A DNA stretch of 64,000 nucleotides. Source: Clostridia bacterium (GTDB lineage Bacteria; Bacillota; Clostridia; Oscillospirales; Acutalibacteraceae). The notes under the pieces are model-generated. The model made no database searches and was not told the origin of the DNA. It saw only the letters and a program-made list of their open reading frames with translations. The position numbers and the translations under genes are program-made. Shown one piece after another: positions 1 through 64,000 of the stretch. Position 1 is the stretch's first letter, and each line of letters begins with the position of its first letter. The DNA is taken from contig JAFQKF010000006.1 of the NCBI GenBank assembly GCA_017397105.1, forward strand, positions 28,348 through 92,347. The letters are read 5' to 3'.

Positions 1-1
1 G

Positions 2-574
2 GGCGATCCCAAGGAATACACCATCACTTACGTAATCTACGGCGATATCATTGAAACATCAGGTTATTATAAAGGCGAAACAATCTTCGAAAAGGAAGAT
101 CCCACAAGATTCGGCTTCACCTTCAAGGGCTGGAAGTGGTACAATTCAGACGGTGATCACATCGCTGAACCCAGCGAAATGCCCGGTGAAGACCTCAGAG
201 CAGAGGCACAGTGGGAGTTCGGATTTGACGAAGTTCCCGAAATCGACCTTCCCAATATCGATATCAATACCCTCGTTATTGATCCTCAGCTCTACGTTGA
301 CCTCGTAGATGCTATCATCGGTGTTCTTCCCGACAAGCTTCCCGAAATTGATTTCGGCGGTGACGGTGAAGGCGAAGGCGAAACAACCGATAAGCCCGAC
401 GGCGACGGTAAGGATGACGGCAAGGATGACGGTAAGGGCAACGAAGGCTCAACTAACGTTCCTTCAGTAGATATTCCCGACACCGGCTCAGCAGCAGGCA
501 TTGCAGTATTTGCAATCATATCCGGCGCAGCAGCAACAGCATACGTTATCAAGAGAAAAAAGGATAACGACTAA
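2..574 (+). CDS. C-terminal part of an InlB-repeat cell-surface protein (5' end outside window)
   Basis: The frame is open from base 2, so the start lies upstream and only the last 190 residues are seen. The first ~70 residues form one InlB B-type repeat (Flg_new-like; FTFKGWKW then a closing AEAQW). An acidic linker of Asp/Gly/Lys repeats (DGKDDGKDDGK) follows. The end is IPDTGS, about 18 hydrophobic residues and a basic KRKK tail, the layout of a sortase signal, with IPDTG in place of LPXTG. It is likely an exported adhesin-like protein held in the wall or membrane. Whether a sortase cleaves this motif cannot be told here. A strong terminator follows the stop. Confidence 0.7.
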   Translation, partial: GDPKEYTITYVIYGDIIETSGYYKGETIFEKEDPTRFGFTFKGWKWYNSDGDHIAEPSEMPGEDLRAEAQWEFGFDEVPEIDLPNIDINTLVIDPQLYVDLVDAIIGVLPDKLPEIDFGGDGEGEGETTDKPDGDGKDDGKDDGKGNEGSTNVPSVDIPDTGSAAGIAVFAIISGAAATAYVIKRKKDND

Positions 575-588
575 TAAACCAACCCTTT

Positions 589-619
589 AGCGGCACGCGA
601 AAGCGTGCCGCTTTTTTTG
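589..619 (+). terminator. Rho-independent terminator of the surface-protein gene
   Basis: A perfect 10-bp stem (agcggcacgc / gcgtgccgct) with a GAAA loop is followed by seven T residues, 14 bases after the stop codon. Confidence 0.9.
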
Positions 620-700
620 TAACACAGTGCCTCGCTTATGCATATAATGAAGCGAAAGCCGAGCGTCTTTTCTCGGCAAACAAAGAAGGAGGCATGCAAA

Positions 701-1510
701 ATGAACGCTAAAAACCTTCAGGAAATGATTGAACAATATAAGCGTGAAATGCTCACCTACAACAAAAGCAGCACTTTCCGTGAAGAAAGAGGAAGTACGG
801 AGGAATTACGCTGGGGTGAAAAAGAAGAACAGACCGCAGAAAGGGTTAAAACTGTGGCTACTGAACCTGTGGCTACTGAACCTGCGGCTACTGAACCTGC
901 GGTGAAAGAGGCTGAATATCCTGCAGCCGTACCTGCTGTTGCAACACCTGTGCAGCCTGAAGCTGTTGAACAAACTGCAACGTCACCTGTACCCACAATG
1001 GAAGAGGCGGAGGGGACGCGTGAATTCGATGAGCTTAGAGAGGGATGTACAAGACTTACTCCTGAGCAGCAGCAATCGTCACTCGGAACGCTCTGTAACG
1101 ATCTTGAGGAGTTTTTGCAGCTCAATTCTGCGAACGGTTCTATGGGGGTCAACGTATCGGTGTGGAACAGCAATTTCGGCGTAAGCAATGCCAGGGTGAT
1201 TGTGCTTGCTCCGCTTGAAAGCGGAAATGTCGTTATATTCAAGGGACTTACGGACACGGTTGGCAGAACGCCTGTTTTTGATTTGCCTGCGCCGCCAAGG
1301 CAGAGTTCACTTACGAGCGACCCCGATACTGCATTGCCTTACGCAGGGTACACGGTGCTCGTGGAACACCCTGATTACGCGCGTGCGGTTTTTACCAACG
1401 TGCCTGTTTTTGAAGGCACTCAATCTGTTCAGCCCGTAAGTCTTTTTCCCAAAAATCCGCCCAATCAGAGAGATTCTCAGATAAACGTGATAGAGCCCAA
1501 TTTGAAATAA
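701..1510 (+). CDS. Hypothetical protein, SleC-like N-terminal domain partner of the downstream cortex enzyme
   Basis: 269 residues from ATG 701, which has AAGGAGG at 686-692; an in-frame upstream ATG has no such site. The N-terminal ~125 residues are charged and low in complexity, with a VATEP-type tandem repeat. The C-terminal ~110 residues (VNVSVWNSNFGVSNARV to the end) read as a small beta-sandwich with a carboxypeptidase-regulatory-like look. Comparable domains, from memory, precede the SpoIID-type catalytic part in clostridial SleC cortex-lytic enzymes. No signal peptide is seen. It lies 19 bases before the SpoIID/peptidoglycan-binding gene, so the two are probably co-transcribed and act together in the spore. 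The function is inferred from context only. Confidence 0.55.
   Translation: MNAKNLQEMIEQYKREMLTYNKSSTFREERGSTEELRWGEKEEQTAERVKTVATEPVATEPAATEPAVKEAEYPAAVPAVATPVQPEAVEQTATSPVPTMEEAEGTREFDELREGCTRLTPEQQQSSLGTLCNDLEEFLQLNSANGSMGVNVSVWNSNFGVSNARVIVLAPLESGNVVIFKGLTDTVGRTPVFDLPAPPRQSSLTSDPDTALPYAGYTVLVEHPDYARAVFTNVPVFEGTQSVQPVSLFPKNPPNQRDSQINVIEPNLK
854..898 (+). repeat. Three tandem 15-bp units inside the 701-1510 gene
   Basis: Three copies of a gtggctactgaacct-type unit, the third with one base change, encode the VATEPVATEPAATEP stretch. The in-frame unit length keeps the gene open if copy number changes. Confidence 0.85.
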
Positions 1511-1529
1511 CCGAAAAGGAGGAAATACT

Positions 1530-2858
1530 ATGCCGAATCCTGTAGTTCCCGATTATATAACCGTTCACCTCGGTCCGCCGGATTCCAACGCAAGAAACGT
1601 AACTGTTCCATTTGCGGACTATATTAAAAACGTCGCCTCAAGCGAGGTGTATCCAACCTGGCCTGAAAATGCTCTGAGGGCAAATATTTACGCTCAGATT
1701 TCTTTGGCTCTCAACAGGGTTTACAGTGAGTTTTACCGCAGCCGCGGATATGATTTTGACATCACAAGCTCTACTTCATATGATCAGGCTTATTATGATG
1801 GCAGAACGATTTTTCAGAATATCAGCGAGCTTGTGGATGAGCTCTTTAACGATTACATTACCAAGGGTAATCAGATTCAGCCGCTCTTTGCGCAGTATTG
1901 CAGCGGCACCACGGTTACCTGTAACGGTTTGTCGCAATGGGGTACCGTAACTCTGGCAAATCAAGGGCGTACACCTTATCAGATATTACAGAATTACTAC
2001 GGTAACGATATAAACATAGTTCGCAATGCACCGGTTAAAAACGTAGTGGAATCTTACCCCGGAGTGCTACTGAGGCTCGGAAGCGTGGGGGAGGATGTAC
2101 GCACAATTCAGCGTCAGCTTAACAGAATATCGACCAATTATCCGCTTATTCCCAAAATCCCCAATGTAAACGGAATTTTTGATGCCACTACACAGGCGTC
2201 GGTGAGAACGTTTCAGCAGGTTTTCGGGCTCGCAGTTGACGGAATTGTGGGCAAGGCAACGTGGTACAAAATCAAGCAGATTTTCAATGCGGTTAAGCGG
2301 ATTTCCGAGCTTTACTCAGAGGGTATAACGCTTTCTGAAGTCCAAAGACAGTTCAGCAAAGTGATAAAACAAGGCGACAGAGGTATAGAAGTAAGCACAA
2401 TTCAGTATTATCTGGCCTTTATTTCAGCGTTTGATGATTCGATACCGCAGATATCAATTGACGGCATTTTCGGCCCTGCAACACGCAGTGCGGTAACTGC
2501 TTTTCAGCAGGAATACGGCTTGAGTCAGGATGGAATTGTAGGCAGAGCAACGTGGAATAAGCTACAGGATGTGTATAACAGCATCATTCGTGATTTGCCT
2601 GACGTTTATAACGTTTATCCGGGATATTTCCTTACTACGGGAACAAGAGGAAATGCTGTAAGGGAGCTTCAGAATATGCTGCGCACCATCGCCAGGAATG
2701 ACGGGTCGATACCTCTTATCGAAGCAGACGGCATATACGGCAACAGAACCCGTGATGCGGTAAGTGCATTCCAGAGAACGGCAGGTCTGCCTGTGAACGG
2801 GGCAGTGGGACCTATCACATGGAACGCCATTATGGAAAGATACAATGAATATCGCTGA
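1530..2858 (+). CDS. SpoIID/SleC-like spore cortex enzyme with three peptidoglycan-binding domains
   Basis: 442 residues, ATG with AGGAGG just upstream. Residues ~40-165 resemble the SpoIID/LytB domain of clostridial cortex-lytic enzymes (WPENALRANIYAQISLALNR, then FDITSSTSYDQAY). Residues ~185-440 hold three PG_binding_1 repeats, each with the pattern G-x-V-x-x-hQ, DGIFG or DGIYG, FQ, and a closing G-x-x-TW. No signal peptide is visible, as in some forespore- or mother-cell-made coat proteins. It is flanked by a likely SleC-type partner and a GerA subunit, which supports a role in cortex breakdown during germination. Split architecture relative to single-chain SleC is possible. Confidence 0.75.
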   Translation: MPNPVVPDYITVHLGPPDSNARNVTVPFADYIKNVASSEVYPTWPENALRANIYAQISLALNRVYSEFYRSRGYDFDITSSTSYDQAYYDGRTIFQNISELVDELFNDYITKGNQIQPLFAQYCSGTTVTCNGLSQWGTVTLANQGRTPYQILQNYYGNDINIVRNAPVKNVVESYPGVLLRLGSVGEDVRTIQRQLNRISTNYPLIPKIPNVNGIFDATTQASVRTFQQVFGLAVDGIVGKATWYKIKQIFNAVKRISELYSEGITLSEVQRQFSKVIKQGDRGIEVSTIQYYLAFISAFDDSIPQISIDGIFGPATRSAVTAFQQEYGLSQDGIVGRATWNKLQDVYNSIIRDLPDVYNVYPGYFLTTGTRGNAVRELQNMLRTIARNDGSIPLIEADGIYGNRTRDAVSAFQRTAGLPVNGAVGPITWNAIMERYNEYR

Positions 2859-2906
2859 AAAAACAGGATAAAACTAACACCGAATAATATTTATTCGGGG
2901 GATGCT

Positions 2907-4343
2907 ATGGAAAACAAAAGCTTTAACGGTGATTACAACGGCAACGTGAAGCTGTTGTCAGAGTTTCTGCGTGTGGACAGCAGCTTTGATTTAATAACAC
3001 GGCGCATAACTTTTGCGGGCAGAAATGCGAGCGTTTTTTACGTTGACGGACTCTGCAAGGATGAGGTGGTTGAAAAAATCTCATGGGTTTTGCTAAACGC
3101 AAAGCCCGAAACGCTCGGGACAAACAATGTGGGCGATTTTATGCGCACTCTTGTTACGTTTGCGGAGAATTTTACAGTTACGCAGGTTGCTCAGGCGGCA
3201 AGGGCGGTGCTTTCGGGCTCGGTTGTGCTGGTGGTGCAGGGGCTTGAGCAAGTGATTGTTATCGACGTGCGCCTTGCACCTGCACGCTCTGTTGACGAGC
3301 CGCAGAGTGACAGGGTTTTAAGAGGACCGCATGACGGATTTGTGGAATCGCTTATGGTAAACTGTGCCCTTATACGCAGACGGATACGGGATACCAGACT
3401 GACTATGGAGCAGTATATAGTGGGGCGAGAATCCAAAAGCGACGTTGTGCTTTGCTATATGCAGGGCAAGGTGAACGCAAAGGCGTTGAAGAATCTGCGC
3501 AAAAAGCTTGAAAGCATTGATGTTGAAGCACTCACGATGAGTCAGCAGAGCCTTATGGAATGCTTGCAGCCAAAGCAGGCATTCAATCCTTTTCCAAAAG
3601 CGAGATATTCTGAAAGACCTGACTGCGCAGCCGCCGCAATACAGGAGGGCTCAATAATAATTCTGTGTGAGAATTCGCCGGTTTCCATTGTGGTGCCAAC
3701 GGGAGTCTTTGACTTTTTGCAGGATACGAACGATTACTATCTTTCACCTTTTGTGGGTTCATACCTGAGAACGGTCAGGCTTATCGTTATTCTTCTTACC
3801 GTTCTTCTTACTCCCGTGTGGTTCTGGCTTGTGAGCAATCCGGAAATAATCCCCGATTGGCTGAGCTTTATAAAGATTGAAAAGCCGAATACCGTGCCTG
3901 TTTTTGCTCAGCTAATCATAGTCGAACTCGTGATTGATGCGCTGAAGCTTGCATCAATAAATACGCCGTCTGCGTTGAGCGGTTCATTCAGTATTGTGGG
4001 TGCGCTTGTGCTCGGAGAGTTTGCGGTGCAGTCAGGCTGGTTCGTTTCGGAGGTCGTGCTGTATATGGCGTTCGTTGCGATTACGGACTTTGCTCAGCCG
4101 AGCGTTGAATTCGGATATTCCTTAAAGCTGATAAGGCTTCTGATGCTTGTGCTGACCCGATTGCTCTCTTTTTGGGGATTGCTTGCAGGGCTTGCTGTGG
4201 CGGCAGTTACGGTGGCATCAACAAAAACTCTTGCAGGCACGTCTTATCTTTATCCGCTCATTCCTTTTAATGCGAAAGCGCTTTCAAACCTGCTTATACG
4301 CAAGCCGATCAAAGTCAATATAAAAAAAGAATCCCGTCCGTGA
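2907..4343 (+). CDS. GerA-family spore germinant-receptor A subunit
   Basis: 478 residues, usual for GerAA/GerKA. The N-terminal ~250 residues are soluble (with ESLMVNCALIRRRI and PFPKARYSERPD, familiar in this family), followed by about five membrane segments between residues ~285 and ~460 and a short basic tail. In the family the A subunit sits in the spore inner membrane with B and C partners and starts germination on sensing nutrients. No B or C subunit gene is adjacent. A 17-bp palindrome (2881-2897, cgaataa/ttattcg) abuts the GGGGG ribosome binding site. The stop codon lies inside the downstream hairpin. Confidence 0.88.
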   Translation: MENKSFNGDYNGNVKLLSEFLRVDSSFDLITRRITFAGRNASVFYVDGLCKDEVVEKISWVLLNAKPETLGTNNVGDFMRTLVTFAENFTVTQVAQAARAVLSGSVVLVVQGLEQVIVIDVRLAPARSVDEPQSDRVLRGPHDGFVESLMVNCALIRRRIRDTRLTMEQYIVGRESKSDVVLCYMQGKVNAKALKNLRKKLESIDVEALTMSQQSLMECLQPKQAFNPFPKARYSERPDCAAAAIQEGSIIILCENSPVSIVVPTGVFDFLQDTNDYYLSPFVGSYLRTVRLIVILLTVLLTPVWFWLVSNPEIIPDWLSFIKIEKPNTVPVFAQLIIVELVIDALKLASINTPSALSGSFSIVGALVLGEFAVQSGWFVSEVVLYMAFVAITDFAQPSVEFGYSLKLIRLLMLVLTRLLSFWGLLAGLAVAAVTVASTKTLAGTSYLYPLIPFNAKALSNLLIRKPIKVNIKKESRP

Positions 4344-4354
4344 GGGCGGGATTC
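4322..4354 (-). terminator. Terminator between convergent gerA-like and GH89 genes
   Basis: An 11-bp stem (GAATCCCGTCC with GGGCGGGATTC, one G.T pair) has a GTGA loop. Seven A bases on its left give a T-run for minus-strand transcripts, so it mainly serves the GH89 gene. On the plus strand it overlaps the gerA stop and has only a weak T-run. Confidence 0.8.
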
Positions 4355-4361
4355 CGTTCGT

Positions 4362-6476
4362 TTAATCAACAATGAATCTTTTATATTTTTCAAGGAGCTT
4401 TCTTGCTGTTTCAACAGTGTCAGCGTTGGACGGCTCTTCGGGAGAAACGTTCTGAAGCCAGCTTTTGTCAAACTTTTCGAAGTTTCTGTAAAACTTGCTT
4501 CCGAGGTATTCGTTTCTTTCGCAATGCTGTTTTTTGGTTTCGGTTTTGAAGTGCTTTTTGTGGAAGAACTCGGCGAGCTGCTCAAAGAAGGAGTGCCAGC
4601 GCTGTAAATAATAAGTTTTTATCAGTCCGCCCCATTCTTTCCACGCATAGTCGTAATTTACGGTGCGACCCATGGGACCCCACACCGTGAGCTGGCTGAG
4701 CAGATTAAGCTCAAAATTGTTCTGATCTTTTTCAACCGTAGCAAGCGCGGAAGCGTCGGCAAGATTTTTGTAAAGAGTCAGCTCGGGTCTGGTCTGGAGG
4801 AGAGAATCCATATCCTCAAGGATTTTAAGGAAAAGGTTTGCCGACTGTTCGAACTCAACCTTGTCTTTGGCGTAAAAGGCATCCATTACCTTGCGGTAGA
4901 GTGCATTTTCGTGATTGCTGAGCACCTGGCGTACCACGTCGCATACGTCAAACTCATATCCGTCGCCGCTTGCTTTTTCAGCGCTGAGGAGAAGCTCTGC
5001 GGCTTCAAGCAGCTTTGCGTTTGAATATCTTACGGTGAGTGTGTCGTTTGGAGCGGTGTGCTGAAGATTGGTTGAGGGTCTTGCGCAGATTATGGAGCCC
5101 GTTTCTCTGCCGGTGCAGTTTTTACTGTAACAGCTTTCACGCAGAGCCTGCATTGCATCAACAAGGCACTTTTCGTCGCTTGAGTATCTTCTTTTTGCAT
5201 AGTCCTTGAGCCACTCATCAAGCTGTACTTTTTCGCTTTGTGTGAGCATTTCAAAAGCAAGGTCATAATAGAGAGGATTCTGCCTTATTCCCTCCATGAA
5301 AAGGCCTGTTCCGCAGACATTGGGATACTCGCTTTTTATTGATATATAAGGATTTGCGGCGATTGCATCAATGCTTCCGTGCAGGGTGTTACGGTCGCCG
5401 AAATTGTGGATGTGGCCTGCTACGAAATCGTGGCCCCAGAAGCCTTCGGTTTCCTTATATTTTTCGCTGTTTATGTCGAGCATAAGGAGTCTGCCGTGAG
5501 GTACGGATTTAACAATCGGCTCATAGAGCGACCATGCCTGCATTACCCATACGGACTCGGCATCAAACTCCTGGTACAGAGTATCAATCGTTCTGCCTAC
5601 GTTCCAGAGATAATTCTTGAGCTTTGAAGCAGGCTTGTTCTCATGGAACGGGTCGCAGGCGTAATAATGGAAAGCACCGAAAAGCTGACGCTGTTTTTCA
5701 AGAAAAGCTCTGCCGAATTTTTTGAACAGAGGATCAAGAGGGTCAACAATATAAGTAACAGGGAAATTGCACCAGGGCTTTACCATGTTGAGCCTTGATT
5801 TGTGGTAAGCCTTGAGCCTTGTTATTGATTTGGGAATAAGACCTGAGTAGCCCTGCTGAATGGGAGTCATTCCGAGCTCAACCTCACGGTCTATTATTTT
5901 TTTACCCAGTTCAAGTCGGGAATCGATATATGATTTATCGGTAAGCGGAAAATATCCGTAAATATTGCCCATGAGCTGCCATGCCCAGAAAGCAGGACCT
6001 GAAAGGAATTCGAGCGCACCCGTATCGCTGTACTTGAAATCACGCAGGGTATAATACCATACAGCTTCGGTGCCTACAACGCTCAGAGGCATATTGATAC
6101 CGTTCATTGCCATGTAGTCAATTTCACGCTCCCAGCGCTCCCAGTCCCACCAGGCGCAGGAATATCCGAACGTGCAGTAATTCATGTAAACACGCTTATC
6201 CTGCTCTATTATGAAGCGTACCTCTTTTACGGGCAGAGGGGCATTGTCAACGGCGGGCATTTTTTCGTTGCCGCAGTGTGAAAGATTGATATTGCAGTAA
6301 TCTTTAAGATAACGGTAGTACGCCATGGCCTGACTTATTTTACAGTCGCCGCCGAGCACGATTTTTCCGCTTTCTTCTCTTACAGTATAAACGGATTTGC
6401 CGTTCTCTTTTTCTATCTCTTCAAGAATAAAGCAAGAGGCAATGTCGGGGGTGTTTCGTTTGATGAGGTTGAGCAT
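4362..6476 (-). CDS. GH89 alpha-N-acetylglucosaminidase (NAGLU-like), cytoplasmic
   Basis: 704 residues with the hallmark NAGLU block at ~99-131: NYCTFGYSCAWWDWERWE then EIDYMAMNGINMPL. The later GTGLFMEGIRQNPLYYDL segment fits the conserved region carrying a catalytic Glu in this family. GH89 enzymes remove terminal alpha-GlcNAc, as found on some mucins and heparan-type glycans. No signal peptide or carbohydrate-binding module is present, unlike secreted clostridial GH89, so it should act on imported oligosaccharides. It is monocistronic, with AGGAAGG upstream of ATG 6476, and divergent from pyrH. The catalytic assignment is from family memory, not from an alignment. Confidence 0.9.
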   Translation of the reverse strand: MLNLIKRNTPDIASCFILEEIEKENGKSVYTVREESGKIVLGGDCKISQAMAYYRYLKDYCNINLSHCGNEKMPAVDNAPLPVKEVRFIIEQDKRVYMNYCTFGYSCAWWDWERWEREIDYMAMNGINMPLSVVGTEAVWYYTLRDFKYSDTGALEFLSGPAFWAWQLMGNIYGYFPLTDKSYIDSRLELGKKIIDREVELGMTPIQQGYSGLIPKSITRLKAYHKSRLNMVKPWCNFPVTYIVDPLDPLFKKFGRAFLEKQRQLFGAFHYYACDPFHENKPASKLKNYLWNVGRTIDTLYQEFDAESVWVMQAWSLYEPIVKSVPHGRLLMLDINSEKYKETEGFWGHDFVAGHIHNFGDRNTLHGSIDAIAANPYISIKSEYPNVCGTGLFMEGIRQNPLYYDLAFEMLTQSEKVQLDEWLKDYAKRRYSSDEKCLVDAMQALRESCYSKNCTGRETGSIICARPSTNLQHTAPNDTLTVRYSNAKLLEAAELLLSAEKASGDGYEFDVCDVVRQVLSNHENALYRKVMDAFYAKDKVEFEQSANLFLKILEDMDSLLQTRPELTLYKNLADASALATVEKDQNNFELNLLSQLTVWGPMGRTVNYDYAWKEWGGLIKTYYLQRWHSFFEQLAEFFHKKHFKTETKKQHCERNEYLGSKFYRNFEKFDKSWLQNVSPEEPSNADTVETARKLLEKYKRFIVD

Positions 6477-6670
6477 TTAATCGACCTTCCTGTACTTTTT
6501 AAAGTATAATAAATTAATAATACTAAACAATGAGAAAAGAAGCAAGCCTTTAACAGAAACTTTATCCGAAAAGTCTGTTATTTGTTATAATAACGCAAGA
6601 AATGAGCGGCAAATCAACCCATTTACGCCTTTTTCTTAATAAAAAGTTGTATAAAAATTTACTTTTTATC

Positions 6671-6699
6671 TTTACATAAAGCCGAAAATAAAGTATTAT
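6671..6699 (+). promoter_or_regulatory. SigA-type promoter for the pyrH-polC run
   Basis: TTTACA (6671-6676), a 17-base spacer and TATTAT (6694-6699) lie 50 bases before the pyrH start. The rest of 6477-6748 is AT-rich with no other feature I can support. Confidence 0.7.
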
Positions 6700-6748
6700 G
6701 TAACATAGGGCAAATAGGAGCTTTAATTCATTTTGAGAGGTGTTTGTT

Positions 6749-7459
6749 ATGCAACCTGTTTATAAAAGAATTCTTCTTAAAATAAGCGGCGAAGTGCTTG
6801 CAGGTGAAAAGGGTAGCGGATTTGATTTTGAAGTTGTTGAATCCATCTGCTCAGCAATCAAAAGTGTAAGCGAAATGGGTGTTGAAGTTGGCCTTGTAGT
6901 AGGCGGCGGCAATTTCTGGAGAGGACGCTCAAGCGGCTCAATGAACAGAGCAAGGGCTGACCATATCGGCATGCTTGCAACTGTTATGAATTCAATCATG
7001 CTTGAGGAAACTCTTCGCCAGATGGGCGTAAAGGCAACCGCGCAGACTGCTGTACCCATGATGTCCCTTGCGGAGCCTTATTCACAGCGTGAGGCTTGCA
7101 GACGCCTTGATAACGGTGAAATAGTAATCTTCGGCGCAGGCACAGGCAGTCCTTTCTTTACAACAGATACCTGTGCAGCTCTCAGAGCGGCTGAAATCGG
7201 AGCGGATATTTTCTTTAAGGCAACCAACGTTGACGGTGTTTACGATAAGGACCCCAACAAGTTTGCGGATGCCGTAAAGTACGACGTTCTTACCCAGAGT
7301 GAGGTTCTTGAGAAGAATCTTAAAGTAATGGACGCAACGGCAGCGTCTCTCTGCCGTGACAATAAACTTCCCATTCTTGTCTTCAATCTTTCTGACCCTC
7401 AAAATATAGTCAGAGCGGTTGCAGGCGAAAATGTAGGCACAATAGTTAAGGAGGACTAA
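6749..7459 (+). CDS. pyrH: UMP kinase (uridylate kinase)
   Basis: 236 residues, standard length. It phosphorylates UMP to UDP with ATP in pyrimidine nucleotide synthesis and works as a cytoplasmic hexamer. Family motifs: KRILLKISGE at the start, VVGGGNFWRG, the HIGMLATVMN block, and KATNVDGVYDKDP near residue 165. ATG 6749 is preferred to the GTG at 6740 because GAGAGG (6735-6740) then sits 8 bases upstream. Followed after 3 bases by frr, the common pair; rpsB and tsf, often upstream elsewhere, are absent here. Confidence 0.97.
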   Translation: MQPVYKRILLKISGEVLAGEKGSGFDFEVVESICSAIKSVSEMGVEVGLVVGGGNFWRGRSSGSMNRARADHIGMLATVMNSIMLEETLRQMGVKATAQTAVPMMSLAEPYSQREACRRLDNGEIVIFGAGTGSPFFTTDTCAALRAAEIGADIFFKATNVDGVYDKDPNKFADAVKYDVLTQSEVLEKNLKVMDATAASLCRDNKLPILVFNLSDPQNIVRAVAGENVGTIVKED

Positions 7460-7462
7460 TTA

Positions 7463-8017
7463 ATGGAAACCGTATACACAACAGTTAAAGAAAAAATGGG
7501 CAAAACCGTAAGTGTTCTTAATTCAGAATATTCAGCAATCAGAGCAGGCAGAGCAAACCCTGCTGTTCTTGATAAAATCAGAGTAGATTATTACGGCACT
7601 CCCACACCCATCAATCAGATGGCTGCAGTATCCGTTGCAGAGGCAAGAATTCTTACAATTCAGCCCTGGGATACTTCCACTCTTCACACTATTGAGAAGG
7701 CAATCCTTGCTTCCGATCTTGGCATCAATCCTCAGAACGACGGCAGAATTATCCGCCTCATGTTCCCCCAGCCCACAGAGGAAAGAAGACGCGAGCTTGT
7801 TAAGGATATCAACAAGATGGCAGAGGATTCAAGAGTAGCTATCCGCTCAATCAGAAGAGACGGTATTGATAAGCTCAAGAAGATGGAAAAGGCTTCCGAA
7901 ATCACAGAGGATGATCTTAAGATCGGCGAAAAGAAGCTTCAGGAGTTTACCGATAAATATATCAAAGAAATTGATGCAGCTGCTTCCGAAAAGGAAAAGG
8001 AAGTTATGTCCGTTTAA
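7463..8017 (+). CDS. frr: Ribosome recycling factor
   Basis: 184 residues, usual length. With EF-G it splits post-termination ribosomes. Seen: AIRAGRANPAVLDKIRVDYYGTPTP near the start, IQPWD, the NDGRIIRLMFPQPTEERR block, and the closing helix of the three-helix bundle. GGAGGA lies 7 bases before ATG, inside the end of pyrH, so the two are probably translated together. Confidence 0.97.
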   Translation: METVYTTVKEKMGKTVSVLNSEYSAIRAGRANPAVLDKIRVDYYGTPTPINQMAAVSVAEARILTIQPWDTSTLHTIEKAILASDLGINPQNDGRIIRLMFPQPTEERRRELVKDINKMAEDSRVAIRSIRRDGIDKLKKMEKASEITEDDLKIGEKKLQEFTDKYIKEIDAAASEKEKEVMSV

Positions 8018-8031
8018 TTTCGGGTGAACAA

Positions 8032-8763
8032 ATGGATAAAGAAATTCTTAAAGAGCTTGTGCTGCCCCGTCACATAGGCTTTATTATGGACGGTAACGGC
8101 AGATGGGCTCAGAAACGGAATCTTGAGCGCTCCGAGGGTCATAAGGCAGGGGCGCAGGCTTTTCGCAGGATATGCGATTACGCTTCCGAGCTTGGAATAG
8201 AGGCGGTAACCTTCTATGCTTTTTCAACCGAGAATTGGAAAAGACCGCAGAAAGAGGTTGACGCTATCATGAATCTTTTCCGTGAGTTTCTTGAAGAAGC
8301 GCAGCAACGGAGCGATGAGAATGAAGAACGCGGGGTGAGCATACGCTTTATCGGTGATAAAAGCGTGCTTGCACCTGACCTTCAGGCTTTGTTTGAAAGA
8401 TGCGAAAAGCAGACTTCATCAAAAAACAGAACAATTGTAAACCTTGCTGTCAACTACGGCGGCAGGGCAGAGATAGTGCGTGCGGCAAAGCGACTTGCCG
8501 AAAAGGTTGCCGCAGGCGAAATTGAACCCGACGGTATAACCGAGCAGAGCATTTCCGAAGAGCTTTATACCGCAGGGCAGCCTGACCCTGATTTGATTAT
8601 CAGACCGGGCGGAGAAAACAGGATTTCAAACTTCCTTATCTGGCAGTCGGCTTATTCTGAGTTTTTGTTTACTCAGACTCTCTGGCCTGATTTCTATGAA
8701 AAGGATCTGGATGAAGCAATAATCGAATTTTGTAAGCGAAACCGTCGCTTTGGCGGAATTTAA
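8032..8763 (+). CDS. uppS: Isoprenyl (undecaprenyl diphosphate) transferase
   Basis: 243 residues. It is a cis-prenyltransferase that adds isopentenyl units to farnesyl diphosphate to form the C55 lipid carrier for wall polymers. The signature HIGFIMDGNGRWAQKR, with its catalytic Asp, is near residue 18, YAFSTENWKRP is near 65, and the closing RPGGENRISNFLIWQSAYSE block is complete (RTSGE in many species, here RPGGE). It sits between frr and cdsA in the classic order, feeding membrane and wall precursor supply. Confidence 0.96.
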   Translation: MDKEILKELVLPRHIGFIMDGNGRWAQKRNLERSEGHKAGAQAFRRICDYASELGIEAVTFYAFSTENWKRPQKEVDAIMNLFREFLEEAQQRSDENEERGVSIRFIGDKSVLAPDLQALFERCEKQTSSKNRTIVNLAVNYGGRAEIVRAAKRLAEKVAAGEIEPDGITEQSISEELYTAGQPDPDLIIRPGGENRISNFLIWQSAYSEFLFTQTLWPDFYEKDLDEAIIEFCKRNRRFGGI

Positions 8764-8783
8764 GAGAAAAGAGTGTACCCCAT

Positions 8784-9677
8784 ATGAAAACAAGAATAAT
8801 AACGGGAGTCAGTGCGGCACTTGTTGCGATAGCGGCCATTATCTTTATGCAGTATCCGCTGGTAATGGGCATTCTCGGTGCGTTTTTTGCAGGAGTTTCC
8901 GTATATGAAATACTCCATGTTATCAAGTGTGAAAACAAGGTTATAATGGGCATAAGCGTTGCTTTCGGTGCAATTGTACCTTTATATAACGACATAAAGG
9001 CGTATGTTACCTATCACACTGAAAGCGATTTCTTTGACGGATTCAAGATGCCTGTATGGATTGTACTTGCCGTTTATACTTTTGTTATTCTTCTTGTTAT
9101 GCTCAGAATGTATGAAAAAACAAAGTTTGAGCACGCGGCAATGGCAATTTTTTCCTCGGTTGCGATAGGTTTTTCCTACTCAACCCTTGTTTTTCTCAGA
9201 GATCTTGACCATGTGTATCCCGAGCATTTGCAGCAGGCTCAGAGCTTCTTTATTGTTCTCGGCTCTCTTTACTGTGCCTGGATTTCTGATACTTTTGCGT
9301 ATTTCTTCGGAAGAAAGCTCGGCAAGCATAAGCTTGCTCCCAGAATCAGCCCCAAGAAATCCGTTGAGGGTGCAGTTGCAGGTGTTTTAGGCACTGTTGT
9401 TGTTGCTCTTATCACCTTCTTTGTTGCAAGCCACTGGTTTGACAGATATCCTGACACAATCAAATGGTGGATGGTTGCTCTCGTAACTGCAGCGGGTGTA
9501 ATAATGGGAATGTGCGGCGACCTTTCAGCTTCTGTTATCAAAAGAAACTACGGTGAAAAGGATTTCGGCACCATTTTCCCCGGTCACGGCGGTGTAATGG
9601 ACAGATTTGACAGTTTCCTTTTCGCACTTCCTACCGTCTATATCATTATCACTTTAGTTATGAGCTTTGTTTCATAA
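8784..9677 (+). CDS. cdsA: Phosphatidate cytidylyltransferase
   Basis: 297 residues with about eight hydrophobic segments. It makes CDP-diacylglycerol from phosphatidate and CTP in the membrane. The C-terminal signature is clear: ISDTFAYFFGRKLGKHKLAP, ISPKKSVEG and a closing GVMDRFDS with Asp residues that bind metal. The ribosome binding site is poor (GAGAAAAGAG well upstream of ATG 8784), so translation may depend on uppS read-through. Confidence 0.95.
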   Translation: MKTRIITGVSAALVAIAAIIFMQYPLVMGILGAFFAGVSVYEILHVIKCENKVIMGISVAFGAIVPLYNDIKAYVTYHTESDFFDGFKMPVWIVLAVYTFVILLVMLRMYEKTKFEHAAMAIFSSVAIGFSYSTLVFLRDLDHVYPEHLQQAQSFFIVLGSLYCAWISDTFAYFFGRKLGKHKLAPRISPKKSVEGAVAGVLGTVVVALITFFVASHWFDRYPDTIKWWMVALVTAAGVIMGMCGDLSASVIKRNYGEKDFGTIFPGHGGVMDRFDSFLFALPTVYIIITLVMSFVS

Positions 9678-9689
9678 GGAGAAATTCTT

Positions 9690-10841
9690 ATGGGTAAATC
9701 CATTGTTATTCTCGGTTCAACAGGTTCAATAGGTACGCAGGCTCTTGAGGTTGCCGAATTCGGCGGCTACAAGGTGCGTGCGGTTACTGCCAACAGTGCA
9801 GTATCTGTGCTTGAAGAACAGGTAAGAAAATTCAAACCCGAATTTGCAGCGGCTGCCGATGAAAAGGCGGCCGCAGATTTAAAAATAAGGATAGCCGATA
9901 CCTCAACAAAGGTGCTTGCAGGTACTGAGGGTGTTTGCGAATGTGCGGCTTGTGAGGCGGATACGGTTCTCAACAGTGTTGTGGGAATTGCTGGCCTTGC
10001 GCCGACTTTGGCGGCGATTTCGGCTAAAAACACGCTTGCTCTTGCAAACAAGGAATCCCTTGTTACAGGGGGCGAGCTTGTTATTTCTATGGCAAAAAAC
10101 AGCGGTGTTGACATTTTGCCCGTAGACAGTGAACACTCGGCAATTTTTCAGTCAATGCAGGGCTGTGCAGATAAAAAAGAGATAAAGCGTCTTATTCTTA
10201 CCGCATCCGGCGGTCCGTTTTTCGGTAAAACAAAGCAGGAGCTTGAGAATGTTACTCTCGAGCAGGCGCTCAATCATCCTAATTGGAGCATGGGCGCAAA
10301 AATCACCGTAGATTCAGCTACCATGATGAATAAGGGCCTTGAGCTTATCGAGGCTGTGTGGCTTTTTGATATGAAGCCTGAGGATATTGACATAGTTGTT
10401 CACCGTCAGAGTATTATTCATTCTCTTGTTGAGTTTTGCGATAATTCCGTTATCGCTCAGCTTGGTGTACCTGATATGCGCATACCTATTCAGTATGCTC
10501 TTACCTACCCCAACAGAGTTGAAAGCCCCGTGCGGCAGCTGAGTCTTGCCGAAATCGGAACTCTTACCTTCTCTGAGCCGGATTATAATACTTTTTCCTG
10601 CATAAACTTATGCAAAAGGGCGATTTCACTCGGCGGTCTTTATCCTGCTGCTCTCAATGCTGCAAACGAGCAGGCAAACGAGATGTTCAGAAAAGGACTT
10701 ATACGCTTTGCTCAGATTGCTGAGAGCGTTGAATGCGTACTTGACAATATCAGCCTGCCTGAGCTTAAGACGGCTGATGATATTTTTGAAGCTGACCGTG
10801 CCGCAAGAGAGATGGTGCTGCGTCAGCAGAAAGGCAACTGA
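9690..10841 (+). CDS. dxr: 1-deoxy-D-xylulose 5-phosphate reductoisomerase
   Basis: 383 residues, second step of the MEP isoprenoid pathway (DXP to MEP, NADPH, divalent metal). NADPH-binding GSTGSIGTQAL is at the start, ANKESLVTGG near residue 120, the metal-binding VDSEHSAIFQ near 148, and SGGPFF then NHPNWSMGAKITVDSATMMN follow. AAGGAG lies 8 bases before ATG. With ispG and uppS this run covers parts of precursor and carrier-lipid synthesis. Confidence 0.97.
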   Translation: MGKSIVILGSTGSIGTQALEVAEFGGYKVRAVTANSAVSVLEEQVRKFKPEFAAAADEKAAADLKIRIADTSTKVLAGTEGVCECAACEADTVLNSVVGIAGLAPTLAAISAKNTLALANKESLVTGGELVISMAKNSGVDILPVDSEHSAIFQSMQGCADKKEIKRLILTASGGPFFGKTKQELENVTLEQALNHPNWSMGAKITVDSATMMNKGLELIEAVWLFDMKPEDIDIVVHRQSIIHSLVEFCDNSVIAQLGVPDMRIPIQYALTYPNRVESPVRQLSLAEIGTLTFSEPDYNTFSCINLCKRAISLGGLYPAALNAANEQANEMFRKGLIRFAQIAESVECVLDNISLPELKTADDIFEADRAAREMVLRQQKGN

Positions 10842-11942
10842 ATGGCTTTTTTTGATTTTTTAACTGACCCCGCATTTTGGAGCAAGGCAGGCACTGTGGC
10901 GCTTGCCGTGCTGTTTTTCGGCGTGATTATTATGTCCCACGAATTCGGTCATTTTATCTTTGCCAAGCTTTTCAAGGTAAAGGTAAATGAATTTGCTTTC
11001 GGTATGGGCCCTACAATCCTTTCGCGCAGAAAAGGCGAAACAAAATATGCGTGGCGTCTGCTTCCCATTGGCGGCTTTGTAAGCATGGAAGGGGAGGATG
11101 AAGAGAGCGAGAGCGAGGGCGCTTTCTGCTCCAAGCCCGTGTGGCAGAGATTCATAATCGTTGCCGCGGGTGCAACGGTTAATATAATAATGGGATTTCT
11201 TATTGTGGTAATAATGCTTGCGGTAACAACTACACCCGAAAGCGGAATAGGAACTCCCGAAATTTTATATTTTGATGAAAACGCCGTCAGCTCATCCTAC
11301 GGCTTGCAGGAGGGCGACGTTATTAAAGAAATCGGCGGTAAGCGAGTGTTTTCCGTTTTTGACGTAAGCTTTCTTATGTCGCGCGACGATGACGGTGTTA
11401 TGGATATCACAGTTAAAAGAGACGGCGAAAAGCAAGAGCTTAAAAACGTTAAATTCCAGAGCATGGCAGGCGAAACGGGTAACACGATTATTTTCGATTT
11501 TGTTTTAAGAGGCGTTGACGCCAATTTCGTAAACGTTATCAAATATTCAGCTTTGCAGACTGCAACGCTCGCAAGAATGGTGTGGCTTAGTCTGTTTGAC
11601 CTGGTTACGGGCAGATACGGACTGAGTGATTTGTCCGGCCCTATAGGCACCGTTGCGATTGTTGCTCAGGCGGCAGGCTCCGTAGCGGCAGGGATTGACT
11701 GGGAATACCTTCTTCTCATAATGGCGCTCATAGCGGTGAATATCGGCGTGTTCAACCTTTTGCCCGTTCCCGCTCTTGACGGCGGCAGGCTGTTCTTTAT
11801 GGTTATTGAAATGATAATCCGCAGACCCGTACCCCAGAAATATGAAAGATTCATCCATGCAGCAGGGCTTGTGCTTCTGCTTGGATTTATGGCTGTTGTT
11901 TCCATGAGCGACGTGCTAAAACTCGTTAGAGGAGAATTCTGA
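10842..11942 (+). CDS. rseP: RIP-type site-2 zinc metalloprotease
   Basis: 366 residues with about four membrane segments. The zinc site HEFGH is near residue 30 in the first segment and the partner motif NLLPVPALDGG is near 305. A single PDZ domain lies at ~125-200. Such proteases cut membrane-bound regulators such as anti-sigma factors or signal peptides within the membrane. The ATG follows directly on the dxr TGA with no gap, so translation is probably coupled. Its substrate here is unknown. Confidence 0.95.
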   Translation: MAFFDFLTDPAFWSKAGTVALAVLFFGVIIMSHEFGHFIFAKLFKVKVNEFAFGMGPTILSRRKGETKYAWRLLPIGGFVSMEGEDEESESEGAFCSKPVWQRFIIVAAGATVNIIMGFLIVVIMLAVTTTPESGIGTPEILYFDENAVSSSYGLQEGDVIKEIGGKRVFSVFDVSFLMSRDDDGVMDITVKRDGEKQELKNVKFQSMAGETGNTIIFDFVLRGVDANFVNVIKYSALQTATLARMVWLSLFDLVTGRYGLSDLSGPIGTVAIVAQAAGSVAAGIDWEYLLLIMALIAVNIGVFNLLPVPALDGGRLFFMVIEMIIRRPVPQKYERFIHAAGLVLLLGFMAVVSMSDVLKLVRGEF

Positions 11943-11958
11943 AAGGCAGGAATTTAAA

Positions 11959-13008
11959 ATGCAAAGACGCAGGTGCAGAGGTGTTAATATCGGCGGCATT
12001 CCTATGGGAAACGGTGCGCCCGTAACCGTTCAGTCAATGCTCAGCACTCCCGCTCACGATATTGAGGCAAGTGTAAGGCAGGCAAAGGCACTTGAAGAGG
12101 CAGGCTGCCAGATTATAAGAGCGGCTGTGCCTGATATGCAGGCGGTGAAGCTGATAAGCGCACTCAAGGAGAACGTCAGCGTTCCGATTGTTGCCGATAT
12201 TCATTTTGATTACCGTCTTGCTCTTGAAAGTGCGGCGGCAGGGGTTGACAAAATCAGGATTAACCCCGGCAATATCGGCTCTGATGAGCGCGTGAAAGCC
12301 GTTGCAGTAACCTGCGCAAACAAGGGGATTCCCATCAGAATCGGAGTGAATTCCGGCTCTGTTGAAAAGGAGATGCTTGCATTCTACGGCGGACCTACCG
12401 CAGATGCGCTTGTTGCAAGTGCGCTTAAGCACGCGTCACTTCTTGAAAAATTCGATTTTTACGATACGGTTATTTCAATTAAGTCGTCCGACGTTGAAAC
12501 TATGATTGAAGCCTATGAGTTAGCGGCTGAAAAGTGCGATTATCCCTTGCATCTCGGTGTAACGGAAGCAGGAACTCAGCGTATGGCTCTTATAAAATCA
12601 AGCATAGGAATCGGTTCGCTTTTACTCAAGGGAATAGGTGACACAATAAGAGTTTCTATGACTGCCGACCCCGTCGAGGAGGTCAGGGCAGGCTTTGATA
12701 TTCTTAAGGCGGCAGGCATTAAAAAGGATTGTGTTCAGATTGTATCCTGCCCCACCTGTGGCAGAACAAGAATCAATCTTATTGCCCTTGCCAATGAAAT
12801 TGAAAGCAGACTCGCTTCCTGTAAAAAGCCGATAAAGGTTGCCGTTATGGGCTGTGCCGTAAACGGACCGGGTGAGGCGCGAGAGGCGGATATAGGAATA
12901 GCAGGCGGCGACTCTTGCGCTCTGCTGTTCAAAAAAGGTGAAATTCTCCGTAAAGTCAGCGAAGAATGCGCCGTGGAAGAACTTTTGAGAGAGATTGAAA
13001 ATATGTAA
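11959..13008 (+). CDS. ispG: 4-hydroxy-3-methylbut-2-en-1-yl diphosphate synthase
   Basis: 349 residues, the short bacterial form. It converts MEcPP to HMBPP with a [4Fe-4S] cluster and reduced flavodoxin or ferredoxin. Cluster ligands are visible in SCPTCGRTRINL near residue 263 and MGCAVNGPGEA near 297, with the closing conserved Glu. The N-terminal VTVQSMLSTPAHDIEASV and IVADIHFDYRLAL belong to the TIM barrel. Confidence 0.97.
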   Translation: MQRRRCRGVNIGGIPMGNGAPVTVQSMLSTPAHDIEASVRQAKALEEAGCQIIRAAVPDMQAVKLISALKENVSVPIVADIHFDYRLALESAAAGVDKIRINPGNIGSDERVKAVAVTCANKGIPIRIGVNSGSVEKEMLAFYGGPTADALVASALKHASLLEKFDFYDTVISIKSSDVETMIEAYELAAEKCDYPLHLGVTEAGTQRMALIKSSIGIGSLLLKGIGDTIRVSMTADPVEEVRAGFDILKAAGIKKDCVQIVSCPTCGRTRINLIALANEIESRLASCKKPIKVAVMGCAVNGPGEAREADIGIAGGDSCALLFKKGEILRKVSEECAVEELLREIENM

Positions 13009-13016
13009 GGAGAAAT

Positions 13017-16000
13017 ATGGAAAAGAGTTTACTCTATTACATAGGGGAATTCCTTGATGATAAGCAAAGAGCGGATTTTGCCAAGGCCGAGGTCAGGAGC
13101 ATATCGCTTGTTGAGAATGATTCAAGGCTCATTATTGAGGCTTACTTCCCTGAATATACAGGCTACCGTAAGGTGCGCCATGCGGCAAGGAATGTCAGGG
13201 TTGGTCTCGGAATTTCCGACGTTGTTATCACTGAAAGATACGAGCCGCAGATGCTGGTAAGCTCCTGTATAGCGGACCTGACTGCCGCTGCCAAGGATCT
13301 GAAGGCGGTTGCAAACGGTTTCCTTGATGAAGCTGAGGTTGAGCTTACTTCAACTGAGCTTGTTTACCGTCTTAAGAACGGAGCGGATATAATCAATTCA
13401 AACGATACCGCGCCCGCTCTTGAGCGTTATATATCCGATGCTTTTTCCGTAAGGCGCAAGGTAAGTTTTACGGGTGACACAAAGGTGAGCATCGACAATC
13501 CCGAATATCTTAAAATGCAGCACGATGCTGTGGACCCTATAAACTTTATGGCTCTTGAGGATGCCAAAAAGAAAGAACCCAAGCAGGAGTATGAGGATTT
13601 ACCCATCACTTTGCATAATGCCAGACCGCTTTACGGCAACAAAGTAAGGCAGAAGCCTATCCCGATTAATACCATAACGGGTGAGGATCAGGGTAACGTG
13701 GTTGTGTGGGGCGATGTTTTCGGCATTGCCGTCAAAGAAACGAAGGACGGCAAGAAGAATATAATTACCTTTAACGTTACCGATTATACCGATTCGTATA
13801 CGGTTAAAATATTCGGTGAAAAGGAAGAATGCGAATCTCTTGTTGATTCGCTTGCGGAGAATATGACCGTGCTTGTTCGCGGTTACGTAACGCAGGATAC
13901 TTTCCTCAAATGCAATCTGATAATGGCAAGAGCCGTTACGAAGATTGATAAAATGCCCGAAACTGATGACGAGCCCGAAAAACGAGTCGAGCTTCATATG
14001 CATACCAATATGTCCGCAATGGACGGTATGACCAGTGCTAAGGATCTTGTAAAAAGGGCGATTTCGTGGGGGCATAAGGCTATTGCCATTACCGACCACG
14101 GTGTAGTTCAGGCATTCCCTGAAGCGGCAGGAGCGGCGGGCGGAAAAATCAAAATCCTTTACGGGATGGAAGGCTACTATGTTGATGACAGTGTTACTAT
14201 AGTCAACGGCAATTCCGATGTTGATTTTGAGGGCGAATTCGTTGTTTTTGACGTTGAAACAACGGGCTTGCGTACGGGCGTTGACCGCCTTACCGAAATA
14301 GGCGCGGTAAAGATGAAAAACGGCCTGGTAACCCAGAGTTTTTCAACCTTTGTTGACCCTGAAAGGCATATTCCCGAGAATATAACCGAGCTTACGGGCA
14401 TCAGCAATTCCATGACCGCGGGAGCACCCAAGGAGGGCGAGGCGGTGCGTAATTTCCTCGAATTCTGTGGCGACGCAGTGCTTGTTGCTCATAATGCAGG
14501 CTTTGATACTGCGGTTATCTCCGCGGCGTGTGCGAGGAACTCCATTGAATTCAACAACACTTACATAGACACCCTTCTTATGGCTCAGAGCCTTATAGAC
14601 GGCGTTAAGAACTACAAGCTTGACACTCTTGCTTCTTATTTCAAAATGCCAAAATTCAACCATCACAGAGCAATGGATGATGCGGCGGTGCTTGCCGATA
14701 TATTCGGTCAGCTTCTCAATCTTGCGAAGGCAAAGGGTGCTGAGCGTGTAAGCGAGCTTGATGAAAAGCTTGATAAAATAAGCCCGAAAAAATTACCTTC
14801 GTATCATATTATAATCCTTGCAAAGAATACCGTAGGGCTCAAGAATCTTTATAAGCTCATAACAAAATCAAATCTTGAGTATTTTTACCGCAGACCCAGA
14901 GTACCCAGAAGTGAAATTCTCAAGCACAGGGAAGGGCTTATAATCGGTTCAGCCTGTGAAGCCGGAGAGCTTTACAGAGCCGTATTTGAAGGCAGACCTG
15001 CCGAAGAGCTTGTAAAGATAGCCGAATTTTACGATTACCTTGAAATTCAGCCTTCGGGCAACAATATGTTTATGGTAAGAAACGGCAGTCTGAGCGGTGT
15101 TGAAGAAGTTGAACAGATTAACAAAAACATCGTTCACCTCGCAGATAAGCTTTCAATGCCTGTTGTTGCTACGGGTGACGTACACTTTATCAATAAGGAT
15201 GACAGTGTATTCAGAGAGATTATAATGTCGGGTCAGGGCTTCTCCGATGCCTCGGAGCAGGCGCCTCTTTATTTCAGAAAAACGGCGGATATGCTTGCTG
15301 AATTTGCATATCTCGGCGAAGAAACAGCAAGGGAAGTTGTAATTGAAAATCCCAATAAAATTGCGGATTTGTGTGATAACCTCATTCCCTTCCCCAACGG
15401 TACCTTCCCGCCTGATATTCCGGGCTCCGATATGGAGCTGAGAAGAATATGTCACGAGCGCATGACCGATCTTTACGGCGACCCGTTGCCTGAGGTTGTT
15501 GCCTCAAGGCTTGATAAGGAGCTTGATTCTATCATCAAGCACGGCTTTGCCGTTTTGTATATCATTGCGCAGAAGCTTGTTAAAAACTCCATGGATAACG
15601 GCTATTACGTAGGCTCACGAGGCTCGGTAGGCTCATCCTTTGTAGCTTTTGCGGCAGGCATTTCGGAGGTTAATCCGCTTTATCCCCATTACCTTTGTGA
15701 GGATTGTAAGATAAGCGAATTCTTCAGCAAAGGTGAATACGGCTCGGGCTTCGATATGCCGCCAAGGAATTGTCCGCAGTGCGGCAAGCTTATGCACCGG
15801 GACGGTCACAATATTCCTTTTGAAACTTTCCTTGGCTTTAAGGGTGATAAATCCCCTGATATCGACCTTAACTTCTCAGGTGAGTATCAGGCAAGAGCAC
15901 ACCGTTATACGGAAGAGCTTTTCGGCTCGGATTTCGTTTTCAAAGCAGGTACAATCGGCACCGTTGCCGAAAAAACCGCTTACGGCTTTGTTAAGAAATG

Positions 16001-17297
16001 GGCGGAGGAAAAGGGTCTGTTCCTTTCACGTGCGGAGGAGGACAGGCTTACCAGAGGCTGCGTAGGCATAAAGCGTACAACCGGTCAGCATCCCGGCGGA
16101 ATGGTTGTTGTGCCCAACAACAGGCAGGCGGAGGATTTCACTCCCATTCAGCATCCTGCGGATGACGTTGATAAGGGACTGAGAACAACACACTTCGATT
16201 TCAACTCCCTGCACGATACTATTCTTAAGCTTGATAACCTCGGTCACGATGTGCCGACGCTGTATAAGCACCTTGAGGATATGACGGGAGTGCTCGTAAC
16301 GGATGCCGACGTCTGCGACCCCAAGCTTTATGAATTGCTTCAGAGTCCCGAGCCTCTCGGCGTAACGAGCGAGGATATAGGCTGCCCCACGGGCACGTTA
16401 TCCCTGCCCGAGCTCGGTACTCCCTTTGTTCTTCAGATGCTTGTTGATGCAAAGCCGAAGAATTTCTCGGATATGCTTCAGATTTCGGGCCTTTCCCACG
16501 GCACGGACGTTTGGATAGGCAACGCAAAGGATCTTATTGCCGAGGGTGTGTGTACGATTTCCGACGTTATCGGTACTCGTGACAGTATCATGGTTTATCT
16601 TATTCAAAAGGGTCTTGACCCGAGTATGGCGTTCAAGATTATGGAAATCACCCGTAAGGGTAAGGCAACCAAGCTTCTCACAGATGAACATAAAAAGGCG
16701 ATGCTTGACCATGACGTGCCGCAATGGTATCTTGATTCGTGCCTTAAAATCAAGTATATGTTCCCCAAGGCTCATGCGGCGGCTTACGTTATTGCGGCAA
16801 TAAGGCTTGCGTGGTATAAGCTTTATTACCCCAGAGAGTATTATGCAACGTATATGACCGTGCGAGGTGAGGACCTTGATATGGTTTCCATCCTCGGCGG
16901 CAGAGAAGCGGTCAAGGCCAAGATGAAAGAGCTTGATGCAAAAATCAAGGCGAAAGAGTCAACAGCCAAAGAGGAAGGTACTTATACGTCCCTGCAGGTT
17001 GTTAACGAAATGATGGCAAGAGGAATTGAATTCCTCCCCGTAGATATCTATAAATCCACGGCTCATACCTATGTTATAGAGGACGGTAAAATCCGTCTGC
17101 CCTTCTCGGCGATTTCGGGAGCGGGCGGTGCGGCTGCGGCTGCGCTTGAGGCGGCAAGGGATGACGGCAACGGCGAATTCTTGTCCGTTGAGGATTTACA
17201 TATGCGCTCAGGTGTTTCAAAAACGCTTATTTCAAATCTTGAGGAATTGGGCGCACTCGATTCTTTACCCAAAACAACTCAATTGAGCTTCTTTTAA
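13017..17297 (+). CDS. polC: DNA polymerase III alpha subunit, PolC type
   Basis: 1426 residues, the Gram-positive replicative polymerase with built-in 3'-5' exonuclease. In order: N-terminal region and OB fold (~225-310, VVVWGDVFGIAV), a PHP domain split around the exonuclease (HMHTNMSAMDG, ITDHGV), the DEDD exonuclease at ~408-580 (VVFDVETTGLRTG, HHRAMDDA), then the polymerase core (GSRGSVGSSFVA, cysteines of a zinc-binding patch, PDIDLNFSGEY). Complete, with no frameshift. AAGGAG precedes ATG. Confidence 0.98.
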   Translation: MEKSLLYYIGEFLDDKQRADFAKAEVRSISLVENDSRLIIEAYFPEYTGYRKVRHAARNVRVGLGISDVVITERYEPQMLVSSCIADLTAAAKDLKAVANGFLDEAEVELTSTELVYRLKNGADIINSNDTAPALERYISDAFSVRRKVSFTGDTKVSIDNPEYLKMQHDAVDPINFMALEDAKKKEPKQEYEDLPITLHNARPLYGNKVRQKPIPINTITGEDQGNVVVWGDVFGIAVKETKDGKKNIITFNVTDYTDSYTVKIFGEKEECESLVDSLAENMTVLVRGYVTQDTFLKCNLIMARAVTKIDKMPETDDEPEKRVELHMHTNMSAMDGMTSAKDLVKRAISWGHKAIAITDHGVVQAFPEAAGAAGGKIKILYGMEGYYVDDSVTIVNGNSDVDFEGEFVVFDVETTGLRTGVDRLTEIGAVKMKNGLVTQSFSTFVDPERHIPENITELTGISNSMTAGAPKEGEAVRNFLEFCGDAVLVAHNAGFDTAVISAACARNSIEFNNTYIDTLLMAQSLIDGVKNYKLDTLASYFKMPKFNHHRAMDDAAVLADIFGQLLNLAKAKGAERVSELDEKLDKISPKKLPSYHIIILAKNTVGLKNLYKLITKSNLEYFYRRPRVPRSEILKHREGLIIGSACEAGELYRAVFEGRPAEELVKIAEFYDYLEIQPSGNNMFMVRNGSLSGVEEVEQINKNIVHLADKLSMPVVATGDVHFINKDDSVFREIIMSGQGFSDASEQAPLYFRKTADMLAEFAYLGEETAREVVIENPNKIADLCDNLIPFPNGTFPPDIPGSDMELRRICHERMTDLYGDPLPEVVASRLDKELDSIIKHGFAVLYIIAQKLVKNSMDNGYYVGSRGSVGSSFVAFAAGISEVNPLYPHYLCEDCKISEFFSKGEYGSGFDMPPRNCPQCGKLMHRDGHNIPFETFLGFKGDKSPDIDLNFSGEYQARAHRYTEELFGSDFVFKAGTIGTVAEKTAYGFVKKWAEEKGLFLSRAEEDRLTRGCVGIKRTTGQHPGGMVVVPNNRQAEDFTPIQHPADDVDKGLRTTHFDFNSLHDTILKLDNLGHDVPTLYKHLEDMTGVLVTDADVCDPKLYELLQSPEPLGVTSEDIGCPTGTLSLPELGTPFVLQMLVDAKPKNFSDMLQISGLSHGTDVWIGNAKDLIAEGVCTISDVIGTRDSIMVYLIQKGLDPSMAFKIMEITRKGKATKLLTDEHKKAMLDHDVPQWYLDSCLKIKYMFPKAHAAAYVIAAIRLAWYKLYYPREYYATYMTVRGEDLDMVSILGGREAVKAKMKELDAKIKAKESTAKEEGTYTSLQVVNEMMARGIEFLPVDIYKSTAHTYVIEDGKIRLPFSAISGAGGAAAAALEAARDDGNGEFLSVEDLHMRSGVSKTLISNLEELGALDSLPKTTQLSFF

Positions 17298-17322
17298 ACT
17301 GTAAATTGAAGGAGGAAAAGGT

Positions 17323-18810
17323 ATGTTTGGTATAACGGTAGGTCAGGTGGGCTATGCGGTGCTTGCGCTGGTAGTGGCTTTTCTTGTTATCACGGCAATC
17401 AGAGCGATATTCTTTAAGCCGAAGAAGAAGGAATATCCTGCTCTTGAGCCCGAAAAGGTTGATGCGAAGAGAGCTGCCGAGCATCTCAGCGGTGCAATAC
17501 AAATCAAAACCGTAAGCAATCCCGATAAAGCACTTGTTGATTGGAATGAATTTGAAAAATTTCACAGATTCCTTGAGGAATCCTATCCCCTTATTCACAA
17601 AACAATGACCCGTGAAGTAGTGGAAGAGGCAAGTCTTATCTATCATTGGAAGGGCAAAAATCCCGAGCTTGAGCCTATGGCAATGCTTGCTCATCAGGAC
17701 GTTGTACCTGTAGAGGAAGGTACTGAGAATGATTGGACTCACCCTGCATTCAGCGGCAAAAATGACGGCGAATTCATCTGGGGCAGAGGCGCTCTGGATA
17801 TGAAGAATCACCTTATCTGCGTAATGGAAGCGTGTGAAACTCTTATAGAAGAGGGTTTTGTGCCTGAGAGAGACGTTTATCTTTGCTTTGGTCAGAATGA
17901 AGAGGTTGTTGCCTCTGAGGATTCAGGAGCCACAATGATAATGCAGACCCTTAAAGACAGAGGCGTTCACCTTGACAGTGTGCTTGACGAGGGCGGCGCA
18001 ATTCTTTCCCTTGATATCAAGGGAATAATCGAGGGTAAGAGCCTTATCGGTGTCGGTATTGCCGAAAAGGGCTATTGCGATTATGAAATCTCCGTTCGTT
18101 CAAAGGGCGGTCACTCCTCTCAGCCCCCCAACCACAGCGCGATCGGCGAGCTTGCCGAGGTGGTAAGGGATCTTGAAAAGCATCAGTTCAAGGCAAAGCT
18201 TATGCCTTTCATTATCGATCTTTTCTCGGGCATAGGCAGAAACTGTTCATACCCTGCAAGGCTTATTATGTGCAATCTCCCCATTCTCAAGCCCCTTGTT
18301 AAGGCTGTTATGAAGAAAATTCCACCTGCAGCCTGCCTTATAAGAACAACAACCGCCGTCACCATGTGCAGCGGCAGCCCTGCGGCAAACGTTCTTGCGC
18401 AGAAGGCTTCCGTAACGGTCAACTTCCGTCAGATGCCCGGCGTTACAGTAAAGGATGTTGAAAAACATATCCGTAAGGTTGTAAGAAACAAGGATATTGA
18501 TGTGAAGGTGCTTAAAGCCAAGGAAGCATCCAGCTTTTCACCCACCGATTCCAGATCCTTCAAAATTCTTGAAGAGATATGCATGAGCGAGAATCCTCAG
18601 AGCATAGTTGCTCCTTACCTTGTAATGGGCGGCACGGATGCCTGCTATTATGAGCCTATTTGCGATAATATTTACCGCTATGCTCCTTTTAACGTAACTA
18701 TTGAAATGCTGCGCTGCACTCACGCTACAAACGAGCGTATTCCCTTGAGCACTATCGAGCCCGCAGTAGCTTTCTTTAAGAGATACGTAAAGAGAGTGTC
18801 TCAAAAATAA
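17323..18810 (+). CDS. M20-family metallopeptidase, carboxypeptidase S / PM20D1-like, membrane-anchored
   Basis: 495 residues; one N-terminal membrane segment (~10-30) and a basic linker, then the di-zinc M20 fold. Metal site motifs: LAHQDVVPVEEG, GRGALDMKN, and GQNEEVVASEDSG with the catalytic Glu pair. The lid domain has SKGGHSSQPPNHSAIG, and RTTTAVTMCSG resembles yeast carboxypeptidase S and animal PM20D1. Those relatives cleave dipeptides or N-acyl amino acids. Which substrate is used here cannot be told. AAGGAGGAAAAGGT precedes ATG, 25 bases after polC, and a terminator follows. Confidence 0.85.
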   Translation: MFGITVGQVGYAVLALVVAFLVITAIRAIFFKPKKKEYPALEPEKVDAKRAAEHLSGAIQIKTVSNPDKALVDWNEFEKFHRFLEESYPLIHKTMTREVVEEASLIYHWKGKNPELEPMAMLAHQDVVPVEEGTENDWTHPAFSGKNDGEFIWGRGALDMKNHLICVMEACETLIEEGFVPERDVYLCFGQNEEVVASEDSGATMIMQTLKDRGVHLDSVLDEGGAILSLDIKGIIEGKSLIGVGIAEKGYCDYEISVRSKGGHSSQPPNHSAIGELAEVVRDLEKHQFKAKLMPFIIDLFSGIGRNCSYPARLIMCNLPILKPLVKAVMKKIPPAACLIRTTTAVTMCSGSPAANVLAQKASVTVNFRQMPGVTVKDVEKHIRKVVRNKDIDVKVLKAKEASSFSPTDSRSFKILEEICMSENPQSIVAPYLVMGGTDACYYEPICDNIYRYAPFNVTIEMLRCTHATNERIPLSTIEPAVAFFKRYVKRVSQK

Positions 18811-18820
18811 AAAATGAAAA

Positions 18821-18866
18821 AATCACCGCCTGCGGCAAATTAGTGCACGGCGGTGATATTTTTTTG
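18821..18866 (+). terminator. Terminator ending the pyrH-polC-M20 run
   Basis: Stem aatcaccgcc (18821-18830) pairs with ggcggtgatatt (18849-18860), followed by a T-run to 18865. Confidence 0.85.
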
Positions 18867-18877
18867 CTTGTTTGCTT

Positions 18878-18974
18878 TACTTTTTCCTGCAATATCGGCA
18901 ACGAAAACGGAAAAAGTAATATTGCCGCAGAAAAAGCGGCAAAAGAGCAGCTTTGGAATTCTTTTTCTGCTCTT
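18878..18974 (+). promoter_or_regulatory. Run of three hairpins in the spoIVB upstream region
   Basis: Three perfect stems in 97 bases: TACTTTTTCC/GGAAAAAGTA (18878-18918), TTGCCGC/GCGGCAA (18922-18942) and AAGAGCAG/CTGCTCTT (18943-18974). The last ends 10 bases before the spoIVB ribosome binding site. I see no clear SigA promoter here; a SigF or SigG promoter could be present but is not recognisable to me with certainty. Confidence 0.5.
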
Positions 18975-18992
18975 TAGAAAGGCAGGTGAAGA

Positions 18993-20177
18993 ATGAAACG
19001 GTTTTTTAAAAATCTTACCGCAGGCTTTGCCGTTTACTGTGTGCTGATTTTCAGCGTTGTGAGCTACGGCGCAAGCTCTCTGCCGGATGAATATACGGTT
19101 GCCGATAATGGAAGAATCGAGCTTGGCAACGTCTATTCGGTTGATACGGCAATCGGTGAAAGCGCCGCAGCATCAACGGGTCAGTCGGAATATACTGCCG
19201 AAATAAAAGCACTGGGCACAATACCCGTAAAAGATATTAAAGTCAGCTTTACACGGCGGCAGTATGTGAATCTCGGCGGCAATATAATAGGTATAAAGAT
19301 GTATACTGACGGAGTAATTGTTGTTAACGTGGATAAAGTGTCCGTTAAAAAAGGAAGTGTTTCTCCCGGCTCAGACGCAGGTCTGCGCGAGGGCGATATA
19401 ATAACAGCCGTGGAAAACACTCCTGTCAACAGCTCCAAGGAATTTTCGTCAATGATTGAAAAATCGCAGGGCAAAGCCCTTCAACTGTCTGTTTTGCGAG
19501 GAACAAAGGAGTACGGCATGCAGCTTATTCCTGCATTAAGTACGGGCGGAAAATATAAAGCAGGCATCTGGGTGCGTGACAGTTCTGCAGGGGTCGGCAC
19601 GGTCACTTATACCTTGCCGGACGGCAGCTTCGTCGCTTTGGGTCATGCGGTGTGTGACGTTGACACGGGCGAACTGATGCCACTGTCGCAGGGCGAAGCG
19701 GTTGAGGCAGGAATAAAAGGAATTTATAAAGGCTCGAGTGATTTGCCCGGTGAGCTTTGCGGAATGTTTACGGGTGTTTCGGTAGGCAGACTTACGGGTA
19801 ATTTTTCAACGGGCATCTACGGCGTATTTGACGGCGAAGAATATGTCACGGGCAAAACCGTTGCCGTTGCCCGTCCGCAGGAAATCAAAGAGGGCAAAGC
19901 GCAGATACTGTGTACGGTTGATGACAGCGGCCCTCAGTATTATGATATTGAAATTACAAGGCTTTATTCACCGTCAGATACCGCAAACCGAAATATGATA
20001 ATAAAAGTTACCGATGAAAGGCTGATTGAAAAGACGGGCGGAATAGTGCAGGGGATGTCGGGCTCGCCGATTATTCAGAATTCCATGCTGGCGGGAGCGG
20101 TTACCCACGTCTTTATCAGCGACCCCACCCAGGGTTACGGAGTTTTTGCAACCAATATGCTCGAAGCCGCACAGTAA
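18993..20177 (+). CDS. spoIVB: SpoIVB serine peptidase (S55)
   Basis: 394 residues. In the family it is made in the forespore, exported across its inner membrane, and triggers cleavage of pro-SigK by cutting SpoIVFA. One N-terminal membrane segment (~10-28), a PDZ domain at ~105-175 (SPGSDAGLREGDIITAVENTPV), then the S55 domain with catalytic His in ALGHAVCDVDTG (~220) and catalytic Ser in QGMSGSPIIQN (~355). AGGTGA lies upstream of ATG. In many relatives spo0A follows directly; here two other genes intervene. Confidence 0.95.
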   Translation: MKRFFKNLTAGFAVYCVLIFSVVSYGASSLPDEYTVADNGRIELGNVYSVDTAIGESAAASTGQSEYTAEIKALGTIPVKDIKVSFTRRQYVNLGGNIIGIKMYTDGVIVVNVDKVSVKKGSVSPGSDAGLREGDIITAVENTPVNSSKEFSSMIEKSQGKALQLSVLRGTKEYGMQLIPALSTGGKYKAGIWVRDSSAGVGTVTYTLPDGSFVALGHAVCDVDTGELMPLSQGEAVEAGIKGIYKGSSDLPGELCGMFTGVSVGRLTGNFSTGIYGVFDGEEYVTGKTVAVARPQEIKEGKAQILCTVDDSGPQYYDIEITRLYSPSDTANRNMIIKVTDERLIEKTGGIVQGMSGSPIIQNSMLAGAVTHVFISDPTQGYGVFATNMLEAAQ

Positions 20178-20180
20178 CAA

Positions 20181-20222
20181 AAAGCTGTTCCGTAATGCTT
20201 TAAACTCATTACGGGCAGCTTT
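20181..20222 (+). terminator. Hairpin after spoIVB
   Basis: AAAGCTG plus CCGTAATG pairs with CATTACGG plus CAGCTTT, starting 4 bases after the stop. The T-run is short (ttt then aaac), so termination strength is uncertain. Confidence 0.6.
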
Positions 20223-20259
20223 AAACTCAGAAAAAACGTTATAAGTTTTATTTGCGGTG

Positions 20260-20288
20260 TTGACAAATAAAAATGACGGGAGTATAAT
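20260..20288 (+). promoter_or_regulatory. SigA-type promoter of the paaK-ACT operon
   Basis: TTGACA (20260-20265), 17-base spacer, TATAAT (20283-20288): a consensus match 61 bases before the start codon. Confidence 0.85.
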
Positions 20289-20348
20289 GTAAAAGAAATT
20301 TAGCTGTTTACAGTGTCAAAGTGAACAGCTTCAGGAGGAGAGATTTAT

Positions 20349-21656
20349 ATGTCCAATTATTATCAGCCTGAAATAGAGTGCGCAAGTGTTGAAGAACTTA
20401 AAAAAATTCAGAGCGAAAAGCTTGTAGCTCAGGTAAAAAGAGTATATGAAAACGTTAAATATTACCGTGACCTTATGGATGAAAAGGGTGTAACTCCCGA
20501 TGATATCAAATCTATCGACGATTTACATAAGCTTCCTTTCCTCACCAAGGCGGATTTGCGTGATGCTTATCCTTACGGTCTTCTCGGTACTGACCTCAAG
20601 AATTGCGTACGTATCCAGTCCACCAGCGGTACCACCGGCCGCCGTGTTGTTGCTTTCTACACTCAGAAGGACGTTGATATGTGGGAAGAATGCTGCGCAA
20701 GAGCGGTTATGGCAGTCGGCGGTACTAACGAGGACGTTTGCCAGGTTGCATACGGCTACGGCCTTTTTACAGGCGGTCCCGGCCTCAACGGCGGCTCTCA
20801 TAAGGTAGGCTGCCTTACACTCCCCATGTCCTCCGGTAACACTGAGCGCCAGATTCAGTTTATGCGGGACCTTCATGCAACCATTCTTTGCTGCACTCCT
20901 TCATATGCTGCATACATCGGCGAAACACTTAAAGATATGGGTCTTACTCCCGATGATATCGACCTTAAGGCAGGTATCTTCGGTGCAGAGCCCTGGACTG
21001 AAGCAATGCGCAGAGATATTGAGAAATCCCTCGGCATCAAGGCTTATGATATTTACGGTCTTACCGAAACCAGCGGCCCCGGCGTTTCCTTCGAATGTGA
21101 AGAGCAGACCGGTATGCATATCAATGAGGACCATTTCCTCCCCGAAATCATCGACCCCGAAACAGGCGAAGTTCTTCCCGAAGGCAGCAAGGGCGAGCTT
21201 GTATTCACAAGCCTTGATAAGGAAGGCTTCCCGCTTCTCAGATACCGCACCAGAGATATCTGCGTGCTTTCAAGGAAAAAGTGCTCCTGCGGCAGAACTC
21301 TTATCAAGATGAGCAAGCCCATGGGCAGAAGCGACGATATGCTTATTATCCGCGGCGTAAACGTATTCCCCTCACAGATTGAAACCGTTCTCCTCAACGA
21401 AGGTTACTCCGCAAACTACCTTATTGAGGTTGACAGAGCAAATAATACCGATACCCTCGACGTTTCCGTTGAGCTTACTCCCGAGCAGTTCTCAGATACG
21501 GTCAAGGATCTTTCTGCTAAGGAAAAGTCACTTGCAAATGCTATCAAGACTATGCTCGGTATCAATCCCAAGGTTCACCTTGTAGCACCTAAGACCATCA
21601 CAAGAAGTGAAGGCAAGGCAGTAAGAGTTGTTGATAAGAGAAAGCTTCACGATTAA
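20349..21656 (+). CDS. Phenylacetate-CoA ligase-like adenylate-forming enzyme
   Basis: 435 residues, the PaaK size class. It activates an aryl acid with ATP and CoA. Seen: STSGTTGRRVVAFYTQKD (P-loop-like motif, ~residue 95), YGLTETSGPG (~238), YRTRDI (~300), and GRSDDMLIIRGVNVFPSQIE (~330) leading into the C-terminal domain with a closing Lys. A paired ACT-domain gene follows 23 bases later. This pair is common in anaerobes and may act on aryl acids from aromatic amino acid breakdown. No indolepyruvate oxidoreductase genes are next to it. Strong CAGGAGGAGA precedes ATG. Confidence 0.88.
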   Translation: MSNYYQPEIECASVEELKKIQSEKLVAQVKRVYENVKYYRDLMDEKGVTPDDIKSIDDLHKLPFLTKADLRDAYPYGLLGTDLKNCVRIQSTSGTTGRRVVAFYTQKDVDMWEECCARAVMAVGGTNEDVCQVAYGYGLFTGGPGLNGGSHKVGCLTLPMSSGNTERQIQFMRDLHATILCCTPSYAAYIGETLKDMGLTPDDIDLKAGIFGAEPWTEAMRRDIEKSLGIKAYDIYGLTETSGPGVSFECEEQTGMHINEDHFLPEIIDPETGEVLPEGSKGELVFTSLDKEGFPLLRYRTRDICVLSRKKCSCGRTLIKMSKPMGRSDDMLIIRGVNVFPSQIETVLLNEGYSANYLIEVDRANNTDTLDVSVELTPEQFSDTVKDLSAKEKSLANAIKTMLGINPKVHLVAPKTITRSEGKAVRVVDKRKLHD

Positions 21657-21679
21657 GAGATTGAAAGGAGAGTAACACA

Positions 21680-22102
21680 ATGAGCGTAAAGCAGATTTCA
21701 GTTTTTATTGAGAATAAAAAGGGTAAGCTTGCAGAAGCAACAAGATACATTGCTGACCACAACATAAACCTCAAGGCTCTTTCCATTGCCGATACACAGG
21801 ATTTCGGCATTCTCCGCATTATCTGCGATGAACCCGCAGCAGCAAAAGAAGCGCTTATGAACGGCGGATATATCACCACCGTCACTGACGTTCTTGCCGC
21901 CGCGATTTCGGATACTCCCGGCAGCCTTGCTTCAATCCTTGAAGTGCTGTCAGAGGCAAACGTTGTGGTTGAATATACCTACGCATTCAATTCCTCCAAG
22001 GCAGGCGCATATATGATTTTCAGAGTTGACGATAATCAGGCCGCCGCAGCAGCACTTGCGGGTGCAGGTATCAAAACTGCAAATCAGGAAGATCTTTTCT
22101 GA
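21680..22102 (+). CDS. Tandem ACT-domain protein
   Basis: 140 residues made of two ACT domains (QISVFIENKKGKLAEATRYI and then SDTPGSLASILEVLSEANV), each of the beta-alpha-beta-beta-alpha-beta type that binds amino acids. It is co-transcribed with the PaaK-like ligase and probably senses an amino acid that controls, or is metabolically tied to, the ligase. No catalytic domain is present. Confidence 0.85.
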   Translation: MSVKQISVFIENKKGKLAEATRYIADHNINLKALSIADTQDFGILRIICDEPAAAKEALMNGGYITTVTDVLAAAISDTPGSLASILEVLSEANVVVEYTYAFNSSKAGAYMIFRVDDNQAAAAALAGAGIKTANQEDLF

Positions 22103-22112
22103 TAATTTAAAA

Positions 22113-22162
22113 CAAAACAAAGCTCTGTATTGCAAGAAATTGCAACTCAGGGCTTTATTTTT
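22113..22162 (+). terminator. Terminator of the paaK-ACT operon
   Basis: AAAGCTCTG pairs with CAGGGCTTT around an inner TTGCAA/TTGCAA pairing, followed by attttttt. Confidence 0.8.
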
Positions 22163-22250
22163 TTGCGCATTTTTGTCGCCGTGTGTCATTAATTCAGGGA
22201 ATGTACGACTATAAAAGTGATTTTTGTTTGAAAAAGGGTGTAAAAAAATG

Positions 22251-22279
22251 TTGACATAATTACCAATTAATGGTAAAAT
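22251..22279 (+). promoter_or_regulatory. SigA-type promoter of spo0A, with inverted repeat in the spacer
   Basis: TTGACA (22251-22256), 17-base spacer, TAAAAT (22274-22279), 32 bases before ATG. The spacer carries TACCA-attaa-TGGTA, a possible operator that would overlap the -10. A clean 0A-box was not found next to it. Confidence 0.8.
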
Positions 22280-22311
22280 CAGCCTGAAGTTAATCAACAG
22301 GAGGTTAAATC

Positions 22312-23079
22312 ATGGGAAATTTGTTGAAGGTTATGCTTACGGAGGATGCAAGTGAGTTTTCTCACGAGCTTGCAGGCGTGCTTCGTCAATCGGGCTGTGA
22401 GGTTACCACGGTTGTAAAGGACGGCACTCAGATAATAAGGCGGCTTTCCTGCGGTGAGGTGCCTGACGTGATAGTAATTGAGGCGTTTATGCCGCGCCTT
22501 GATGCATTGGGTGTTCTCAGGCAGATTAATTCGCTCAGGCTGTCAAAAAGGCCGAAGGTTATGATTCTTTCGGGCGCTGATAATACCCGCCTTGAAAGCG
22601 AACTGATTCAGAATGGGGCGGATTATTATTTCCTCAAGCCGTTTGAGCCTGCCATGCTTGCGGAAAGGATTATTGATTTTTCTTCAGAAAAGTCATCGCC
22701 GCAGGTTGAACAGGGGAACGACCTTGAATTTGTTATTTCTGAGATTATGCATCAGATTGGTGTACCTGCCCATATAAAAGGGTATCAATATCTGAGGGAA
22801 GCTATTATTCTTTCCGTTAACAGCAACGAAATGATGAGCTCTGTTACAAAGGTGCTGTATCCTACTGTTGCCAAAACCTTTAAGACAACCGCATCAAGGG
22901 TAGAGCGTGCAATACGCCATGCAATTGAAGTTGCGTGGGACAGGGGAGACGTTGACGTGCTCAGCTCCTATTTCGGATACACGATTCAAAATGACCGTGG
23001 AAAGCCAACAAACAGCGAGTTTATTGCAATGATAAGCGACAAATTGAAGCTTCAGATGCGTTGCGCAAAGCAGCATTGA
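22312..23079 (+). CDS. spo0A: Spo0A sporulation response regulator with Glu at the phosphoacceptor site
   Basis: 255 residues: receiver domain (~5-120), linker, and C-terminal Spo0A DNA-binding domain (~140-250). The DNA-binding part is very conserved ([46 protein letters not shown]), so the identity is sure. The receiver is odd: where other Spo0A have the phosphorylated Asp in VLDxxMP, this reads VIVIEAFMP, and codon 22480-22482 is GAG (Glu57). The acidic pair is Glu11-Asp12. The conserved Ser (ILSGAD) and Lys (LKPF) remain. The protein may act without normal phosphorylation. CAGGAGG precedes ATG. Confidence 0.96.
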
Positions 23080-23107
23080 TAAAAATGCGAAATTTTTTTG
23101 ATGCCGA

Positions 23108-23136
23108 TTGACTATACTGCCTTTGTTTGATATAAT
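23108..23136 (+). promoter_or_regulatory. SigA-type promoter of the small secreted protein gene
   Basis: TTGACT (23108-23113), 17-base spacer, TATAAT (23131-23136), 43 bases before the start codon at 23180. Confidence 0.8.
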
Positions 23137-23179
23137 TTAACAAGTACTTTTTTTGCAGCAAACGAAGGAGAGAAAAAAT

Positions 23180-23824
23180 ATGAAAAACCTTTTTAAAAGA
23201 GTCACGGCAGTGCTGCTTGTTTTGTCAATACTTTTTGTGCCGACAGTTTTTGCTTATGCTGAGGACGGTTCGGACGAAGCGGTTGCAACGGTTTCGCTTG
23301 GTTCATGCATCTATGTATGGCCTGTTTCGGGTCATACCTGGATTTACGTTGAGAATCTTACGCAAGAAACTCTTCAGGTGGGCGCATACGAGCTGCCTGC
23401 AGGTCAGGGTGTTTCAATAGGCTGTTTTTCTTTTACTGTCAAAGACGGTTGGGGTCTTTACTACAACGTTGAAGCTCACAGAGAGAATAAGCACGACCGA
23501 TTTGACACTCATTGGACCAAAACCAGAACAGTTAACAGAGCTGAGCTTGAAGAACTCAGCCGGAATCTTCTCAACTTCCCCAATACGTGGAATCCGGTAA
23601 TTAACTGCTCAACCTTTGCTTTTTCCATGTGGAACAGCGTTTCCGGAGATGTGTTTATCTCGCTGCTTATTCCCGCCATTTCTCAGTTTGAGGTTATTAT
23701 AGGCGGGGGCAAAAAAGGCGTTATGGATATGTACTGCCCCACAAGGGATCAGGTGCTCAGACAGCGCGGTATGGGAGAAAACGCATATCTTGAACCTGTA
23801 TGTGACGCAACGTACGACAGATAA
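23180..23824 (+). CDS. Secreted protein of unknown function, possible papain-like fold
   Basis: 214 residues from ATG 23180 (GAAGGAGAG upstream). A signal peptide ends near VFAYAED. The mature part has a His in SGHTWIYVEN (~50) and a Cys in NCSTFAFSMWN (~145). That order and spacing recall circularly permuted NlpC/P60 or DUF4105-like cysteine peptidase folds, but this is a guess from two motifs. It follows spo0A on its own promoter and ends at a terminator. I do not recognise the family firmly. Confidence 0.6.
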   Translation: MKNLFKRVTAVLLVLSILFVPTVFAYAEDGSDEAVATVSLGSCIYVWPVSGHTWIYVENLTQETLQVGAYELPAGQGVSIGCFSFTVKDGWGLYYNVEAHRENKHDRFDTHWTKTRTVNRAELEELSRNLLNFPNTWNPVINCSTFAFSMWNSVSGDVFISLLIPAISQFEVIIGGGKKGVMDMYCPTRDQVLRQRGMGENAYLEPVCDATYDR

Positions 23825-23830
23825 AAAAAC

Positions 23831-23862
23831 ACCGTCGGCCTTTTCGGTCGGCGGTATTTTTA
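23831..23862 (+). terminator. Terminator after the 214-residue secreted protein gene
   Basis: accgtcggcc pairs with ggtcggcggt (two G.T pairs), then attttta. Confidence 0.75.
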
Positions 23863-23875
23863 TAGCTTTTCTGTT

Positions 23876-26104
23876 TTATGCTTTTGTTATTCTCAATTCA
23901 CAAAGAGTTACGCCTGCAAGCTTTTCGCCTATTTCAAGCTCGATGCAGCCGTTTACAAGCAGCTCCTTCGGGATGAAGTAGCATCCGCTTGTGAAGCCGT
24001 CTGCCAGCATTTCACGGTTGAATTGCTCGTCGGTTTCGTCCGCAAATTGTGCGCCGTCGTAAATAACCGTGCCGTTTACCTTTACGGTGTGGTGCTTGAT
24101 TAACGGGTCAGGCTTGCCGAGATAGGTTACCGTGAGCTTGTAATCCGTGTTTTCTTTAAAGCCGCCCGTTTTGCAGCGGAAGGTGTAATTATCGTAAACT
24201 TTAAACATACAGGTGGGTATTGAGCCGTTGTTTACGTTGGGTCTGTCGCCCTGGAAATTCATATAGAATTCGCCGTCCTGCATGGGCACGCCTGTGAGTT
24301 CAAGCCCGTGATGCGCAAAGGAGAAGTAGTATTCGTCGGTATCTACCTTGTTGCGGTTTGCAACTCTCTGCATGAATGCGCACCGTTCATCCTCGGGCAG
24401 TGCAGCGGCATATTCAAAGCGGTTGAGAAGCCAGGCTCTGTCAGTTACGGGCAGGTCGATGGTGTCAAGCACAGCGCCTCTTTCCCAATTGTCGGCACAG
24501 TATTTTTCAACGCTTGACTGTAATCCGATTTGCTGGAAAAGAACCTCTGCAAGGCGGGTGATATCTTCGCGTATCGCCTTGTATTCATCGCTGAAATCTT
24601 CGTTAAGTACAGCCTGAGCCTCTTTGCAATTGCCATCAAGTATAAGCTTTTTCGCTTTTTCAACAAGCTTGTTTTCAAAAATACGGCGGTGGCGGATTAC
24701 CCAGTCACATTCTGCTCTGAAAAGAAGCTGATTGAATCTCCAGAGATTTGAAAGGAAGGGATAATCGGCAAGAAGCTCATTGAAAACGCTGAGGGTTGAA
24801 TCGATTGTGGGATTTTCGGCGGGGTCGCAAACCCAGTTCAATTCAAGGCGGAGGATAGCGTCTGCAATTTTTTTGCAGTCCGCTCCGTAGAAGAAGAGCC
24901 TTGCGTAGTCAAGCAATGAATCGTAAAGGTCAACGTCGGGGTCGAAATCCATATCGCTCCATACGAATTTATTTACGTCATCCGTTATTCCCTCGGAGTA
25001 GCTGACACTGCCGCAGATATAGCGACGGGTCAGACGGTGGATTCTTCTGTATTCGGTGGGGCGGGGGTTGGTACATTCACGGCTGAGACCCGTTGTGAGA
25101 GCAAAATGCCAATCATCACGGTCAAAGTGAACGGGGTATTCGCAGCGTACGTTGTGAGTTATATCGGGATAAAGTCTTATAGGGTATTTTGAAGGAAGTC
25201 TGCGGCGCAGCTCATCAAGAGGGAATGCTCTGTTGGGTCCCGTGATGATTCCGTCAATCTCCTCGGGGAGCTTTTCCATTTCCTCAATGAAATCTTCACC
25301 CCAGCTTGCTATAGAATGGGGTGCCTGGGCGGAGGGCCACATTTCGATATCAGGGAAAACTTCCTTTGTTGCAAGCTTTATCGCTCTGCAGCGTCTTATA
25401 AAATCATCGGCATACATATCACCGGGGTCTCCTCCGGGAGGGAAGATGACGTTTACTCTGTCAAGCGTTTCAAGCAGTTTCTTGCGTCTTTGAGCGGCTT
25501 GAGAATCGTTATCCTCTTTCTGGTTGGGATACCAGAGTGAAACGTCCAGGTCGTAATCCTGAGCCATTTTGGCAGCTTTAATGAGGAATTCCTGCTCATC
25601 GTATTTCATAAGGCGGTTGCGTCTGGATTTTATGCCTTCATACGGAATATGCTCCACGATGTTACAACCCATGTACATTAAATCAAGGTAATACCTTCTG
25701 TAATCCTCATAATCCCACGCATCGTAGGTGTTGGGGGTGGTGCGGTAGCCAATCTGATGGCCTCTGATGCTTTTGTCGGGTGAATAAACACCGCTGATAT
25801 CCTCAATAAGAGTGATTCTGCCGTTTTCATAAAGGGTCTTTCGAAGGAATCGGCCGTAGCCGAAAATAAGCCCTCTGATACCCTTTGCACTTACGGTGAA
25901 AACTCCGTTATCGAGCGAAAGGATGAAGGAGTCCTTGTCGAGAGAGTCGTCGGTTTCAAAAATAAAATTTGCCTTTTCTGCATTCACGGCAAACTCAGCG
26001 GGCTTGCCTGTACGCAGTAAAATTTCATGCGAAAACAGCTTTGCTGCTTTTTCACACTCTTCATTACGGGAAAAAATGCTGATAAATGAAAATTCAGTTT
26101 TCAT
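23876..26104 (-). CDS. Putative cytoplasmic glycoside hydrolase, unclassified
   Basis: 742 residues from ATG 26104, chosen over GTG 26113 because AAAGGA is then 10 bases upstream. The first ~110 residues look like the GH20/GH84-type N-terminal domain that precedes a TIM barrel (GVFTVSAKGIRGLIFGYGRFL). The next block, SIRGHQIGYRTTPNTYDAWD, opens a barrel-like region with IITGPNRAFPLDELRRRLP and DDWHFALTTGLSRECTNPRP. The C-terminal ~110 residues read as a beta-rich module. No signal peptide. I cannot assign a GH family or substrate; the setting suggests complex glycans. Confidence 0.55.
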   Translation of the reverse strand: MKTEFSFISIFSRNEECEKAAKLFSHEILLRTGKPAEFAVNAEKANFIFETDDSLDKDSFILSLDNGVFTVSAKGIRGLIFGYGRFLRKTLYENGRITLIEDISGVYSPDKSIRGHQIGYRTTPNTYDAWDYEDYRRYYLDLMYMGCNIVEHIPYEGIKSRRNRLMKYDEQEFLIKAAKMAQDYDLDVSLWYPNQKEDNDSQAAQRRKKLLETLDRVNVIFPPGGDPGDMYADDFIRRCRAIKLATKEVFPDIEMWPSAQAPHSIASWGEDFIEEMEKLPEEIDGIITGPNRAFPLDELRRRLPSKYPIRLYPDITHNVRCEYPVHFDRDDWHFALTTGLSRECTNPRPTEYRRIHRLTRRYICGSVSYSEGITDDVNKFVWSDMDFDPDVDLYDSLLDYARLFFYGADCKKIADAILRLELNWVCDPAENPTIDSTLSVFNELLADYPFLSNLWRFNQLLFRAECDWVIRHRRIFENKLVEKAKKLILDGNCKEAQAVLNEDFSDEYKAIREDITRLAEVLFQQIGLQSSVEKYCADNWERGAVLDTIDLPVTDRAWLLNRFEYAAALPEDERCAFMQRVANRNKVDTDEYYFSFAHHGLELTGVPMQDGEFYMNFQGDRPNVNNGSIPTCMFKVYDNYTFRCKTGGFKENTDYKLTVTYLGKPDPLIKHHTVKVNGTVIYDGAQFADETDEQFNREMLADGFTSGCYFIPKELLVNGCIELEIGEKLAGVTLCELRITKA

Positions 26105-26290
26105 AAAAATCACATCCTTTACGTATAAAACAATATCATAAGATTAAAATAGTGTCAAACATAAAATACGAAAGCAATTATTATGAATGTGTAAATAAAC
26201 TATTAAGACTATTGTTTTTTTAAAGCAATAATATTACAATTAATTCAACTTTAAAATGGGGGAAGGGCAGATAAGCTGTCCGAAAGAATT

Positions 26291-28000
26291 ATGAAGAATT
26301 TAAAGAAAGTGCTGGCGCTCGTGATAGCGCTGTGCACGGTGCTGTCTGCAGTTGTGATTTCGGGTCCGGAATCCTTTGCGGCACAGTCTGTGTCATCCGT
26401 TTTTATTTCAGAGGTGTGTTTTGACCCTGCTTACGAAACAGAGGATGCAAGGGTAACAAGCTACAACGATTATCTTGAGTTTATCGAAATCAAAAACGTT
26501 GGCTCAACTGCCGTTGATTTATCAAAAATGACGGTCAATTATTCAACCAAGGGTTTGGAATCCGATTCATGGTTTGTGAATTCTCTTGTGTTCGAGAGCT
26601 CCAACGATAAGATTATGGACCCGGGAGAAACTTGGATTATCGGTATTTATAATATCCTCACGCCGCGCCTTAACGTAGGCTATTCTGGCGATGAAGAGCT
26701 CAGGCAATTCTGGAATGTTTTCAACAGCTTCTATTCCTGCTCAACAAAGGCTGCAAGGCGAGTTTTGTGCGCCACGGCAAAGAACAGAGAGGAAAAGTGG
26801 CTCAGCGGTTGCTCGAGCCTTTCAAATACCGGCTCTGTTGGTGCAGTCAAGCTTGTAAGCGGCAAAGAAACACTCGCTCAGGTTGAGTATTCTCCCGATA
26901 AATACGGGCACGACGGCTACTCTCTCAACTTTATTCTTAAGGATTCAACCGCCAGAATTTTCGGCACGGCAGGTTGCTCACCGCTGACTCTTTATGATTA
27001 TCAGTTCCCAAACAGTGACAGCCGTAATGAGCCCGAAGGTGAGGATGTGGACCTTGTTTCGATGAACGTCTGCTATGAAATCGGCAAAACTCCCGCAACG
27101 GGCGCAACGGCTGATTATTCGGTTGACAAGCGAATCGGCAGAGTGCTTGATATAATTGATTCTTCATCACCTGACGTCATCTGCCTTCAGGAGATAACTG
27201 CGGCATGGTGGAGCGGAATAATGGCAGGGCTTCCCGATTACGGCTGGGTTGGTGAAAGCTGTTACGGTACGGTAAACGGTGAAGCATCGTCAAAAACCGA
27301 TTCCTATAACCTTGTGTTTTATGATAAAGATAAATATGAGCTTGCTGACAGCGGCAACACCTGGTTGCTTGACAGCACGCCTTCAAAGGGTAACAAGGTC
27401 TGTACGTGGGCATTCCTTAAGGATAAATCCACTTCAACATCCTTTGCGGTGTTCAACACACACCTGTCAACGGATGACAGCAGCGGCGGATTTGCAAACA
27501 GAGCAAAGGAGCTCAATAATTTACAGTCCTGCATCAAAAGCGTGCTCTCAGGTATTGCGAACGAATACGGCGTAAATAAAAACGATATCCCCGTAATCCT
27601 GTGCGGCGATTTCAATATTGATGAAGGCTCGCCGCTTTATAACAAAATTACGGATGATATCGGATTTGCAGATTCAAAATATATGGCAAGAAAGACTGAA
27701 AACTGCGCCACGTTCAACTATTGGGGCAATTGGACCGATTATAACGGCACAATCATTGATTATTGCTTTGTTTCAAACGGAGCGGACGTTTACCGCTACA
27801 GTGTCAACACAGCTTCGGGTGAGGACGGTTACCTTGCCTCAGACCATTACGCCATTGAGGTTGAGCTTACTGTGCCTTCAAATTCTTTTGCACAGCCAAC
27901 CTCTGAGCCCAACATATTCCAAAGAATAATAAACGCTATAGTTTCTTTCCTGCAGGGGATTATAGATTCCATTAATTCAATTATTGCAGGCCTTGGTTAA
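26291..28000 (+). CDS. Secreted lamin-tail / endonuclease-exonuclease-phosphatase protein
   Basis: 569 residues. A signal peptide (to about residue 31) is followed by a lamin-tail domain (~35-215, LEFIEIKNVGSTAVDLS) and an EEP domain (~255-535). Metal and catalytic motifs of EEP are visible: SMNVCYE, DVICLQEIT, FNTHLST, LCGDFNID and the closing SDHYAIEVEL. It may be an extracellular DNase or phosphodiesterase. The last ~25 residues form an amphipathic Ile/Leu-rich helix. The start has a poor ribosome binding site and a hairpin (gggcag/ctgtcc) just before it. Its 3' end overlaps the convergent next gene by 20 bases. Confidence 0.8.
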   Translation: MKNLKKVLALVIALCTVLSAVVISGPESFAAQSVSSVFISEVCFDPAYETEDARVTSYNDYLEFIEIKNVGSTAVDLSKMTVNYSTKGLESDSWFVNSLVFESSNDKIMDPGETWIIGIYNILTPRLNVGYSGDEELRQFWNVFNSFYSCSTKAARRVLCATAKNREEKWLSGCSSLSNTGSVGAVKLVSGKETLAQVEYSPDKYGHDGYSLNFILKDSTARIFGTAGCSPLTLYDYQFPNSDSRNEPEGEDVDLVSMNVCYEIGKTPATGATADYSVDKRIGRVLDIIDSSSPDVICLQEITAAWWSGIMAGLPDYGWVGESCYGTVNGEASSKTDSYNLVFYDKDKYELADSGNTWLLDSTPSKGNKVCTWAFLKDKSTSTSFAVFNTHLSTDDSSGGFANRAKELNNLQSCIKSVLSGIANEYGVNKNDIPVILCGDFNIDEGSPLYNKITDDIGFADSKYMARKTENCATFNYWGNWTDYNGTIIDYCFVSNGADVYRYSVNTASGEDGYLASDHYAIEVELTVPSNSFAQPTSEPNIFQRIINAIVSFLQGIIDSINSIIAGLG

Positions 28001-29045
28001 TACTTAAAGCGGCACTGAGCTCGGGGTTAAAGCATTCCCTGCAGTTCTCTGCCGTTTTTTTATGCTCGGAATTAAGTTCTCTGCGCTCGGAGATAAGGCT
28101 GCTCTGACGGCGGCGGCAGGCAAGGTAAGCAGGGTTGCGCTCCCACTCGCTCATATCCTTGGCGTTTGCCATATATCCCTGACACAGATTTATAACCTCG
28201 AGAGCAGCCTGAGAATCATAGGTGCTGAATGTGAGCGCTTCATAATACGCTTTTTCAGCCTGTTCATAAGCCTTGAGGGCGAAAGCGTGGCTTTTATCAC
28301 GGTTGCCTGCGTATGAAAGAGCAAGATTGAACTGCTCCTGCGCTTCATCAAGGTAACTTTCGCATTTCCTGAGTGCGCAATAAACTATGCAGCTTTTGCC
28401 GTATTTTTCGCAGCAGTCAATGTAATAGGTAAGAAATTCGCAAAGGGCTGAGTTTTCCTCAGGCAAAAAATCCTTTGAGAAATCAAGAATCCCTTCAAGC
28501 TCTGATTTGAGGCTTGCTGAGAGTAGGGGGATTGAATCCTGCTCAGAGAAAACAGTATTTATTTTTAAGAGGGAAAGCTCTTCGAGCGTTGAAAGAACGG
28601 CAGAGGAATTGAGCAGGGATTGCTCTGTAAGGAAAGAGCCTGTGACACGGGCATTCTCAAAATCCTCCAGCTCAATGCTTTTGTATAATTCTTCTGTTAC
28701 ACGCTCGCAGAAATTCTCCGATTTATACTCAGGGAAAACGCTGACAAGCTCTGAGTAAATCTCGCAGGCCTGTTTGTAATGAGCTGAGTCGAGTGCCGCC
28801 GACGCTTCGCTGAGCCTTGCCGTAAGCATTGAACTGAGCTTTGAAGAATACTTCTTTTTAAAAAGCGAGCCCGATTCCCCATATAACACTTCGGCAGAGG
28901 AGTAATCGCCGCTGTGAACAAGGCTTTCAAGGCGTGAATACCTGTTCGTAAAGCTGATGCTTACTGCGCAAAGTGTTGCTGCTGCGGCAATAACGGCAAC
29001 AGAAACTGCCGTGATTATAATTGCTTTAAAACTTTTTCTTTTCAT
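27981..29045 (-). CDS. Membrane-anchored TPR-like helical protein, function unknown
   Basis: 354 residues; N-terminal membrane segment (~8-30), then an almost all-helical exposed part rich in Ala/Glu/Leu/Tyr, with repeats of the kind HYKQACEIYSELVSVFPEY that resemble tetratricopeptide units. No enzyme motif is seen. ATG 29045 has GGGGAA upstream. The 3' end overlaps the convergent nuclease-like gene, with no terminator between. Possible roles are scaffold or envelope sensor; nothing in the sequence decides this. Confidence 0.6.
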   Translation of the reverse strand: MKRKSFKAIIITAVSVAVIAAAATLCAVSISFTNRYSRLESLVHSGDYSSAEVLYGESGSLFKKKYSSKLSSMLTARLSEASAALDSAHYKQACEIYSELVSVFPEYKSENFCERVTEELYKSIELEDFENARVTGSFLTEQSLLNSSAVLSTLEELSLLKINTVFSEQDSIPLLSASLKSELEGILDFSKDFLPEENSALCEFLTYYIDCCEKYGKSCIVYCALRKCESYLDEAQEQFNLALSYAGNRDKSHAFALKAYEQAEKAYYEALTFSTYDSQAALEVINLCQGYMANAKDMSEWERNPAYLACRRRQSSLISERRELNSEHKKTAENCRECFNPELSAALSINQGLQ

Positions 29046-29136
29046 ATCATTAAATTCCCCGTTGAAATTTTACGGATATATGGTATCATATATTATAAAG
29101 ATAAACAATATTAAAAAAGTTAAGGAATGATGAACA

Positions 29137-29808
29137 ATGAAAAAAAGTATCTTTTTTAAAATTATCTGCGCAGTGCTTTGCATAAGCCTTGTGGGATTTG
29201 TATTTGCCTCATGCGGCAAGCAGGGCGAAGTTGAGCCGGCAACCTCCGCAGCGCAGACTACAACCTCCTCGGAGCTCATTTCGGCAGACCCCACTGCAGT
29301 TGATGCTCCCGAAGTAATCGGCGATCATCCTCAGGTTTTGTTTACCATGGAAAACGGTGGCAGTTTCTTAATGGAGCTTTATCCCGAATATGCGCCCGAA
29401 TCGGTTGAAAATTTCCTTTCTCTCGTAAATTCAGGCTTTTATGAGGGGCTCGAATTCCACAGAGTAATGGACGGCTTCATGGCTCAGGGCGGTGCTTCCG
29501 ATAAGAAGACACCTTCAATTTACGGCGAGTTTGCCTCAAACGGTTTTGCTCAGAATACTCTCAAGCACACCAGAGGCGTTGTATCAATGGCACGCACCAA
29601 TGAACCCAACTCCGCATCTTCCCAGTTCTTTATCTGCTACGGTGATGCCGAGTGGCTTGACGGTGACTATGCCGCATTCGGCAAGGTAATAGAAGGAATG
29701 GAAACCGTTGATGCTTTCCTTGAAATCCCCAGAGCGTATTCTATGACGGGCGAGCTTTCCGTACCCACTCAGCCCATAGTAATTGAAAGTGCAGAACAGG
29801 TTGATTAA
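29137..29808 (+). CDS. Cyclophilin-type peptidyl-prolyl isomerase lipoprotein
   Basis: 223 residues. The N-terminus is a lipoprotein signal ending in VFASCGK, so Cys25 or so should be lipidated and the enzyme held outside the membrane. The cyclophilin domain runs from ~65: FHRVMDGFMAQGG, GVVSMARTNEPNSASSQFFI. It is of the short bacterial form. It probably helps fold exported proteins. AAGGAATGA precedes ATG; it shares a 91-base gap with the divergent TPR-like gene and is followed after 23 bases by the ChbG-like gene. Confidence 0.92.
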   Translation: MKKSIFFKIICAVLCISLVGFVFASCGKQGEVEPATSAAQTTTSSELISADPTAVDAPEVIGDHPQVLFTMENGGSFLMELYPEYAPESVENFLSLVNSGFYEGLEFHRVMDGFMAQGGASDKKTPSIYGEFASNGFAQNTLKHTRGVVSMARTNEPNSASSQFFICYGDAEWLDGDYAAFGKVIEGMETVDAFLEIPRAYSMTGELSVPTQPIVIESAEQVD

Positions 29809-29831
29809 TTTCATATAAAGGAGAATAAAAA

Positions 29832-30728
29832 ATGGACAGATATTTAATCATCAATGCTGACGATTTCGGTATGTGCAGAGCTTCAGTTGAAGCAGTTTCA
29901 AATCTTTTCAAAAACGAAAAAAGCGCCCTTACCTCTTCCACCATTATGATGCCCTGCTCCTGGGCTCCTGCTGCCTGCAGGTTTGCAAGGGAAAATCCTC
30001 AGTTTGCAATCGGCACTCACCTTACCCTTACAAGCGAATGGGGCGATTACCGCTGGGCACCCGTCAGCGTAACGGAAACAACCTCTCTTGTTGACGAGGA
30101 GGGCTATATGTGGCACGAAAGCGATCAGGTTGAGAATAACGTAGATATTGATGAAGTTGAGGCGGAAATCCGCGCTCAGATTGAAAAGTGCAAGGCTTTC
30201 GGCGTTAATCCTTCTCACCTTGATAATCACATGGGCTCTCTCTACGGCATTGAAACAGGACGTTTCGAGCTTCTTAATCTCACTATTGATATAGCAGGCG
30301 AATACGGTCTTCCCTTCAGATTCCCTGCAGGCTTCGGTGAGGCTCATTTTGACAACACTATGCTTGATATAAAGATTGACCATAATCTCATCAAGATGCT
30401 CATCGGCAAGGTTGTTTCATATGCAAATGAAAAGGGCGTTGCAATGCCTGACAATCTTATTCCCAATGAATGGACCGGCCCTCAGTGCGACAGCTACGAG
30501 AATTTCAAAGAGTATATTTACGAGCTTTATAAGTCCTTCCCTGCGGGAGTAACCGAAACTTATATGCATCCCAGTGTTGAATGCCCCGAGCTTAAGGCTA
30601 TTACGGGCAGCTGGCAGCGCAGAGTTTGGGAATACGAGCTTCTCAATGATCCTGCAACAAGGCAGCACATTGAGGCAAACGGCATAAAGCTTATTACTTA
30701 CAGAGACCTTGCTGCAATGAAGAAATAA
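29832..30728 (+). CDS. ChbG/YdjC-family carbohydrate deacetylase
   Basis: 298 residues. The N-terminal INADDFGMC and SHLDNHMGSLYG motifs carry the Asp and His residues that bind metal in the family. ChbG removes an acetyl group from N,N'-diacetylchitobiose or its phosphate; other members act on related GlcNAc sugars. No signal peptide, so cytoplasmic. AAAGGAG precedes ATG. In this window rich in amino-sugar hydrolases a role in GlcNAc oligosaccharide use is likely, but the substrate is inferred. Confidence 0.85.
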   Translation: MDRYLIINADDFGMCRASVEAVSNLFKNEKSALTSSTIMMPCSWAPAACRFARENPQFAIGTHLTLTSEWGDYRWAPVSVTETTSLVDEEGYMWHESDQVENNVDIDEVEAEIRAQIEKCKAFGVNPSHLDNHMGSLYGIETGRFELLNLTIDIAGEYGLPFRFPAGFGEAHFDNTMLDIKIDHNLIKMLIGKVVSYANEKGVAMPDNLIPNEWTGPQCDSYENFKEYIYELYKSFPAGVTETYMHPSVECPELKAITGSWQRRVWEYELLNDPATRQHIEANGIKLITYRDLAAMKK

Positions 30729-30740
30729 AAATTCATCAAA

Positions 30741-30787
30741 AACGGCACACTGCTGAATTTTCAACAGTGTGCCGTTAATTTTTTATT
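30741..30787. terminator. Two-way terminator between the deacetylase and ligase-fusion genes
   Basis: A perfect 12-bp stem, aacggcacactg / cagtgtgccgtt, is flanked by A-rich sequence on the left and aatttttt on the right, so it can serve both convergent genes. The ligase stop codon lies in the right flank. Confidence 0.85.
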
Positions 30788-33101
30788 TACCTGCTCTCAG
30801 GTCAACTCTCTTGATTTTGCCGCTGATTGTTTTGGGCAGTTCATCAAGGAATTCAACGATTCTGGGGTATTTGTAGGGAGCGGTCTTTTCTTTAACGTAT
30901 TTCTGGATTTCCTTTTTGAGCTCGTCTGTGCCAACGGTGCCCTTGGTGAGGACTATGGATGCCTTTACAACCTGACCTCTGATTTCATCGGGTGCCGCAG
31001 TAACGCCGCATTCGAGAACGTAGGGAAGCTCCATGATAACGCTTTCAATCTCAAACGGTCCGATACGGTAGCCGGAGGATTTGATAAGATCGTCAACTCT
31101 GCCTACGTACCAGAAGAAACCGTCCTCATCACGCCATGCGGTATCGCCGGTGTGGTAGATATCATCATGCCATGCTTCAGCGGTCTTTTCTTCGTCACGG
31201 TAGTATTCCATAAACAGACCGCAGGGTGAGCCCTTGTCTGTTCTTACTACGATTTCGCCTACCTCGCCAACCTTTGCGGGAGTGCCGTCAGAGGTGATAA
31301 GGTCAACGTTGAACAGAGGGCTGGGCTTGCCCATTGAGCCTACCTTTATTGAAGAACCGACGAAGTTGCCGATTGCAAGGGTTGTTTCGGTCTGACCGAA
31401 GCCTTCCATAAGTCTTATGCCTGTTGCCTTGAGGAACTGCTGGAAAACCTCAGGGTTGAGAGCTTCACCGGCGGTAGTGGCATATTTTATGGACTTAAGG
31501 TCATAATTTGACAAATCTTCTTTGATGAAGAAACGGTACATGGTGGGAGGGGCGCAGAATGTGGTTATCTTGTGCTTGCCGATAAGCTTGAGGATGTCGT
31601 CGGCAACGAATCTGTCAAAGTCATAAGTGAAAACGCCTGCCTCGCAGAGCCACTGACCGTAAAGCTTACCCCAGAGAGCCTTGCCCCAGCCTGTATCGGA
31701 AATGGTGAAATGAAGACCGTTGGGGTCAACGTTGTGCCAGTATTTCGCGGTGATGAAGTGACCGAGGGGGTATCTGTGGCTGTGCATTGCGATTTTGGGA
31801 TAGCCGGTTGTTCCCGAGGTGAAGAACATAAGCATGGGGTCATAACCGAAAGCGCCTTCCTCGCGGGAGGGTCTTTCAAACACCTCTCCGAAGTTGCAGT
31901 ATTCTTCATTGAAGTTGTGCCAGCCTTCACGTGTGCCGTTTACGATAACCTTTGTTTTAAGAATATCACACTTAGCTGCGGCAAGCTCAACCTGATGAGC
32001 AACATCACCGTCAGCGGTGCAAACGATAGCGCTTATCTGACCTGCGTTGAATCTGTATTCAAAGTCGTGCTCAACGAGCTGATTTGTTGCAGGAACAACT
32101 ATCGCGCCGATTTTGTGAAGAGCGAGGATTGAGAACCAGAACTGATAATGACGCTTGAGAACGAGCATTACTCTGTCGCCCTTCTTGATGCCGAGGGATT
32201 TGAAGTAATTGGCAGTCATTGCGGAGTGGCGGCTCATATCACCGAAGGTGAAGCGTCTTTCTGTGCCGTCGTTTGAGATGTGGAGCATTGCGGTTTTATC
32301 GGGGCATTTTTTTGCAAGCTCGTCAACAACGTCAAAAGCGAAGTTGAACTGATCGTCGTTCTTAAAGGAAATTCCGTTAAGAACACCGTTTTCGTCAACT
32401 GTGGTTTCAATGAATTTTGAATAAACGGGATTTGTGAGGTTTGCAAGGTCTACGTTTGTGGTGCTGGGAGTTTTGATTTCCTCAACATATTCGCTCATTT
32501 CGGATGAACCGTCGGGGGAGATTACGATAGCGTAAAACTCGCATTCCTCGCCGCCTACTGCGATTTCGTTGTGAGGAACGGAGGAATCAAAATAGATGCA
32601 GTCGCCCTCGTTGAGAGTTTCCGTTCTGTCGCCTATAATCATTTTAAGAGCGCCGCGGATAACGATGTTGATTTCCTGACCCGCATGGCAGACACAATGG
32701 TAGGGGGGATTGAGAGCTTCCTCAGAGTAGGGGATAACAACTCTGAAAGGCTCAGCCATTTTACCCTTGAAGAAGGGAGCGAGGCGGTTGTAAACAAAGC
32801 CCTCTCTTCTTGTTATGGGCATTCCCTCACCCTTTCTGGTGAGCGTATATTCGGTAAGGCTGGGGCTGCTGCCCTCCATGATATCGGTAATTTCAACCGA
32901 GCATACCTGCGCAAGCTTATAAATAAAGGTGAAGCTGAAATCTCTGCTGCCTGATTCGTAATAGCAGTATTCTTCCTCGCTCATGCCGATTTTTGCAGCC
33001 ATTTCCGCCTGGGTATAGCCCATATCCAGACGAAGCGCAATAATTCGCTGAGCAACCTCCATGATTTTGTTTTCTACAGAACCCTGACTGAAAGTTATCA
33101 T
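30783..33101 (-). CDS. XRE HTH-cupin-acyl-CoA synthetase fusion protein
   Basis: 772 residues from ATG 33101 (AAAGGAG upstream; ATG 33119 lacks a site). Three parts: an XRE-type helix-turn-helix (~8-65, GYTQAEMAAKIGMSEEEY), a cupin (~95-185, YHCVCHAGQEINIVIRG), and a full AMP-forming acyl-CoA synthetase (~210-770) with FFTSGTTGYPKIAM, the GDTAWRDEDGFFWYVGR hinge and the catalytic Lys context KTISGKIKR. The ligase resembles medium-chain acyl-CoA synthetases. The head looks like a stand-alone HTH-cupin regulator, so one chain may both sense or bind DNA and make acyl-CoA. A T-box leader precedes it. Substrate unknown. Confidence 0.88.
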   Translation of the reverse strand: MITFSQGSVENKIMEVAQRIIALRLDMGYTQAEMAAKIGMSEEEYCYYESGSRDFSFTFIYKLAQVCSVEITDIMEGSSPSLTEYTLTRKGEGMPITRREGFVYNRLAPFFKGKMAEPFRVVIPYSEEALNPPYHCVCHAGQEINIVIRGALKMIIGDRTETLNEGDCIYFDSSVPHNEIAVGGEECEFYAIVISPDGSSEMSEYVEEIKTPSTTNVDLANLTNPVYSKFIETTVDENGVLNGISFKNDDQFNFAFDVVDELAKKCPDKTAMLHISNDGTERRFTFGDMSRHSAMTANYFKSLGIKKGDRVMLVLKRHYQFWFSILALHKIGAIVVPATNQLVEHDFEYRFNAGQISAIVCTADGDVAHQVELAAAKCDILKTKVIVNGTREGWHNFNEEYCNFGEVFERPSREEGAFGYDPMLMFFTSGTTGYPKIAMHSHRYPLGHFITAKYWHNVDPNGLHFTISDTGWGKALWGKLYGQWLCEAGVFTYDFDRFVADDILKLIGKHKITTFCAPPTMYRFFIKEDLSNYDLKSIKYATTAGEALNPEVFQQFLKATGIRLMEGFGQTETTLAIGNFVGSSIKVGSMGKPSPLFNVDLITSDGTPAKVGEVGEIVVRTDKGSPCGLFMEYYRDEEKTAEAWHDDIYHTGDTAWRDEDGFFWYVGRVDDLIKSSGYRIGPFEIESVIMELPYVLECGVTAAPDEIRGQVVKASIVLTKGTVGTDELKKEIQKYVKEKTAPYKYPRIVEFLDELPKTISGKIKRVDLRAGK

Positions 33102-33155
33102 TGTGCATTCTCCTTTCATAATACTAATTGCACGTTATGCCTCTTGGCGATTAAA

Positions 33156-33424
33156 AACAAAAAACGCCTCAAAGCACTTTTGGCTTTGAGACGAATTAAA
33201 AATCCGCGGTACCACTCAAATTGCGTTAATAACGCCACCTCTGCAGGCTCTAACAAGCCCTAAGCCTTAACGCGGCCACACGGAAGCAGTCTACTTATCA
33301 TAAAGATGTTGGGTGCTTCGGCTCGGAAGGGATAGCTTGGGAAAACCTCAATACCGGCTCACAGCAACCGCCGGCTCTCTGAAAAATCGGAAGACCTGCC
33401 TTCTTCGTCATCGCCTTTTATTGC
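33156..33424 (-). promoter_or_regulatory. T-box riboswitch leader of the ligase-fusion gene
   Basis: On the minus strand the T-box core GTGGTACCGCGG (33204-33215) is followed by a strong terminator, GTCTCAAAGCC / GCTTTGAGGC plus TTTTTT (33156-33192). Upstream lie a Stem I with an AGAGAGCCGG/CCGGT apical arm, a GAUGAC...CCGAGCC kink-turn-like base, and an AAGTAGACTGCTTCCG stem. It senses uncharged tRNA and lets transcription continue. The specifier is at about 33331-33334; I cannot choose between UAU (Tyr) and AUC (Ile). The start codon is 55 bases past the terminator. Confidence 0.93.
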
Positions 33425-33429
33425 AATAA

Positions 33430-33458
33430 ATGATAACACCGAAAAAAGGATTTGTCAA
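33430..33458 (-). promoter_or_regulatory. SigA-type promoter of the T-box transcript
   Basis: On the minus strand: TTGACA (33453-33458), 17-base spacer, TATCAT (33430-33435), placing the start of the RNA near 33423, just before Stem I. Confidence 0.88.
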
Positions 33459-33580
33459 TAAATTTTTTGAAAAAGTCAAATTTTTCACAAATATGTAGCA
33501 TTTGCAACAGATTATACGGTTTTGCTGTGTTATACTAAAACCACAAAAGAAAAAACTTTTACAAAGAAAGGATGATATAT

Positions 33581-33892
33581 ATGTCGTCAGCATTGGCAGT
33601 AAATAAAGAAAGTTTCCGTAAAGAAGTGCTCGAAAGCGAAAAAACCGTGTTGGTTGATTTTTGGGCAGCGTGGTGCGGTCCGTGCAGAATGCTCTCACCC
33701 GTGATTGATGAAATAGCCGCTGAGAATTCTGATATAAAGGTTGTAAAAATCAATGTGGACGAGCAGCCTGAATTGGCGCAGGAATTCAATATTATGACAA
33801 TTCCTTCGCTTCTCGTTTTTAAAAACGGAGAACTTGTAAATCAGAGTGCAGGAGTAAAGCCAAAGCCGCTGATTCTTCAGATGATAAAATAA
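33581..33892 (+). CDS. trxA: Thioredoxin
   Basis: 103 residues, standard. Active site FWAAWCGPCRML near residue 30 and the cis-Pro in MTIPSLLVF near 74. It reduces protein disulfides in the cytoplasm. ATG 33581 is preferred because AAAGGA (33567-33572) is then 8 bases upstream; the ATG at 33572 overlaps that site. Only 82 bases separate it from sigG. Confidence 0.95.
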   Translation: MSSALAVNKESFRKEVLESEKTVLVDFWAAWCGPCRMLSPVIDEIAAENSDIKVVKINVDEQPELAQEFNIMTIPSLLVFKNGELVNQSAGVKPKPLILQMIK

Positions 33893-33916
33893 ATTTTTAT
33901 ACCGTGAATAAAAAAT

Positions 33917-33977
33917 AACCCGTCGTTTATGGGGCAATACTTAATTTGCAACCAATAAATGACGGGGTGATTTTTTG
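33917..33977 (+). promoter_or_regulatory. Hairpin covering the sigG ribosome binding site, also terminator-like for trxA
   Basis: CCCGTCGTTTAT (33919-33930) pairs with ATAAATGACGGG (33955-33966) over 12 bp with one G.U pair, and an inner GCAA/TTGC pair shortens the loop. The right arm contains the first part of GGGGTGA, the only ribosome binding site for sigG, and is followed by six T residues directly before the TTG start. It could both stop trxA transcripts and hold back sigG translation. Confidence 0.75.
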
Positions 33978-34748
33978 CAGTTTAATAAAGTAGAAATATG
34001 CGGCGTAAACACGTCGAAAATAAGAGTGCTCAAGGAAAGCGAAAAAATGCAGCTGCTTGAAAGGACGAGAGCGGGGGATATGCTGGCGCGTGAAGAGCTC
34101 ATAAAAGGCAATCTGCGCCTTGTGCTCAGCGTTATTCAGCGCTTTGCAAACAGAAGCGAAAATCCTGACGACCTGTTTCAGGTGGGCTGTATAGGGCTTA
34201 TAAAAGCGATTGATAACTTTGATATAACTCTTCAGGTCAGATTCAGCACCTATGCCGTGCCGATGATAATCGGTGAAATCCGCCGATATCTCAGGGATAA
34301 CAATCCGATAAGAGTCAGCCGCTCGGTGCGTGATACCGCTTACCACGCCATGCAGGCGCGTGAAAAGCTCATGAATGAGCTTGAGAGAGAGCCCACAGCG
34401 CAGGAGTTAGCAGATGAACTTGACTGTTCGAGGGAGGAGGTTGTTCTTGCGCTTGAGGCAATAGTTGAGCCCGTTTCTTTGCACGAGCCCGTGTATTCCG
34501 ACGGCGGTGATACAATTTATATAATGGACCAGCTTGGCAGTAATGAGAGTGATGAAAGCTGGCTTGATGAAATCCTGTTCAGGCAGTCGCTTAAAGAATT
34601 GAGCGACAGGGAAAAAAGAATACTCCACCTGCGTTTCCTTAAAGGGAAAACACAGATGGAGGTTGCAAAAGAAATCGGTATTTCGCAAGCTCAGGTTTCC
34701 CGCCTCGAGAAGGGGGCAATCGAGCAGATAAAAAGCAAAAACCGTTAA
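33975..34748 (+). CDS. sigG: Late forespore RNA polymerase sigma factor SigG
   Basis: 257 residues. It drives late forespore genes. The N-terminus NKVEICGVNTSK is the SigG hallmark and fixes the start at TTG 33975, since the first residues then line up with the Bacillus protein. Region 2 is DDLFQVGCIGLIKAIDNFD and STYAVPMIIGEIRRYLRDN; region 4 is KTQMEVAKEIGISQAQVSRLEK. The UUG start and the hairpin over the ribosome binding site suggest weak basal translation. The end overlaps the convergent YhhN gene by 4 bases. spoIIG genes, often upstream elsewhere, are absent; trxA is there instead. Confidence 0.95.
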   Translation: MQFNKVEICGVNTSKIRVLKESEKMQLLERTRAGDMLAREELIKGNLRLVLSVIQRFANRSENPDDLFQVGCIGLIKAIDNFDITLQVRFSTYAVPMIIGEIRRYLRDNNPIRVSRSVRDTAYHAMQAREKLMNELEREPTAQELADELDCSREEVVLALEAIVEPVSLHEPVYSDGGDTIYIMDQLGSNESDESWLDEILFRQSLKELSDREKRILHLRFLKGKTQMEVAKEIGISQAQVSRLEKGAIEQIKSKNR

Positions 34749-35434
34749 TAAACAGCGATTGTAAGAGCAAACAGAGTCTGTGCTATATAATAAGTTGAAA
34801 GCTCTACGGCAACAAGTCTGTTTTTGCTTTTGGTGGGGGTAAAATAGAGGAAGGCGAGGCAGGTGTCGCTTATAATGAACAGTGCACTTGCGATTAATCC
34901 GAGAAGAGAGGCGAGGGTGCCGGTCTGAATATAAAGCTGAAGTGCAACGGCTGCTTTGTACCATAAGAAGGCGTAGTAAACTCCTGCCAATGCCGCCATG
35001 GGGGTGTTGATTTTGAATTTTAAAACCCTCATGAGAACGGCGGCAACTACAGCTACCGCAATCGAAAAAACAACGGGAATAAAGCTGAATGAGCCGATGC
35101 GCAGGAATGCCGAAAGGAAAAAGATATGCCCTATAAGGAAAGAAAGTGTACCCATTGCAATGAGTTTCATTTTGAATTTGGGCGCAATCTCTTTGATACC
35201 CAGCAACACGTCGCCCTCAAGGCCGAACATCAGACCGAAAACAACAAGGCAGAAATAGTAATGGTCAATCCCTGTGTTATAGCCGTAGCCTACTATTGAT
35301 ATAGACATAAAGGCGAAGCTTGACAGGAATTTGAAAATCATTCCGTCAAAGGAGCGGCCTTTTCTGCGCATTACAACCGTTAAAACGGCGAAAACCAAGG
35401 TTGCGAAGGCGAGAAAATAAAGAAGAACCGGCAT
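34745..35434 (-). CDS. YhhN/TMEM86-family membrane protein (lysoplasmalogenase-like)
   Basis: 229 residues with about eight membrane segments. Family motifs: FGLEGDVLLG near residue 70, FLIGHIFFLSAF near 100 and ALFIISDTCLAF near 190, with acidic residues in the membrane. Characterised relatives hydrolyse lysoplasmalogens, and many clostridia make plasmalogens. AAAGGAGG precedes ATG. It is the second gene of a pair with mntP (13-base gap). Confidence 0.82.
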   Translation of the reverse strand: MPVLLYFLAFATLVFAVLTVVMRRKGRSFDGMIFKFLSSFAFMSISIVGYGYNTGIDHYYFCLVVFGLMFGLEGDVLLGIKEIAPKFKMKLIAMGTLSFLIGHIFFLSAFLRIGSFSFIPVVFSIAVAVVAAVLMRVLKFKINTPMAALAGVYYAFLWYKAAVALQLYIQTGTLASLLGLIASALFIISDTCLAFLYFTPTKSKNRLVAVELSTYYIAQTLFALTIAVY

Positions 35435-35447
35435 GAGTTAACCTCCT

Positions 35448-36014
35448 TTATAATATTCCGAGATGTTCAATAAGGGTTTTTGCGCCTATAAGAATTAAAA
35501 TTGCACCGCCGGCGATTTCGGATTTACGTTTGAATTTAGCTCCGAAAACGTTGCCGATTTTTACGCCTGCCATACAGAGGACAAGTGTGACAACTCCGAT
35601 AATTGCAACAGCGGCAAGAATGTGGATTTCCATTTTTGCGCACGCCATGGAAATGCCTACGGCGAGAGCATCTATGCTCGTTGCAACAGCCAGCACAAGC
35701 ATGGTTGAAACTTTAAGCGAGTCGTCAGCTTTGTCCTCATCGCCTTTTATGGCTTCAACAATCATGCTTATGCCTATTGCGGCAAGAAGAATGAAGGCTA
35801 TCCAGTGGTCGAAACGTTCAATGTATCTTATAAAACTGTTGGCGAGCAGGTATCCGATAAGCGGCATAATTCCCTGAAAAACGCCGAAATAAAGACCAAC
35901 GGTAAGTGCATATTTGAAATTCAGTTTTTGCGTTGCAAGTCCTTTGCATATGGAAACGGCAAAGGCATCCATTGCGAGTCCGAGAGAAAGAAGTAAAACA
36001 TCTGCTAAATTCAA
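35448..36014 (-). CDS. mntP: Manganese efflux pump MntP
   Basis: 188 residues from TTG 36014: AAAGGTGA is 5 bases upstream and the protein then begins MNLADVLLLSLGLAMDAFA, as in known MntP. Six membrane segments; the internal repeat carries the paired Asp motifs AMDAFAVSICKG and SIDALAVGISMAC that form the metal path. It exports Mn2+ when the metal is in excess. I see no yybP-ykoY riboswitch in the short leader. Confidence 0.93.
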   Translation of the reverse strand: MNLADVLLLSLGLAMDAFAVSICKGLATQKLNFKYALTVGLYFGVFQGIMPLIGYLLANSFIRYIERFDHWIAFILLAAIGISMIVEAIKGDEDKADDSLKVSTMLVLAVATSIDALAVGISMACAKMEIHILAAVAIIGVVTLVLCMAGVKIGNVFGAKFKRKSEIAGGAILILIGAKTLIEHLGIL

Positions 36015-36097
36015 AAGAATCACCTTTTTTTATTTGCATTCTTTATGTATAAATCTATCATTTTTTTCAGGAAAAGTAAAGATATTAGCAAAAAAAC

Positions 36098-36126
36098 TTG
36101 CCTTTACCGTCATATTTGTTTAAAAT
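36098..36126 (+). promoter_or_regulatory. SigA-type promoter of the SIS-GH84 operon
   Basis: TTGCCT (36098-36103), 17-base spacer, TAAAAT (36121-36126), 33 bases before ATG 36160. Confidence 0.75.
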
Positions 36127-36159
36127 AGTTTTGATAAGTTGAAACCGGGAGGAATAAGA

Positions 36160-36897
36160 ATGTCAAAAGTACTCGATTACCTTGATAACGTTCAGCGTTT
36201 AATCAGCCGTATTGCCGAAGAACAGGCAGGCAATATAGAGAAAGCAGCCCGTCTTGTAGCGGATGCGCTCGAAAATTCTAAAAACGTATACGCTTTCGGC
36301 ACCGGTCATTCCCATATGCTTGCAGAGGAGCTTTTTTACAGAGCCGGCGGTCTTGTCAATATCCGTCCGATTTTTGAAACCTCACTTATGCTTCATGAGT
36401 CTGCATCAAAAAGCACAAAGCTTGAAAGACTCTCAGATTACGGTGAGATTCTTTTTGATGAATACGGAATTTCCGCAGGGGACGTGCTTTTCCTTTTTTC
36501 CAATTCAGGCAGAAACGGTGTAAGCATTGATTTTGCTCTTCTTGCAAAAGAAAGAGGAGTTCATACTGTAGTGATTACCAATATGGAGCACACTCTCAGC
36601 GGCGCATCCCGTCATCCGAGCGGCAAGAAGCTCTATGAGCTTGGTGAAGTTGTTATTGATAACTGCGGCTGCCTTGGTGATGCCTGCATTGAAATCCCCG
36701 CTTTGGGCAGAAAGGTTTCTCCTACGTCCACCGCAGTGGGAGCGGCAATCCTCAATTCCCTTACCGCTCAGGCAGTTGATTATATGATTGCTGACGGGTT
36801 TGAACCCGAGGTGTTTGCAAGCAGTAACGTTGACGGTGGCGATGAAATCAATGACCGTTACCTTGAAAAGTATAAAAAGGAGATAAGAAGCTTATGA
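36160..36897 (+). CDS. SIS-domain sugar-phosphate protein (UPF0309-like)
   Basis: 245 residues from ATG 36160 (GGGAGGA 7 bases upstream). The SIS fold shows AFGTGHSHMLAEELFYRAGG, FSNSGRNG and VVITN. Relatives bind phosphorylated sugars as isomerases, etherases or regulators. The stop overlaps the next start (ATGA), so it is translationally coupled to a GH84 hexosaminidase. That points to GlcNAc-6-phosphate or a similar amino-sugar phosphate as ligand, which is inference. Confidence 0.85.
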   Translation: MSKVLDYLDNVQRLISRIAEEQAGNIEKAARLVADALENSKNVYAFGTGHSHMLAEELFYRAGGLVNIRPIFETSLMLHESASKSTKLERLSDYGEILFDEYGISAGDVLFLFSNSGRNGVSIDFALLAKERGVHTVVITNMEHTLSGASRHPSGKKLYELGEVVIDNCGCLGDACIEIPALGRKVSPTSTAVGAAILNSLTAQAVDYMIADGFEPEVFASSNVDGGDEINDRYLEKYKKEIRSL

Positions 36898-38564
36898 TTT
36901 TTCCTTATCCCCGTCACCTTGAGGTTGTGCAGACTGTTGCTTGCGGTGCGTCTGTTGTGGCAGAATGTGATGAAAAGGCTTTTGTTGAGCAGGTTTTCGG
37001 CGGTTTTGGAATCGCCTGCAATGATAATGCTCAGCTTGTGCTGCGCACCGTTAAAAGAAACAACGCCGCTCTTACGTACATAACTGAGTCCAATACTGTC
37101 ACAAAGGAAAAGTATATCATCAATTCCTGCCGTGAGGGAGATAAAATAATTATTACAATAGAATATGCTTATCTCAACGGTCTTTATTACGCTTTGCTCT
37201 GCCTTTCTCAGCAGATTAAGGCTAAGGAAATAATTCTCGGCGTTATCGAGGATTATCCTCTTTTTGCCTGCAGAGGATTCATTGAGGGCTTTTACGGCAA
37301 GCCGTGGAGTGCCGAAGAGCGGGAGGATATGCTTGTTGCAATGTCGCACAAGCGTATGAATACCTATTATTATGCACCAAAGGATGACCCTTGGCACAGG
37401 GATAAATGGCGCGAGCTTTATCCGAAGGAGCAGTTTGATGCCCTGAGCCGCCTTGTGGGGCTGTGTAAGGAGCTTTTTATTGATTTCCATTATTGCATTG
37501 CCCCCGGACTCAGTATGCGCTACACGAGCGAGGAGGATTATTCTGCGCTGTATGAGAAGCTTATGAGTCTTTATAAGGCCGGTGTAAGGGGATTTGGTCT
37601 GTTGCTTGACGATATCCCCGAAACCCTTTATTACGAGGAGGATAAACAGCGTTTTGATTACGAAACCGTAAACGCCCATATTTACCTTGCAAACAGGCTC
37701 TACAACGATTTGCAGAGTCTTGACTCCTCTGTTACCCTTACCGTTTGTCCTTTGCAGTATCACGGTAAAGGAAACGAATATTTCATTTCAAAGCTTGGCA
37801 GGGAGATTGACCCGAGAATAATGCTTTTCTGGACGGGGTCAAACATCTGCTCGCAGGAGCTTACCGTGCCCGAGGCGTTTACTTTTATTTCGTCTACTAA
37901 TCATAAACCGCTTTACTGGGATAACTTCCCCGTAAACGATGCCGAGATGTATCACGAAATGCATCTGGGATATCTCAGCGGAAGAGAAAGCGGCCTTTAC
38001 CGTTATTCACAGGGCCTTATATCTAACTGCATGGAGTATTGCGAATGCTCAAAAATCCCGCTTATGACTGTTGCCGATTATCTCTGGAATCCCGAAGCTT
38101 ACAACGCAAGGGAATCGTGGGAGAATGCGCTTGCAGAAATGCTTGGTGAAGAGGCGGAGCTGTTTGAATATTTTGCTGACAATCTTCTGTTTTCCTGCCT
38201 TAAGGTGGAGAATTCTCCGCTCTTCAATCAAAAAACAAATCTCGCCATGCAGAAACTCGGAGCAGGGGAAACTCAGCAGGCAATTCAGGTTATCAGTGAA
38301 TATGCGGTGAATCTCGGCGCTTGCTGTGAATTGCTCAAGAAGGGTGAAAGAAAGATTTACCGTGAGCTTTCACGCTGGGCAGACAAGCAGCTTGCGGCAA
38401 GCAGTCTGCTGAGCAATGCTCTGGCGCTTGTTACGGGGACTTCGGAGGTAACTGCGGAACAGGTTGAAAAAGAATTTGCGCAGTACAGACGGACTCCCGA
38501 GGTGCTTTACGATTTCTCATTTGTAGCGCTTATAGAAAGGTTGCTGAATTTTAATGAAAATTGA
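36894..38564 (+). CDS. GH84 beta-N-acetylglucosaminidase
   Basis: 556 residues. An N-terminal GH20b-like domain (~1-120) is followed by the GH84 barrel: FACRGFIEGFYGKPWS (~124-139), PKDDPWHRDKWRELYP, and GFGLLLDDIPE with the catalytic Asp pair at 239-240. The mechanism is substrate-assisted release of terminal beta-GlcNAc. No signal peptide or binding modules, in contrast with secreted clostridial GH84 enzymes, so it should act inside the cell. Coupled to the SIS gene upstream and overlapping the Cys-cluster gene downstream by 11 bases. Confidence 0.93.
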   Translation: MIFPYPRHLEVVQTVACGASVVAECDEKAFVEQVFGGFGIACNDNAQLVLRTVKRNNAALTYITESNTVTKEKYIINSCREGDKIIITIEYAYLNGLYYALLCLSQQIKAKEIILGVIEDYPLFACRGFIEGFYGKPWSAEEREDMLVAMSHKRMNTYYYAPKDDPWHRDKWRELYPKEQFDALSRLVGLCKELFIDFHYCIAPGLSMRYTSEEDYSALYEKLMSLYKAGVRGFGLLLDDIPETLYYEEDKQRFDYETVNAHIYLANRLYNDLQSLDSSVTLTVCPLQYHGKGNEYFISKLGREIDPRIMLFWTGSNICSQELTVPEAFTFISSTNHKPLYWDNFPVNDAEMYHEMHLGYLSGRESGLYRYSQGLISNCMEYCECSKIPLMTVADYLWNPEAYNARESWENALAEMLGEEAELFEYFADNLLFSCLKVENSPLFNQKTNLAMQKLGAGETQQAIQVISEYAVNLGACCELLKKGERKIYRELSRWADKQLAASSLLSNALALVTGTSEVTAEQVEKEFAQYRRTPEVLYDFSFVALIERLLNFNEN

Positions 38565-39072
38565 AAACAAAGCCCTGCGCGAGGCTTACGGATTATTACA
38601 TAACCGTACTCCGCTCGGAGCATACAACTGCGGCAAGCTTTGTGAAGCGGCGTGCTGCAAAGGAAATGCGGATTGCGGTATGTGGATGTTTCCGCACGAA
38701 GAAGAAATATTTGTAAAGTCTGATAACTTTACAATCAAACAAACTGAAGGTAATTTCGGATATCCGATGATTGTTTGCAACGGTGACTGCGAGCGTTACG
38801 AAAGGCCGCTTTCCTGCCGAATTTTCCCGCTTTTCCCTGCTATTATCGAAGAAAACGGCGAGGAAAAGATACGGATTATCCGTGACCCGAGAGCCTCGAT
38901 GTGCCCGTTAATCCTTGATAAATCAAGGCTTGACCAGGCTTTTGTGAGAAACGTGAAGCTTGCAGGAGCTTTTCTGGCACAGGATGAGGAAATAAAGGAA
39001 TATATGAAGAAAGTTTCCGCTGAACTGCTTGAAATAGCAGAGCTTAAAAAGCTTCTGTCTGCGGAGGACTGA
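38554..39072 (+). CDS. YkgJ-like cysteine-cluster protein
   Basis: 172 residues. Cys residues come in two groups: CGKLCEAACCKGNADCG (~26-42) and CNGDCERYERPLSCRIFP (~75-90), with a further Cys near 120, as in the YkgJ/CxxCxxCC family thought to hold zinc or iron. The function of the family is unknown. It starts inside the GH84 gene and should be co-translated, which suggests a link to the glycan operon or simple hitch-hiking. Confidence 0.75.
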   Translation: MKIENKALREAYGLLHNRTPLGAYNCGKLCEAACCKGNADCGMWMFPHEEEIFVKSDNFTIKQTEGNFGYPMIVCNGDCERYERPLSCRIFPLFPAIIEENGEEKIRIIRDPRASMCPLILDKSRLDQAFVRNVKLAGAFLAQDEEIKEYMKKVSAELLEIAELKKLLSAED

Positions 39073-39084
39073 GGATAAAACAGC

Positions 39085-39125
39085 AACGCCCATGTAAAGT
39101 GTTATAACTTTACATGGGCGTTTTC
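39085..39125. terminator. Two-way terminator between the GH84 operon and the radical SAM operon
   Basis: A perfect 16-bp stem, AACGCCCATGTAAAGT / ACTTTACATGGGCGTT, with loop gttata and TTTT on the right; the left side gives GTTGCTGTTTTA on the minus strand. Confidence 0.85.
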
Positions 39126-39160
39126 GGCTTGGCGTAATTTTCGCTTAAAGCTTGCTTTGT

Positions 39161-41071
39161 TTATCGGATTTCTTCGTTTTTTCTTATAGTCTTTTTGTTC
39201 CTTCTGCCGTACCAGATTATCTGACGGGCGTATCCTTCCCAATTGTCGGGGACGTTTTCGGCAAAGAATCTGAAGGTTGAAGGCTTTTCAATAAGCTCAG
39301 GCTCCTGATTGGAGAATACACTGTTAAAATATGAGCGCCAGTCATAGCGGAAGCTTAACGAAGAATCGTTGATTCCGGGCACCACAATCATGTTTTTCTG
39401 ATAAAGCAGGAGGTCGTCAAGAATCTGCTGCTCAATAGGATATCCGGCAATGAATTCCACAGCTTCCTTATAGAAGTCATCAAGCTTGTAAATGTAATCA
39501 AGCAGCATCGCTTCTTCGTAAGGCCAGGTGATGTCACCGAATATGGGGTTGATATATGAAACGTCAGCCACGCCCTCCGACGTGGATTCAATGCAACGGC
39601 TTATTCTCTGAAGAGTTGTGCCGATAACACCGTTGCTTTTCGAGAAATGCTCGGTCAGCGATTCGTAAAAATCATAGTAGGAAACTCCGAGGGAATTGTG
39701 AAGGTATATTGCGAAATACTGGAGCAGACCGTGGCAGTGCATACTCTGAATGCAGAAAGAGAATACGCTTGCTTTTACAAGCTCCTCGGCGGTCATTGTG
39801 GATGTTTCAACAATATACTCAAGTCCGCCTGCAAAAACGGCATTTGATATTTTACAGTGGTTGATGTTAAGCTTGTTTATAGCGGTCTTGATTCCGAATT
39901 TTTCCATATAAGCTTTGTCTGAAAGAGTGGAGTTGGGATACACCTCACAACGGAAAACGTTGATGGAATCGTGCTGACCTCTTTCAAGAAGCTCGCATAT
40001 CCCTTTTGAAAAGCTTTCAAGCGTTTCTCCCGGCAGGCCGAGAATAAGCTCCGTATATGTGGGAATATCAGCTTTATGGTACATTTCAAGCTGCTCTGAG
40101 AGCTTATCCTTGTTCATGTTTTTGCGTGAAATGTTTCTGAGCACCTCTTCGGACATACTCTGGAAAGCGAGGGAAACCCCCTTGCTCATTCCCACGTCGT
40201 TAAACAGTTTGTTGATTCTGAAAATTCTGTCAGTTTTATCCTTGGCAAAGCATGCTCCGAATTTATCGGGGAAGCCGTTTTTATTTTTCAGATTGACTGC
40301 AAACTGTGCTATTTCTTCATCGCGTTCAAACAGGCCGAAGTTTGAATCAACGCACATACAGTAGGAGATTTTATGCTCTGAAATCCATTCAAGGTCTTTC
40401 TTTACACGCTCCATGGGGAATTTGCGCATGGGGATATCGTATTCGCACCAATCGCAAAAAGAGCAGTGATAGGGGCATCCTCTGTTGGTTTCAAGCTGGG
40501 CGTTGAACTCAATATTCTCGGGCACAAGGCACAGCTTATCAAAAATTCCCGTAAGGTAAGGGGAGGGGTAATCCTCAACACCCTCGTACTTATCTTCGTT
40601 TTTGATGATGCTGCCGTTTTCGCCCCTGTAAGCGATGTTGCACACCTGCGATAAATCTCCGCCGTTGTTGTAAGCACGCAGAATATTAAGCAGAGGGATT
40701 TCGCCCTCGCCGTATATCAGAAGGTCGATAAAGCTGTATTTCTCAAGGAATTCGGTATTTCTCGCTATCTGATGACCGCCGAAAAGAATAATACACTCAG
40801 GGTAGAGTTTCTTTATGGCTTCGGCGATTTTTAAGTTGTAATTATAATTCCAGAAATAGTTCGAAAATCCTACCAGAAACGGATTGCTGATGCAGCCAAG
40901 CACATCTTCCTCAGGGTCTTCTTTGAAGAAAATGCCTGCAATTTCATGGCTTGCGTCTATATCCTCAAACTGCATTACGTAGGAGGATAATACGCCTACA
41001 GCATAGGGGAAATAAATAGAATTTCCAAGCAGGGTGTTGGGCTGGATAAAATAGATTTTTTTCTTTTCCAA
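39161..41071 (-). CDS. Cobalamin-binding-type radical SAM enzyme, paralogue 1
   Basis: 636 residues from TTG 41071, which has GGTGA 5 bases upstream as its two paralogues do; GTG 41083 and 41080 are alternatives. Residues ~1-170 form a B12-binding-like Rossmann domain (PYAVGVLSSYV, ILFGGHQIARN) lacking the DxHxxG ligand motif. The radical SAM core starts with ETNRGCPYHCSFCDWCEYD, whose three Cys (CxxxCxxC) bind [4Fe-4S], and includes LILGLPGETLESF. A long C-terminal domain ends in WYGRRNKK. Last gene of the operon. The reaction is unknown; B12 radical SAM enzymes often methylate unactivated carbons. Confidence 0.85.
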   Translation of the reverse strand: MEKKKIYFIQPNTLLGNSIYFPYAVGVLSSYVMQFEDIDASHEIAGIFFKEDPEEDVLGCISNPFLVGFSNYFWNYNYNLKIAEAIKKLYPECIILFGGHQIARNTEFLEKYSFIDLLIYGEGEIPLLNILRAYNNGGDLSQVCNIAYRGENGSIIKNEDKYEGVEDYPSPYLTGIFDKLCLVPENIEFNAQLETNRGCPYHCSFCDWCEYDIPMRKFPMERVKKDLEWISEHKISYCMCVDSNFGLFERDEEIAQFAVNLKNKNGFPDKFGACFAKDKTDRIFRINKLFNDVGMSKGVSLAFQSMSEEVLRNISRKNMNKDKLSEQLEMYHKADIPTYTELILGLPGETLESFSKGICELLERGQHDSINVFRCEVYPNSTLSDKAYMEKFGIKTAINKLNINHCKISNAVFAGGLEYIVETSTMTAEELVKASVFSFCIQSMHCHGLLQYFAIYLHNSLGVSYYDFYESLTEHFSKSNGVIGTTLQRISRCIESTSEGVADVSYINPIFGDITWPYEEAMLLDYIYKLDDFYKEAVEFIAGYPIEQQILDDLLLYQKNMIVVPGINDSSLSFRYDWRSYFNSVFSNQEPELIEKPSTFRFFAENVPDNWEGYARQIIWYGRRNKKTIRKNEEIR

Positions 41072-41090
41072 AGGTTTCACCACGAATCTG

Positions 41091-43004
41091 TTAATTGAGA
41101 TAGTTGATTTTTGTAATAATGTTCTGACCGCCTTTTCTGCCAAACCAGATGACCTTTTTTGCATATTCCTCAAGGTCGGTCGGAATATCGGATGAATCAA
41201 TGCGAATCCTGATGTTTTTCCTGTTAAGAGGGGAGTATTTATTGGAATATACCGATTCAAAATAGACGAACCAGTCGTAGCCGAAATCCAGCACTTCAGG
41301 CTTGTGCAAAGGATTTTTAACAACCGCTCTCTGGTATTTCAGCAAATCCGCAAACAGCTCGCTATCGTCAAAAAACGAAGCGATAAACGGCATTATTTCA
41401 TCATAGAAGCTGTTGAACTGCTTTACTGCTCTTAAAAATGCTGCTTCATCAAGTGGCCACGTCAGTGAACCGAAATCGGGCTCAACGCTGGTAAGGGAGC
41501 CTTTGTTGAGCAAAACTTCTTCATACTTGCCTTTAAGCCAATGATAAATTCTGCCACAGACGGTATCGGGATTTGCCTTAGACCACTCGATAAGCGAAGA
41601 GTAAAAATCGGTATAAAGAATTCCTTTTTCGCAGAAGAGATAAATTGCGATTGCCTGAAGCAGACCGAGATTGTGAAAGGCACGCACGAAAACTGAAAGA
41701 ATATTGCATTTTATCCACATATCCTCAGGCATTGCGGACGTGGAAACAACAATTCTGGAAATCTCGGCTATTTCATCGGGCTTGGGTACTATATGATACT
41801 GATGCAGCTCGGTGAGTGCATACTTTATGGAATGCTTTTTGATATACTCCGGGTCGTTCATAATGGAATTTACAAGCAATTCGCAGTTGAAGAAATTGAT
41901 GGACATATGCTGACCCGCCTGCAGCAATTGCTCAATTCCGTCCCTGAAGCTTTCGTAGGTTTCGCCGGGAAGACCTATGATTATTTCGGAATACGCCGAT
42001 ATGCCGTTCTGATTATAAAGCGACATAAGCTTTTTAAAGGAAGATAAGGGCATATTCTTGCGATAAATATTATCAAGCACGTTCTGGTGCATGGATTGGA
42101 ATGAGAGAGTAGCGCCCTTGCTCATGCCTGATTTGTTAAGCTTCCGGGTTATATTAAAAACTGTTTCGGGGTTGTTTTTTGAGTAGGTTGCCTGGAATTT
42201 TTGCGGATATCCCGTTTCGTTATGCTTTTTGATAAGATAATCCACAATTTCGAGGTCTCTTTCAAACAGACCGAAGTTTGAATCGGCACAATAGCAGTAT
42301 TCTATTTTGTTTTTCGCCATCCAGTCGATTTCATCACGCACGGTCTGTATATCGTACATTTTGATTCTTGATTTTATATTACCCCAGTCGCAAAAAGCGC
42401 ATTTGTTGGGACAGCCGCGGTTTGTTTCAAGAATTGCGGAAAATGCGAGATTTTCGTTCTCTACAAGAGAATCAAAGTATCCTGCAACGTATGGCGAAAC
42501 TCTGTCAGCAATCTGTGAATCGGTTACGGGAGTTTTTCTCAATCCGTCAGCGGTGCTGTAAATAAGATTCGGCACATTGTCGATTTCTTCTGCGCCGCAC
42601 AGATGAAGAAGAAGCTTTCTGAAGCTTTCTTCACCCTCACCCGTGAGAATATAATCGGCAAATCCGCTTTCTGATATATCGGAATCTTCAGAAATCTGAT
42701 GGCCGCCGAAAACGGTGATACACTCGGGAAAGGCTTTTTTGACGGCTTTTGCCAGAGCTTTGTTATATTCGTAGTTCCAGATGTAGCAGGAGAACCCTAC
42801 AACAAAAGGTGATTCCATACCTGAAACAACACTTTCCGGGTCTTCTTTTTTATAAATAAAGCCTTTGAAATCGTAGGCGTTTTTTATTCGCTCGTCACTG
42901 AATGAATAAGCAATAAGCGAGCCGGCAGCATAGGGGAAATAGATAGAATTGCCGTATTGCGAGTTGGGCTGTGACATATATATGTTTTTCAGGTTTATCA
43001 CCAC
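41091..43004 (-). CDS. Cobalamin-binding-type radical SAM enzyme, paralogue 2
   Basis: Up to 637 residues. The same plan as its neighbours: PYAAGSLIAYS, VFGGHQISEDS, then ETNRGCPNKCAFCDWGNIK, IIGLPGETYESF, and WFGRKGG near the end. The start is unsure. GTG 43004 and 43001 lack a ribosome binding site, while GGTGA sits 5 bases before a CTG at 42992, the same spacing as in paralogue 1; ATG 42978 is later. Substitutions are spread along the whole length, so these are old paralogues rather than a recent copy. 19 bases separate it from paralogue 1. Confidence 0.85.
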   Translation of the reverse strand: MVINLKNIYMSQPNSQYGNSIYFPYAAGSLIAYSFSDERIKNAYDFKGFIYKKEDPESVVSGMESPFVVGFSCYIWNYEYNKALAKAVKKAFPECITVFGGHQISEDSDISESGFADYILTGEGEESFRKLLLHLCGAEEIDNVPNLIYSTADGLRKTPVTDSQIADRVSPYVAGYFDSLVENENLAFSAILETNRGCPNKCAFCDWGNIKSRIKMYDIQTVRDEIDWMAKNKIEYCYCADSNFGLFERDLEIVDYLIKKHNETGYPQKFQATYSKNNPETVFNITRKLNKSGMSKGATLSFQSMHQNVLDNIYRKNMPLSSFKKLMSLYNQNGISAYSEIIIGLPGETYESFRDGIEQLLQAGQHMSINFFNCELLVNSIMNDPEYIKKHSIKYALTELHQYHIVPKPDEIAEISRIVVSTSAMPEDMWIKCNILSVFVRAFHNLGLLQAIAIYLFCEKGILYTDFYSSLIEWSKANPDTVCGRIYHWLKGKYEEVLLNKGSLTSVEPDFGSLTWPLDEAAFLRAVKQFNSFYDEIMPFIASFFDDSELFADLLKYQRAVVKNPLHKPEVLDFGYDWFVYFESVYSNKYSPLNRKNIRIRIDSSDIPTDLEEYAKKVIWFGRKGGQNIITKINYLN

Positions 43005-43028
43005 ACTTTACTGCAGAGTAATTATAAT

Positions 43029-44948
43029 TCAGATTTTATCGATACGGTTGGGAGCGCTGGAATACATCATTCTGCTGTTTCTTCTGCCGTACCAGATTAT
43101 TTCACGGGCATATTCAACCCAGTCGTTTGTTTCAAAGACAGTTGAAAATCTGTATTTTACACTGCCTTTTTTAAGGGGAGTGCAGGCGTTTCTGAGAATA
43201 GAGCCGAAATATTCAGCGAAGTCATACTCATACTCAGCCTCATAATTGTTAACGCAAGGTCTTAAAACCACCGCTTTCTGGTATGCCATAAGCTGGCTGA
43301 GCATTTTTTTATCCGTAACGTAACGCTTGAGGAAAGCTGTCATTTCCCCGTAGAATTCGTCGGAATGATAAAGGCAGAGCAAAAATACGGCTTCTTCCAA
43401 CGGATAAGTTATTTTGCCGAAGATATCATTCTGGTAAGTGAGCCCGCCTTTTCCGTCAACAAAATTGCGCAAAACGGAAGAAACCCGCCTGAATACGTTT
43501 TTGCAGAAAACGCTTTCGTTTTCAATGAAATCAAAAAGACGGGAATAAAAATCGTAATAGGAAACGCCGTATTCATGGCGCACGTACATTGCTGCGCACT
43601 GCATTATGCCAAAATGGTGCATACTCTGAACGCAGGTGGAGAATTCATTTGCTCTTATCCAGTCTTCCACGCTGAGAGTTTCCGTGCCTACTATGATTGT
43701 TGAGAAGCCTGACAGTACGTCATCCATACTCTCACAGTGGTACTGGTTGAGAGAGGTGGAAACGGTTTTGATTTTGAATTTTTTAATATATTCGGGCGAG
43801 CTTAAAGTTGAATTGGGAAGAAGCTCGCAGTAGTAAGCGCTTACGGAGCTGTGCTGACCGAGCTCAAGTATTTCACAAAGGCCGTGGGTAAAGGTTTCGT
43901 AGGTTTCGCCGGGCAAGCCGAGAATAAGCTCGGTGTAGGTGGAGATACCCGCATCCCTGTAACGGGCAATCTGCTTTGAGTATTCCTCTTTGCTGATGTT
44001 GGCTCTGCCTACGTTTTCAAGGACGGCAGGGGAAAGGCTCTGAAGAGCGAGGGTTGCGCCCTTGCCGATTCCGTGGTCGGCAAGCATTTTGTTTATGCGG
44101 AAAACGCGGTCCTGCTCGCATTTGGCGTAGGAAACCTGAAGCCTGTTCGGATAGCCGTTTGTTTCTTTTAATTCAACAAGCTTCTGAGCGATTATTTCAT
44201 CACGCTCAAACATTCCGAAGTTAGCGTCCACGCAGTAAACGAATTCCATTTTGTGCTCGGACATCCATTCAAGCTCTGCCATAACTTTTTCAAGAGGGAA
44301 AAGCCTTACTTTTGAGTTGAGCTCGCCCCAATCGCAGTAGCAGCAGTTGTAGGGGCAGCCTCTGTTTGTTTCGAGCACGCAGGAGAACCGGTGTTCACTG
44401 TCTTTGATGATATCGTCAAAAACACCCGTAAGATAGGGTGAGGGATAATCGGAAATGGTAATTTTTGTTTCTTCGGTCTGAACAGCCTTTCCGTCGGGCA
44501 GTCTGTATGAAATATTGGGGATTGATGAAAAATCCGAACCGTCAAGAAGCGCCAGCAAAACGTCCCTGAAGGATTCTTCTCCCTTGCGGTGGCTGAGAAG
44601 GTCGATAAAGGGATAATCATCAAGGTAACGTGTTGTGGGCGGAACGTGATGACCGCCGAACTGGATTATGCAGTCAGGATAAGCTTCCTTGAGCTTCCGG
44701 GCGTATACAAGGTTGTAATTGTAATTCCATATTGAGTTTGAAAAACCTACGAATGCGGGATTTTCAAGGCTGCGGATGCTTTCATCAACATCCTCGAGGC
44801 TGTAAATAATCCTTTTGAGTTCATAGGCTTCTTTTATGCGCTCATCGTTAAACGCGAAAGCTGCAAGCATACCGACGGCATACGGCAGATAATACGTGTT
44901 GCCGTACAGGCAGCCTGCCTGAACAAGATAGACGTTCTTTTTATTCAT
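43029..44948 (-). CDS. Cobalamin-binding-type radical SAM enzyme, paralogue 3
   Basis: 639 residues, ATG 44948 with GGTGA upstream. LPYAVGMLAAFAF and IIQFGGHHVPPTT in the B12-like domain, ETNRGCPYNCCYCDWGELN at the cluster, LILGLPGETYETF later, and the shared WYGRRNSR close. The first of the three in transcription order, 20 bases after the Fkp-like gene. The CDWG extension of the cluster motif is shared by paralogues 2 and 3 and is CDWC in paralogue 1, which may mark different roles. Confidence 0.86.
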   Translation of the reverse strand: MNKKNVYLVQAGCLYGNTYYLPYAVGMLAAFAFNDERIKEAYELKRIIYSLEDVDESIRSLENPAFVGFSNSIWNYNYNLVYARKLKEAYPDCIIQFGGHHVPPTTRYLDDYPFIDLLSHRKGEESFRDVLLALLDGSDFSSIPNISYRLPDGKAVQTEETKITISDYPSPYLTGVFDDIIKDSEHRFSCVLETNRGCPYNCCYCDWGELNSKVRLFPLEKVMAELEWMSEHKMEFVYCVDANFGMFERDEIIAQKLVELKETNGYPNRLQVSYAKCEQDRVFRINKMLADHGIGKGATLALQSLSPAVLENVGRANISKEEYSKQIARYRDAGISTYTELILGLPGETYETFTHGLCEILELGQHSSVSAYYCELLPNSTLSSPEYIKKFKIKTVSTSLNQYHCESMDDVLSGFSTIIVGTETLSVEDWIRANEFSTCVQSMHHFGIMQCAAMYVRHEYGVSYYDFYSRLFDFIENESVFCKNVFRRVSSVLRNFVDGKGGLTYQNDIFGKITYPLEEAVFLLCLYHSDEFYGEMTAFLKRYVTDKKMLSQLMAYQKAVVLRPCVNNYEAEYEYDFAEYFGSILRNACTPLKKGSVKYRFSTVFETNDWVEYAREIIWYGRRNSRMMYSSAPNRIDKI

Positions 44949-44968
44949 AGTAAATCACCGTAATCAGT

Positions 44969-47419
44969 TCATTTATAAATATCAAGCTTAAGAATCTTGC
45001 TGTTAAGTTCAGGGAATTTTTTTGCGGTAAACTCCAGAAAATCCGAAAACGAAATCTCGGACTTCAGGAAAACAAGAAGGTATCCGCCGGCACCTGCGCC
45101 GCATATGGACACCGCCTTAGCAACCTTGCTGCAATCGCTTATCATTGAGTTGATTCTTTCGTTTGTAACAGAGGGGGAAATTTTTTTCAACAGCTGCATA
45201 TGGCGGTTTATGCAACGGAAGAATTCAACTGTGTCATCATTTTCAAGCGAGCAAACAAGCGAGCGGTTGAGCGACTTCATTTCCTCGTAAGCACAAAGTG
45301 CGTCGGGATCCCTGCTGAGGTAACGGTTTACAACGTCGTTAACGACAAATCGGCCGAAATGGCGCTGACCCGTTGGAAGAAGAACTGCTTTTTCTGAGAA
45401 AATATACTGCATATTATCGCGCAGTTCAATATTGCGAACACTTAATTCCTGATGCAAACCCGAATCCGAAGCAACAAGCTTCAATCCGGGATAAAGCCCG
45501 CCTGCCTGGTCCTGCCAGCCGCCACCCGTTTTCATAAGCTGTTCTGCAATAAAAACCATCTGAGCAATGCGGCCGTATGAGTAGCCGAGGCGGAACATAT
45601 CCGAAAAAGCTTTGAAGCAAGCGGCAAGCAGAATGCTGCTTGTTCCGAGCCCCGAGCCTTTGTCGATTATTGAAACCTGCGTGCTCAGACGCAGTCCGAA
45701 GGGAAGCTGGCTTGAATCTGTAATGCCGATGGTTTCAAGCACCGCTTTGTGGAGATTGAAGTCGGAAAAATCGTCGTATATATTCTGACGCTCAAAGTCA
45801 AAAACCGTTTCGTGAGAGTCACTGATAAAGGTTACGGTTTTATCGTTTGTGCGTTCGAGGGTCACTTTTATCGGCAAAGCGTTATCAACGGTTACTGCCG
45901 CATTAATAACCTCGCCTCCGTTGTCGGTGCAATATGGCATGGCATCCGTCCACGTGCCGCAGAGATTTATGCGAACGGGCATTGAAATCTCAACACGGTC
46001 AGTAACTGCATTTAACTGAGTAAGGGGGGAGCGGCGGGCAAGAAAATCGGAGATGAGAGCCTTGCGTATTCTTAGATATTCAAAGTGCGGCTTATTCCTG
46101 ATGAAATCCGCAACGTACTGCCTGTGATTGTAGAAAAAATCAAAATCCGCATTTTCCGTGCAGTAGCTCAGGCTGTATTTTTCTTCATCTGCATCTGCGA
46201 GAAATTTTTCGAACGAGTCATAAAAGCTTTTGCCTTTATAAAATCTCGGAACGTCCCACAGCTGAGCTTCACCGACTTTGGTTTTGGGGTTTTCGTCAAT
46301 GTCGGTGATTACCGTAACAAAGCTTCCGTCATTGATTTTTATACCGCTTACGGCTTTAGAATCAGGAACGGATATGGCACGGTTGAACGTTATATCGCTT
46401 ATCAGGCAGTTAGAGCCGATTTCGGAATTATCGTGAATCAGCGCTGAGTCAAGCAGAGTTTTGTCCCCTATCGATACGCTGTCGCCTGCATAGCTGTTGA
46501 TCAAAAGGCTGGGCAGCTTATCTGAAAGGGAAAATACGTTATCAAGCAATTGCCTGCTTGTGCCGAAATGCATAAAGCTCTGACTTTCGGGTACGCAGAC
46601 TTTAAGGGTAAAACCTCTGAGAGCGCCGTAAAGCATTTCTTTTAACTTCAGATGCTCGGCGCTTGCGGTTTCGTGCTCAAAATATTCCTCAGCGTTGAGC
46701 TTTTTGCTCAGTAAAGGCAGAATATCCGAATAGAAGTTGAGCTCGGTTCCGCTTTTTTTGATAAAGCCAAGGATATCCGACTTCTCTGAAAGAGAGAGAA
46801 GAGCGTTGACAAAAGCATCGCATAAAAAAACCATGCCCGTATCAACCGTGAAATCATTACTGCCGCAAGAGTATTTCCGAAGAGTTTCGGCATCGTATTT
46901 ATGCAGAAAACGGAGCATATCTGCGTTGCTGTCGGCAAACATTACTCCGTGATTTACGGCGGTAGAGATATCGGCTTTCATTCCGAAGCCGACGTTAGAA
47001 TCAAAGTCCGCCTTTATTTCCGACGTGTTTACAAGAATGTCACTGCAACAAAGAAGCACACCGCTGTTGAACGATTCGGCAAGACGCACTGTGTTTGAAA
47101 CTATATGCTCCAGAAGGGTTACGGGTCTTCCTTCGCATAATGTGTGGGCAAAAGCTTTGCCTTTCACGGCGCAGCAAAAGGTTCTTTTTGAAAATCCGCC
47201 GGAATTTATTACTATAAGCTTTCCAGAGTTTTTATAATATCGGCTGATTGCGTTGATAGCTGCACCTCCGGAGCCTATTCTGCCGCCTGCGTCATCGTCG
47301 GAAATTACGTGAATTTTCTTGCAGGGCAGAGCCAACTCGGCAACAAGCTTTAAGCACAGCTTCTTCTGAGCAGCTGTGCCTACGGTAAGAACTATTGTTG
47401 CGTCATTGGGTACGTTCAT
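44969..47419 (-). CDS. Fkp-like bifunctional sugar-1-phosphate guanylyltransferase / GHMP kinase
   Basis: 816 residues from ATG 47419 (GGAGC overlaps the previous stop). The N-terminal half has the L-fucokinase/guanylyltransferase pattern GGRIGSGGAAINAI and INSGGFSKR. The middle has left-handed-helix-like repeats. The C-terminal ~330 residues are a GHMP kinase with RINLCGTWTDAMPY and the ATP loop GSGLGTSSILLAA, and a closing GAGAGGYLLVF. Bacteroides Fkp turns L-fucose into GDP-fucose by kinase then GTP transfer. Here the sugar could be fucose, a heptose or another hexose. It likely supplies the nucleotide sugar for this operon. Confidence 0.85.
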   Translation of the reverse strand: MNVPNDATIVLTVGTAAQKKLCLKLVAELALPCKKIHVISDDDAGGRIGSGGAAINAISRYYKNSGKLIVINSGGFSKRTFCCAVKGKAFAHTLCEGRPVTLLEHIVSNTVRLAESFNSGVLLCCSDILVNTSEIKADFDSNVGFGMKADISTAVNHGVMFADSNADMLRFLHKYDAETLRKYSCGSNDFTVDTGMVFLCDAFVNALLSLSEKSDILGFIKKSGTELNFYSDILPLLSKKLNAEEYFEHETASAEHLKLKEMLYGALRGFTLKVCVPESQSFMHFGTSRQLLDNVFSLSDKLPSLLINSYAGDSVSIGDKTLLDSALIHDNSEIGSNCLISDITFNRAISVPDSKAVSGIKINDGSFVTVITDIDENPKTKVGEAQLWDVPRFYKGKSFYDSFEKFLADADEEKYSLSYCTENADFDFFYNHRQYVADFIRNKPHFEYLRIRKALISDFLARRSPLTQLNAVTDRVEISMPVRINLCGTWTDAMPYCTDNGGEVINAAVTVDNALPIKVTLERTNDKTVTFISDSHETVFDFERQNIYDDFSDFNLHKAVLETIGITDSSQLPFGLRLSTQVSIIDKGSGLGTSSILLAACFKAFSDMFRLGYSYGRIAQMVFIAEQLMKTGGGWQDQAGGLYPGLKLVASDSGLHQELSVRNIELRDNMQYIFSEKAVLLPTGQRHFGRFVVNDVVNRYLSRDPDALCAYEEMKSLNRSLVCSLENDDTVEFFRCINRHMQLLKKISPSVTNERINSMISDCSKVAKAVSICGAGAGGYLLVFLKSEISFSDFLEFTAKKFPELNSKILKLDIYK

Positions 47420-47427
47420 TTTTGCTC

Positions 47428-48138
47428 CTATAAGTGAAACCTTATTTTGATGCCGGTAAGAATAAACCTGATAGCCACCGAGCAAAGGATGTGGAAATTG
47501 AAATTGGTTTTGCCGTTTTGGCGGCTTTCGTATACTGTGGGGATTTCCTCATATTCCTCACCTGCGTGCAGGGGCTTGAGGGTGTATTCATACAGAACGG
47601 TTTCGGGATTATCGAAGTTTAGCCTTCTGTACATCTCGATGGGATAAATCTGGTAAATGGAAAACGGGTCACAAACCTTCTTGTTAAAAAGGAGAGTGAT
47701 TATTCTGTTCATTGTTTTGCTGCAGAAAGCGTGAAATGCTCCGTATCCGATAACGGTGGATTCGGGCAGCCATTTAGCGGCGCAGATGATGCGCTGGGGA
47801 TGCTGCTTTGCCTTCTCGATGAAAGTTGAGAGATCGCGTGCATCCATTTCATTGTCTGCCACCATAATTACGAAATGCGAAGATTCAACTAACGGAGGCA
47901 GCTCAGAAACGCAAATCTGAGGATTCGGAGCCTGCTGTATATGAATATCAACCTTACTGTCAGCATTTTTCAGCTCCTGAGCTACTGCGTAACTTGCGCA
48001 GTGTTCATCCTTGGGAACAATAGTGATTTTTGCAAGATCCTCATCGTTGCAGTTGCTTCTTATGCTTGAAACCGTTTGCCTGAGTAAATCGGTTTCATTT
48101 TTTGCCATAACGAAAACGGTTAACGCTGTGAAGTTCAT
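47428..48138 (-). CDS. GT2-like glycosyltransferase
   Basis: 236 residues from ATG 48138, which follows directly on the upstream stop (TAATATG). It begins with a typical GT-A strand (LTVFVMAKNETDLLRQTVSSI), has VIMVADNEMDARDL as probable metal-binding DxD region near ~95, and ends with a hydrophobic, basic helix that may touch the membrane. It probably moves a sugar from a nucleotide or lipid donor to a carrier. The family match is moderate because the later acceptor motifs are not clear. Confidence 0.7.
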   Translation of the reverse strand: MNFTALTVFVMAKNETDLLRQTVSSIRSNCNDEDLAKITIVPKDEHCASYAVAQELKNADSKVDIHIQQAPNPQICVSELPPLVESSHFVIMVADNEMDARDLSTFIEKAKQHPQRIICAAKWLPESTVIGYGAFHAFCSKTMNRIITLLFNKKVCDPFSIYQIYPIEMYRRLNFDNPETVLYEYTLKPLHAGEEYEEIPTVYESRQNGKTNFNFHILCSVAIRFILTGIKIRFHL

Positions 48139-48139
48139 A

Positions 48140-49180
48140 TTATACCAATTCACCTGTTGTAGTTATTATTTTGCTCCATATGGTCTGCTGCATTTCCTGG
48201 AATAATGACTGAGTAATCAGTATCCATGCGGCAATAACGGCGATTGTCAGATAGGGATGATCCTTGAACCAATCCGTAATCCTGCTGAGTGCTTGCGTTG
48301 CATTATCTTTGTCAAGGCAGTATACGGCGGCAAGGGTTACAACGATAAGCTGATTTGTTAAAGTGAAGCTTTCTGCGTAGTTGAAGACGAAAGCGCCTGT
48401 AACCGTTGCGGCGTAAACGGCAACAAAGCAGATAATCAATCCGAAATGCTTACCTGAAGTTTTAACACGCAGATAGTTCCTGAAGAAAACAGCGAGAATT
48501 ATAATGAAGGGGATGTTTGCAACAAGGAATCTGGGGAGATGATACTGAAGGGAGATTGACAGCGATGTAAAATTAAAGGAGTATACGAAGTTTACAACGG
48601 AGTGAAGATTCTTGTTGAGCATCCATGCAACAATGCAAACCGCAACAAGAGCGGCAAAGAATACTACGGAGAGTAAAGCTTTTTTGGAGTTTTTCTTGTC
48701 AGCTGCGGGTTTGTTGAAGTCAGAGAGAGTGCATACAAACGCAACAAGAGGAGCATAGCTCAGAACGGCTTCGGGGCATACGAAAACAGAAACACCCGAG
48801 AAAACGATTGCAAGCAGCCATTTCATCACAGCGGATTTACCTCTGAGGGCATAAAGAATTACAAGTGCCATAGCAGAGAGAATCACTGCGTGCGAAATGC
48901 TGAATAAAGAATGCTTGAAAATCGGGTCAAGTAAAAACAGCAAAGCAATGAAAATTGCGGCGCCGCTGTCAGACGTGAGCTTTGAAATTACAAAAGCGCA
49001 CACCGCAGAGAATAAAACAAGCGAAACGAGGTTGAGAAGGTTCACAGGTTCAAAGCTTATGCTCAAATTTTCAATGTTAACCCCGAGAACGGGTTCGGGA
49101 ACGTAAGCTATGCACCTGAGAAGGACTATTATAAAATACATGAGGGAGTTTGATTTGGTTTTGGTTAAAGTCTTTTTCAT
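48140..49180 (-). CDS. Polytopic membrane protein of the radical SAM operon
   Basis: 346 residues with about nine hydrophobic segments and a basic N-terminus. No motif I recognise; the outline (long outer loop after the first segment, EPVLGVNIENLS) is compatible with a GT-C-like transferase or a polymer-handling protein. GAGGAGC precedes ATG. It lies 17 bases after the larger membrane gene. Confidence 0.65.
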   Translation of the reverse strand: MKKTLTKTKSNSLMYFIIVLLRCIAYVPEPVLGVNIENLSISFEPVNLLNLVSLVLFSAVCAFVISKLTSDSGAAIFIALLFLLDPIFKHSLFSISHAVILSAMALVILYALRGKSAVMKWLLAIVFSGVSVFVCPEAVLSYAPLVAFVCTLSDFNKPAADKKNSKKALLSVVFFAALVAVCIVAWMLNKNLHSVVNFVYSFNFTSLSISLQYHLPRFLVANIPFIIILAVFFRNYLRVKTSGKHFGLIICFVAVYAATVTGAFVFNYAESFTLTNQLIVVTLAAVYCLDKDNATQALSRITDWFKDHPYLTIAVIAAWILITQSLFQEMQQTIWSKIITTTGELV

Positions 49181-49197
49181 ATTTCAGCTCCTCTACA

Positions 49198-50412
49198 TCA
49201 AAGGATAACGACGGATAAAAAGTAAATTGCGGCACATACCGAAATTATCAAGTGGTTTTTAATCCATTCAAAAGCTTTTTTGAACGTATCGGTAACAGCA
49301 CAGTCGTTTTGAGAAACAAAGAAAATCATCAACGCCATCTGAACAAAGAGGTTGTTGTAGAAATATTTACTGGATTGTAAAATAAGAAAAACAATCGGAA
49401 AATAAACAATAGGTGATATCGCACAAAGGAAAAAGATAAATCTGTGGAATTTGTTGTCTGAAACCTTTATACAGCTTTTCCAAAAAAGTGACGTCAGAGT
49501 ATAGGTGGGAATCATCAAAAAGATTAAATCAATGACAAAAGCGGAGCCGTTGTCGCTAAAATACAACTGGTGACAAAATTCAATAATTCCTGCTGCATCT
49601 TCAAAATAGTCGACAAGCCAGCCGTTTACGAAAGTGTTATACAGAGTTTCGGAAATGGTTCCGTCATATCTTGAAAAGTAAAAATCAACCATTTCATTGG
49701 GGGACTCAAAACCAAGCTTTTTCTCAGAAATTAACGAGTACAGACCCAAAGCAATCATTGAGATATATGATACAGCGCAAACTATTCCGTTTTTCAAGGA
49801 AAAATTGCTTGTGTAAAAATTGTAAAGAAGAATAATTGAAGTAAGAATCATGCTTGTGAAAAGGAAAACCGGATTAACAAGTGTTGCAAGCACGCAAAGG
49901 GCGGGGACGAGCCATATTGCATATTTTTTGCCGGCAAGGAAAACCCCGAAAAGTGCAAGAGCCCAGGTGAGCTTATCCATTCTGTCGTCAATGCAGTAGT
50001 GAGGAAAGCCGACGGGGCATATGCAAATCAGGATTGACAGAACAGCGACTATAAAAAAGTGCTCGGGCTTGTCCTTGGTTTTGGAAAGCGCTTTGCCTAT
50101 GCAAAGTGAAAGGGAAACCGTAAGAAGAACAGCAAATAACGTTGAAACCTGTTCAGTAAGTTTATCGGAAACGGTATCAAAAAACCAACTGATTGCTTCT
50201 CCTACGAAACCGCGTGCAACAAAGCCGTGGTCATATGTGTAGAGATATTGGATGAGATAATAACCGGTAGCCGGTATTGTTAATCCTCTGAGTATGATTG
50301 ATACCAGATATCCGCCCAGTACGGCAAACGGAACGAGATAGCACAGGAAAGTGACAAGCTTTCTGTGCTTTTCGGTGAAAAATGCAAATTTGTTCGTGCT
50401 CTGTAAATTCAT
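49198..50412 (-). CDS. Polytopic membrane protein, first gene of the radical SAM operon
   Basis: 404 residues from ATG 50412 (AAGGT 7 bases upstream). About ten membrane segments. The early outer loop has TYDHGFVARGFVGE with charged residues, as GT-C enzymes have in their first loop, and a second large loop lies at ~215-275. It may transfer a lipid-linked sugar outside the membrane or move the glycan. It shares general character, not clear sequence, with the next gene. Confidence 0.65.
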   Translation of the reverse strand: MNLQSTNKFAFFTEKHRKLVTFLCYLVPFAVLGGYLVSIILRGLTIPATGYYLIQYLYTYDHGFVARGFVGEAISWFFDTVSDKLTEQVSTLFAVLLTVSLSLCIGKALSKTKDKPEHFFIVAVLSILICICPVGFPHYCIDDRMDKLTWALALFGVFLAGKKYAIWLVPALCVLATLVNPVFLFTSMILTSIILLYNFYTSNFSLKNGIVCAVSYISMIALGLYSLISEKKLGFESPNEMVDFYFSRYDGTISETLYNTFVNGWLVDYFEDAAGIIEFCHQLYFSDNGSAFVIDLIFLMIPTYTLTSLFWKSCIKVSDNKFHRFIFFLCAISPIVYFPIVFLILQSSKYFYNNLFVQMALMIFFVSQNDCAVTDTFKKAFEWIKNHLIISVCAAIYFLSVVIL

Positions 50413-50476
50413 AAAAATTACCTTCACATCTGTTAATATATCAGTGATAAGTTATATAAAACACCGATTAACAACC

Positions 50477-50505
50477 ATATTACCACATTTGCAAAGAAAT
50501 GTCTA
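50477..50505 (-). promoter_or_regulatory. Candidate promoter of the radical SAM operon
   Basis: Minus strand: TAGACA (50500-50505), 17-base spacer, TAATAT (50477-50482), 65 bases before ATG 50412. One and two mismatches to consensus. Confidence 0.5.
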
Positions 50506-50903
50506 TATTTTTATTAAAAAAGGATACATTTAATATTGCTCAAATTATGTAACGGTTGCAATGTGTGAAAACGCAGGGGGATTCAGCGTGTTTCTGCTCG
50601 GTTTTCAGGCGAGAATGAGTTTACGGAAAACGCATAATCATGTAAAGATAAATACCTTTACATATCGCAAGTTGAGCGAAGATTTCATAATTTGTCTTCA
50701 TGTTTTTTAGGTACTTTTATGCCGAAAAAACAACGCATCTCAGTCGGATTTTCAAACGCGTTTATTTATTTGAAATCCTTGATAAATAAGGGAAAAACCT
50801 TAAAAACAATTGAGATTCTTTTTAAACACGAGAATATATTTTGCTGTAAAACAAGCGCAAATCCGGCAGGATATTCGGTGCTTAAAACAGAAGAAAAACA
50901 ATA
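50506..50903. other. Gene-poor region upstream of the radical SAM operon
   Basis: About 400 bases with no gene I can support. It contains a small hairpin, ATGTAAAG/CTTTACAT (50640-50663), and AT-rich sequence. A short open frame at 50719-50904 begins with ATG but has no good ribosome binding site and no family resemblance. Confidence 0.5.
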
Positions 50904-50937
50904 GAGCATTGTAAAGCTTGTGTGCTTTACAATGCTC
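50904..50937 (-). terminator. Terminator of the MGMT-type gene
   Basis: A perfect 14-bp stem, GAGCATTGTAAAGC / GCTTTACAATGCTC, with a six-base loop; the minus-strand RNA continues with TATTGTTTTTC. Confidence 0.7.
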
Positions 50938-51006
50938 CGGATGGGTTGGCTGAGTCCGACACCTCAGACATGCTCTTTTTGCTGTAATTTTACATCATAA
51001 AACGTG

Positions 51007-51324
51007 TTAAATGCCGTCCCATTGGTATTTTTTTAAATCAACTTTACCTTCGCTGTCGGTTTCCACGCCCTCGCTTCTGAGCAGATCACCTTGTGCGTTT
51101 TTTCCGCCGAAGGCAAAGCTGCCCGAGGTGTAACCCTCTCTGTTTACGACCCTGTGGCAAGGAATTATCATCGGTTCGGGGTTAACGTGAAGAGCGTAGC
51201 CTACAACTCTCGCAAGCCTCGGATTGCCGGCAAGGGTAGCAATCTGTCCGTAGGTGGCAACCTTTCCTTTCGGAATTTTTCTTACAACTTCATATATTAA
51301 TTGAAAAGTGTTTTTATTTTCCAT
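51007..51324 (-). CDS. MGMT-family DNA alkyl-transfer protein, single domain
   Basis: 105 residues, only the C-terminal MGMT domain. It has the full active site IPCHRVVNREG with the acceptor Cys, and the helix-turn-helix part KGKVATYGQIATLAG with the DNA-binding Arg in NPRLARVVGYAL. Since Cys is present it is not an alkyltransferase-like (ATL) protein of the Trp type and could move an alkyl group from O6-alkylguanine to itself. AAAGGAG precedes ATG; it is divergent from the HAD gene. Confidence 0.88.
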   Translation of the reverse strand: MENKNTFQLIYEVVRKIPKGKVATYGQIATLAGNPRLARVVGYALHVNPEPMIIPCHRVVNREGYTSGSFAFGGKNAQGDLLRSEGVETDSEGKVDLKKYQWDGI

Positions 51325-51443
51325 ACAGAAAAAACTCCTTTAAGTTTTATTTGACTTTTTATAATAATTATAGTAACATAATTATATATCCGACGCAAGT
51401 GCAAAATTTTCTTTTCGGATTCTGTTGGCGGAGGTGATGGAAT

Positions 51444-52106
51444 ATGTTTACTTATGATTTTATTATATGGGACTGGAACGGAACTTTGCTTGATGATATT
51501 TCCGCTTCTCTCAACAGTGTTAACGATATGCTTGCCCTGCGCGGTATGGAACCGATAGGGGTTGAGCGTTACCGTGAGTGTATCGGCACGCCCATACGCT
51601 GCTTTTATGAGCAGGTATTTGATATGGATAAAGAGGATTACCCCGCTTTGCTTGCGGAATATCATGCAGGGTATGACCGCCATCTGAGCGGATGCTCTGT
51701 AGGCAAGGGTGCGATTGAGGCGCTCGAATTTTTCGCCTCTCAGGGCAGTGCTCAGGTCATTATATCTTCTTGCGAGCAGAATCAGCTGCTTAAAGGCGTT
51801 GAAAGCTGCGGCTTGAGCGGTTATTTTGATGCCGTACTCGGCGCGGGTGACTTTCTGGCGGCGGAAAAAGTTGAAAGAGCGCAGACATATCTGGCTGAAA
51901 AATCGCAGAAAAGCAGTCCGAAAATCCTTGTAATCGGTGATTTACTGCATGATTTTGAGCTTGCAAATGCTGTTTCTGCCCACTGTGTAATCACAAAATC
52001 CGGGCATGAGGACTGGGGCAGGCTGGAAAAATCAGGCGTTGACACGGTCAATAATTTAACAGAATTGGTTGGTTTTATTACCAAAAAACAGCAGAAACAG
52101 GGCTAA
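51444..52106 (+). CDS. HAD-superfamily phosphatase (phosphoglycolate-phosphatase-like)
   Basis: 220 residues. HAD motif I is IWDWNGTLLDD (nucleophile Asp near residue 10), motif II is VIISSCEQN, and motif IV is VIGDLLHDFELA. A helical cap lies at ~15-85. It should hydrolyse a small phosphate ester; the exact one is not clear from sequence. GGAGGTGA lies 6 bases before ATG. Confidence 0.85.
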   Translation: MFTYDFIIWDWNGTLLDDISASLNSVNDMLALRGMEPIGVERYRECIGTPIRCFYEQVFDMDKEDYPALLAEYHAGYDRHLSGCSVGKGAIEALEFFASQGSAQVIISSCEQNQLLKGVESCGLSGYFDAVLGAGDFLAAEKVERAQTYLAEKSQKSSPKILVIGDLLHDFELANAVSAHCVITKSGHEDWGRLEKSGVDTVNNLTELVGFITKKQQKQG

Positions 52107-52228
52107 AAACGGTAATTTATGGCGCTTTTGTTGATGTTCATAATTTGTTCATATTTAATTTACAAACTGTTAAAAATATGACATCTTTTGCACAACAACT
52201 TATAATTATATTAATAGCGTAAAATATG

Positions 52229-52301
52229 CGCAAAGTGTTTGTGGTGTAAACAGTTTGCGTGCTCCACCCGGCCGAGAGGCCGCGTAAATCTAATGGAGGT
52301 G
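52229..52301 (+). promoter_or_regulatory. Structured 5' leader of the dockerin-protein gene
   Basis: Hairpin CGCAAA-TGTTT / AAACA-TTTGCG (52229-52259), then CGGCC-gaga-GGCCG (52269-52282), nested in CTCCA (52262-52266) paired with TGGAG (52294-52298) of the ribosome binding site. It may dampen translation or stabilise the mRNA. The rest of 52107-52228 is AT-rich; I see no sure promoter. Confidence 0.45.
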
Positions 52302-52307
52302 TCTTTT

Positions 52308-55300
52308 ATGAAAAAAGCAAAACGCATTCTTGCTCTGCTTCTTGCAGTAGTACTGATTGCAACGGGTTCATCCGTAACCACCTTCGCTTTGAAGTATGAC
52401 TACAAAACTCCGAAGGCTGTTGTTAAAAACGGTCATACAACGGATATGTACTACTTCTCAGCAGAGCAGGGCGGTACTTACGTTATGGACCTTATCGATG
52501 ATCTCCTGCCCACTCTTAATGATGGTATGGATATGAGAATCAACTACTCGATTCTTATTGATAAGACCATCGCTTTCGGTCAGGGTTATGACGGCTTCCT
52601 TGCATCAGTTTATGATCTTTGGGGCGCTGGCATCATCAGTGTCGCTAAGACTCTTAACCTTGCAGGTGACCTTGAAAGACTTGTGATTAATGAATCTACT
52701 TGTAATAGCTATACAAGAAGAGGTCACGCCACAATTCCTGACATCAACTGCATCTACAACCTTCTCCTCTTCCTTAAGGAGAATGACATTGTTCTTGCAA
52801 ACCTTGTAAATGACTCATTTGACTTCGGTCTTCTCGGCTCCAGCGGTACAATCGCTCTTAAAGTTATCCCCACTGAGCTTGAAAACATCGGCCCCTTCCT
52901 TACTCAGACTGTATGGGAACTCCTTGCAGGCTTGGCCGGTAAGACTGATGAAGAAATTGCAGCAGCAGCTCAAGCACAGTCCTGGGATATAGATGCTCTT
53001 CTTCAGGATATGATCAACTTCCTTATCGGTGATCTTCTTCCCGGCGTTGCAATTTCAATCGATCTTAAGACCTCAAGCCTTTATGACGTAGTTAACAGCC
53101 TTATTGATGCTCTTCTCGGCGATATGCTCGCTCCCATGCTTACCGAAGTTATTGCTGATGCTTGCGATATCGAAGCTACTGAAGATTACCCCATGGGTCA
53201 CCCCGATGATATCAACAACGAAACACTCGTTATGATCTGCGGTATCGTTGAAGACCTTGTTGGTGAATACGTTGAGCCTCCCGTATATGAAGGCGACGCA
53301 GCAACATACCCCATTGCAAAGATCAACAAGCTTCTCACTTGGTTCCTTGCAGAAGGCGGTATGAGCGCATTCATCGTTATTGATGATAACGGTATCGCTA
53401 TCACCGATAACTTTATGTCACTTCTTACCGACGTTTCCAGACTTGCTATCCCCCTTGTTTATAACCTTGGTATGGATGACCTTCCTCAGAGTGAAATCTA
53501 CACTCAGGAGCAGCTCAACATCCCCGAAGGTCAGCCCGGCTACATCAGCCAGGATGCAGTTTGGGGTCAGCTTATCAAGATTGTTCTTTCCTCAATTACT
53601 GACGGTTACTATTGCCCCCCTGAGGCTGATACCATTGTTGAAGTAGGTTCCTACGCTCTTGCTTCACTTTGCGCAAGAATTCTTCCCGAAAGAAACTTCT
53701 TCGATCAGCTTGATGCAAACTATGCAGAAGGCACTTATTATGATTACAACGGCGAAGTTGTTGAGCCTCTTGCATTTGAAACTCAGTACTCCACCAAGTG
53801 TAAGGTAGACGGCGCACAGGTTACAAGAACCTACACCGTTCCCCTTGCAGCAATCCAGATGGGTTATGAAATCGGTATCTTCTTCCTTGACGGTATGATT
53901 GACTGTGACTTCACTTCAGTTACAGGCACCGGAATGCAGGGCTTCGAGCAGTTCCTCAAGGCTCTTGTTGACTGGGTTCTTACAAGATACGCTCCCATCA
54001 TCGGTGACTCCTTCAAGATCACCACCAACTATCCCAACGCTTCCGATGTATGGCTTATGCTTGACGAAGTTCTCTTCTCACTCATTCCCACATCATGGCT
54101 TCCCGAAACTGTAGAATCCACCTTCGGCGGTGCTGTTTCACAGCCTGTTAAGTGCGCACTTGACCTTATCTGCAACTGGCTTCTTGATTCAGTTCTTAAC
54201 CTTAACCTTCAGAAGCTTCTCAGCCTTCTCAGAGTTAACCCCACCGGCGAACTTAACGATCCCTTCCTTCAGGTTCTCCTCAGAATCATTGACCGTGTAT
54301 TCTACATCGTATTCGGTAACAAGGGTTGTCTTCTCCCCTCAGATCAGGCCACAAGAAACCCCTTCAACACCAACACTACAGTTACCTCTATCGGCGGTCT
54401 TCTCTCCTTCGGCAGCGGCAGCTACAAAGGCAACGTCACAGAACTTGCAACTCTTGGCCAGGTAGTTTACTACCTCCTCAATAACCTTTTCAACAACAAG
54501 GAATCCATTTGTGAAACTCTCTTCCCGCTTCTTCTTAGTACAAATTATGTTCCCAAGTACCGTGATACAGTTTCCAACCCCGATTCCGGTATTCTTGCTC
54601 CCGGTCAGATTTCTGTTGCAATGCTTCAGAAGTACATTAACGGCGCAGGCGGCAAGAACACAGTTGAAGCTCCTTATATCGTAGCTGAAAACGTAAACGC
54701 TCTTACTGAGGGCACTTACTACACCATCGAAGTTACTATGACCGGCATCCAGCCCACAGCTACAGCTACTCAGGTAACTCTTCCCGATGATTTCGTTCAG
54801 GGCACAACCTATTACACCACAGGTTGGGAAGTTGATGATACCGCTGATGCTTTTGCTCAGGGTACCTACTACCTCAGAACTGATACCTATGAATCAGTTA
54901 CTCTCGACGGTACAAACTTCGACGGTAATCAGACTTATTTCTCAGCTGACTATGCAGAGGCAGTTGTAGATGAAACCACCAACGGCACTTACTACACAGC
55001 TCAGAACGAGTCTTCAGCAGTTACCCTTCCCGAAGGCTACGTTGAAGGCACTGTTTACTACTATCACCCCGTAGTATCCCTCGGTGCTACATCAACCGGT
55101 ACCTATTATATCCGTAACAGCACCTATACTCCTCAGACCTTCATCGGTACAGCAGGTAACAACTATATTAAGAATAAGACTTACTACAAGGTTGCTACAA
55201 CAAAACTTGAGTATGACTATCTTAACTCCTACAACCCCGAAACCGGCAAGCTTGCAATGAACGTTTACTCTGCAGGTACTGCTGCTACCAGAGGCATTGG

Positions 55301-56933
55301 TTCCTACGCTTCCTCCATTGAAGGCCAGCAGGGTTACCTCTACCTTGATACTGAAGACTTCCCCTCAACCCTCTTCACTTACAACAACTGGAGAAACTTC
55401 ATGGAAGATTCTCAGGATATCATTGACGAATACAAGAACTTCGTTCAGGTAGAAATCCCCGAAGCAACCGCAGCATGGAAAGAATACTTCGCTGACGAAA
55501 CAGGTAATGTTGGCATCCCCGGCGGCATTTATCCCTATTATGATGCAACAGGTGCTTACGGCGTTCAGGTTGCAAACCTCAACCTCCCCGACGGTGCAGC
55601 AGGCTTCAATAATCTCCAGGCTATCACCGATGCTAAGAACCTCTTCGGCATTGAAACTGCATTCATCACTAACGGCATTAAGAACACTAAGGAAAGCGGT
55701 CAGCACAACAGAACCGTTCCTTACGACGTTCTTCCCTCAGCCTCTGACGCAGGTAACACTGAACTTGACGTAGAAATTGCATCAGGCTGGAAGGAATACG
55801 TTACCAGAGTTGAAGAGCTTTCCAACGGCCTTAACAATTACTGGGACGGCATGAACTACTACATGGCTATCTTCGAATCCGCAAGAAAGCCCTACACAGA
55901 TACCTGCACAGATCCTCTTGAGTTCTTCATCCACAAGTATGCTACCTTCTACAACAACGGTAACAACACCACCGTTGATGAAAACGGCGATACCGTTAAG
56001 CGTTACACTGATAAGACTTGGGCAAGATTCAAGGCTGCTTACGAGTGCGCTGAGGACCTTGTAGCTCAGGTTCTTCAGAGCCAGGCAAGCGCAAGAACAA
56101 CTCAGTCCATGGTAACCGTTATCCGTGAAGAACTTATGAACGCATACTATGAGCTTGTCGAGTTCGGTGAGATGGCTGACCTCTATGCACTTCTTCAGTA
56201 CATCACCTCTGCAAGACGTATAATCAACCAGGAAAACAACCTTCCTGAGTCTGAAAAGCTCTTCACAGTTGATTCAATCGAGACTCTTTCCAATATGCTC
56301 GACCTTGCAACAAGTGTTTACGATTCCAAGCCCGGTATCGATGAGCAGGAATCTCTCGTTGACCCCACAGCAGGTTCTCTTAAGAACGCTCTTGACTCAC
56401 TTATTTACCGCCTTGCTCCCGATCTTGTTGTAAACGAAGATCTCGTTGGCAACCTTATCGAAATCGGCGAAACCTGGGTTAACAACGGTGTTCTTAACGG
56501 CTACATCTACGGTCTTGCTGAAGGCGATGGCCTCCAGTGGGAACCTGGCTCAGCTAACAACCCCGTATCAGTTGTAGGCGTTAGCGAAGAGGGTGTTAAG
56601 TGCCACGCTCTTACCTACGGTCCCGGCACCGGCTCCTACATCGTTGCTGTTGACTCCGCTAACTCAACCGTATTCCGTTTCACCGCTGTTATCTTCGGCG
56701 ACGTTAACGGTGACGCAAGAATCGACGGCGTTGACAAGATTACTGTAGCTGCTATTTCAAATGGTGTTGCAGGCTCCGACGTTACTGAGGCTGAAATGCT
56801 TGCAGCTGACGTTGACAACAACGGCGTTGTTGACAATTCCGACGCAGCAGCACTTGAACTCGTTTACGGTAGCTACGAAGCAACCATCAATCAGGCTGAA
56901 ACTGTTGAAGGCTCCAGAGTTATCATGAAGTGA
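52308..56933 (+). CDS. Large secreted protein with dockerin-like C-terminus
   Basis: 1541 residues from ATG 52308 (TGGAGGTG upstream). A signal peptide ends near TTFALKYDY. The first ~780 residues have no family I know and are rich in amphipathic helices. Residues ~800-980 hold a run of GTYY-centred repeats (EGTYYTIEV, QGTTYYTTG, QGTYYLRTD, NGTYYTAQN, TGTYYIRNS, NKTYYKVAT) about 18-30 residues apart. A helical stretch follows. Residues ~1460-1525 form a type I dockerin-like pair (FGDVNGDARIDGVD, ADVDNNGVVDNSDA) that would bind calcium and a cohesin. No catalytic module is evident. It is the largest surface gene here, with its own terminator. Confidence 0.75.
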   Translation: MKKAKRILALLLAVVLIATGSSVTTFALKYDYKTPKAVVKNGHTTDMYYFSAEQGGTYVMDLIDDLLPTLNDGMDMRINYSILIDKTIAFGQGYDGFLASVYDLWGAGIISVAKTLNLAGDLERLVINESTCNSYTRRGHATIPDINCIYNLLLFLKENDIVLANLVNDSFDFGLLGSSGTIALKVIPTELENIGPFLTQTVWELLAGLAGKTDEEIAAAAQAQSWDIDALLQDMINFLIGDLLPGVAISIDLKTSSLYDVVNSLIDALLGDMLAPMLTEVIADACDIEATEDYPMGHPDDINNETLVMICGIVEDLVGEYVEPPVYEGDAATYPIAKINKLLTWFLAEGGMSAFIVIDDNGIAITDNFMSLLTDVSRLAIPLVYNLGMDDLPQSEIYTQEQLNIPEGQPGYISQDAVWGQLIKIVLSSITDGYYCPPEADTIVEVGSYALASLCARILPERNFFDQLDANYAEGTYYDYNGEVVEPLAFETQYSTKCKVDGAQVTRTYTVPLAAIQMGYEIGIFFLDGMIDCDFTSVTGTGMQGFEQFLKALVDWVLTRYAPIIGDSFKITTNYPNASDVWLMLDEVLFSLIPTSWLPETVESTFGGAVSQPVKCALDLICNWLLDSVLNLNLQKLLSLLRVNPTGELNDPFLQVLLRIIDRVFYIVFGNKGCLLPSDQATRNPFNTNTTVTSIGGLLSFGSGSYKGNVTELATLGQVVYYLLNNLFNNKESICETLFPLLLSTNYVPKYRDTVSNPDSGILAPGQISVAMLQKYINGAGGKNTVEAPYIVAENVNALTEGTYYTIEVTMTGIQPTATATQVTLPDDFVQGTTYYTTGWEVDDTADAFAQGTYYLRTDTYESVTLDGTNFDGNQTYFSADYAEAVVDETTNGTYYTAQNESSAVTLPEGYVEGTVYYYHPVVSLGATSTGTYYIRNSTYTPQTFIGTAGNNYIKNKTYYKVATTKLEYDYLNSYNPETGKLAMNVYSAGTAATRGIGSYASSIEGQQGYLYLDTEDFPSTLFTYNNWRNFMEDSQDIIDEYKNFVQVEIPEATAAWKEYFADETGNVGIPGGIYPYYDATGAYGVQVANLNLPDGAAGFNNLQAITDAKNLFGIETAFITNGIKNTKESGQHNRTVPYDVLPSASDAGNTELDVEIASGWKEYVTRVEELSNGLNNYWDGMNYYMAIFESARKPYTDTCTDPLEFFIHKYATFYNNGNNTTVDENGDTVKRYTDKTWARFKAAYECAEDLVAQVLQSQASARTTQSMVTVIREELMNAYYELVEFGEMADLYALLQYITSARRIINQENNLPESEKLFTVDSIETLSNMLDLATSVYDSKPGIDEQESLVDPTAGSLKNALDSLIYRLAPDLVVNEDLVGNLIEIGETWVNNGVLNGYIYGLAEGDGLQWEPGSANNPVSVVGVSEEGVKCHALTYGPGTGSYIVAVDSANSTVFRFTAVIFGDVNGDARIDGVDKITVAAISNGVAGSDVTEAEMLAADVDNNGVVDNSDAAALELVYGSYEATINQAETVEGSRVIMK

Positions 56934-56962
56934 TTGCCTGAAATCTCGGCAAACTAAAACCT

Positions 56963-57000
56963 ACGCCCCCCGGAGAAATCCGGGGGGCGTTAAATTTTAT
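56963..57000 (+). terminator. Terminator of the dockerin-protein gene
   Basis: A perfect 12-bp stem, ACGCCCCCCGGA / TCCGGGGGGCGT, with GAAA loop, then taaatttta. Confidence 0.85.
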
Positions 57001-57012
57001 ATTTTCTTTTCA

Positions 57013-57055
57013 AATAAAAAAACGGAGACAGCTTCAATCATAAAGCGTCTCCGTT
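57013..57055 (-). terminator. Terminator of the GH109-kinase-GH4 operon
   Basis: AACGGAGAC plus GCTT pairs with AAGC plus GTCTCCGTT (one unpaired A); the minus-strand RNA then runs into TTTTTTT. Confidence 0.85.
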
Positions 57056-57073
57056 TTGAATTGCTTTGTTAAA

Positions 57074-58357
57074 TCAGTTGTTAAAGAACTGGGGCAGATA
57101 ATCCTTGTGAGCTTCCTTCATTTCTTCAAAGCACTTTGTGGCAGCTTCCCAGTCGCCAACAAGGGGATGAACAAGAAGGGCGTTAAGAGCAGCTTCGTTT
57201 GAGCCTGTTTTCGCAGCCTCAACGGTGTAACGCTCGTATTCCTTTACAATGCTCATAAGGCCGATTATATGCCTGTTCTTGATTTCCTCTACGGGTACGG
57301 GAACAGCGCCGTTTTTGCCTACCTTGGCGGAAATTTCAACAACGTCATCGGGATGCAGGAAGGGCAGAGTGTTGCCGTTTTTGATATTGACAACCTGTTC
57401 TTCGTTAGTATCGTTTGCAATGGAGTTGATAAGTGAAACAGCAACGAGTGAATACTTGTGGCCGCCTCTTTCATCAAGAAGCGCGGGCTTAACGTAAAGT
57501 CCTTCGTCTGAGTACATTTCAAGGAGCTCTTCCTCAATCTCCATGCACTTCTGAGCTCTGCTCTTTTCACCCTCGTGAAGGTGAGCAAGCTTTGCGTTTC
57601 TGCAGTAATAATACTGAAGATATGATGAAGGGATAGCGTGGATTGCGGCAAGTGTTTCAAGTGAGAAGCCGTCATCCTGAATGTTCTTCATTACCTTGGG
57701 GGAGAAGCCCTGCTCAATAAGCTTATCAAGCTGCTCCTCGCCGCCTACCTTAACGGAGGTAATCCAGCTGAGGTGGTTGAGGCCAACGTATGTAATATCG
57801 GAATCATCGCCTGTGATTTCCTTGGTATCGTCAAGCATATCAATGGGAACGTTGCAAAGACCGATGCACTTAACGTTTGTGTTGTTGAGCACGAAATCTG
57901 TGATAATGCCTGAGGGATTGGTGAAGTTTATAAGCCATGCATCGGGGCAGATTGCCTCAATACGGTCACAGATATTCTTAATTACGGGGATTGTACGAAG
58001 AGCCTTGAAGAAGCCGCCGATACCCGTGGTTTCCTGACCGATAAGGTTATATTTAAGCGGAATTGTTTCGTCAATGTGGCGTGCAGGGAGCTTGCCTACT
58101 CTTATCTGAGTAACAACGAAGTCAGCACCCTGAAGAGCAGTGTCAAGGTCATCGGTGAGAACTGTTTCACAGTCAACGCCCTCAGCCTTGAGCATACGAA
58201 TGCAAAGGTTACCTACGATTGTTCTTTTGCGCTCATCAATATCCATAAAGGAGATTTTCTTGAGCTTGAGGCTGTCCTTAGCCTTGAGGAATCCGTCAAT
58301 AAGCTCGGGGCAATAGGTGCTGCCTGAGCCGATTACGGCAACGGTAATTTCTTTCAT
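57074..58357 (-). CDS. GH4-family NAD- and metal-dependent glycosidase
   Basis: 427 residues, the 6-phospho-beta-glucosidase type. NAD-binding VAVIGSGSTYCPELI at the start, GLCNVP near ~168 with the metal-binding Cys, and VGLNHLSW near ~197 with the metal-binding His. GH4 cleaves by oxidation and elimination and often acts on 6-phosphorylated disaccharides. Last gene of the operon with GlcNAc kinase, so its substrate may be an amino-sugar disaccharide; that is inference. No PTS gene is nearby. GGAGGAG precedes ATG. Confidence 0.92.
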   Translation of the reverse strand: MKEITVAVIGSGSTYCPELIDGFLKAKDSLKLKKISFMDIDERKRTIVGNLCIRMLKAEGVDCETVLTDDLDTALQGADFVVTQIRVGKLPARHIDETIPLKYNLIGQETTGIGGFFKALRTIPVIKNICDRIEAICPDAWLINFTNPSGIITDFVLNNTNVKCIGLCNVPIDMLDDTKEITGDDSDITYVGLNHLSWITSVKVGGEEQLDKLIEQGFSPKVMKNIQDDGFSLETLAAIHAIPSSYLQYYYCRNAKLAHLHEGEKSRAQKCMEIEEELLEMYSDEGLYVKPALLDERGGHKYSLVAVSLINSIANDTNEEQVVNIKNGNTLPFLHPDDVVEISAKVGKNGAVPVPVEEIKNRHIIGLMSIVKEYERYTVEAAKTGSNEAALNALLVHPLVGDWEAATKCFEEMKEAHKDYLPQFFNN

Positions 58358-58375
58358 TTCAGTTCTCCTCCTCTA

Positions 58376-59317
58376 TTATTTAACATAATCCTGAAGTATC
58401 CAGTTTACGCAGCCTGTAACAGGCGGAGCATTAAGGGTGATAAAGTTAAGCTTTTTGCCGCTGAGTTCAACAGCCTGCTCTTTGAGAAGCTTAACGTAAG
58501 TGGGATTGTTGAGCTTAACGTTGATTGAGCCTGAAAGAACAACCTCAACCTCGTCGCCGTCAAAATCCATCTGCTTTGCAAGTGAAGAAATGAACTGAGC
58601 GCCTCTTTTTGCGGTAGCCTTTACTACTCCGAGTGCGGGCTCGTCACCGTTTTCAGCGGCTTCAAAGAGCATACCGACTACTTTTCTGATGTAGGTATCA
58701 GCATCTTCATCCTCAAGCTTTGCAACGAAATCAAGCAAATCATCTCTTGAATTGAAGCCGAATTCGTCAAAGAATTTCTGAGTAAGCGCGGTCTTTTCTC
58801 CGCATACGAAGAGCTCGTCATACACAAGCTTGTAAGCCTGCTCTCTTACCCAGAGTCCGCCGCCGAAGTCGCCGGTGAAGTTGCCGAGGCCTGCAAGCTG
58901 GAGCATATTGCCCTTAGAGTCAACGGCGTTGCAGCAAACGCCCGTGCCGCAGTTATAGCCTATAGCCGCACCGCTTATGGAGCCCGCTTTTACAACGATA
59001 AAGCCGTCATTAAAAATCTCAAAATTCTTAAGACCTTTTTCTCTGAGCATATCGCACATAATATCGTGCTGATAAGGGTGATCAATTCCTGCAAGACCCA
59101 TGAGGGTGAAATCAACGTCATCAATGGTTATGCCTGCGCTCTTTACAAGCTCGCAAAGACCCTCCCAGATAACTGCTGAAGCTCCTACAAAGGCTGTATC
59201 AATATTTTCGTGGTTGCTGCCTGCTCCTGTAACGCTTGCAAGCATTTCTTTGTTTTCGTTAAAGAGGGCAAAAGCGGTTTTAGTGCCGCCGCCGTCAACA
59301 CCTATGTAATAAGCCAT
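58376..59317 (-). CDS. BadF/BadG-type N-acetylglucosamine kinase
   Basis: 313 residues with the ASKHA fold: phosphate loop VDGGGTKTAFALF at the start, LAGIDHPYQ near ~75, YNCGTGVCCNA near ~120 and GGGLWVREQAY near ~150. It probably phosphorylates GlcNAc (or GalNAc) with ATP. It lies between GH109 and GH4 genes with gaps of 3 and 18 bases, so it likely phosphorylates the sugar those enzymes release. Confidence 0.88.
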   Translation of the reverse strand: MAYYIGVDGGGTKTAFALFNENKEMLASVTGAGSNHENIDTAFVGASAVIWEGLCELVKSAGITIDDVDFTLMGLAGIDHPYQHDIMCDMLREKGLKNFEIFNDGFIVVKAGSISGAAIGYNCGTGVCCNAVDSKGNMLQLAGLGNFTGDFGGGLWVREQAYKLVYDELFVCGEKTALTQKFFDEFGFNSRDDLLDFVAKLEDEDADTYIRKVVGMLFEAAENGDEPALGVVKATAKRGAQFISSLAKQMDFDGDEVEVVLSGSINVKLNNPTYVKLLKEQAVELSGKKLNFITLNAPPVTGCVNWILQDYVK

Positions 59318-59320
59318 TTA

Positions 59321-60610
59321 TTATTCCTTTCCTTCCTCGGTATTTTCGCACTTGAAGAAATCGTTGCAGACCTCTTCAAGGCAGTAAACGCCTCTGCGGT
59401 AAGGCTCACGGTCAATCCACATTCCGTTTGTGAAATCGGGCACTGCAACGGGCTGGCTGCCGAGAGCTATGGATTCCTCTGAAAGGCAGGTGATTGCCAT
59501 CCAGGCCGCTGTATCGTAAACGTCGATGGGTGATGAGCCGTCATTTTCTTTGACTGCGTCTGCAAATGCGCTCAGTACAAGGAAGTCCATGCCGCCGTGG
59601 CCTGCGTGGATGCCTTCTCTTGAATACTTCTGCCAAAGGGGATGCTCATACTGTTCCATGAAGGGCTCAAAATCCTTCCAGCTGTGGTCCCATGAGGGGG
59701 TATCGTCATCAGCGGGCATACCGTCAAGGTAAAGCTGGTCGCCATCCTCCATATAGATGCCCTTTGTGCCCTGAATGCGGTAACCTCTTGAATAGGGGCG
59801 GGGGAGAGAGCAGTCGTGAGTGAGGAGGATTGTTTCGCCGTTTGCGCACTTGATCATAGTGGTAACGATATCGCCTTCGTTAAAGTTGTAGTTGGCAATG
59901 TCATAATCCTCGCCCTTGTTTTTCTTTATCCATTCGTTAAGACCTCTTGACTTTGAAGCCATTGAGGTAAGGGAAACAAATCTGTTGCCTCTGTTAATGG
60001 AGAGAAGCTTTGAAATGGGGCCGAGCTGGTGGGTGGGATAAAGCTCGCCGTTTCTATGCTGGAAATTGAAGAGTCTGCCGTGGCGGTTTTCTCTGCCCAT
60101 GCTGATTTCTTCTCTCAGATCGTGCTGATAGCCGCCCTGAACGTGAACAACCTCACCGAAAAGGCCCTGTCTTTCCATGTTGAAAAGAGCCATTTCAGCT
60201 CTGTCATAGCAGCAGTTTTCAAGCAGCATGCAGAATTTGCCTGTATCCTGGCTTGTGCGTACCATCTGCCAGCATTCCTCAACGCTTGCGCTTCCGCCAA
60301 CTTCAATAGCAACGTGCTTGCCTGCGCGCATTGCGTCTATAGCAATTCTGGAGTGGGTAATCCAGGTGGTGCAGCAAAGGATTGCGTCAAGGTCATCTCT
60401 TGCAAGCAGCTGCTTGTAATCAAGATACATTTCGGCATCCATGCCGGTTTCTTCTTTAACTATTTCAACGCCATTCTGAGCTCTGTCTTCATATTTGTCA
60501 CAAACGGCAGGCACGGTAACACCGTCAACCTTAAGGAGCTCACGAAGCATTCCGCTGCCTCTGCCGCTTATACCTATAACACCGATTTTAACGTTTTCTT
60601 TTCTAGCCAT
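59321..60610 (-). CDS. GH109-type NAD-dependent alpha-N-acetylgalactosaminidase
   Basis: 429 residues from ATG 60610 (GGATG 7 bases upstream). Gfo/Idh/MocA Rossmann start (GVIGISGRGSGM), then the GH109 marks ENCCYDRAEMALFNMERQG, GGYQHDLREE, and YPTHQLGPISKLLSINRGNRF with SLTSMASKS. GH109 enzymes use tightly bound NAD to remove terminal alpha-GalNAc, as on blood-group A and mucin glycans. No Tat or Sec signal, so cytoplasmic. Some relatives outside GH109 are sugar dehydrogenases, so activity should not be taken as certain. Confidence 0.87.
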   Translation of the reverse strand: MARKENVKIGVIGISGRGSGMLRELLKVDGVTVPAVCDKYEDRAQNGVEIVKEETGMDAEMYLDYKQLLARDDLDAILCCTTWITHSRIAIDAMRAGKHVAIEVGGSASVEECWQMVRTSQDTGKFCMLLENCCYDRAEMALFNMERQGLFGEVVHVQGGYQHDLREEISMGRENRHGRLFNFQHRNGELYPTHQLGPISKLLSINRGNRFVSLTSMASKSRGLNEWIKKNKGEDYDIANYNFNEGDIVTTMIKCANGETILLTHDCSLPRPYSRGYRIQGTKGIYMEDGDQLYLDGMPADDDTPSWDHSWKDFEPFMEQYEHPLWQKYSREGIHAGHGGMDFLVLSAFADAVKENDGSSPIDVYDTAAWMAITCLSEESIALGSQPVAVPDFTNGMWIDREPYRRGVYCLEEVCNDFFKCENTEEGKE

Positions 60611-60639
60611 AACAATCACATCCAAAACATTGTACTTCA

Positions 60640-60692
60640 GGAGTTTGATTACTCCGAAAAATAATTATATAATTAATTGTATAAAAATTCAA
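60640..60692 (-). promoter_or_regulatory. Promoter and start-site inverted repeat of the GH109 operon
   Basis: Minus strand: TTGAAT (60687-60692), 17-base spacer, TATAAT (60664-60669). The inverted repeat GGAGT-N6-ACTCC (60640-60655) falls at the expected transcription start and could be a repressor site. No regulator gene is adjacent. Confidence 0.7.
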
Positions 60693-60705
60693 CAGGTTTG
60701 AAGAA

Positions 60706-61239
60706 TCATTTGAAATATCTTTTGAATATTTTTCTCCATTTTGCAAGGTAGAGCTCAATGATCTTGGTAAGAGCTATGTCATAGATTATAAAAGCTACCG
60801 TGCCTGCGCCGAGAAGCATGGGTACTGCGATAAGACCGTAGGTTTCAATTTCGTCAATCTCAAGCCCCATAAGAGCTATGAGTACGTAGTAGGAAGCACC
60901 GATTGATACAACGAACGATACGGTTTTTAAAATCCATGCAATCCAGTTTTTGAAATGACCTTCAAGGATTGCTTTGATTATGGGGTAATAGCCGAAGAAT
61001 GCAATGTACATTGCGGCAACCTCTTTATTCGGCACAAGCAGAGCACCGAGGATTGCAACCGTTGCGTATACGCCGAAAGCCCACTTTTTATCAATCTCAA
61101 TAACAATCGGGATTATAAGAATGCCTGCTGCGGCAGGAAGGGCATATGTTAAAAACGGTATAATTGCAACCGAAATAAGTATAACAAGCGACAAGGCGGC
61201 AACGATGCCGCCTATTGCGCATTTTGAACTCTGATTCAA
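60706..61239 (-). CDS. Integral membrane protein of unknown function
   Basis: 177 residues from TTG 61239, set by AGGAGG 7 bases upstream; no suitable ATG fits. Five or so membrane segments, with YYPIIKAILEGHFKNW between two of them, and a basic C-terminal tail. Third gene of the DUF5685/J-like operon (11 bases after the J-like gene). I do not recognise the family. Confidence 0.7.
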   Translation of the reverse strand: MNQSSKCAIGGIVAALSLVILISVAIIPFLTYALPAAAGILIIPIVIEIDKKWAFGVYATVAILGALLVPNKEVAAMYIAFFGYYPIIKAILEGHFKNWIAWILKTVSFVVSIGASYYVLIALMGLEIDEIETYGLIAVPMLLGAGTVAFIIYDIALTKIIELYLAKWRKIFKRYFK

Positions 61240-61250
61240 AGTGTTTCCTC

Positions 61251-61865
61251 CTAACAGCAGGGAATAATGTCGCCGCCGAAGCATTCGCAGCAACAGTCAG
61301 CACACAAAAGACCTGAGCAGATATCGCATGAGCTGCAGCCTTTGCGTGAGCCGGAGCCTGTTTTGTAACCGCCGTTTCTTGCTCTTTTAATTGAATTGAG
61401 TGCGGCTGAGTAGGTGGAGTTTGAAGGGTCCATATTACAGGCGGTTTCAAAATTGTGCGCGGCTTCTTCAAGCCAGCCCCTTTTCTGAAGAACGCTTCCT
61501 TTGAGATAATACCATTCGGCATTGCGCTCGGAAACAGGAATTCCGTCAAGAAGAAGCTGAGCGTCATCAATCCTGCCGCTTTTGATTTTTGCGCGGATAT
61601 CCGCAAAATCGGATGAAGCGTAAGAGGTGTTTGCCTGATAATATCCGCCGCCTGCAGATTGGGAGGATGAACGGGAGGAGCCCTCCATGATTATGCGGTC
61701 ATATGCTTCATCAAGCTCCTGCATCTTCTTTTCGGCAACGGAGGCAAGCGGACCGTTGGAGTAACGGTCATTCTGATATTTTCTTGCAAGCTCCTTGTAA
61801 GCGGCTTTTACCTGCTCAATCGGAGCACCCTGGGGGATACCTAAAACGTCATACGGATTTCTCAT
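61251..61865 (-). CDS. J-domain-like protein with Cys-rich C-terminus, HPD motif lost
   Basis: 204 residues from ATG 61865 (GAGGTG upstream). N-terminal J-like domain: NPYDVLGIPQGAPIEQVKAAYKELAR, but KYQNDRYSNGP stands where HPD is expected. A helical TPR-like part (~85-160) follows, and the last ~30 residues carry many Cys (CSSCDICSGLLCADCCCECFG), ending in CC. Without HPD it should not stimulate DnaK in the normal way. The Cys tail could bind metal or be a membrane/lipid tether. It is flanked by a DUF5685 gene and a membrane protein gene. Confidence 0.82.
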   Translation of the reverse strand: MRNPYDVLGIPQGAPIEQVKAAYKELARKYQNDRYSNGPLASVAEKKMQELDEAYDRIIMEGSSRSSSQSAGGGYYQANTSYASSDFADIRAKIKSGRIDDAQLLLDGIPVSERNAEWYYLKGSVLQKRGWLEEAAHNFETACNMDPSNSTYSAALNSIKRARNGGYKTGSGSRKGCSSCDICSGLLCADCCCECFGGDIIPCC

Positions 61866-61878
61866 TTTAACACCTCTT

Positions 61879-62769
61879 TTATACACTTATTTCCTTTTTG
61901 TTTTTGCAATCCGATGCAGTGTATTTTGAAAGCACTTCATTGGCGGAAAGCTCAAGACCTTTATATATAATATTGCTGATTATTGAACCGAATCTTTTGG
62001 CTTCAAGCAGGTCGAATGCCGCAACAGCCTCACTCTGGGTGAGATTGAGCATTTGCCTTGCTTTTTCGGCAAAGGATTGCTTTTCTGACTTGTTATCGAA
62101 ATTCGATATTTCACCTGCGAAAGGATTGAAATCACCTGATTTAACGTCTTTTTCAAGGTCATCAACAGCGTCGAGGATATACACAAACCGCCCCACCATG
62201 TAGCCGAGGGTTGAAACGATAAGCTTATCATCTCCATCAAGACCGAAGGAGAAAATATCGGCAAGTGCTCTTGCACTCGGCTCGGCAGCCTCGTCAATGC
62301 CGGCGTTTTTCTTTTCGGCAATACTTTGTTTTTCAATTGCCGCTTTTGTGACAGCATCCGTTTCGGGGGAGAGCCGCTTTGCTTTTTTGTGCATCAGAGC
62401 AACAAACGGAAATACAAGTGCCGAAAGAATTTTATTCTTTACACCTTTATCGTGAAGATTATCAAGTAATTTATAATATACTGTAATTATAACAGCATCA
62501 GCGCAAGAGTCAAGCAAAGAAGACTCAGCGCATTTAAGGCATTTTTTTGCGGGATTGTAAGGGCATCTGCTGTGAAGGAAGCGGCATTTTTCATCCCTGA
62601 GAGCGAGAGTGATAAGCGCCGCCAGAGTGAAATCAAAACTCAGAAAAAGCTGAGCTAAAGGGGAGTAACGCCTGCCGAGATTTTTGCACAAAGAGCAGTA
62701 AACACCGCGGTACATTTCGTATTCACTCATTTTTAAATCCGGTTTATAAGCCTTAACGTACCCAAGCAA
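61879..62769 (-). CDS. DUF5685-family protein
   Basis: 296 residues from TTG 62769. The protein then begins MLGYVKAYKPDLKMSEYE, which fits the usual beginning of this family; GGGGTAG lies upstream. Features: GVYCSLCKNLGRRY, clustered Cys (CPYNPAKKCLKCAE), and an Asp-rich helix YILDAVDDLEKDVKSGDFNPF that recalls isoprenoid-synthase-type helices. The function of the family is not known. It is the first gene of a three-gene minus-strand operon. Confidence 0.78.
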   Translation of the reverse strand: MLGYVKAYKPDLKMSEYEMYRGVYCSLCKNLGRRYSPLAQLFLSFDFTLAALITLALRDEKCRFLHSRCPYNPAKKCLKCAESSLLDSCADAVIITVYYKLLDNLHDKGVKNKILSALVFPFVALMHKKAKRLSPETDAVTKAAIEKQSIAEKKNAGIDEAAEPSARALADIFSFGLDGDDKLIVSTLGYMVGRFVYILDAVDDLEKDVKSGDFNPFAGEISNFDNKSEKQSFAEKARQMLNLTQSEAVAAFDLLEAKRFGSIISNIIYKGLELSANEVLSKYTASDCKNKKEISV

Positions 62770-62889
62770 AACACACTACCCCACTTTCTTAAAAATAATA
62801 TACTATAAAAGAGAGCGGAATAGTTTAACTAAATGTGAATTTTAAGATTGACTCAGAAAAAACTAATTAAAAAAATTACAAATATAGCC

Positions 62890-62918
62890 TTGACAACTGA
62901 AACCTCTTGTGCTAAAAT
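62890..62918 (+). promoter_or_regulatory. SigA-type promoter of the tRNA cluster
   Basis: TTGACA (62890-62895), 17-base spacer, TAAAAT (62913-62918), 16 bases before tRNA-Gly. Confidence 0.88.
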
Positions 62919-62934
62919 AACTTGCGTTGTACGC

Positions 62935-63008
62935 GCGGGTGTAGTTCAATGGTAGAATCCCAGCCTTCCAAGCTGGTTGTGTGGGTTCGATTCCCATCAC
63001 CCGCTCCA
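62935..63008 (+). tRNA. tRNA-Gly (TCC)
   Basis: Acceptor GCGGGTG/CACCCGC, anticodon loop CTTCCAA with TCC, T-loop GGTTCGATTCC, encoded CCA. Confidence 0.97.
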
Positions 63009-63012
63009 TTGT

Positions 63013-63089
<77 letters not shown>

Positions 63090-63092
63090 TAT

Positions 63093-63170
63093 GGTGGATA
63101 TAGCTCAGTTGGTTAGAGTGCCAGGTTGTGGCCCTGGAGGTCATGGGTTCGAATCCCATTATCCACCCCA
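63093..63170 (+). tRNA. tRNA-His (GTG)
   Basis: Acceptor GTGGATA/TATCCAC with the extra G at 63093 opposite C73, as expected for His. Anticodon loop TTGTGGC with GTG; encoded CCA. Confidence 0.97.
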
Positions 63171-63182
63171 TTAAAAAAACAG

Positions 63183-63207
63183 CGCAGGAATAATCCTGCG
63201 TTTTTTA
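63183..63207 (+). terminator. Terminator after tRNA-His
   Basis: CGCAGGA-taa-TCCTGCG with its six-T tail. It separates tRNA-Gln, whose own promoter I cannot identify, so read-through may supply it. Confidence 0.85.
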
Positions 63208-63222
63208 TTTATACAAATATTT

Positions 63223-63297
63223 TGGGGCGTAGCCAAGGGGTAAGGCACGGGACTTTGACTCCCGCATCCGCTGGTTCAAATCCAGCCGTCCCAGCCA
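63223..63297 (+). tRNA. tRNA-Gln (TTG)
   Basis: Acceptor TGGGGCG/CGTCCCA, anticodon loop CTTTGAC with TTG, encoded CCA. Confidence 0.97.
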
Positions 63298-63327
63298 AAC
63301 AGCGCCTCTTTCGAGGCTTGGATAAGA

Positions 63328-63416
63328 GATAATATTGAATAGATAAATGATAATAGTGAACGATGAATTTTCGTGCGCTGTTTGTATTATTATCTATTCT
63401 ATATTATCTTTTTTTA
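63328..63416 (+). repeat. Long inverted repeat with T-run downstream of tRNA-Gln
   Basis: 19-base arms (63328-63346 and 63390-63408) match with one mismatch, enclosing about 43 bases, and are followed by seven T residues. It may be the tRNA-Gln terminator, a small RNA or a degenerate mini-element. Confidence 0.7.
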
Positions 63417-63581
63417 TTAGATAAAGGATGAAACAAGATGTCTGTAAACAGAACAAGAAGGCAAATCACTGCTTGACGATTGCCTGGAAATAAAAAGAAT
63501 ACTTGTGTCAACTTTAAACACAGCAAAAGAAAAATCAAAGTAAATCCGTTATTAACAATCACACAAAAAATCCGAGTCATA

Positions 63582-63834
63582 GGCGTTGTACCCGTAAGGA
63601 TACAACGCCGGTTTTATTCGCCATACGGCGAGTTTTATTGCTTCGCAGTTTTATTGTGCTTCGCACAGTGTTATTCGCTTTGCGAGTTCGTTGCGAATAA
63701 AATAACACTGAATCCGCAGGATTCAATAATACTATTGTCTAAAGACAATAATATCACTCTGCCGCAAGGCAGAATAACACTTAATAAAAAATAAATTTTA
63801 ATAGCGCACTTATTCACCACCGGAGGTGTAAGTG
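63582..63834 (+). repeat. Array of nine unlike small hairpins with AT-rich spacers
   Basis: Perfect or near-perfect stems in a row: 63582-63609, 63618-63631, 63639-63647, 63655-63667, 63672-63700, 63709-63725, 63733-63750, 63758-63773 and 63807-63834. Every stem has its own sequence (for example GGCGTTGTA/TACAACGCC, TGAATCC/GGATTCA, TATTGTCT/AGACAATA), while the spacers are alike (TTTTATT, AATAACAC, AATAATA). Loops are short (often TTC, GCA, GCAA). No credible coding frame crosses it. Confidence 0.8.
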
Positions 63835-63840
63835 TAAAAA

Positions 63841-63890
63841 ACGAGAGGTAACACAGTTTTATCTGTATTACCTCTTTTTTTCGGTCTCGT
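63841..63890 (+). terminator. Strong terminator after the hairpin array
   Basis: GAGGTAA-x-ACAG / CTGT-x-TTACCTC stem (63844-63874) followed by TTTTTTT; an outer ACGAGA/TCTCGT pair closes 63841-63890. It suggests that the hairpin array is transcribed on the plus strand. Confidence 0.8.
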
Positions 63891-64000
63891 ATCTTAACAA
63901 TCAGGAAAAATGAATATAATAATTTTTCACTTTAGGATATCAATTATACTCATAACTAACTGCAGCCTGCGTCTCCGAAAGGAGTGGTTGGGAGGTGTCC
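63891..64000 (+). other. Window edge, possible leader of a gene beyond 64000
   Basis: After AT-rich sequence, CTCC-gaaa-GGAG forms a small hairpin at 63973-63984 and GGAGGTG at 63991-63997 looks like a ribosome binding site. A start codon would fall just outside the window. Confidence 0.35.

Follow-up and report, generated by a model that had tools for sequence, protein, structure and literature searches.

Three-component transmembrane glycosylation relies on a polyprenyl-phosphate glycosyltransferase, a flippase and a GT-C protein, and the cobalamin radical SAM methylase KedN5, like TokK and CysS, comes from a natural-product pathway. TokK and CysS are iterative (sequential) methylases of natural-product pathways, in which a tryptophan (W76 in TokK, W75 in CysS) lies at the lower face of the cobalamin, according to the part of PMC12846815 that was available. 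Radical SAM C-methylation at C-6' in gentamicin is attributed to GenK in the accessible part of PMC4039129. No system combining fucose-like activation, multiple B12 radical C-methylation and mounting on a lipid carrier was found in the literature searched.

We analysed a 64,000-nucleotide stretch of a Clostridia bacterium genome (the window), in which positions 39161-50412 of the minus strand carry seven ORFs, all present in the window, that form one operon with gaps of 1-24 bases. The ORFs and gaps were recomputed and agreed with the first-pass annotation, which had read the seven genes as an operon. With the most plausible starts, the gaps are 17 bases (TM1-TM2), 1 (TM2-GT2), 8 (GT2-Fkp), 20 (Fkp-C), 24 (C-B) and 7 (B-A). 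The ORF listed for rSAM A (39161-41323) begins too early, and GTG at 41083 or 41080 is the probable true start. One minus-strand hairpin-plus-T site lies 3' of the last gene (39122-39085) and another precedes the first (50938-50903), in a scan that as a whole only modestly exceeded shuffles (21 versus a mean of 14.5, sd 4.3); promoter-like sites showed no excess over shuffles (25 versus a mean of 22.3). No riboswitch was found: an Rfam search of the window and four related loci matched tRNAs only.

Features of the operon in the window
Feature	Coordinates	Strand	Description	Basis
TM1	49198..50412	-	polytopic, 404 aa, ~9 hydrophobic segments	hydropathy
TM2	48140..49180	-	polytopic, 346 aa, distant TM1 homologue	profile-profile comparison with TM1
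GT2	47428..48138	-	polyprenyl-phosphate sugar synthase-like glycosyltransferase (predicted), DPM1-like catalytic domain	5mlz profile match
Fkp-like	44969..47419	-	bifunctional sugar-1-kinase / GDP-sugar pyrophosphorylase (predicted), 816 aa	Pfam PF07959 E 4.9e-46, GHMP_kinases_N 3.2e-08
rSAM C	43029..44948	-	TokK-like cobalamin radical SAM C-methylase (predicted)	7kdx E 2.7e-93, single sequence
rSAM B	41091..43004	-	TokK-like cobalamin radical SAM C-methylase (predicted)	NCBIfam KedN5 E 1.8e-68
rSAM A	39161..41083	-	TokK-like cobalamin radical SAM C-methylase (predicted)	NCBIfam KedN5 E 2.4e-72
Terminator-like hairpin after last gene	39085..39122	-		16-pair stem, then T-rich tail

We propose, with a probability of roughly 0.57, that the operon directs the stepwise C-methylation of a GDP-linked sugar, its transfer via polyprenyl phosphate and its export. 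To judge from its conserved active sites, the Fkp-like protein would phosphorylate a free L-fucose-like sugar and convert it to a GDP-sugar. Family and linkage suggest that A, B, C and a further type, D, would each methylate unactivated carbons of that sugar, either before or after its activation, and we infer that the sugar is the methyl acceptor. By homology, the DPM1-like GT2 would move the sugar from GDP to polyprenyl phosphate; TM1 and TM2 might then flip it across the membrane, or hand it on to a glycan or other acceptor on the outer side; of all the steps this is the least certain. Roughly half of the relatives would supply the machinery through a heptose kinase/guanylyltransferase module and not through Fkp.

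The trio had been taken for cobalamin radical SAM proteins, and Pfam recognised a radical SAM domain in A, B and C, with the B12-binding domain exceeding its gathering score in B only. All three share the ETNRGCP...CDW motif noted at first pass, with CDWC in rSAM A and CDWG in the other two. A profile matched TokK (7kdx) at E 1.3e-149, aligning profile positions 7-583 with residues 13-609 of the 681-residue chain, and CysS (9n1b) at E 1.3e-85. The CxxxCxxC cluster cysteines (Cys198, 202 and 205) are invariant in 211/211 aligned sequences, window A, B and C among them, as is W74, which aligns with TokK W76 and CysS W75 in a HMMER alignment; rSAM C has Trp74 and Cys198/202/205. Scores against KedN5 (NF033712) were 244.1, 231.3 and 251.5 bits and did not reach the curated cut-off of 700 bits. 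Sequence places the trio in the TokK/CysS-like cobalamin radical SAM family, and methyl transfer to an unactivated carbon is predicted. Among the products first considered, a C-methylated, deoxygenated or rearranged sugar or a modified carrier, C-methylation is favoured because, of the relatives with solved structures, the nearest are TokK and CysS, which are sequential C-methylases.

The radical SAM proteins could instead dehydrate, epimerise or rearrange the same sugar, and non-methyl chemistry of this kind is known in the cobalamin radical SAM class (from the portion of PMC13331322 available). Another B12 radical SAM family, rSAM492, is found in part of the heptose-type clusters of relatives; its highest scores are with BchE and HpnJ, and the AprD4 diol-dehydratase model also scores. 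However, rSAM492 is a different family that is absent from the window operon, and the trio is closest to the iterative methylases TokK and CysS and to the KedN5 methylase model, so that non-methyl chemistry appears unlikely. Maturation of a peptide (RiPP) is very improbable. Although B12 radical SAM methylases are known in RiPP pathways, and rSAM_ocin_1 and ApyD score weakly, RiPP models reached E 4e-17 or weaker against about 1e-70 for KedN5, and a peptide-modifying family was the best NCBIfam match for none of the three proteins. A precursor gene would not fit into gaps of 1-24 bases, an argument that covers the operon interior.

Further methylases were found in the same genome. A second trio, absent from the first-pass annotation, lies on another contig; the 20 kb retrieved around it contain neither Fkp nor GT2, which counts against the main reading. 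Type D is present in three copies on another contig and not in the window operon. Four positional methylase types in the Fkp operon, and six methylase genes in tandem in one relative (G352), of which one is broken by an internal stop codon, have been cited for the new carbohydrate class considered below.

For the Fkp-like gene, the Pfam fucose pyrophosphorylase and GHMP kinase domains bear out the name given at first pass. The FKP kinase residues R592, W599, D601, E751, Q761 and D762, whose roles are taken from the available part of PMC11982464, were all aligned and identical, and T602, a further fucose contact of FKP, reads Ala in the window protein. In the pyrophosphorylase, D136, H168 and K187 are identical within a weak alignment (6.6 bits for the stretch), and R80 and K89 were read by eye against a longer relative at L036. 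FKP H73 is replaced by Asn and Q186 by His, and H272 was not placed in the alignment. The score against NCBIfam PRK13412 was 243.9 bits, under the cut-off of 721 bits. The missed KedN5 and Fkp cut-offs and the changes of H73 to Asn and T602 to Ala weigh against the main reading.

A profile of GT2 matched the dolichol-phosphate-mannose synthase 5mlz over positions 5-231 of 243 (E 5e-18), and a single-sequence search without the profile gave no match. The earlier GT2-like label drew no support from Pfam, where matches stayed below the cut-offs (E 0.011 and 0.031), and is upheld by the 5mlz profile match. Together, the FKP residues and this match favour activation and polyprenyl-phosphate transfer within the surface-sugar pathway that had been suggested. 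No hydrophobic segments were found in the window GT2.

Both proteins initially described as membrane proteins are polytopic by hydropathy, with nothing significant in Pfam or NCBIfam. Assignment to known families was rejected: Pfam supported no family for TM1 (1/29 members matches TgpA_N at 0.00095) or for TM2 (0/10 members match any family), and the TM1 profile found no solved structure by sequence in the PDB. TM1 and TM2 are related to each other in profile-profile comparison (probability 97.5, E 7.6e-12), and TM2 keeps its position beside TM1 in related operons. TM1 is a candidate extracytoplasmic sugar transferase or carrier-handling protein.

We then considered how these genes are distributed. 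Methylases were found in 33/300 family genomes and 17/135 genera, with at most four candidates scored per genome, so that copy numbers are lower bounds. With profiles built from genes near methylases, GT2 was found in 29/33 methylase-bearing versus 1/267 other family genomes, and TM1 in 28/33 versus 1/267. The partnership of the trio with glycosyltransferase and Fkp, on which the first-pass annotation had rested its case, thus held for GT2, whereas window-type Fkp (over its length) accompanies the methylases in only 9/33 genomes. An HddA-type heptose kinase is present in 17/33 methylase-bearing versus 4/267 other family genomes; at the cut-offs used, 2/33 have both Fkp and HddA and 9/33 neither, the latter a point against the main reading. 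Sugar activation is exchangeable, by an Fkp-like protein or an HddA-type heptose kinase. A search of the window genome for HddA at E 1e-30 gave no hit.

Among 99 relatives, methylases and GT2 occur in the same 27 of 45 own-genus genomes, and TM1 in these 27 and in G057, which also bears methylases; in 5 of these 28 genomes TM1 matches less strongly and lies away from the methylases, a point against the main reading. Confinement of the methylases to one genus (27/45, against 1/16 other family genomes and 0/38 other order genomes) was dropped in view of the family-wide distribution. In an order-wide draw, two of 345 genomes were positive at E 1e-100: the one that holds the window and G179, which is of the same family. 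In the mapped stretches of the 28 genomes, Fkp was found in 5, HddA in 18, both in 0 and neither in 5 (p 0.0026), where 'neither' depends on the stretches fetched and the HddA of G057 lies on another contig. Strict exclusivity of Fkp and HddA fails family-wide, with both in 2/33 (p 0.057); the Fisher values, here and for the co-occurrence with GT2 and TM1, take genomes as independent, though they are not. One of the five Fkp genomes, G042, has a longer form of Fkp.

The product could also be a secreted glycosylated small molecule whose non-sugar part is methylated, as in the carbapenem and cystobactamid pathways. The close relatives TokK and CysS do come from natural-product pathways (in the part of PMC12846815 available), and neither an HddA- nor an HddC-type gene was found on the Streptomyces contig (L075) that carries one distant homologue. 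Yet the methylases go with GT2 and TM1 family-wide, and no scaffold-making gene could be recognised among the seven, two of which (TM1 and TM2) match no known family; we regard a small-molecule product as quite unlikely.

Two other genera have the genes in the order TM1-TM2-(GT2)-Fkp-C-B-A-D, and the positional orthologues in related operons form clades with support of 1.0 for rSAM A and 0.69 for rSAM B. On the methylase tree, built from sequences of about 580 aa or more, the Fkp/HddA genome type changes 3 times, compared with a mean of 41.3 and a minimum of 25 in 500 shuffles. The GT2 and TM1 trees show the same split, with 2 changes each; the pattern may therefore stem from the genes being inherited together as a cassette and not from what the enzymes are specific for, which weakens co-segregation as proof of substrate specificity.

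Beyond the family, an HddA-type kinase adjoins 4/11 close TokK-like loci (L079 included) versus 0/47 distant radical SAM loci, the line between close and distant (profile E about 1e-140) having been set after the scores were seen, and the distant set including some Clostridia and some short contigs. The kinase-linked loci speak for the main reading, the 7/11 close loci without HddA against it. In Desulfocucumis, GDP-heptose-type genes and a GT10 are found at the TokK-like locus. The methyl acceptor could alternatively be the polyprenyl carrier or another lipid instead of the sugar. GT2 and the pair of membrane proteins point to a pathway that uses a lipid carrier, and a CrtI/carotenoid-isomerase-like FAD enzyme and an Fe-S reductase adjoin the radical SAM genes in a few relatives. 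A lipid acceptor is nevertheless rather improbable: that FAD enzyme occurs in 3/28 mapped methylase-bearing genomes, GDP-heptose-type genes adjoin some distant homologues, and the methylase type tracks the sugar-activation type, though GT2 and TM1 do too.

Returning to stepwise C-methylation of a GDP-linked sugar, the operon might represent a new class of surface carbohydrate, with fucose- or heptose-type sugars bearing several C-bound methyls, a dedicated TokK-like enzyme for each and a new pair of membrane proteins, to which we give slightly less than an even chance. Characterised TokK-like enzymes belong to antibiotic pathways. If a large radiation of them is indeed linked to GDP-sugar activation and polyprenyl transfer, their chemistry would reach into glycans, and surface sugars that are branched and greasy would be expected in gut bacteria that have received little study. 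L-fucose, fucose-1-phosphate and GDP-fucose are clear substrates to try with the Fkp-like protein and the four types of methylase, and the idea is therefore directly testable.

With TokK, CysS and KedN5, the window trio has in common a long profile match, the cluster cysteines and the Trp under the cobalt. TokK acts on a carbapenam and CysS on a methoxy-aminobenzoate-type compound (available part of PMC12846815), whereas the window has several paralogues beside sugar-activation and polyprenyl-transfer genes. GenK provides a precedent for sugar C-methylation by a radical SAM enzyme, there on an aminoglycoside antibiotic (accessible part of PMC4039129). The Fkp-like protein has the same two domains as Bacteroides fragilis FKP (L-fucokinase/GDP-fucose pyrophosphorylase) and keeps most of the reported active-site residues, but is shorter, at 816 aa against 949-969 aa in FKP PDB entries. 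In many relatives, the GDP-D-glycero-D-manno-heptose pathway (HddA, HddC, GmhB) is the alternative activation module. Among dolichol-phosphate-mannose synthase (5mlz) and ArnC-type polyprenyl-phosphate GT2 enzymes, the window GT2 matches the catalytic domain of 5mlz; unlike them, it is without a hydrophobic segment, and its donor sugar is putative. As in three-component glycosylation, a polyprenyl-phosphate-type glycosyltransferase adjoins multi-pass membrane proteins, but here these are without a Pfam family and radical SAM methylases are added.

The seven minus-strand genes that the first-pass annotation had placed in this region were all recovered at the positions it gave, with gaps of 17, 1, 8, 20, 24 and 7 bases between them. 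The host genome is a 1.85 Mb draft assembly, split over 49 contigs and 76% complete. Elsewhere in the window, a NAGidase-family beta-N-acetylglucosaminidase is encoded directly behind a SIS-domain protein (36139-38564), HTH, cupin and AMP-binding enzyme domains are fused in one gene (30783-33119), and a probable secreted protein of 1564 aa (52239-56933) has a C-terminal end that by eye resembles a dockerin repeat.

Coordinates of the operon, its flanking hairpins and a further methylase trio in this genome
Feature	Coordinates	Strand	Remark
TM1 (membrane protein)	50412-49198	minus	first in transcription order
TM2 (membrane protein)	49180-48140	minus	second in transcription order
GT2 (glycosyltransferase)	48138-47428	minus	third in transcription order
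Fkp-like	47419-44969	minus	fourth in transcription order
rSAM C	44948-43029	minus	fifth in transcription order
rSAM B	43004-41091	minus	sixth in transcription order
rSAM A	41083-39161	minus	last in transcription order
Terminator-like hairpin	39122-39085		3' of rSAM A
Terminator-like hairpin	50938-50903		upstream of TM1
Second methylase trio	L035 7170-13399 (G000:C34)		three D-type copies, own genome

The closest NCBIfam model to the three cobalamin radical SAM proteins, rSAM A, B and C, was that of the methylcobalamin-dependent C-methylase KedN5 (E = 2.4e-72, 1.8e-68 and 1.4e-74), with scores of 244, 231 and 252 bits that lie below its cut-off of 700. A profile built from 30 relatives matched TokK (E = 1.3e-149) and CysS (1.3e-85). 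W74 aligns with W76 of TokK and W75 of CysS, the tryptophan beneath the cobalt in the structures according to PMC12846815, and was kept, as were the three cluster cysteines, in all 211 aligned methylases (10 of them outgroup). Given the profile matches and these invariant residues, rSAM A, B and C look like functional TokK-like methylases. Since B and A share only 38% and 43% identity with C, the paralogues are old. Residue C374 of rSAM C is Cys in 198 of the 211 sequences, and TokK and CysS show Leu in the alignment.

In the Fkp-like protein, a putative sugar-1-kinase/GDP-sugar pyrophosphorylase, Pfam detected two domains, fucose pyrophosphorylase (4.9e-46) and GHMP kinase (3.2e-08). Residue roles were taken from PMC11982464. 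R592, W599, D601, E751, Q761 and D762 of FKP are all conserved in the kinase half, with T602 replaced by Ala; in the pyrophosphorylase half, where the alignment is weak, D136, H168 and K187 are conserved and Q186 is His, and R80 and K89 seem conserved and H73 replaced by Asn when inspected by eye alongside a longer relative in locus L036. As the FKP active-site residues are mostly conserved, an L-fucose-like sugar is the likely substrate. The window GT2 as a single sequence fell under the Pfam cut-offs, and no solved structure was found for it; a profile of 12 GT2 sequences matched dolichol-phosphate-mannose synthase in its catalytic domain (E = 5e-18). TM1 and TM2 have about nine hydrophobic segments each and are distantly related to one another (hhalign probability 97.5, E = 7.6e-12). 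Neither matched a Pfam family, apart from 1 of 29 TM1 members at 0.00095, and TM1 matched no solved structure by sequence.

Among 99 relatives, including the genome itself, methylases of this type were detected in 27 of 45 genomes of the same genus, 1 of 16 from other genera of the Acutalibacteraceae and none of 38 others of the Oscillospirales. GT2 was present in precisely those 27 own-genus genomes and TM1 in the 27 plus G057, the TM1 match being weaker and away from the methylases in 5 of the 28 TM1-bearing genomes. All 28 strong GT2 copies on the mapped stretches lay within 3 kb of a methylase. A family-wide draw of 300 genomes yielded methylases in 33, spanning 17 of 135 genera; GT2 was found in 30 (29 methylase-bearing), TM1 in 29 (28 methylase-bearing), and all three together in 26 of the 33. 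Exceptions without methylases were G212, with a weak GT2 (1.1e-17), and G192, with TM1; among methylase-bearing genomes, GT2 was missing from G057, G247, G340 and G366, and TM1 from G129, G209, G247, G340 and G364. An order-wide draw was methylase-positive in 2 of 345 genomes, the window's own and G179, which is of the same family.

Sugar activation was exchangeable. In many own-genus clusters the place of Fkp is taken by gene types of the GDP-D-glycero-D-manno-heptose pathway: a kinase of HddA type, a cupin and a fusion of HddC with GmhB; the kinase and fusion were called from best NCBIfam matches, none of which reached the HddA or HddC cut-offs. Mapped stretches of 28 genomes carried Fkp in 5, HddA in 18, neither in 5 and both in none. 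In the family-wide draw, HddA was detected in 17 of the 33 methylase-bearing genomes versus 4 of the 267 others, and window-type Fkp along its length in 9 of the 33; two of the 33 had both and nine had neither. An additional Fkp relative, longer or shorter and of lower score, was seen in G332, G183 and G274.

On the tree of 211 methylases, three changes separate Fkp-type from HddA-type genomes, against 41.3 on average, and never fewer than 25, when the genome labels were shuffled 500 times. The nearest relative from another genus had the same activation type for 157 of 164 labelled methylases, with public contig L055, whose genus is not known, treated as a separate genus. Fkp-type G270 and HddA-type G342 are both present in genus g112, and their enzymes cluster by type. 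Such a split may reflect enzyme specificity; co-inheritance of the cassette explains it equally well, because the GT2 and TM1 trees split likewise, with two changes each.

In four genomes of two other genera (G270, G214, G366 and G302), TM1, TM2, in some cases GT2, and Fkp are followed by four methylases. GT2 lies inside this block in G270 and G302 and at another site in G214; the GT2 search of the 300 family genomes found none in G366. In order, the first three methylases group nearest to C, B and A and the last to a fourth type, D, with clade supports of 0.58, 0.69, 1.0 and 0.94, weaker for C and B. The window operon ends after C, B and A, and a second trio in the same genome groups with the D type. 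No sugar-activation neighbour, and neither Fkp nor GT2, was found within the 20 kb fetched for this trio, which would be explained if its D-type copies were a displaced part of the block. The block is partly rearranged in G267. At another locus (L188, G352:C60:1-13752), six tandem TokK-like radical SAM genes, one broken by a stop codon, are flanked by TM1-type and GT2-type genes.

Of 79 public loci, 58 were more distant and lie outside the family, 11 with close, long relatives and 47 others. The flanks, fetched to a maximum of 10 kb, contained HddA-type kinases at 4 of the 11 close loci versus none of the 47 (p = 0.0008), and HddC/GmhB-type proteins at 7 versus 3 (p = 0.0001); HddA was absent from seven close loci, including Streptomyces locus L075. 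The neighbours in Desulfocucumis palustris comprise a SIS-domain protein, a nucleotidyltransferase, a HAD hydrolase, GT10, GT2, a GDP-mannose 4,6-dehydratase-like protein and a dTDP-sugar epimerase. Kinase, nucleotidyltransferase and epimerase types recur at Planctomycetota and Acidobacteria loci, the latter with an additional bacterial sugar transferase. A BchE/HpnJ-like B12 radical SAM family of about 492 aa occurs in several clusters of the genus (for example L038 9780-11258); it also neighbours distant TokK-like genes in L074, L077 and L078. A CrtI/carotenoid-isomerase-like FAD enzyme with a [2Fe-2S] reductase was seen in L040 (5905-8477), L042, L144 and L183, and in L040, L042 and L183 the pair lies near a further radical SAM protein of the B12 type, about 610 aa long.

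Families, active-site residues, co-occurrence and gene order were computed here. The most parsimonious interpretation is a pathway that places several C-methyl groups on a GDP-sugar and passes it outward via polyprenyl phosphate. L-fucose would be the starting sugar and the sugar itself the methyl acceptor; methylation could precede or follow activation, TM1 and TM2 may act as GT-C transferases, flippases or proteins of another kind, and the product may be displayed at the surface. Among the open PMC matches listed, which mostly exclude subscription literature, none linked TokK-like enzymes to glycans by title and start of abstract, a negative result that is weak evidence of novelty. The words sugar, polysaccharide, glycan and GenK had no occurrence in a 2025 review of the cobalamin-binding domain. 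The operon is a real, conserved combination of known enzyme types, undescribed as far as searched. A precedent is GenK of gentamicin biosynthesis, which shows that a sugar can be C-methylated by a radical SAM enzyme (PMC4039129).
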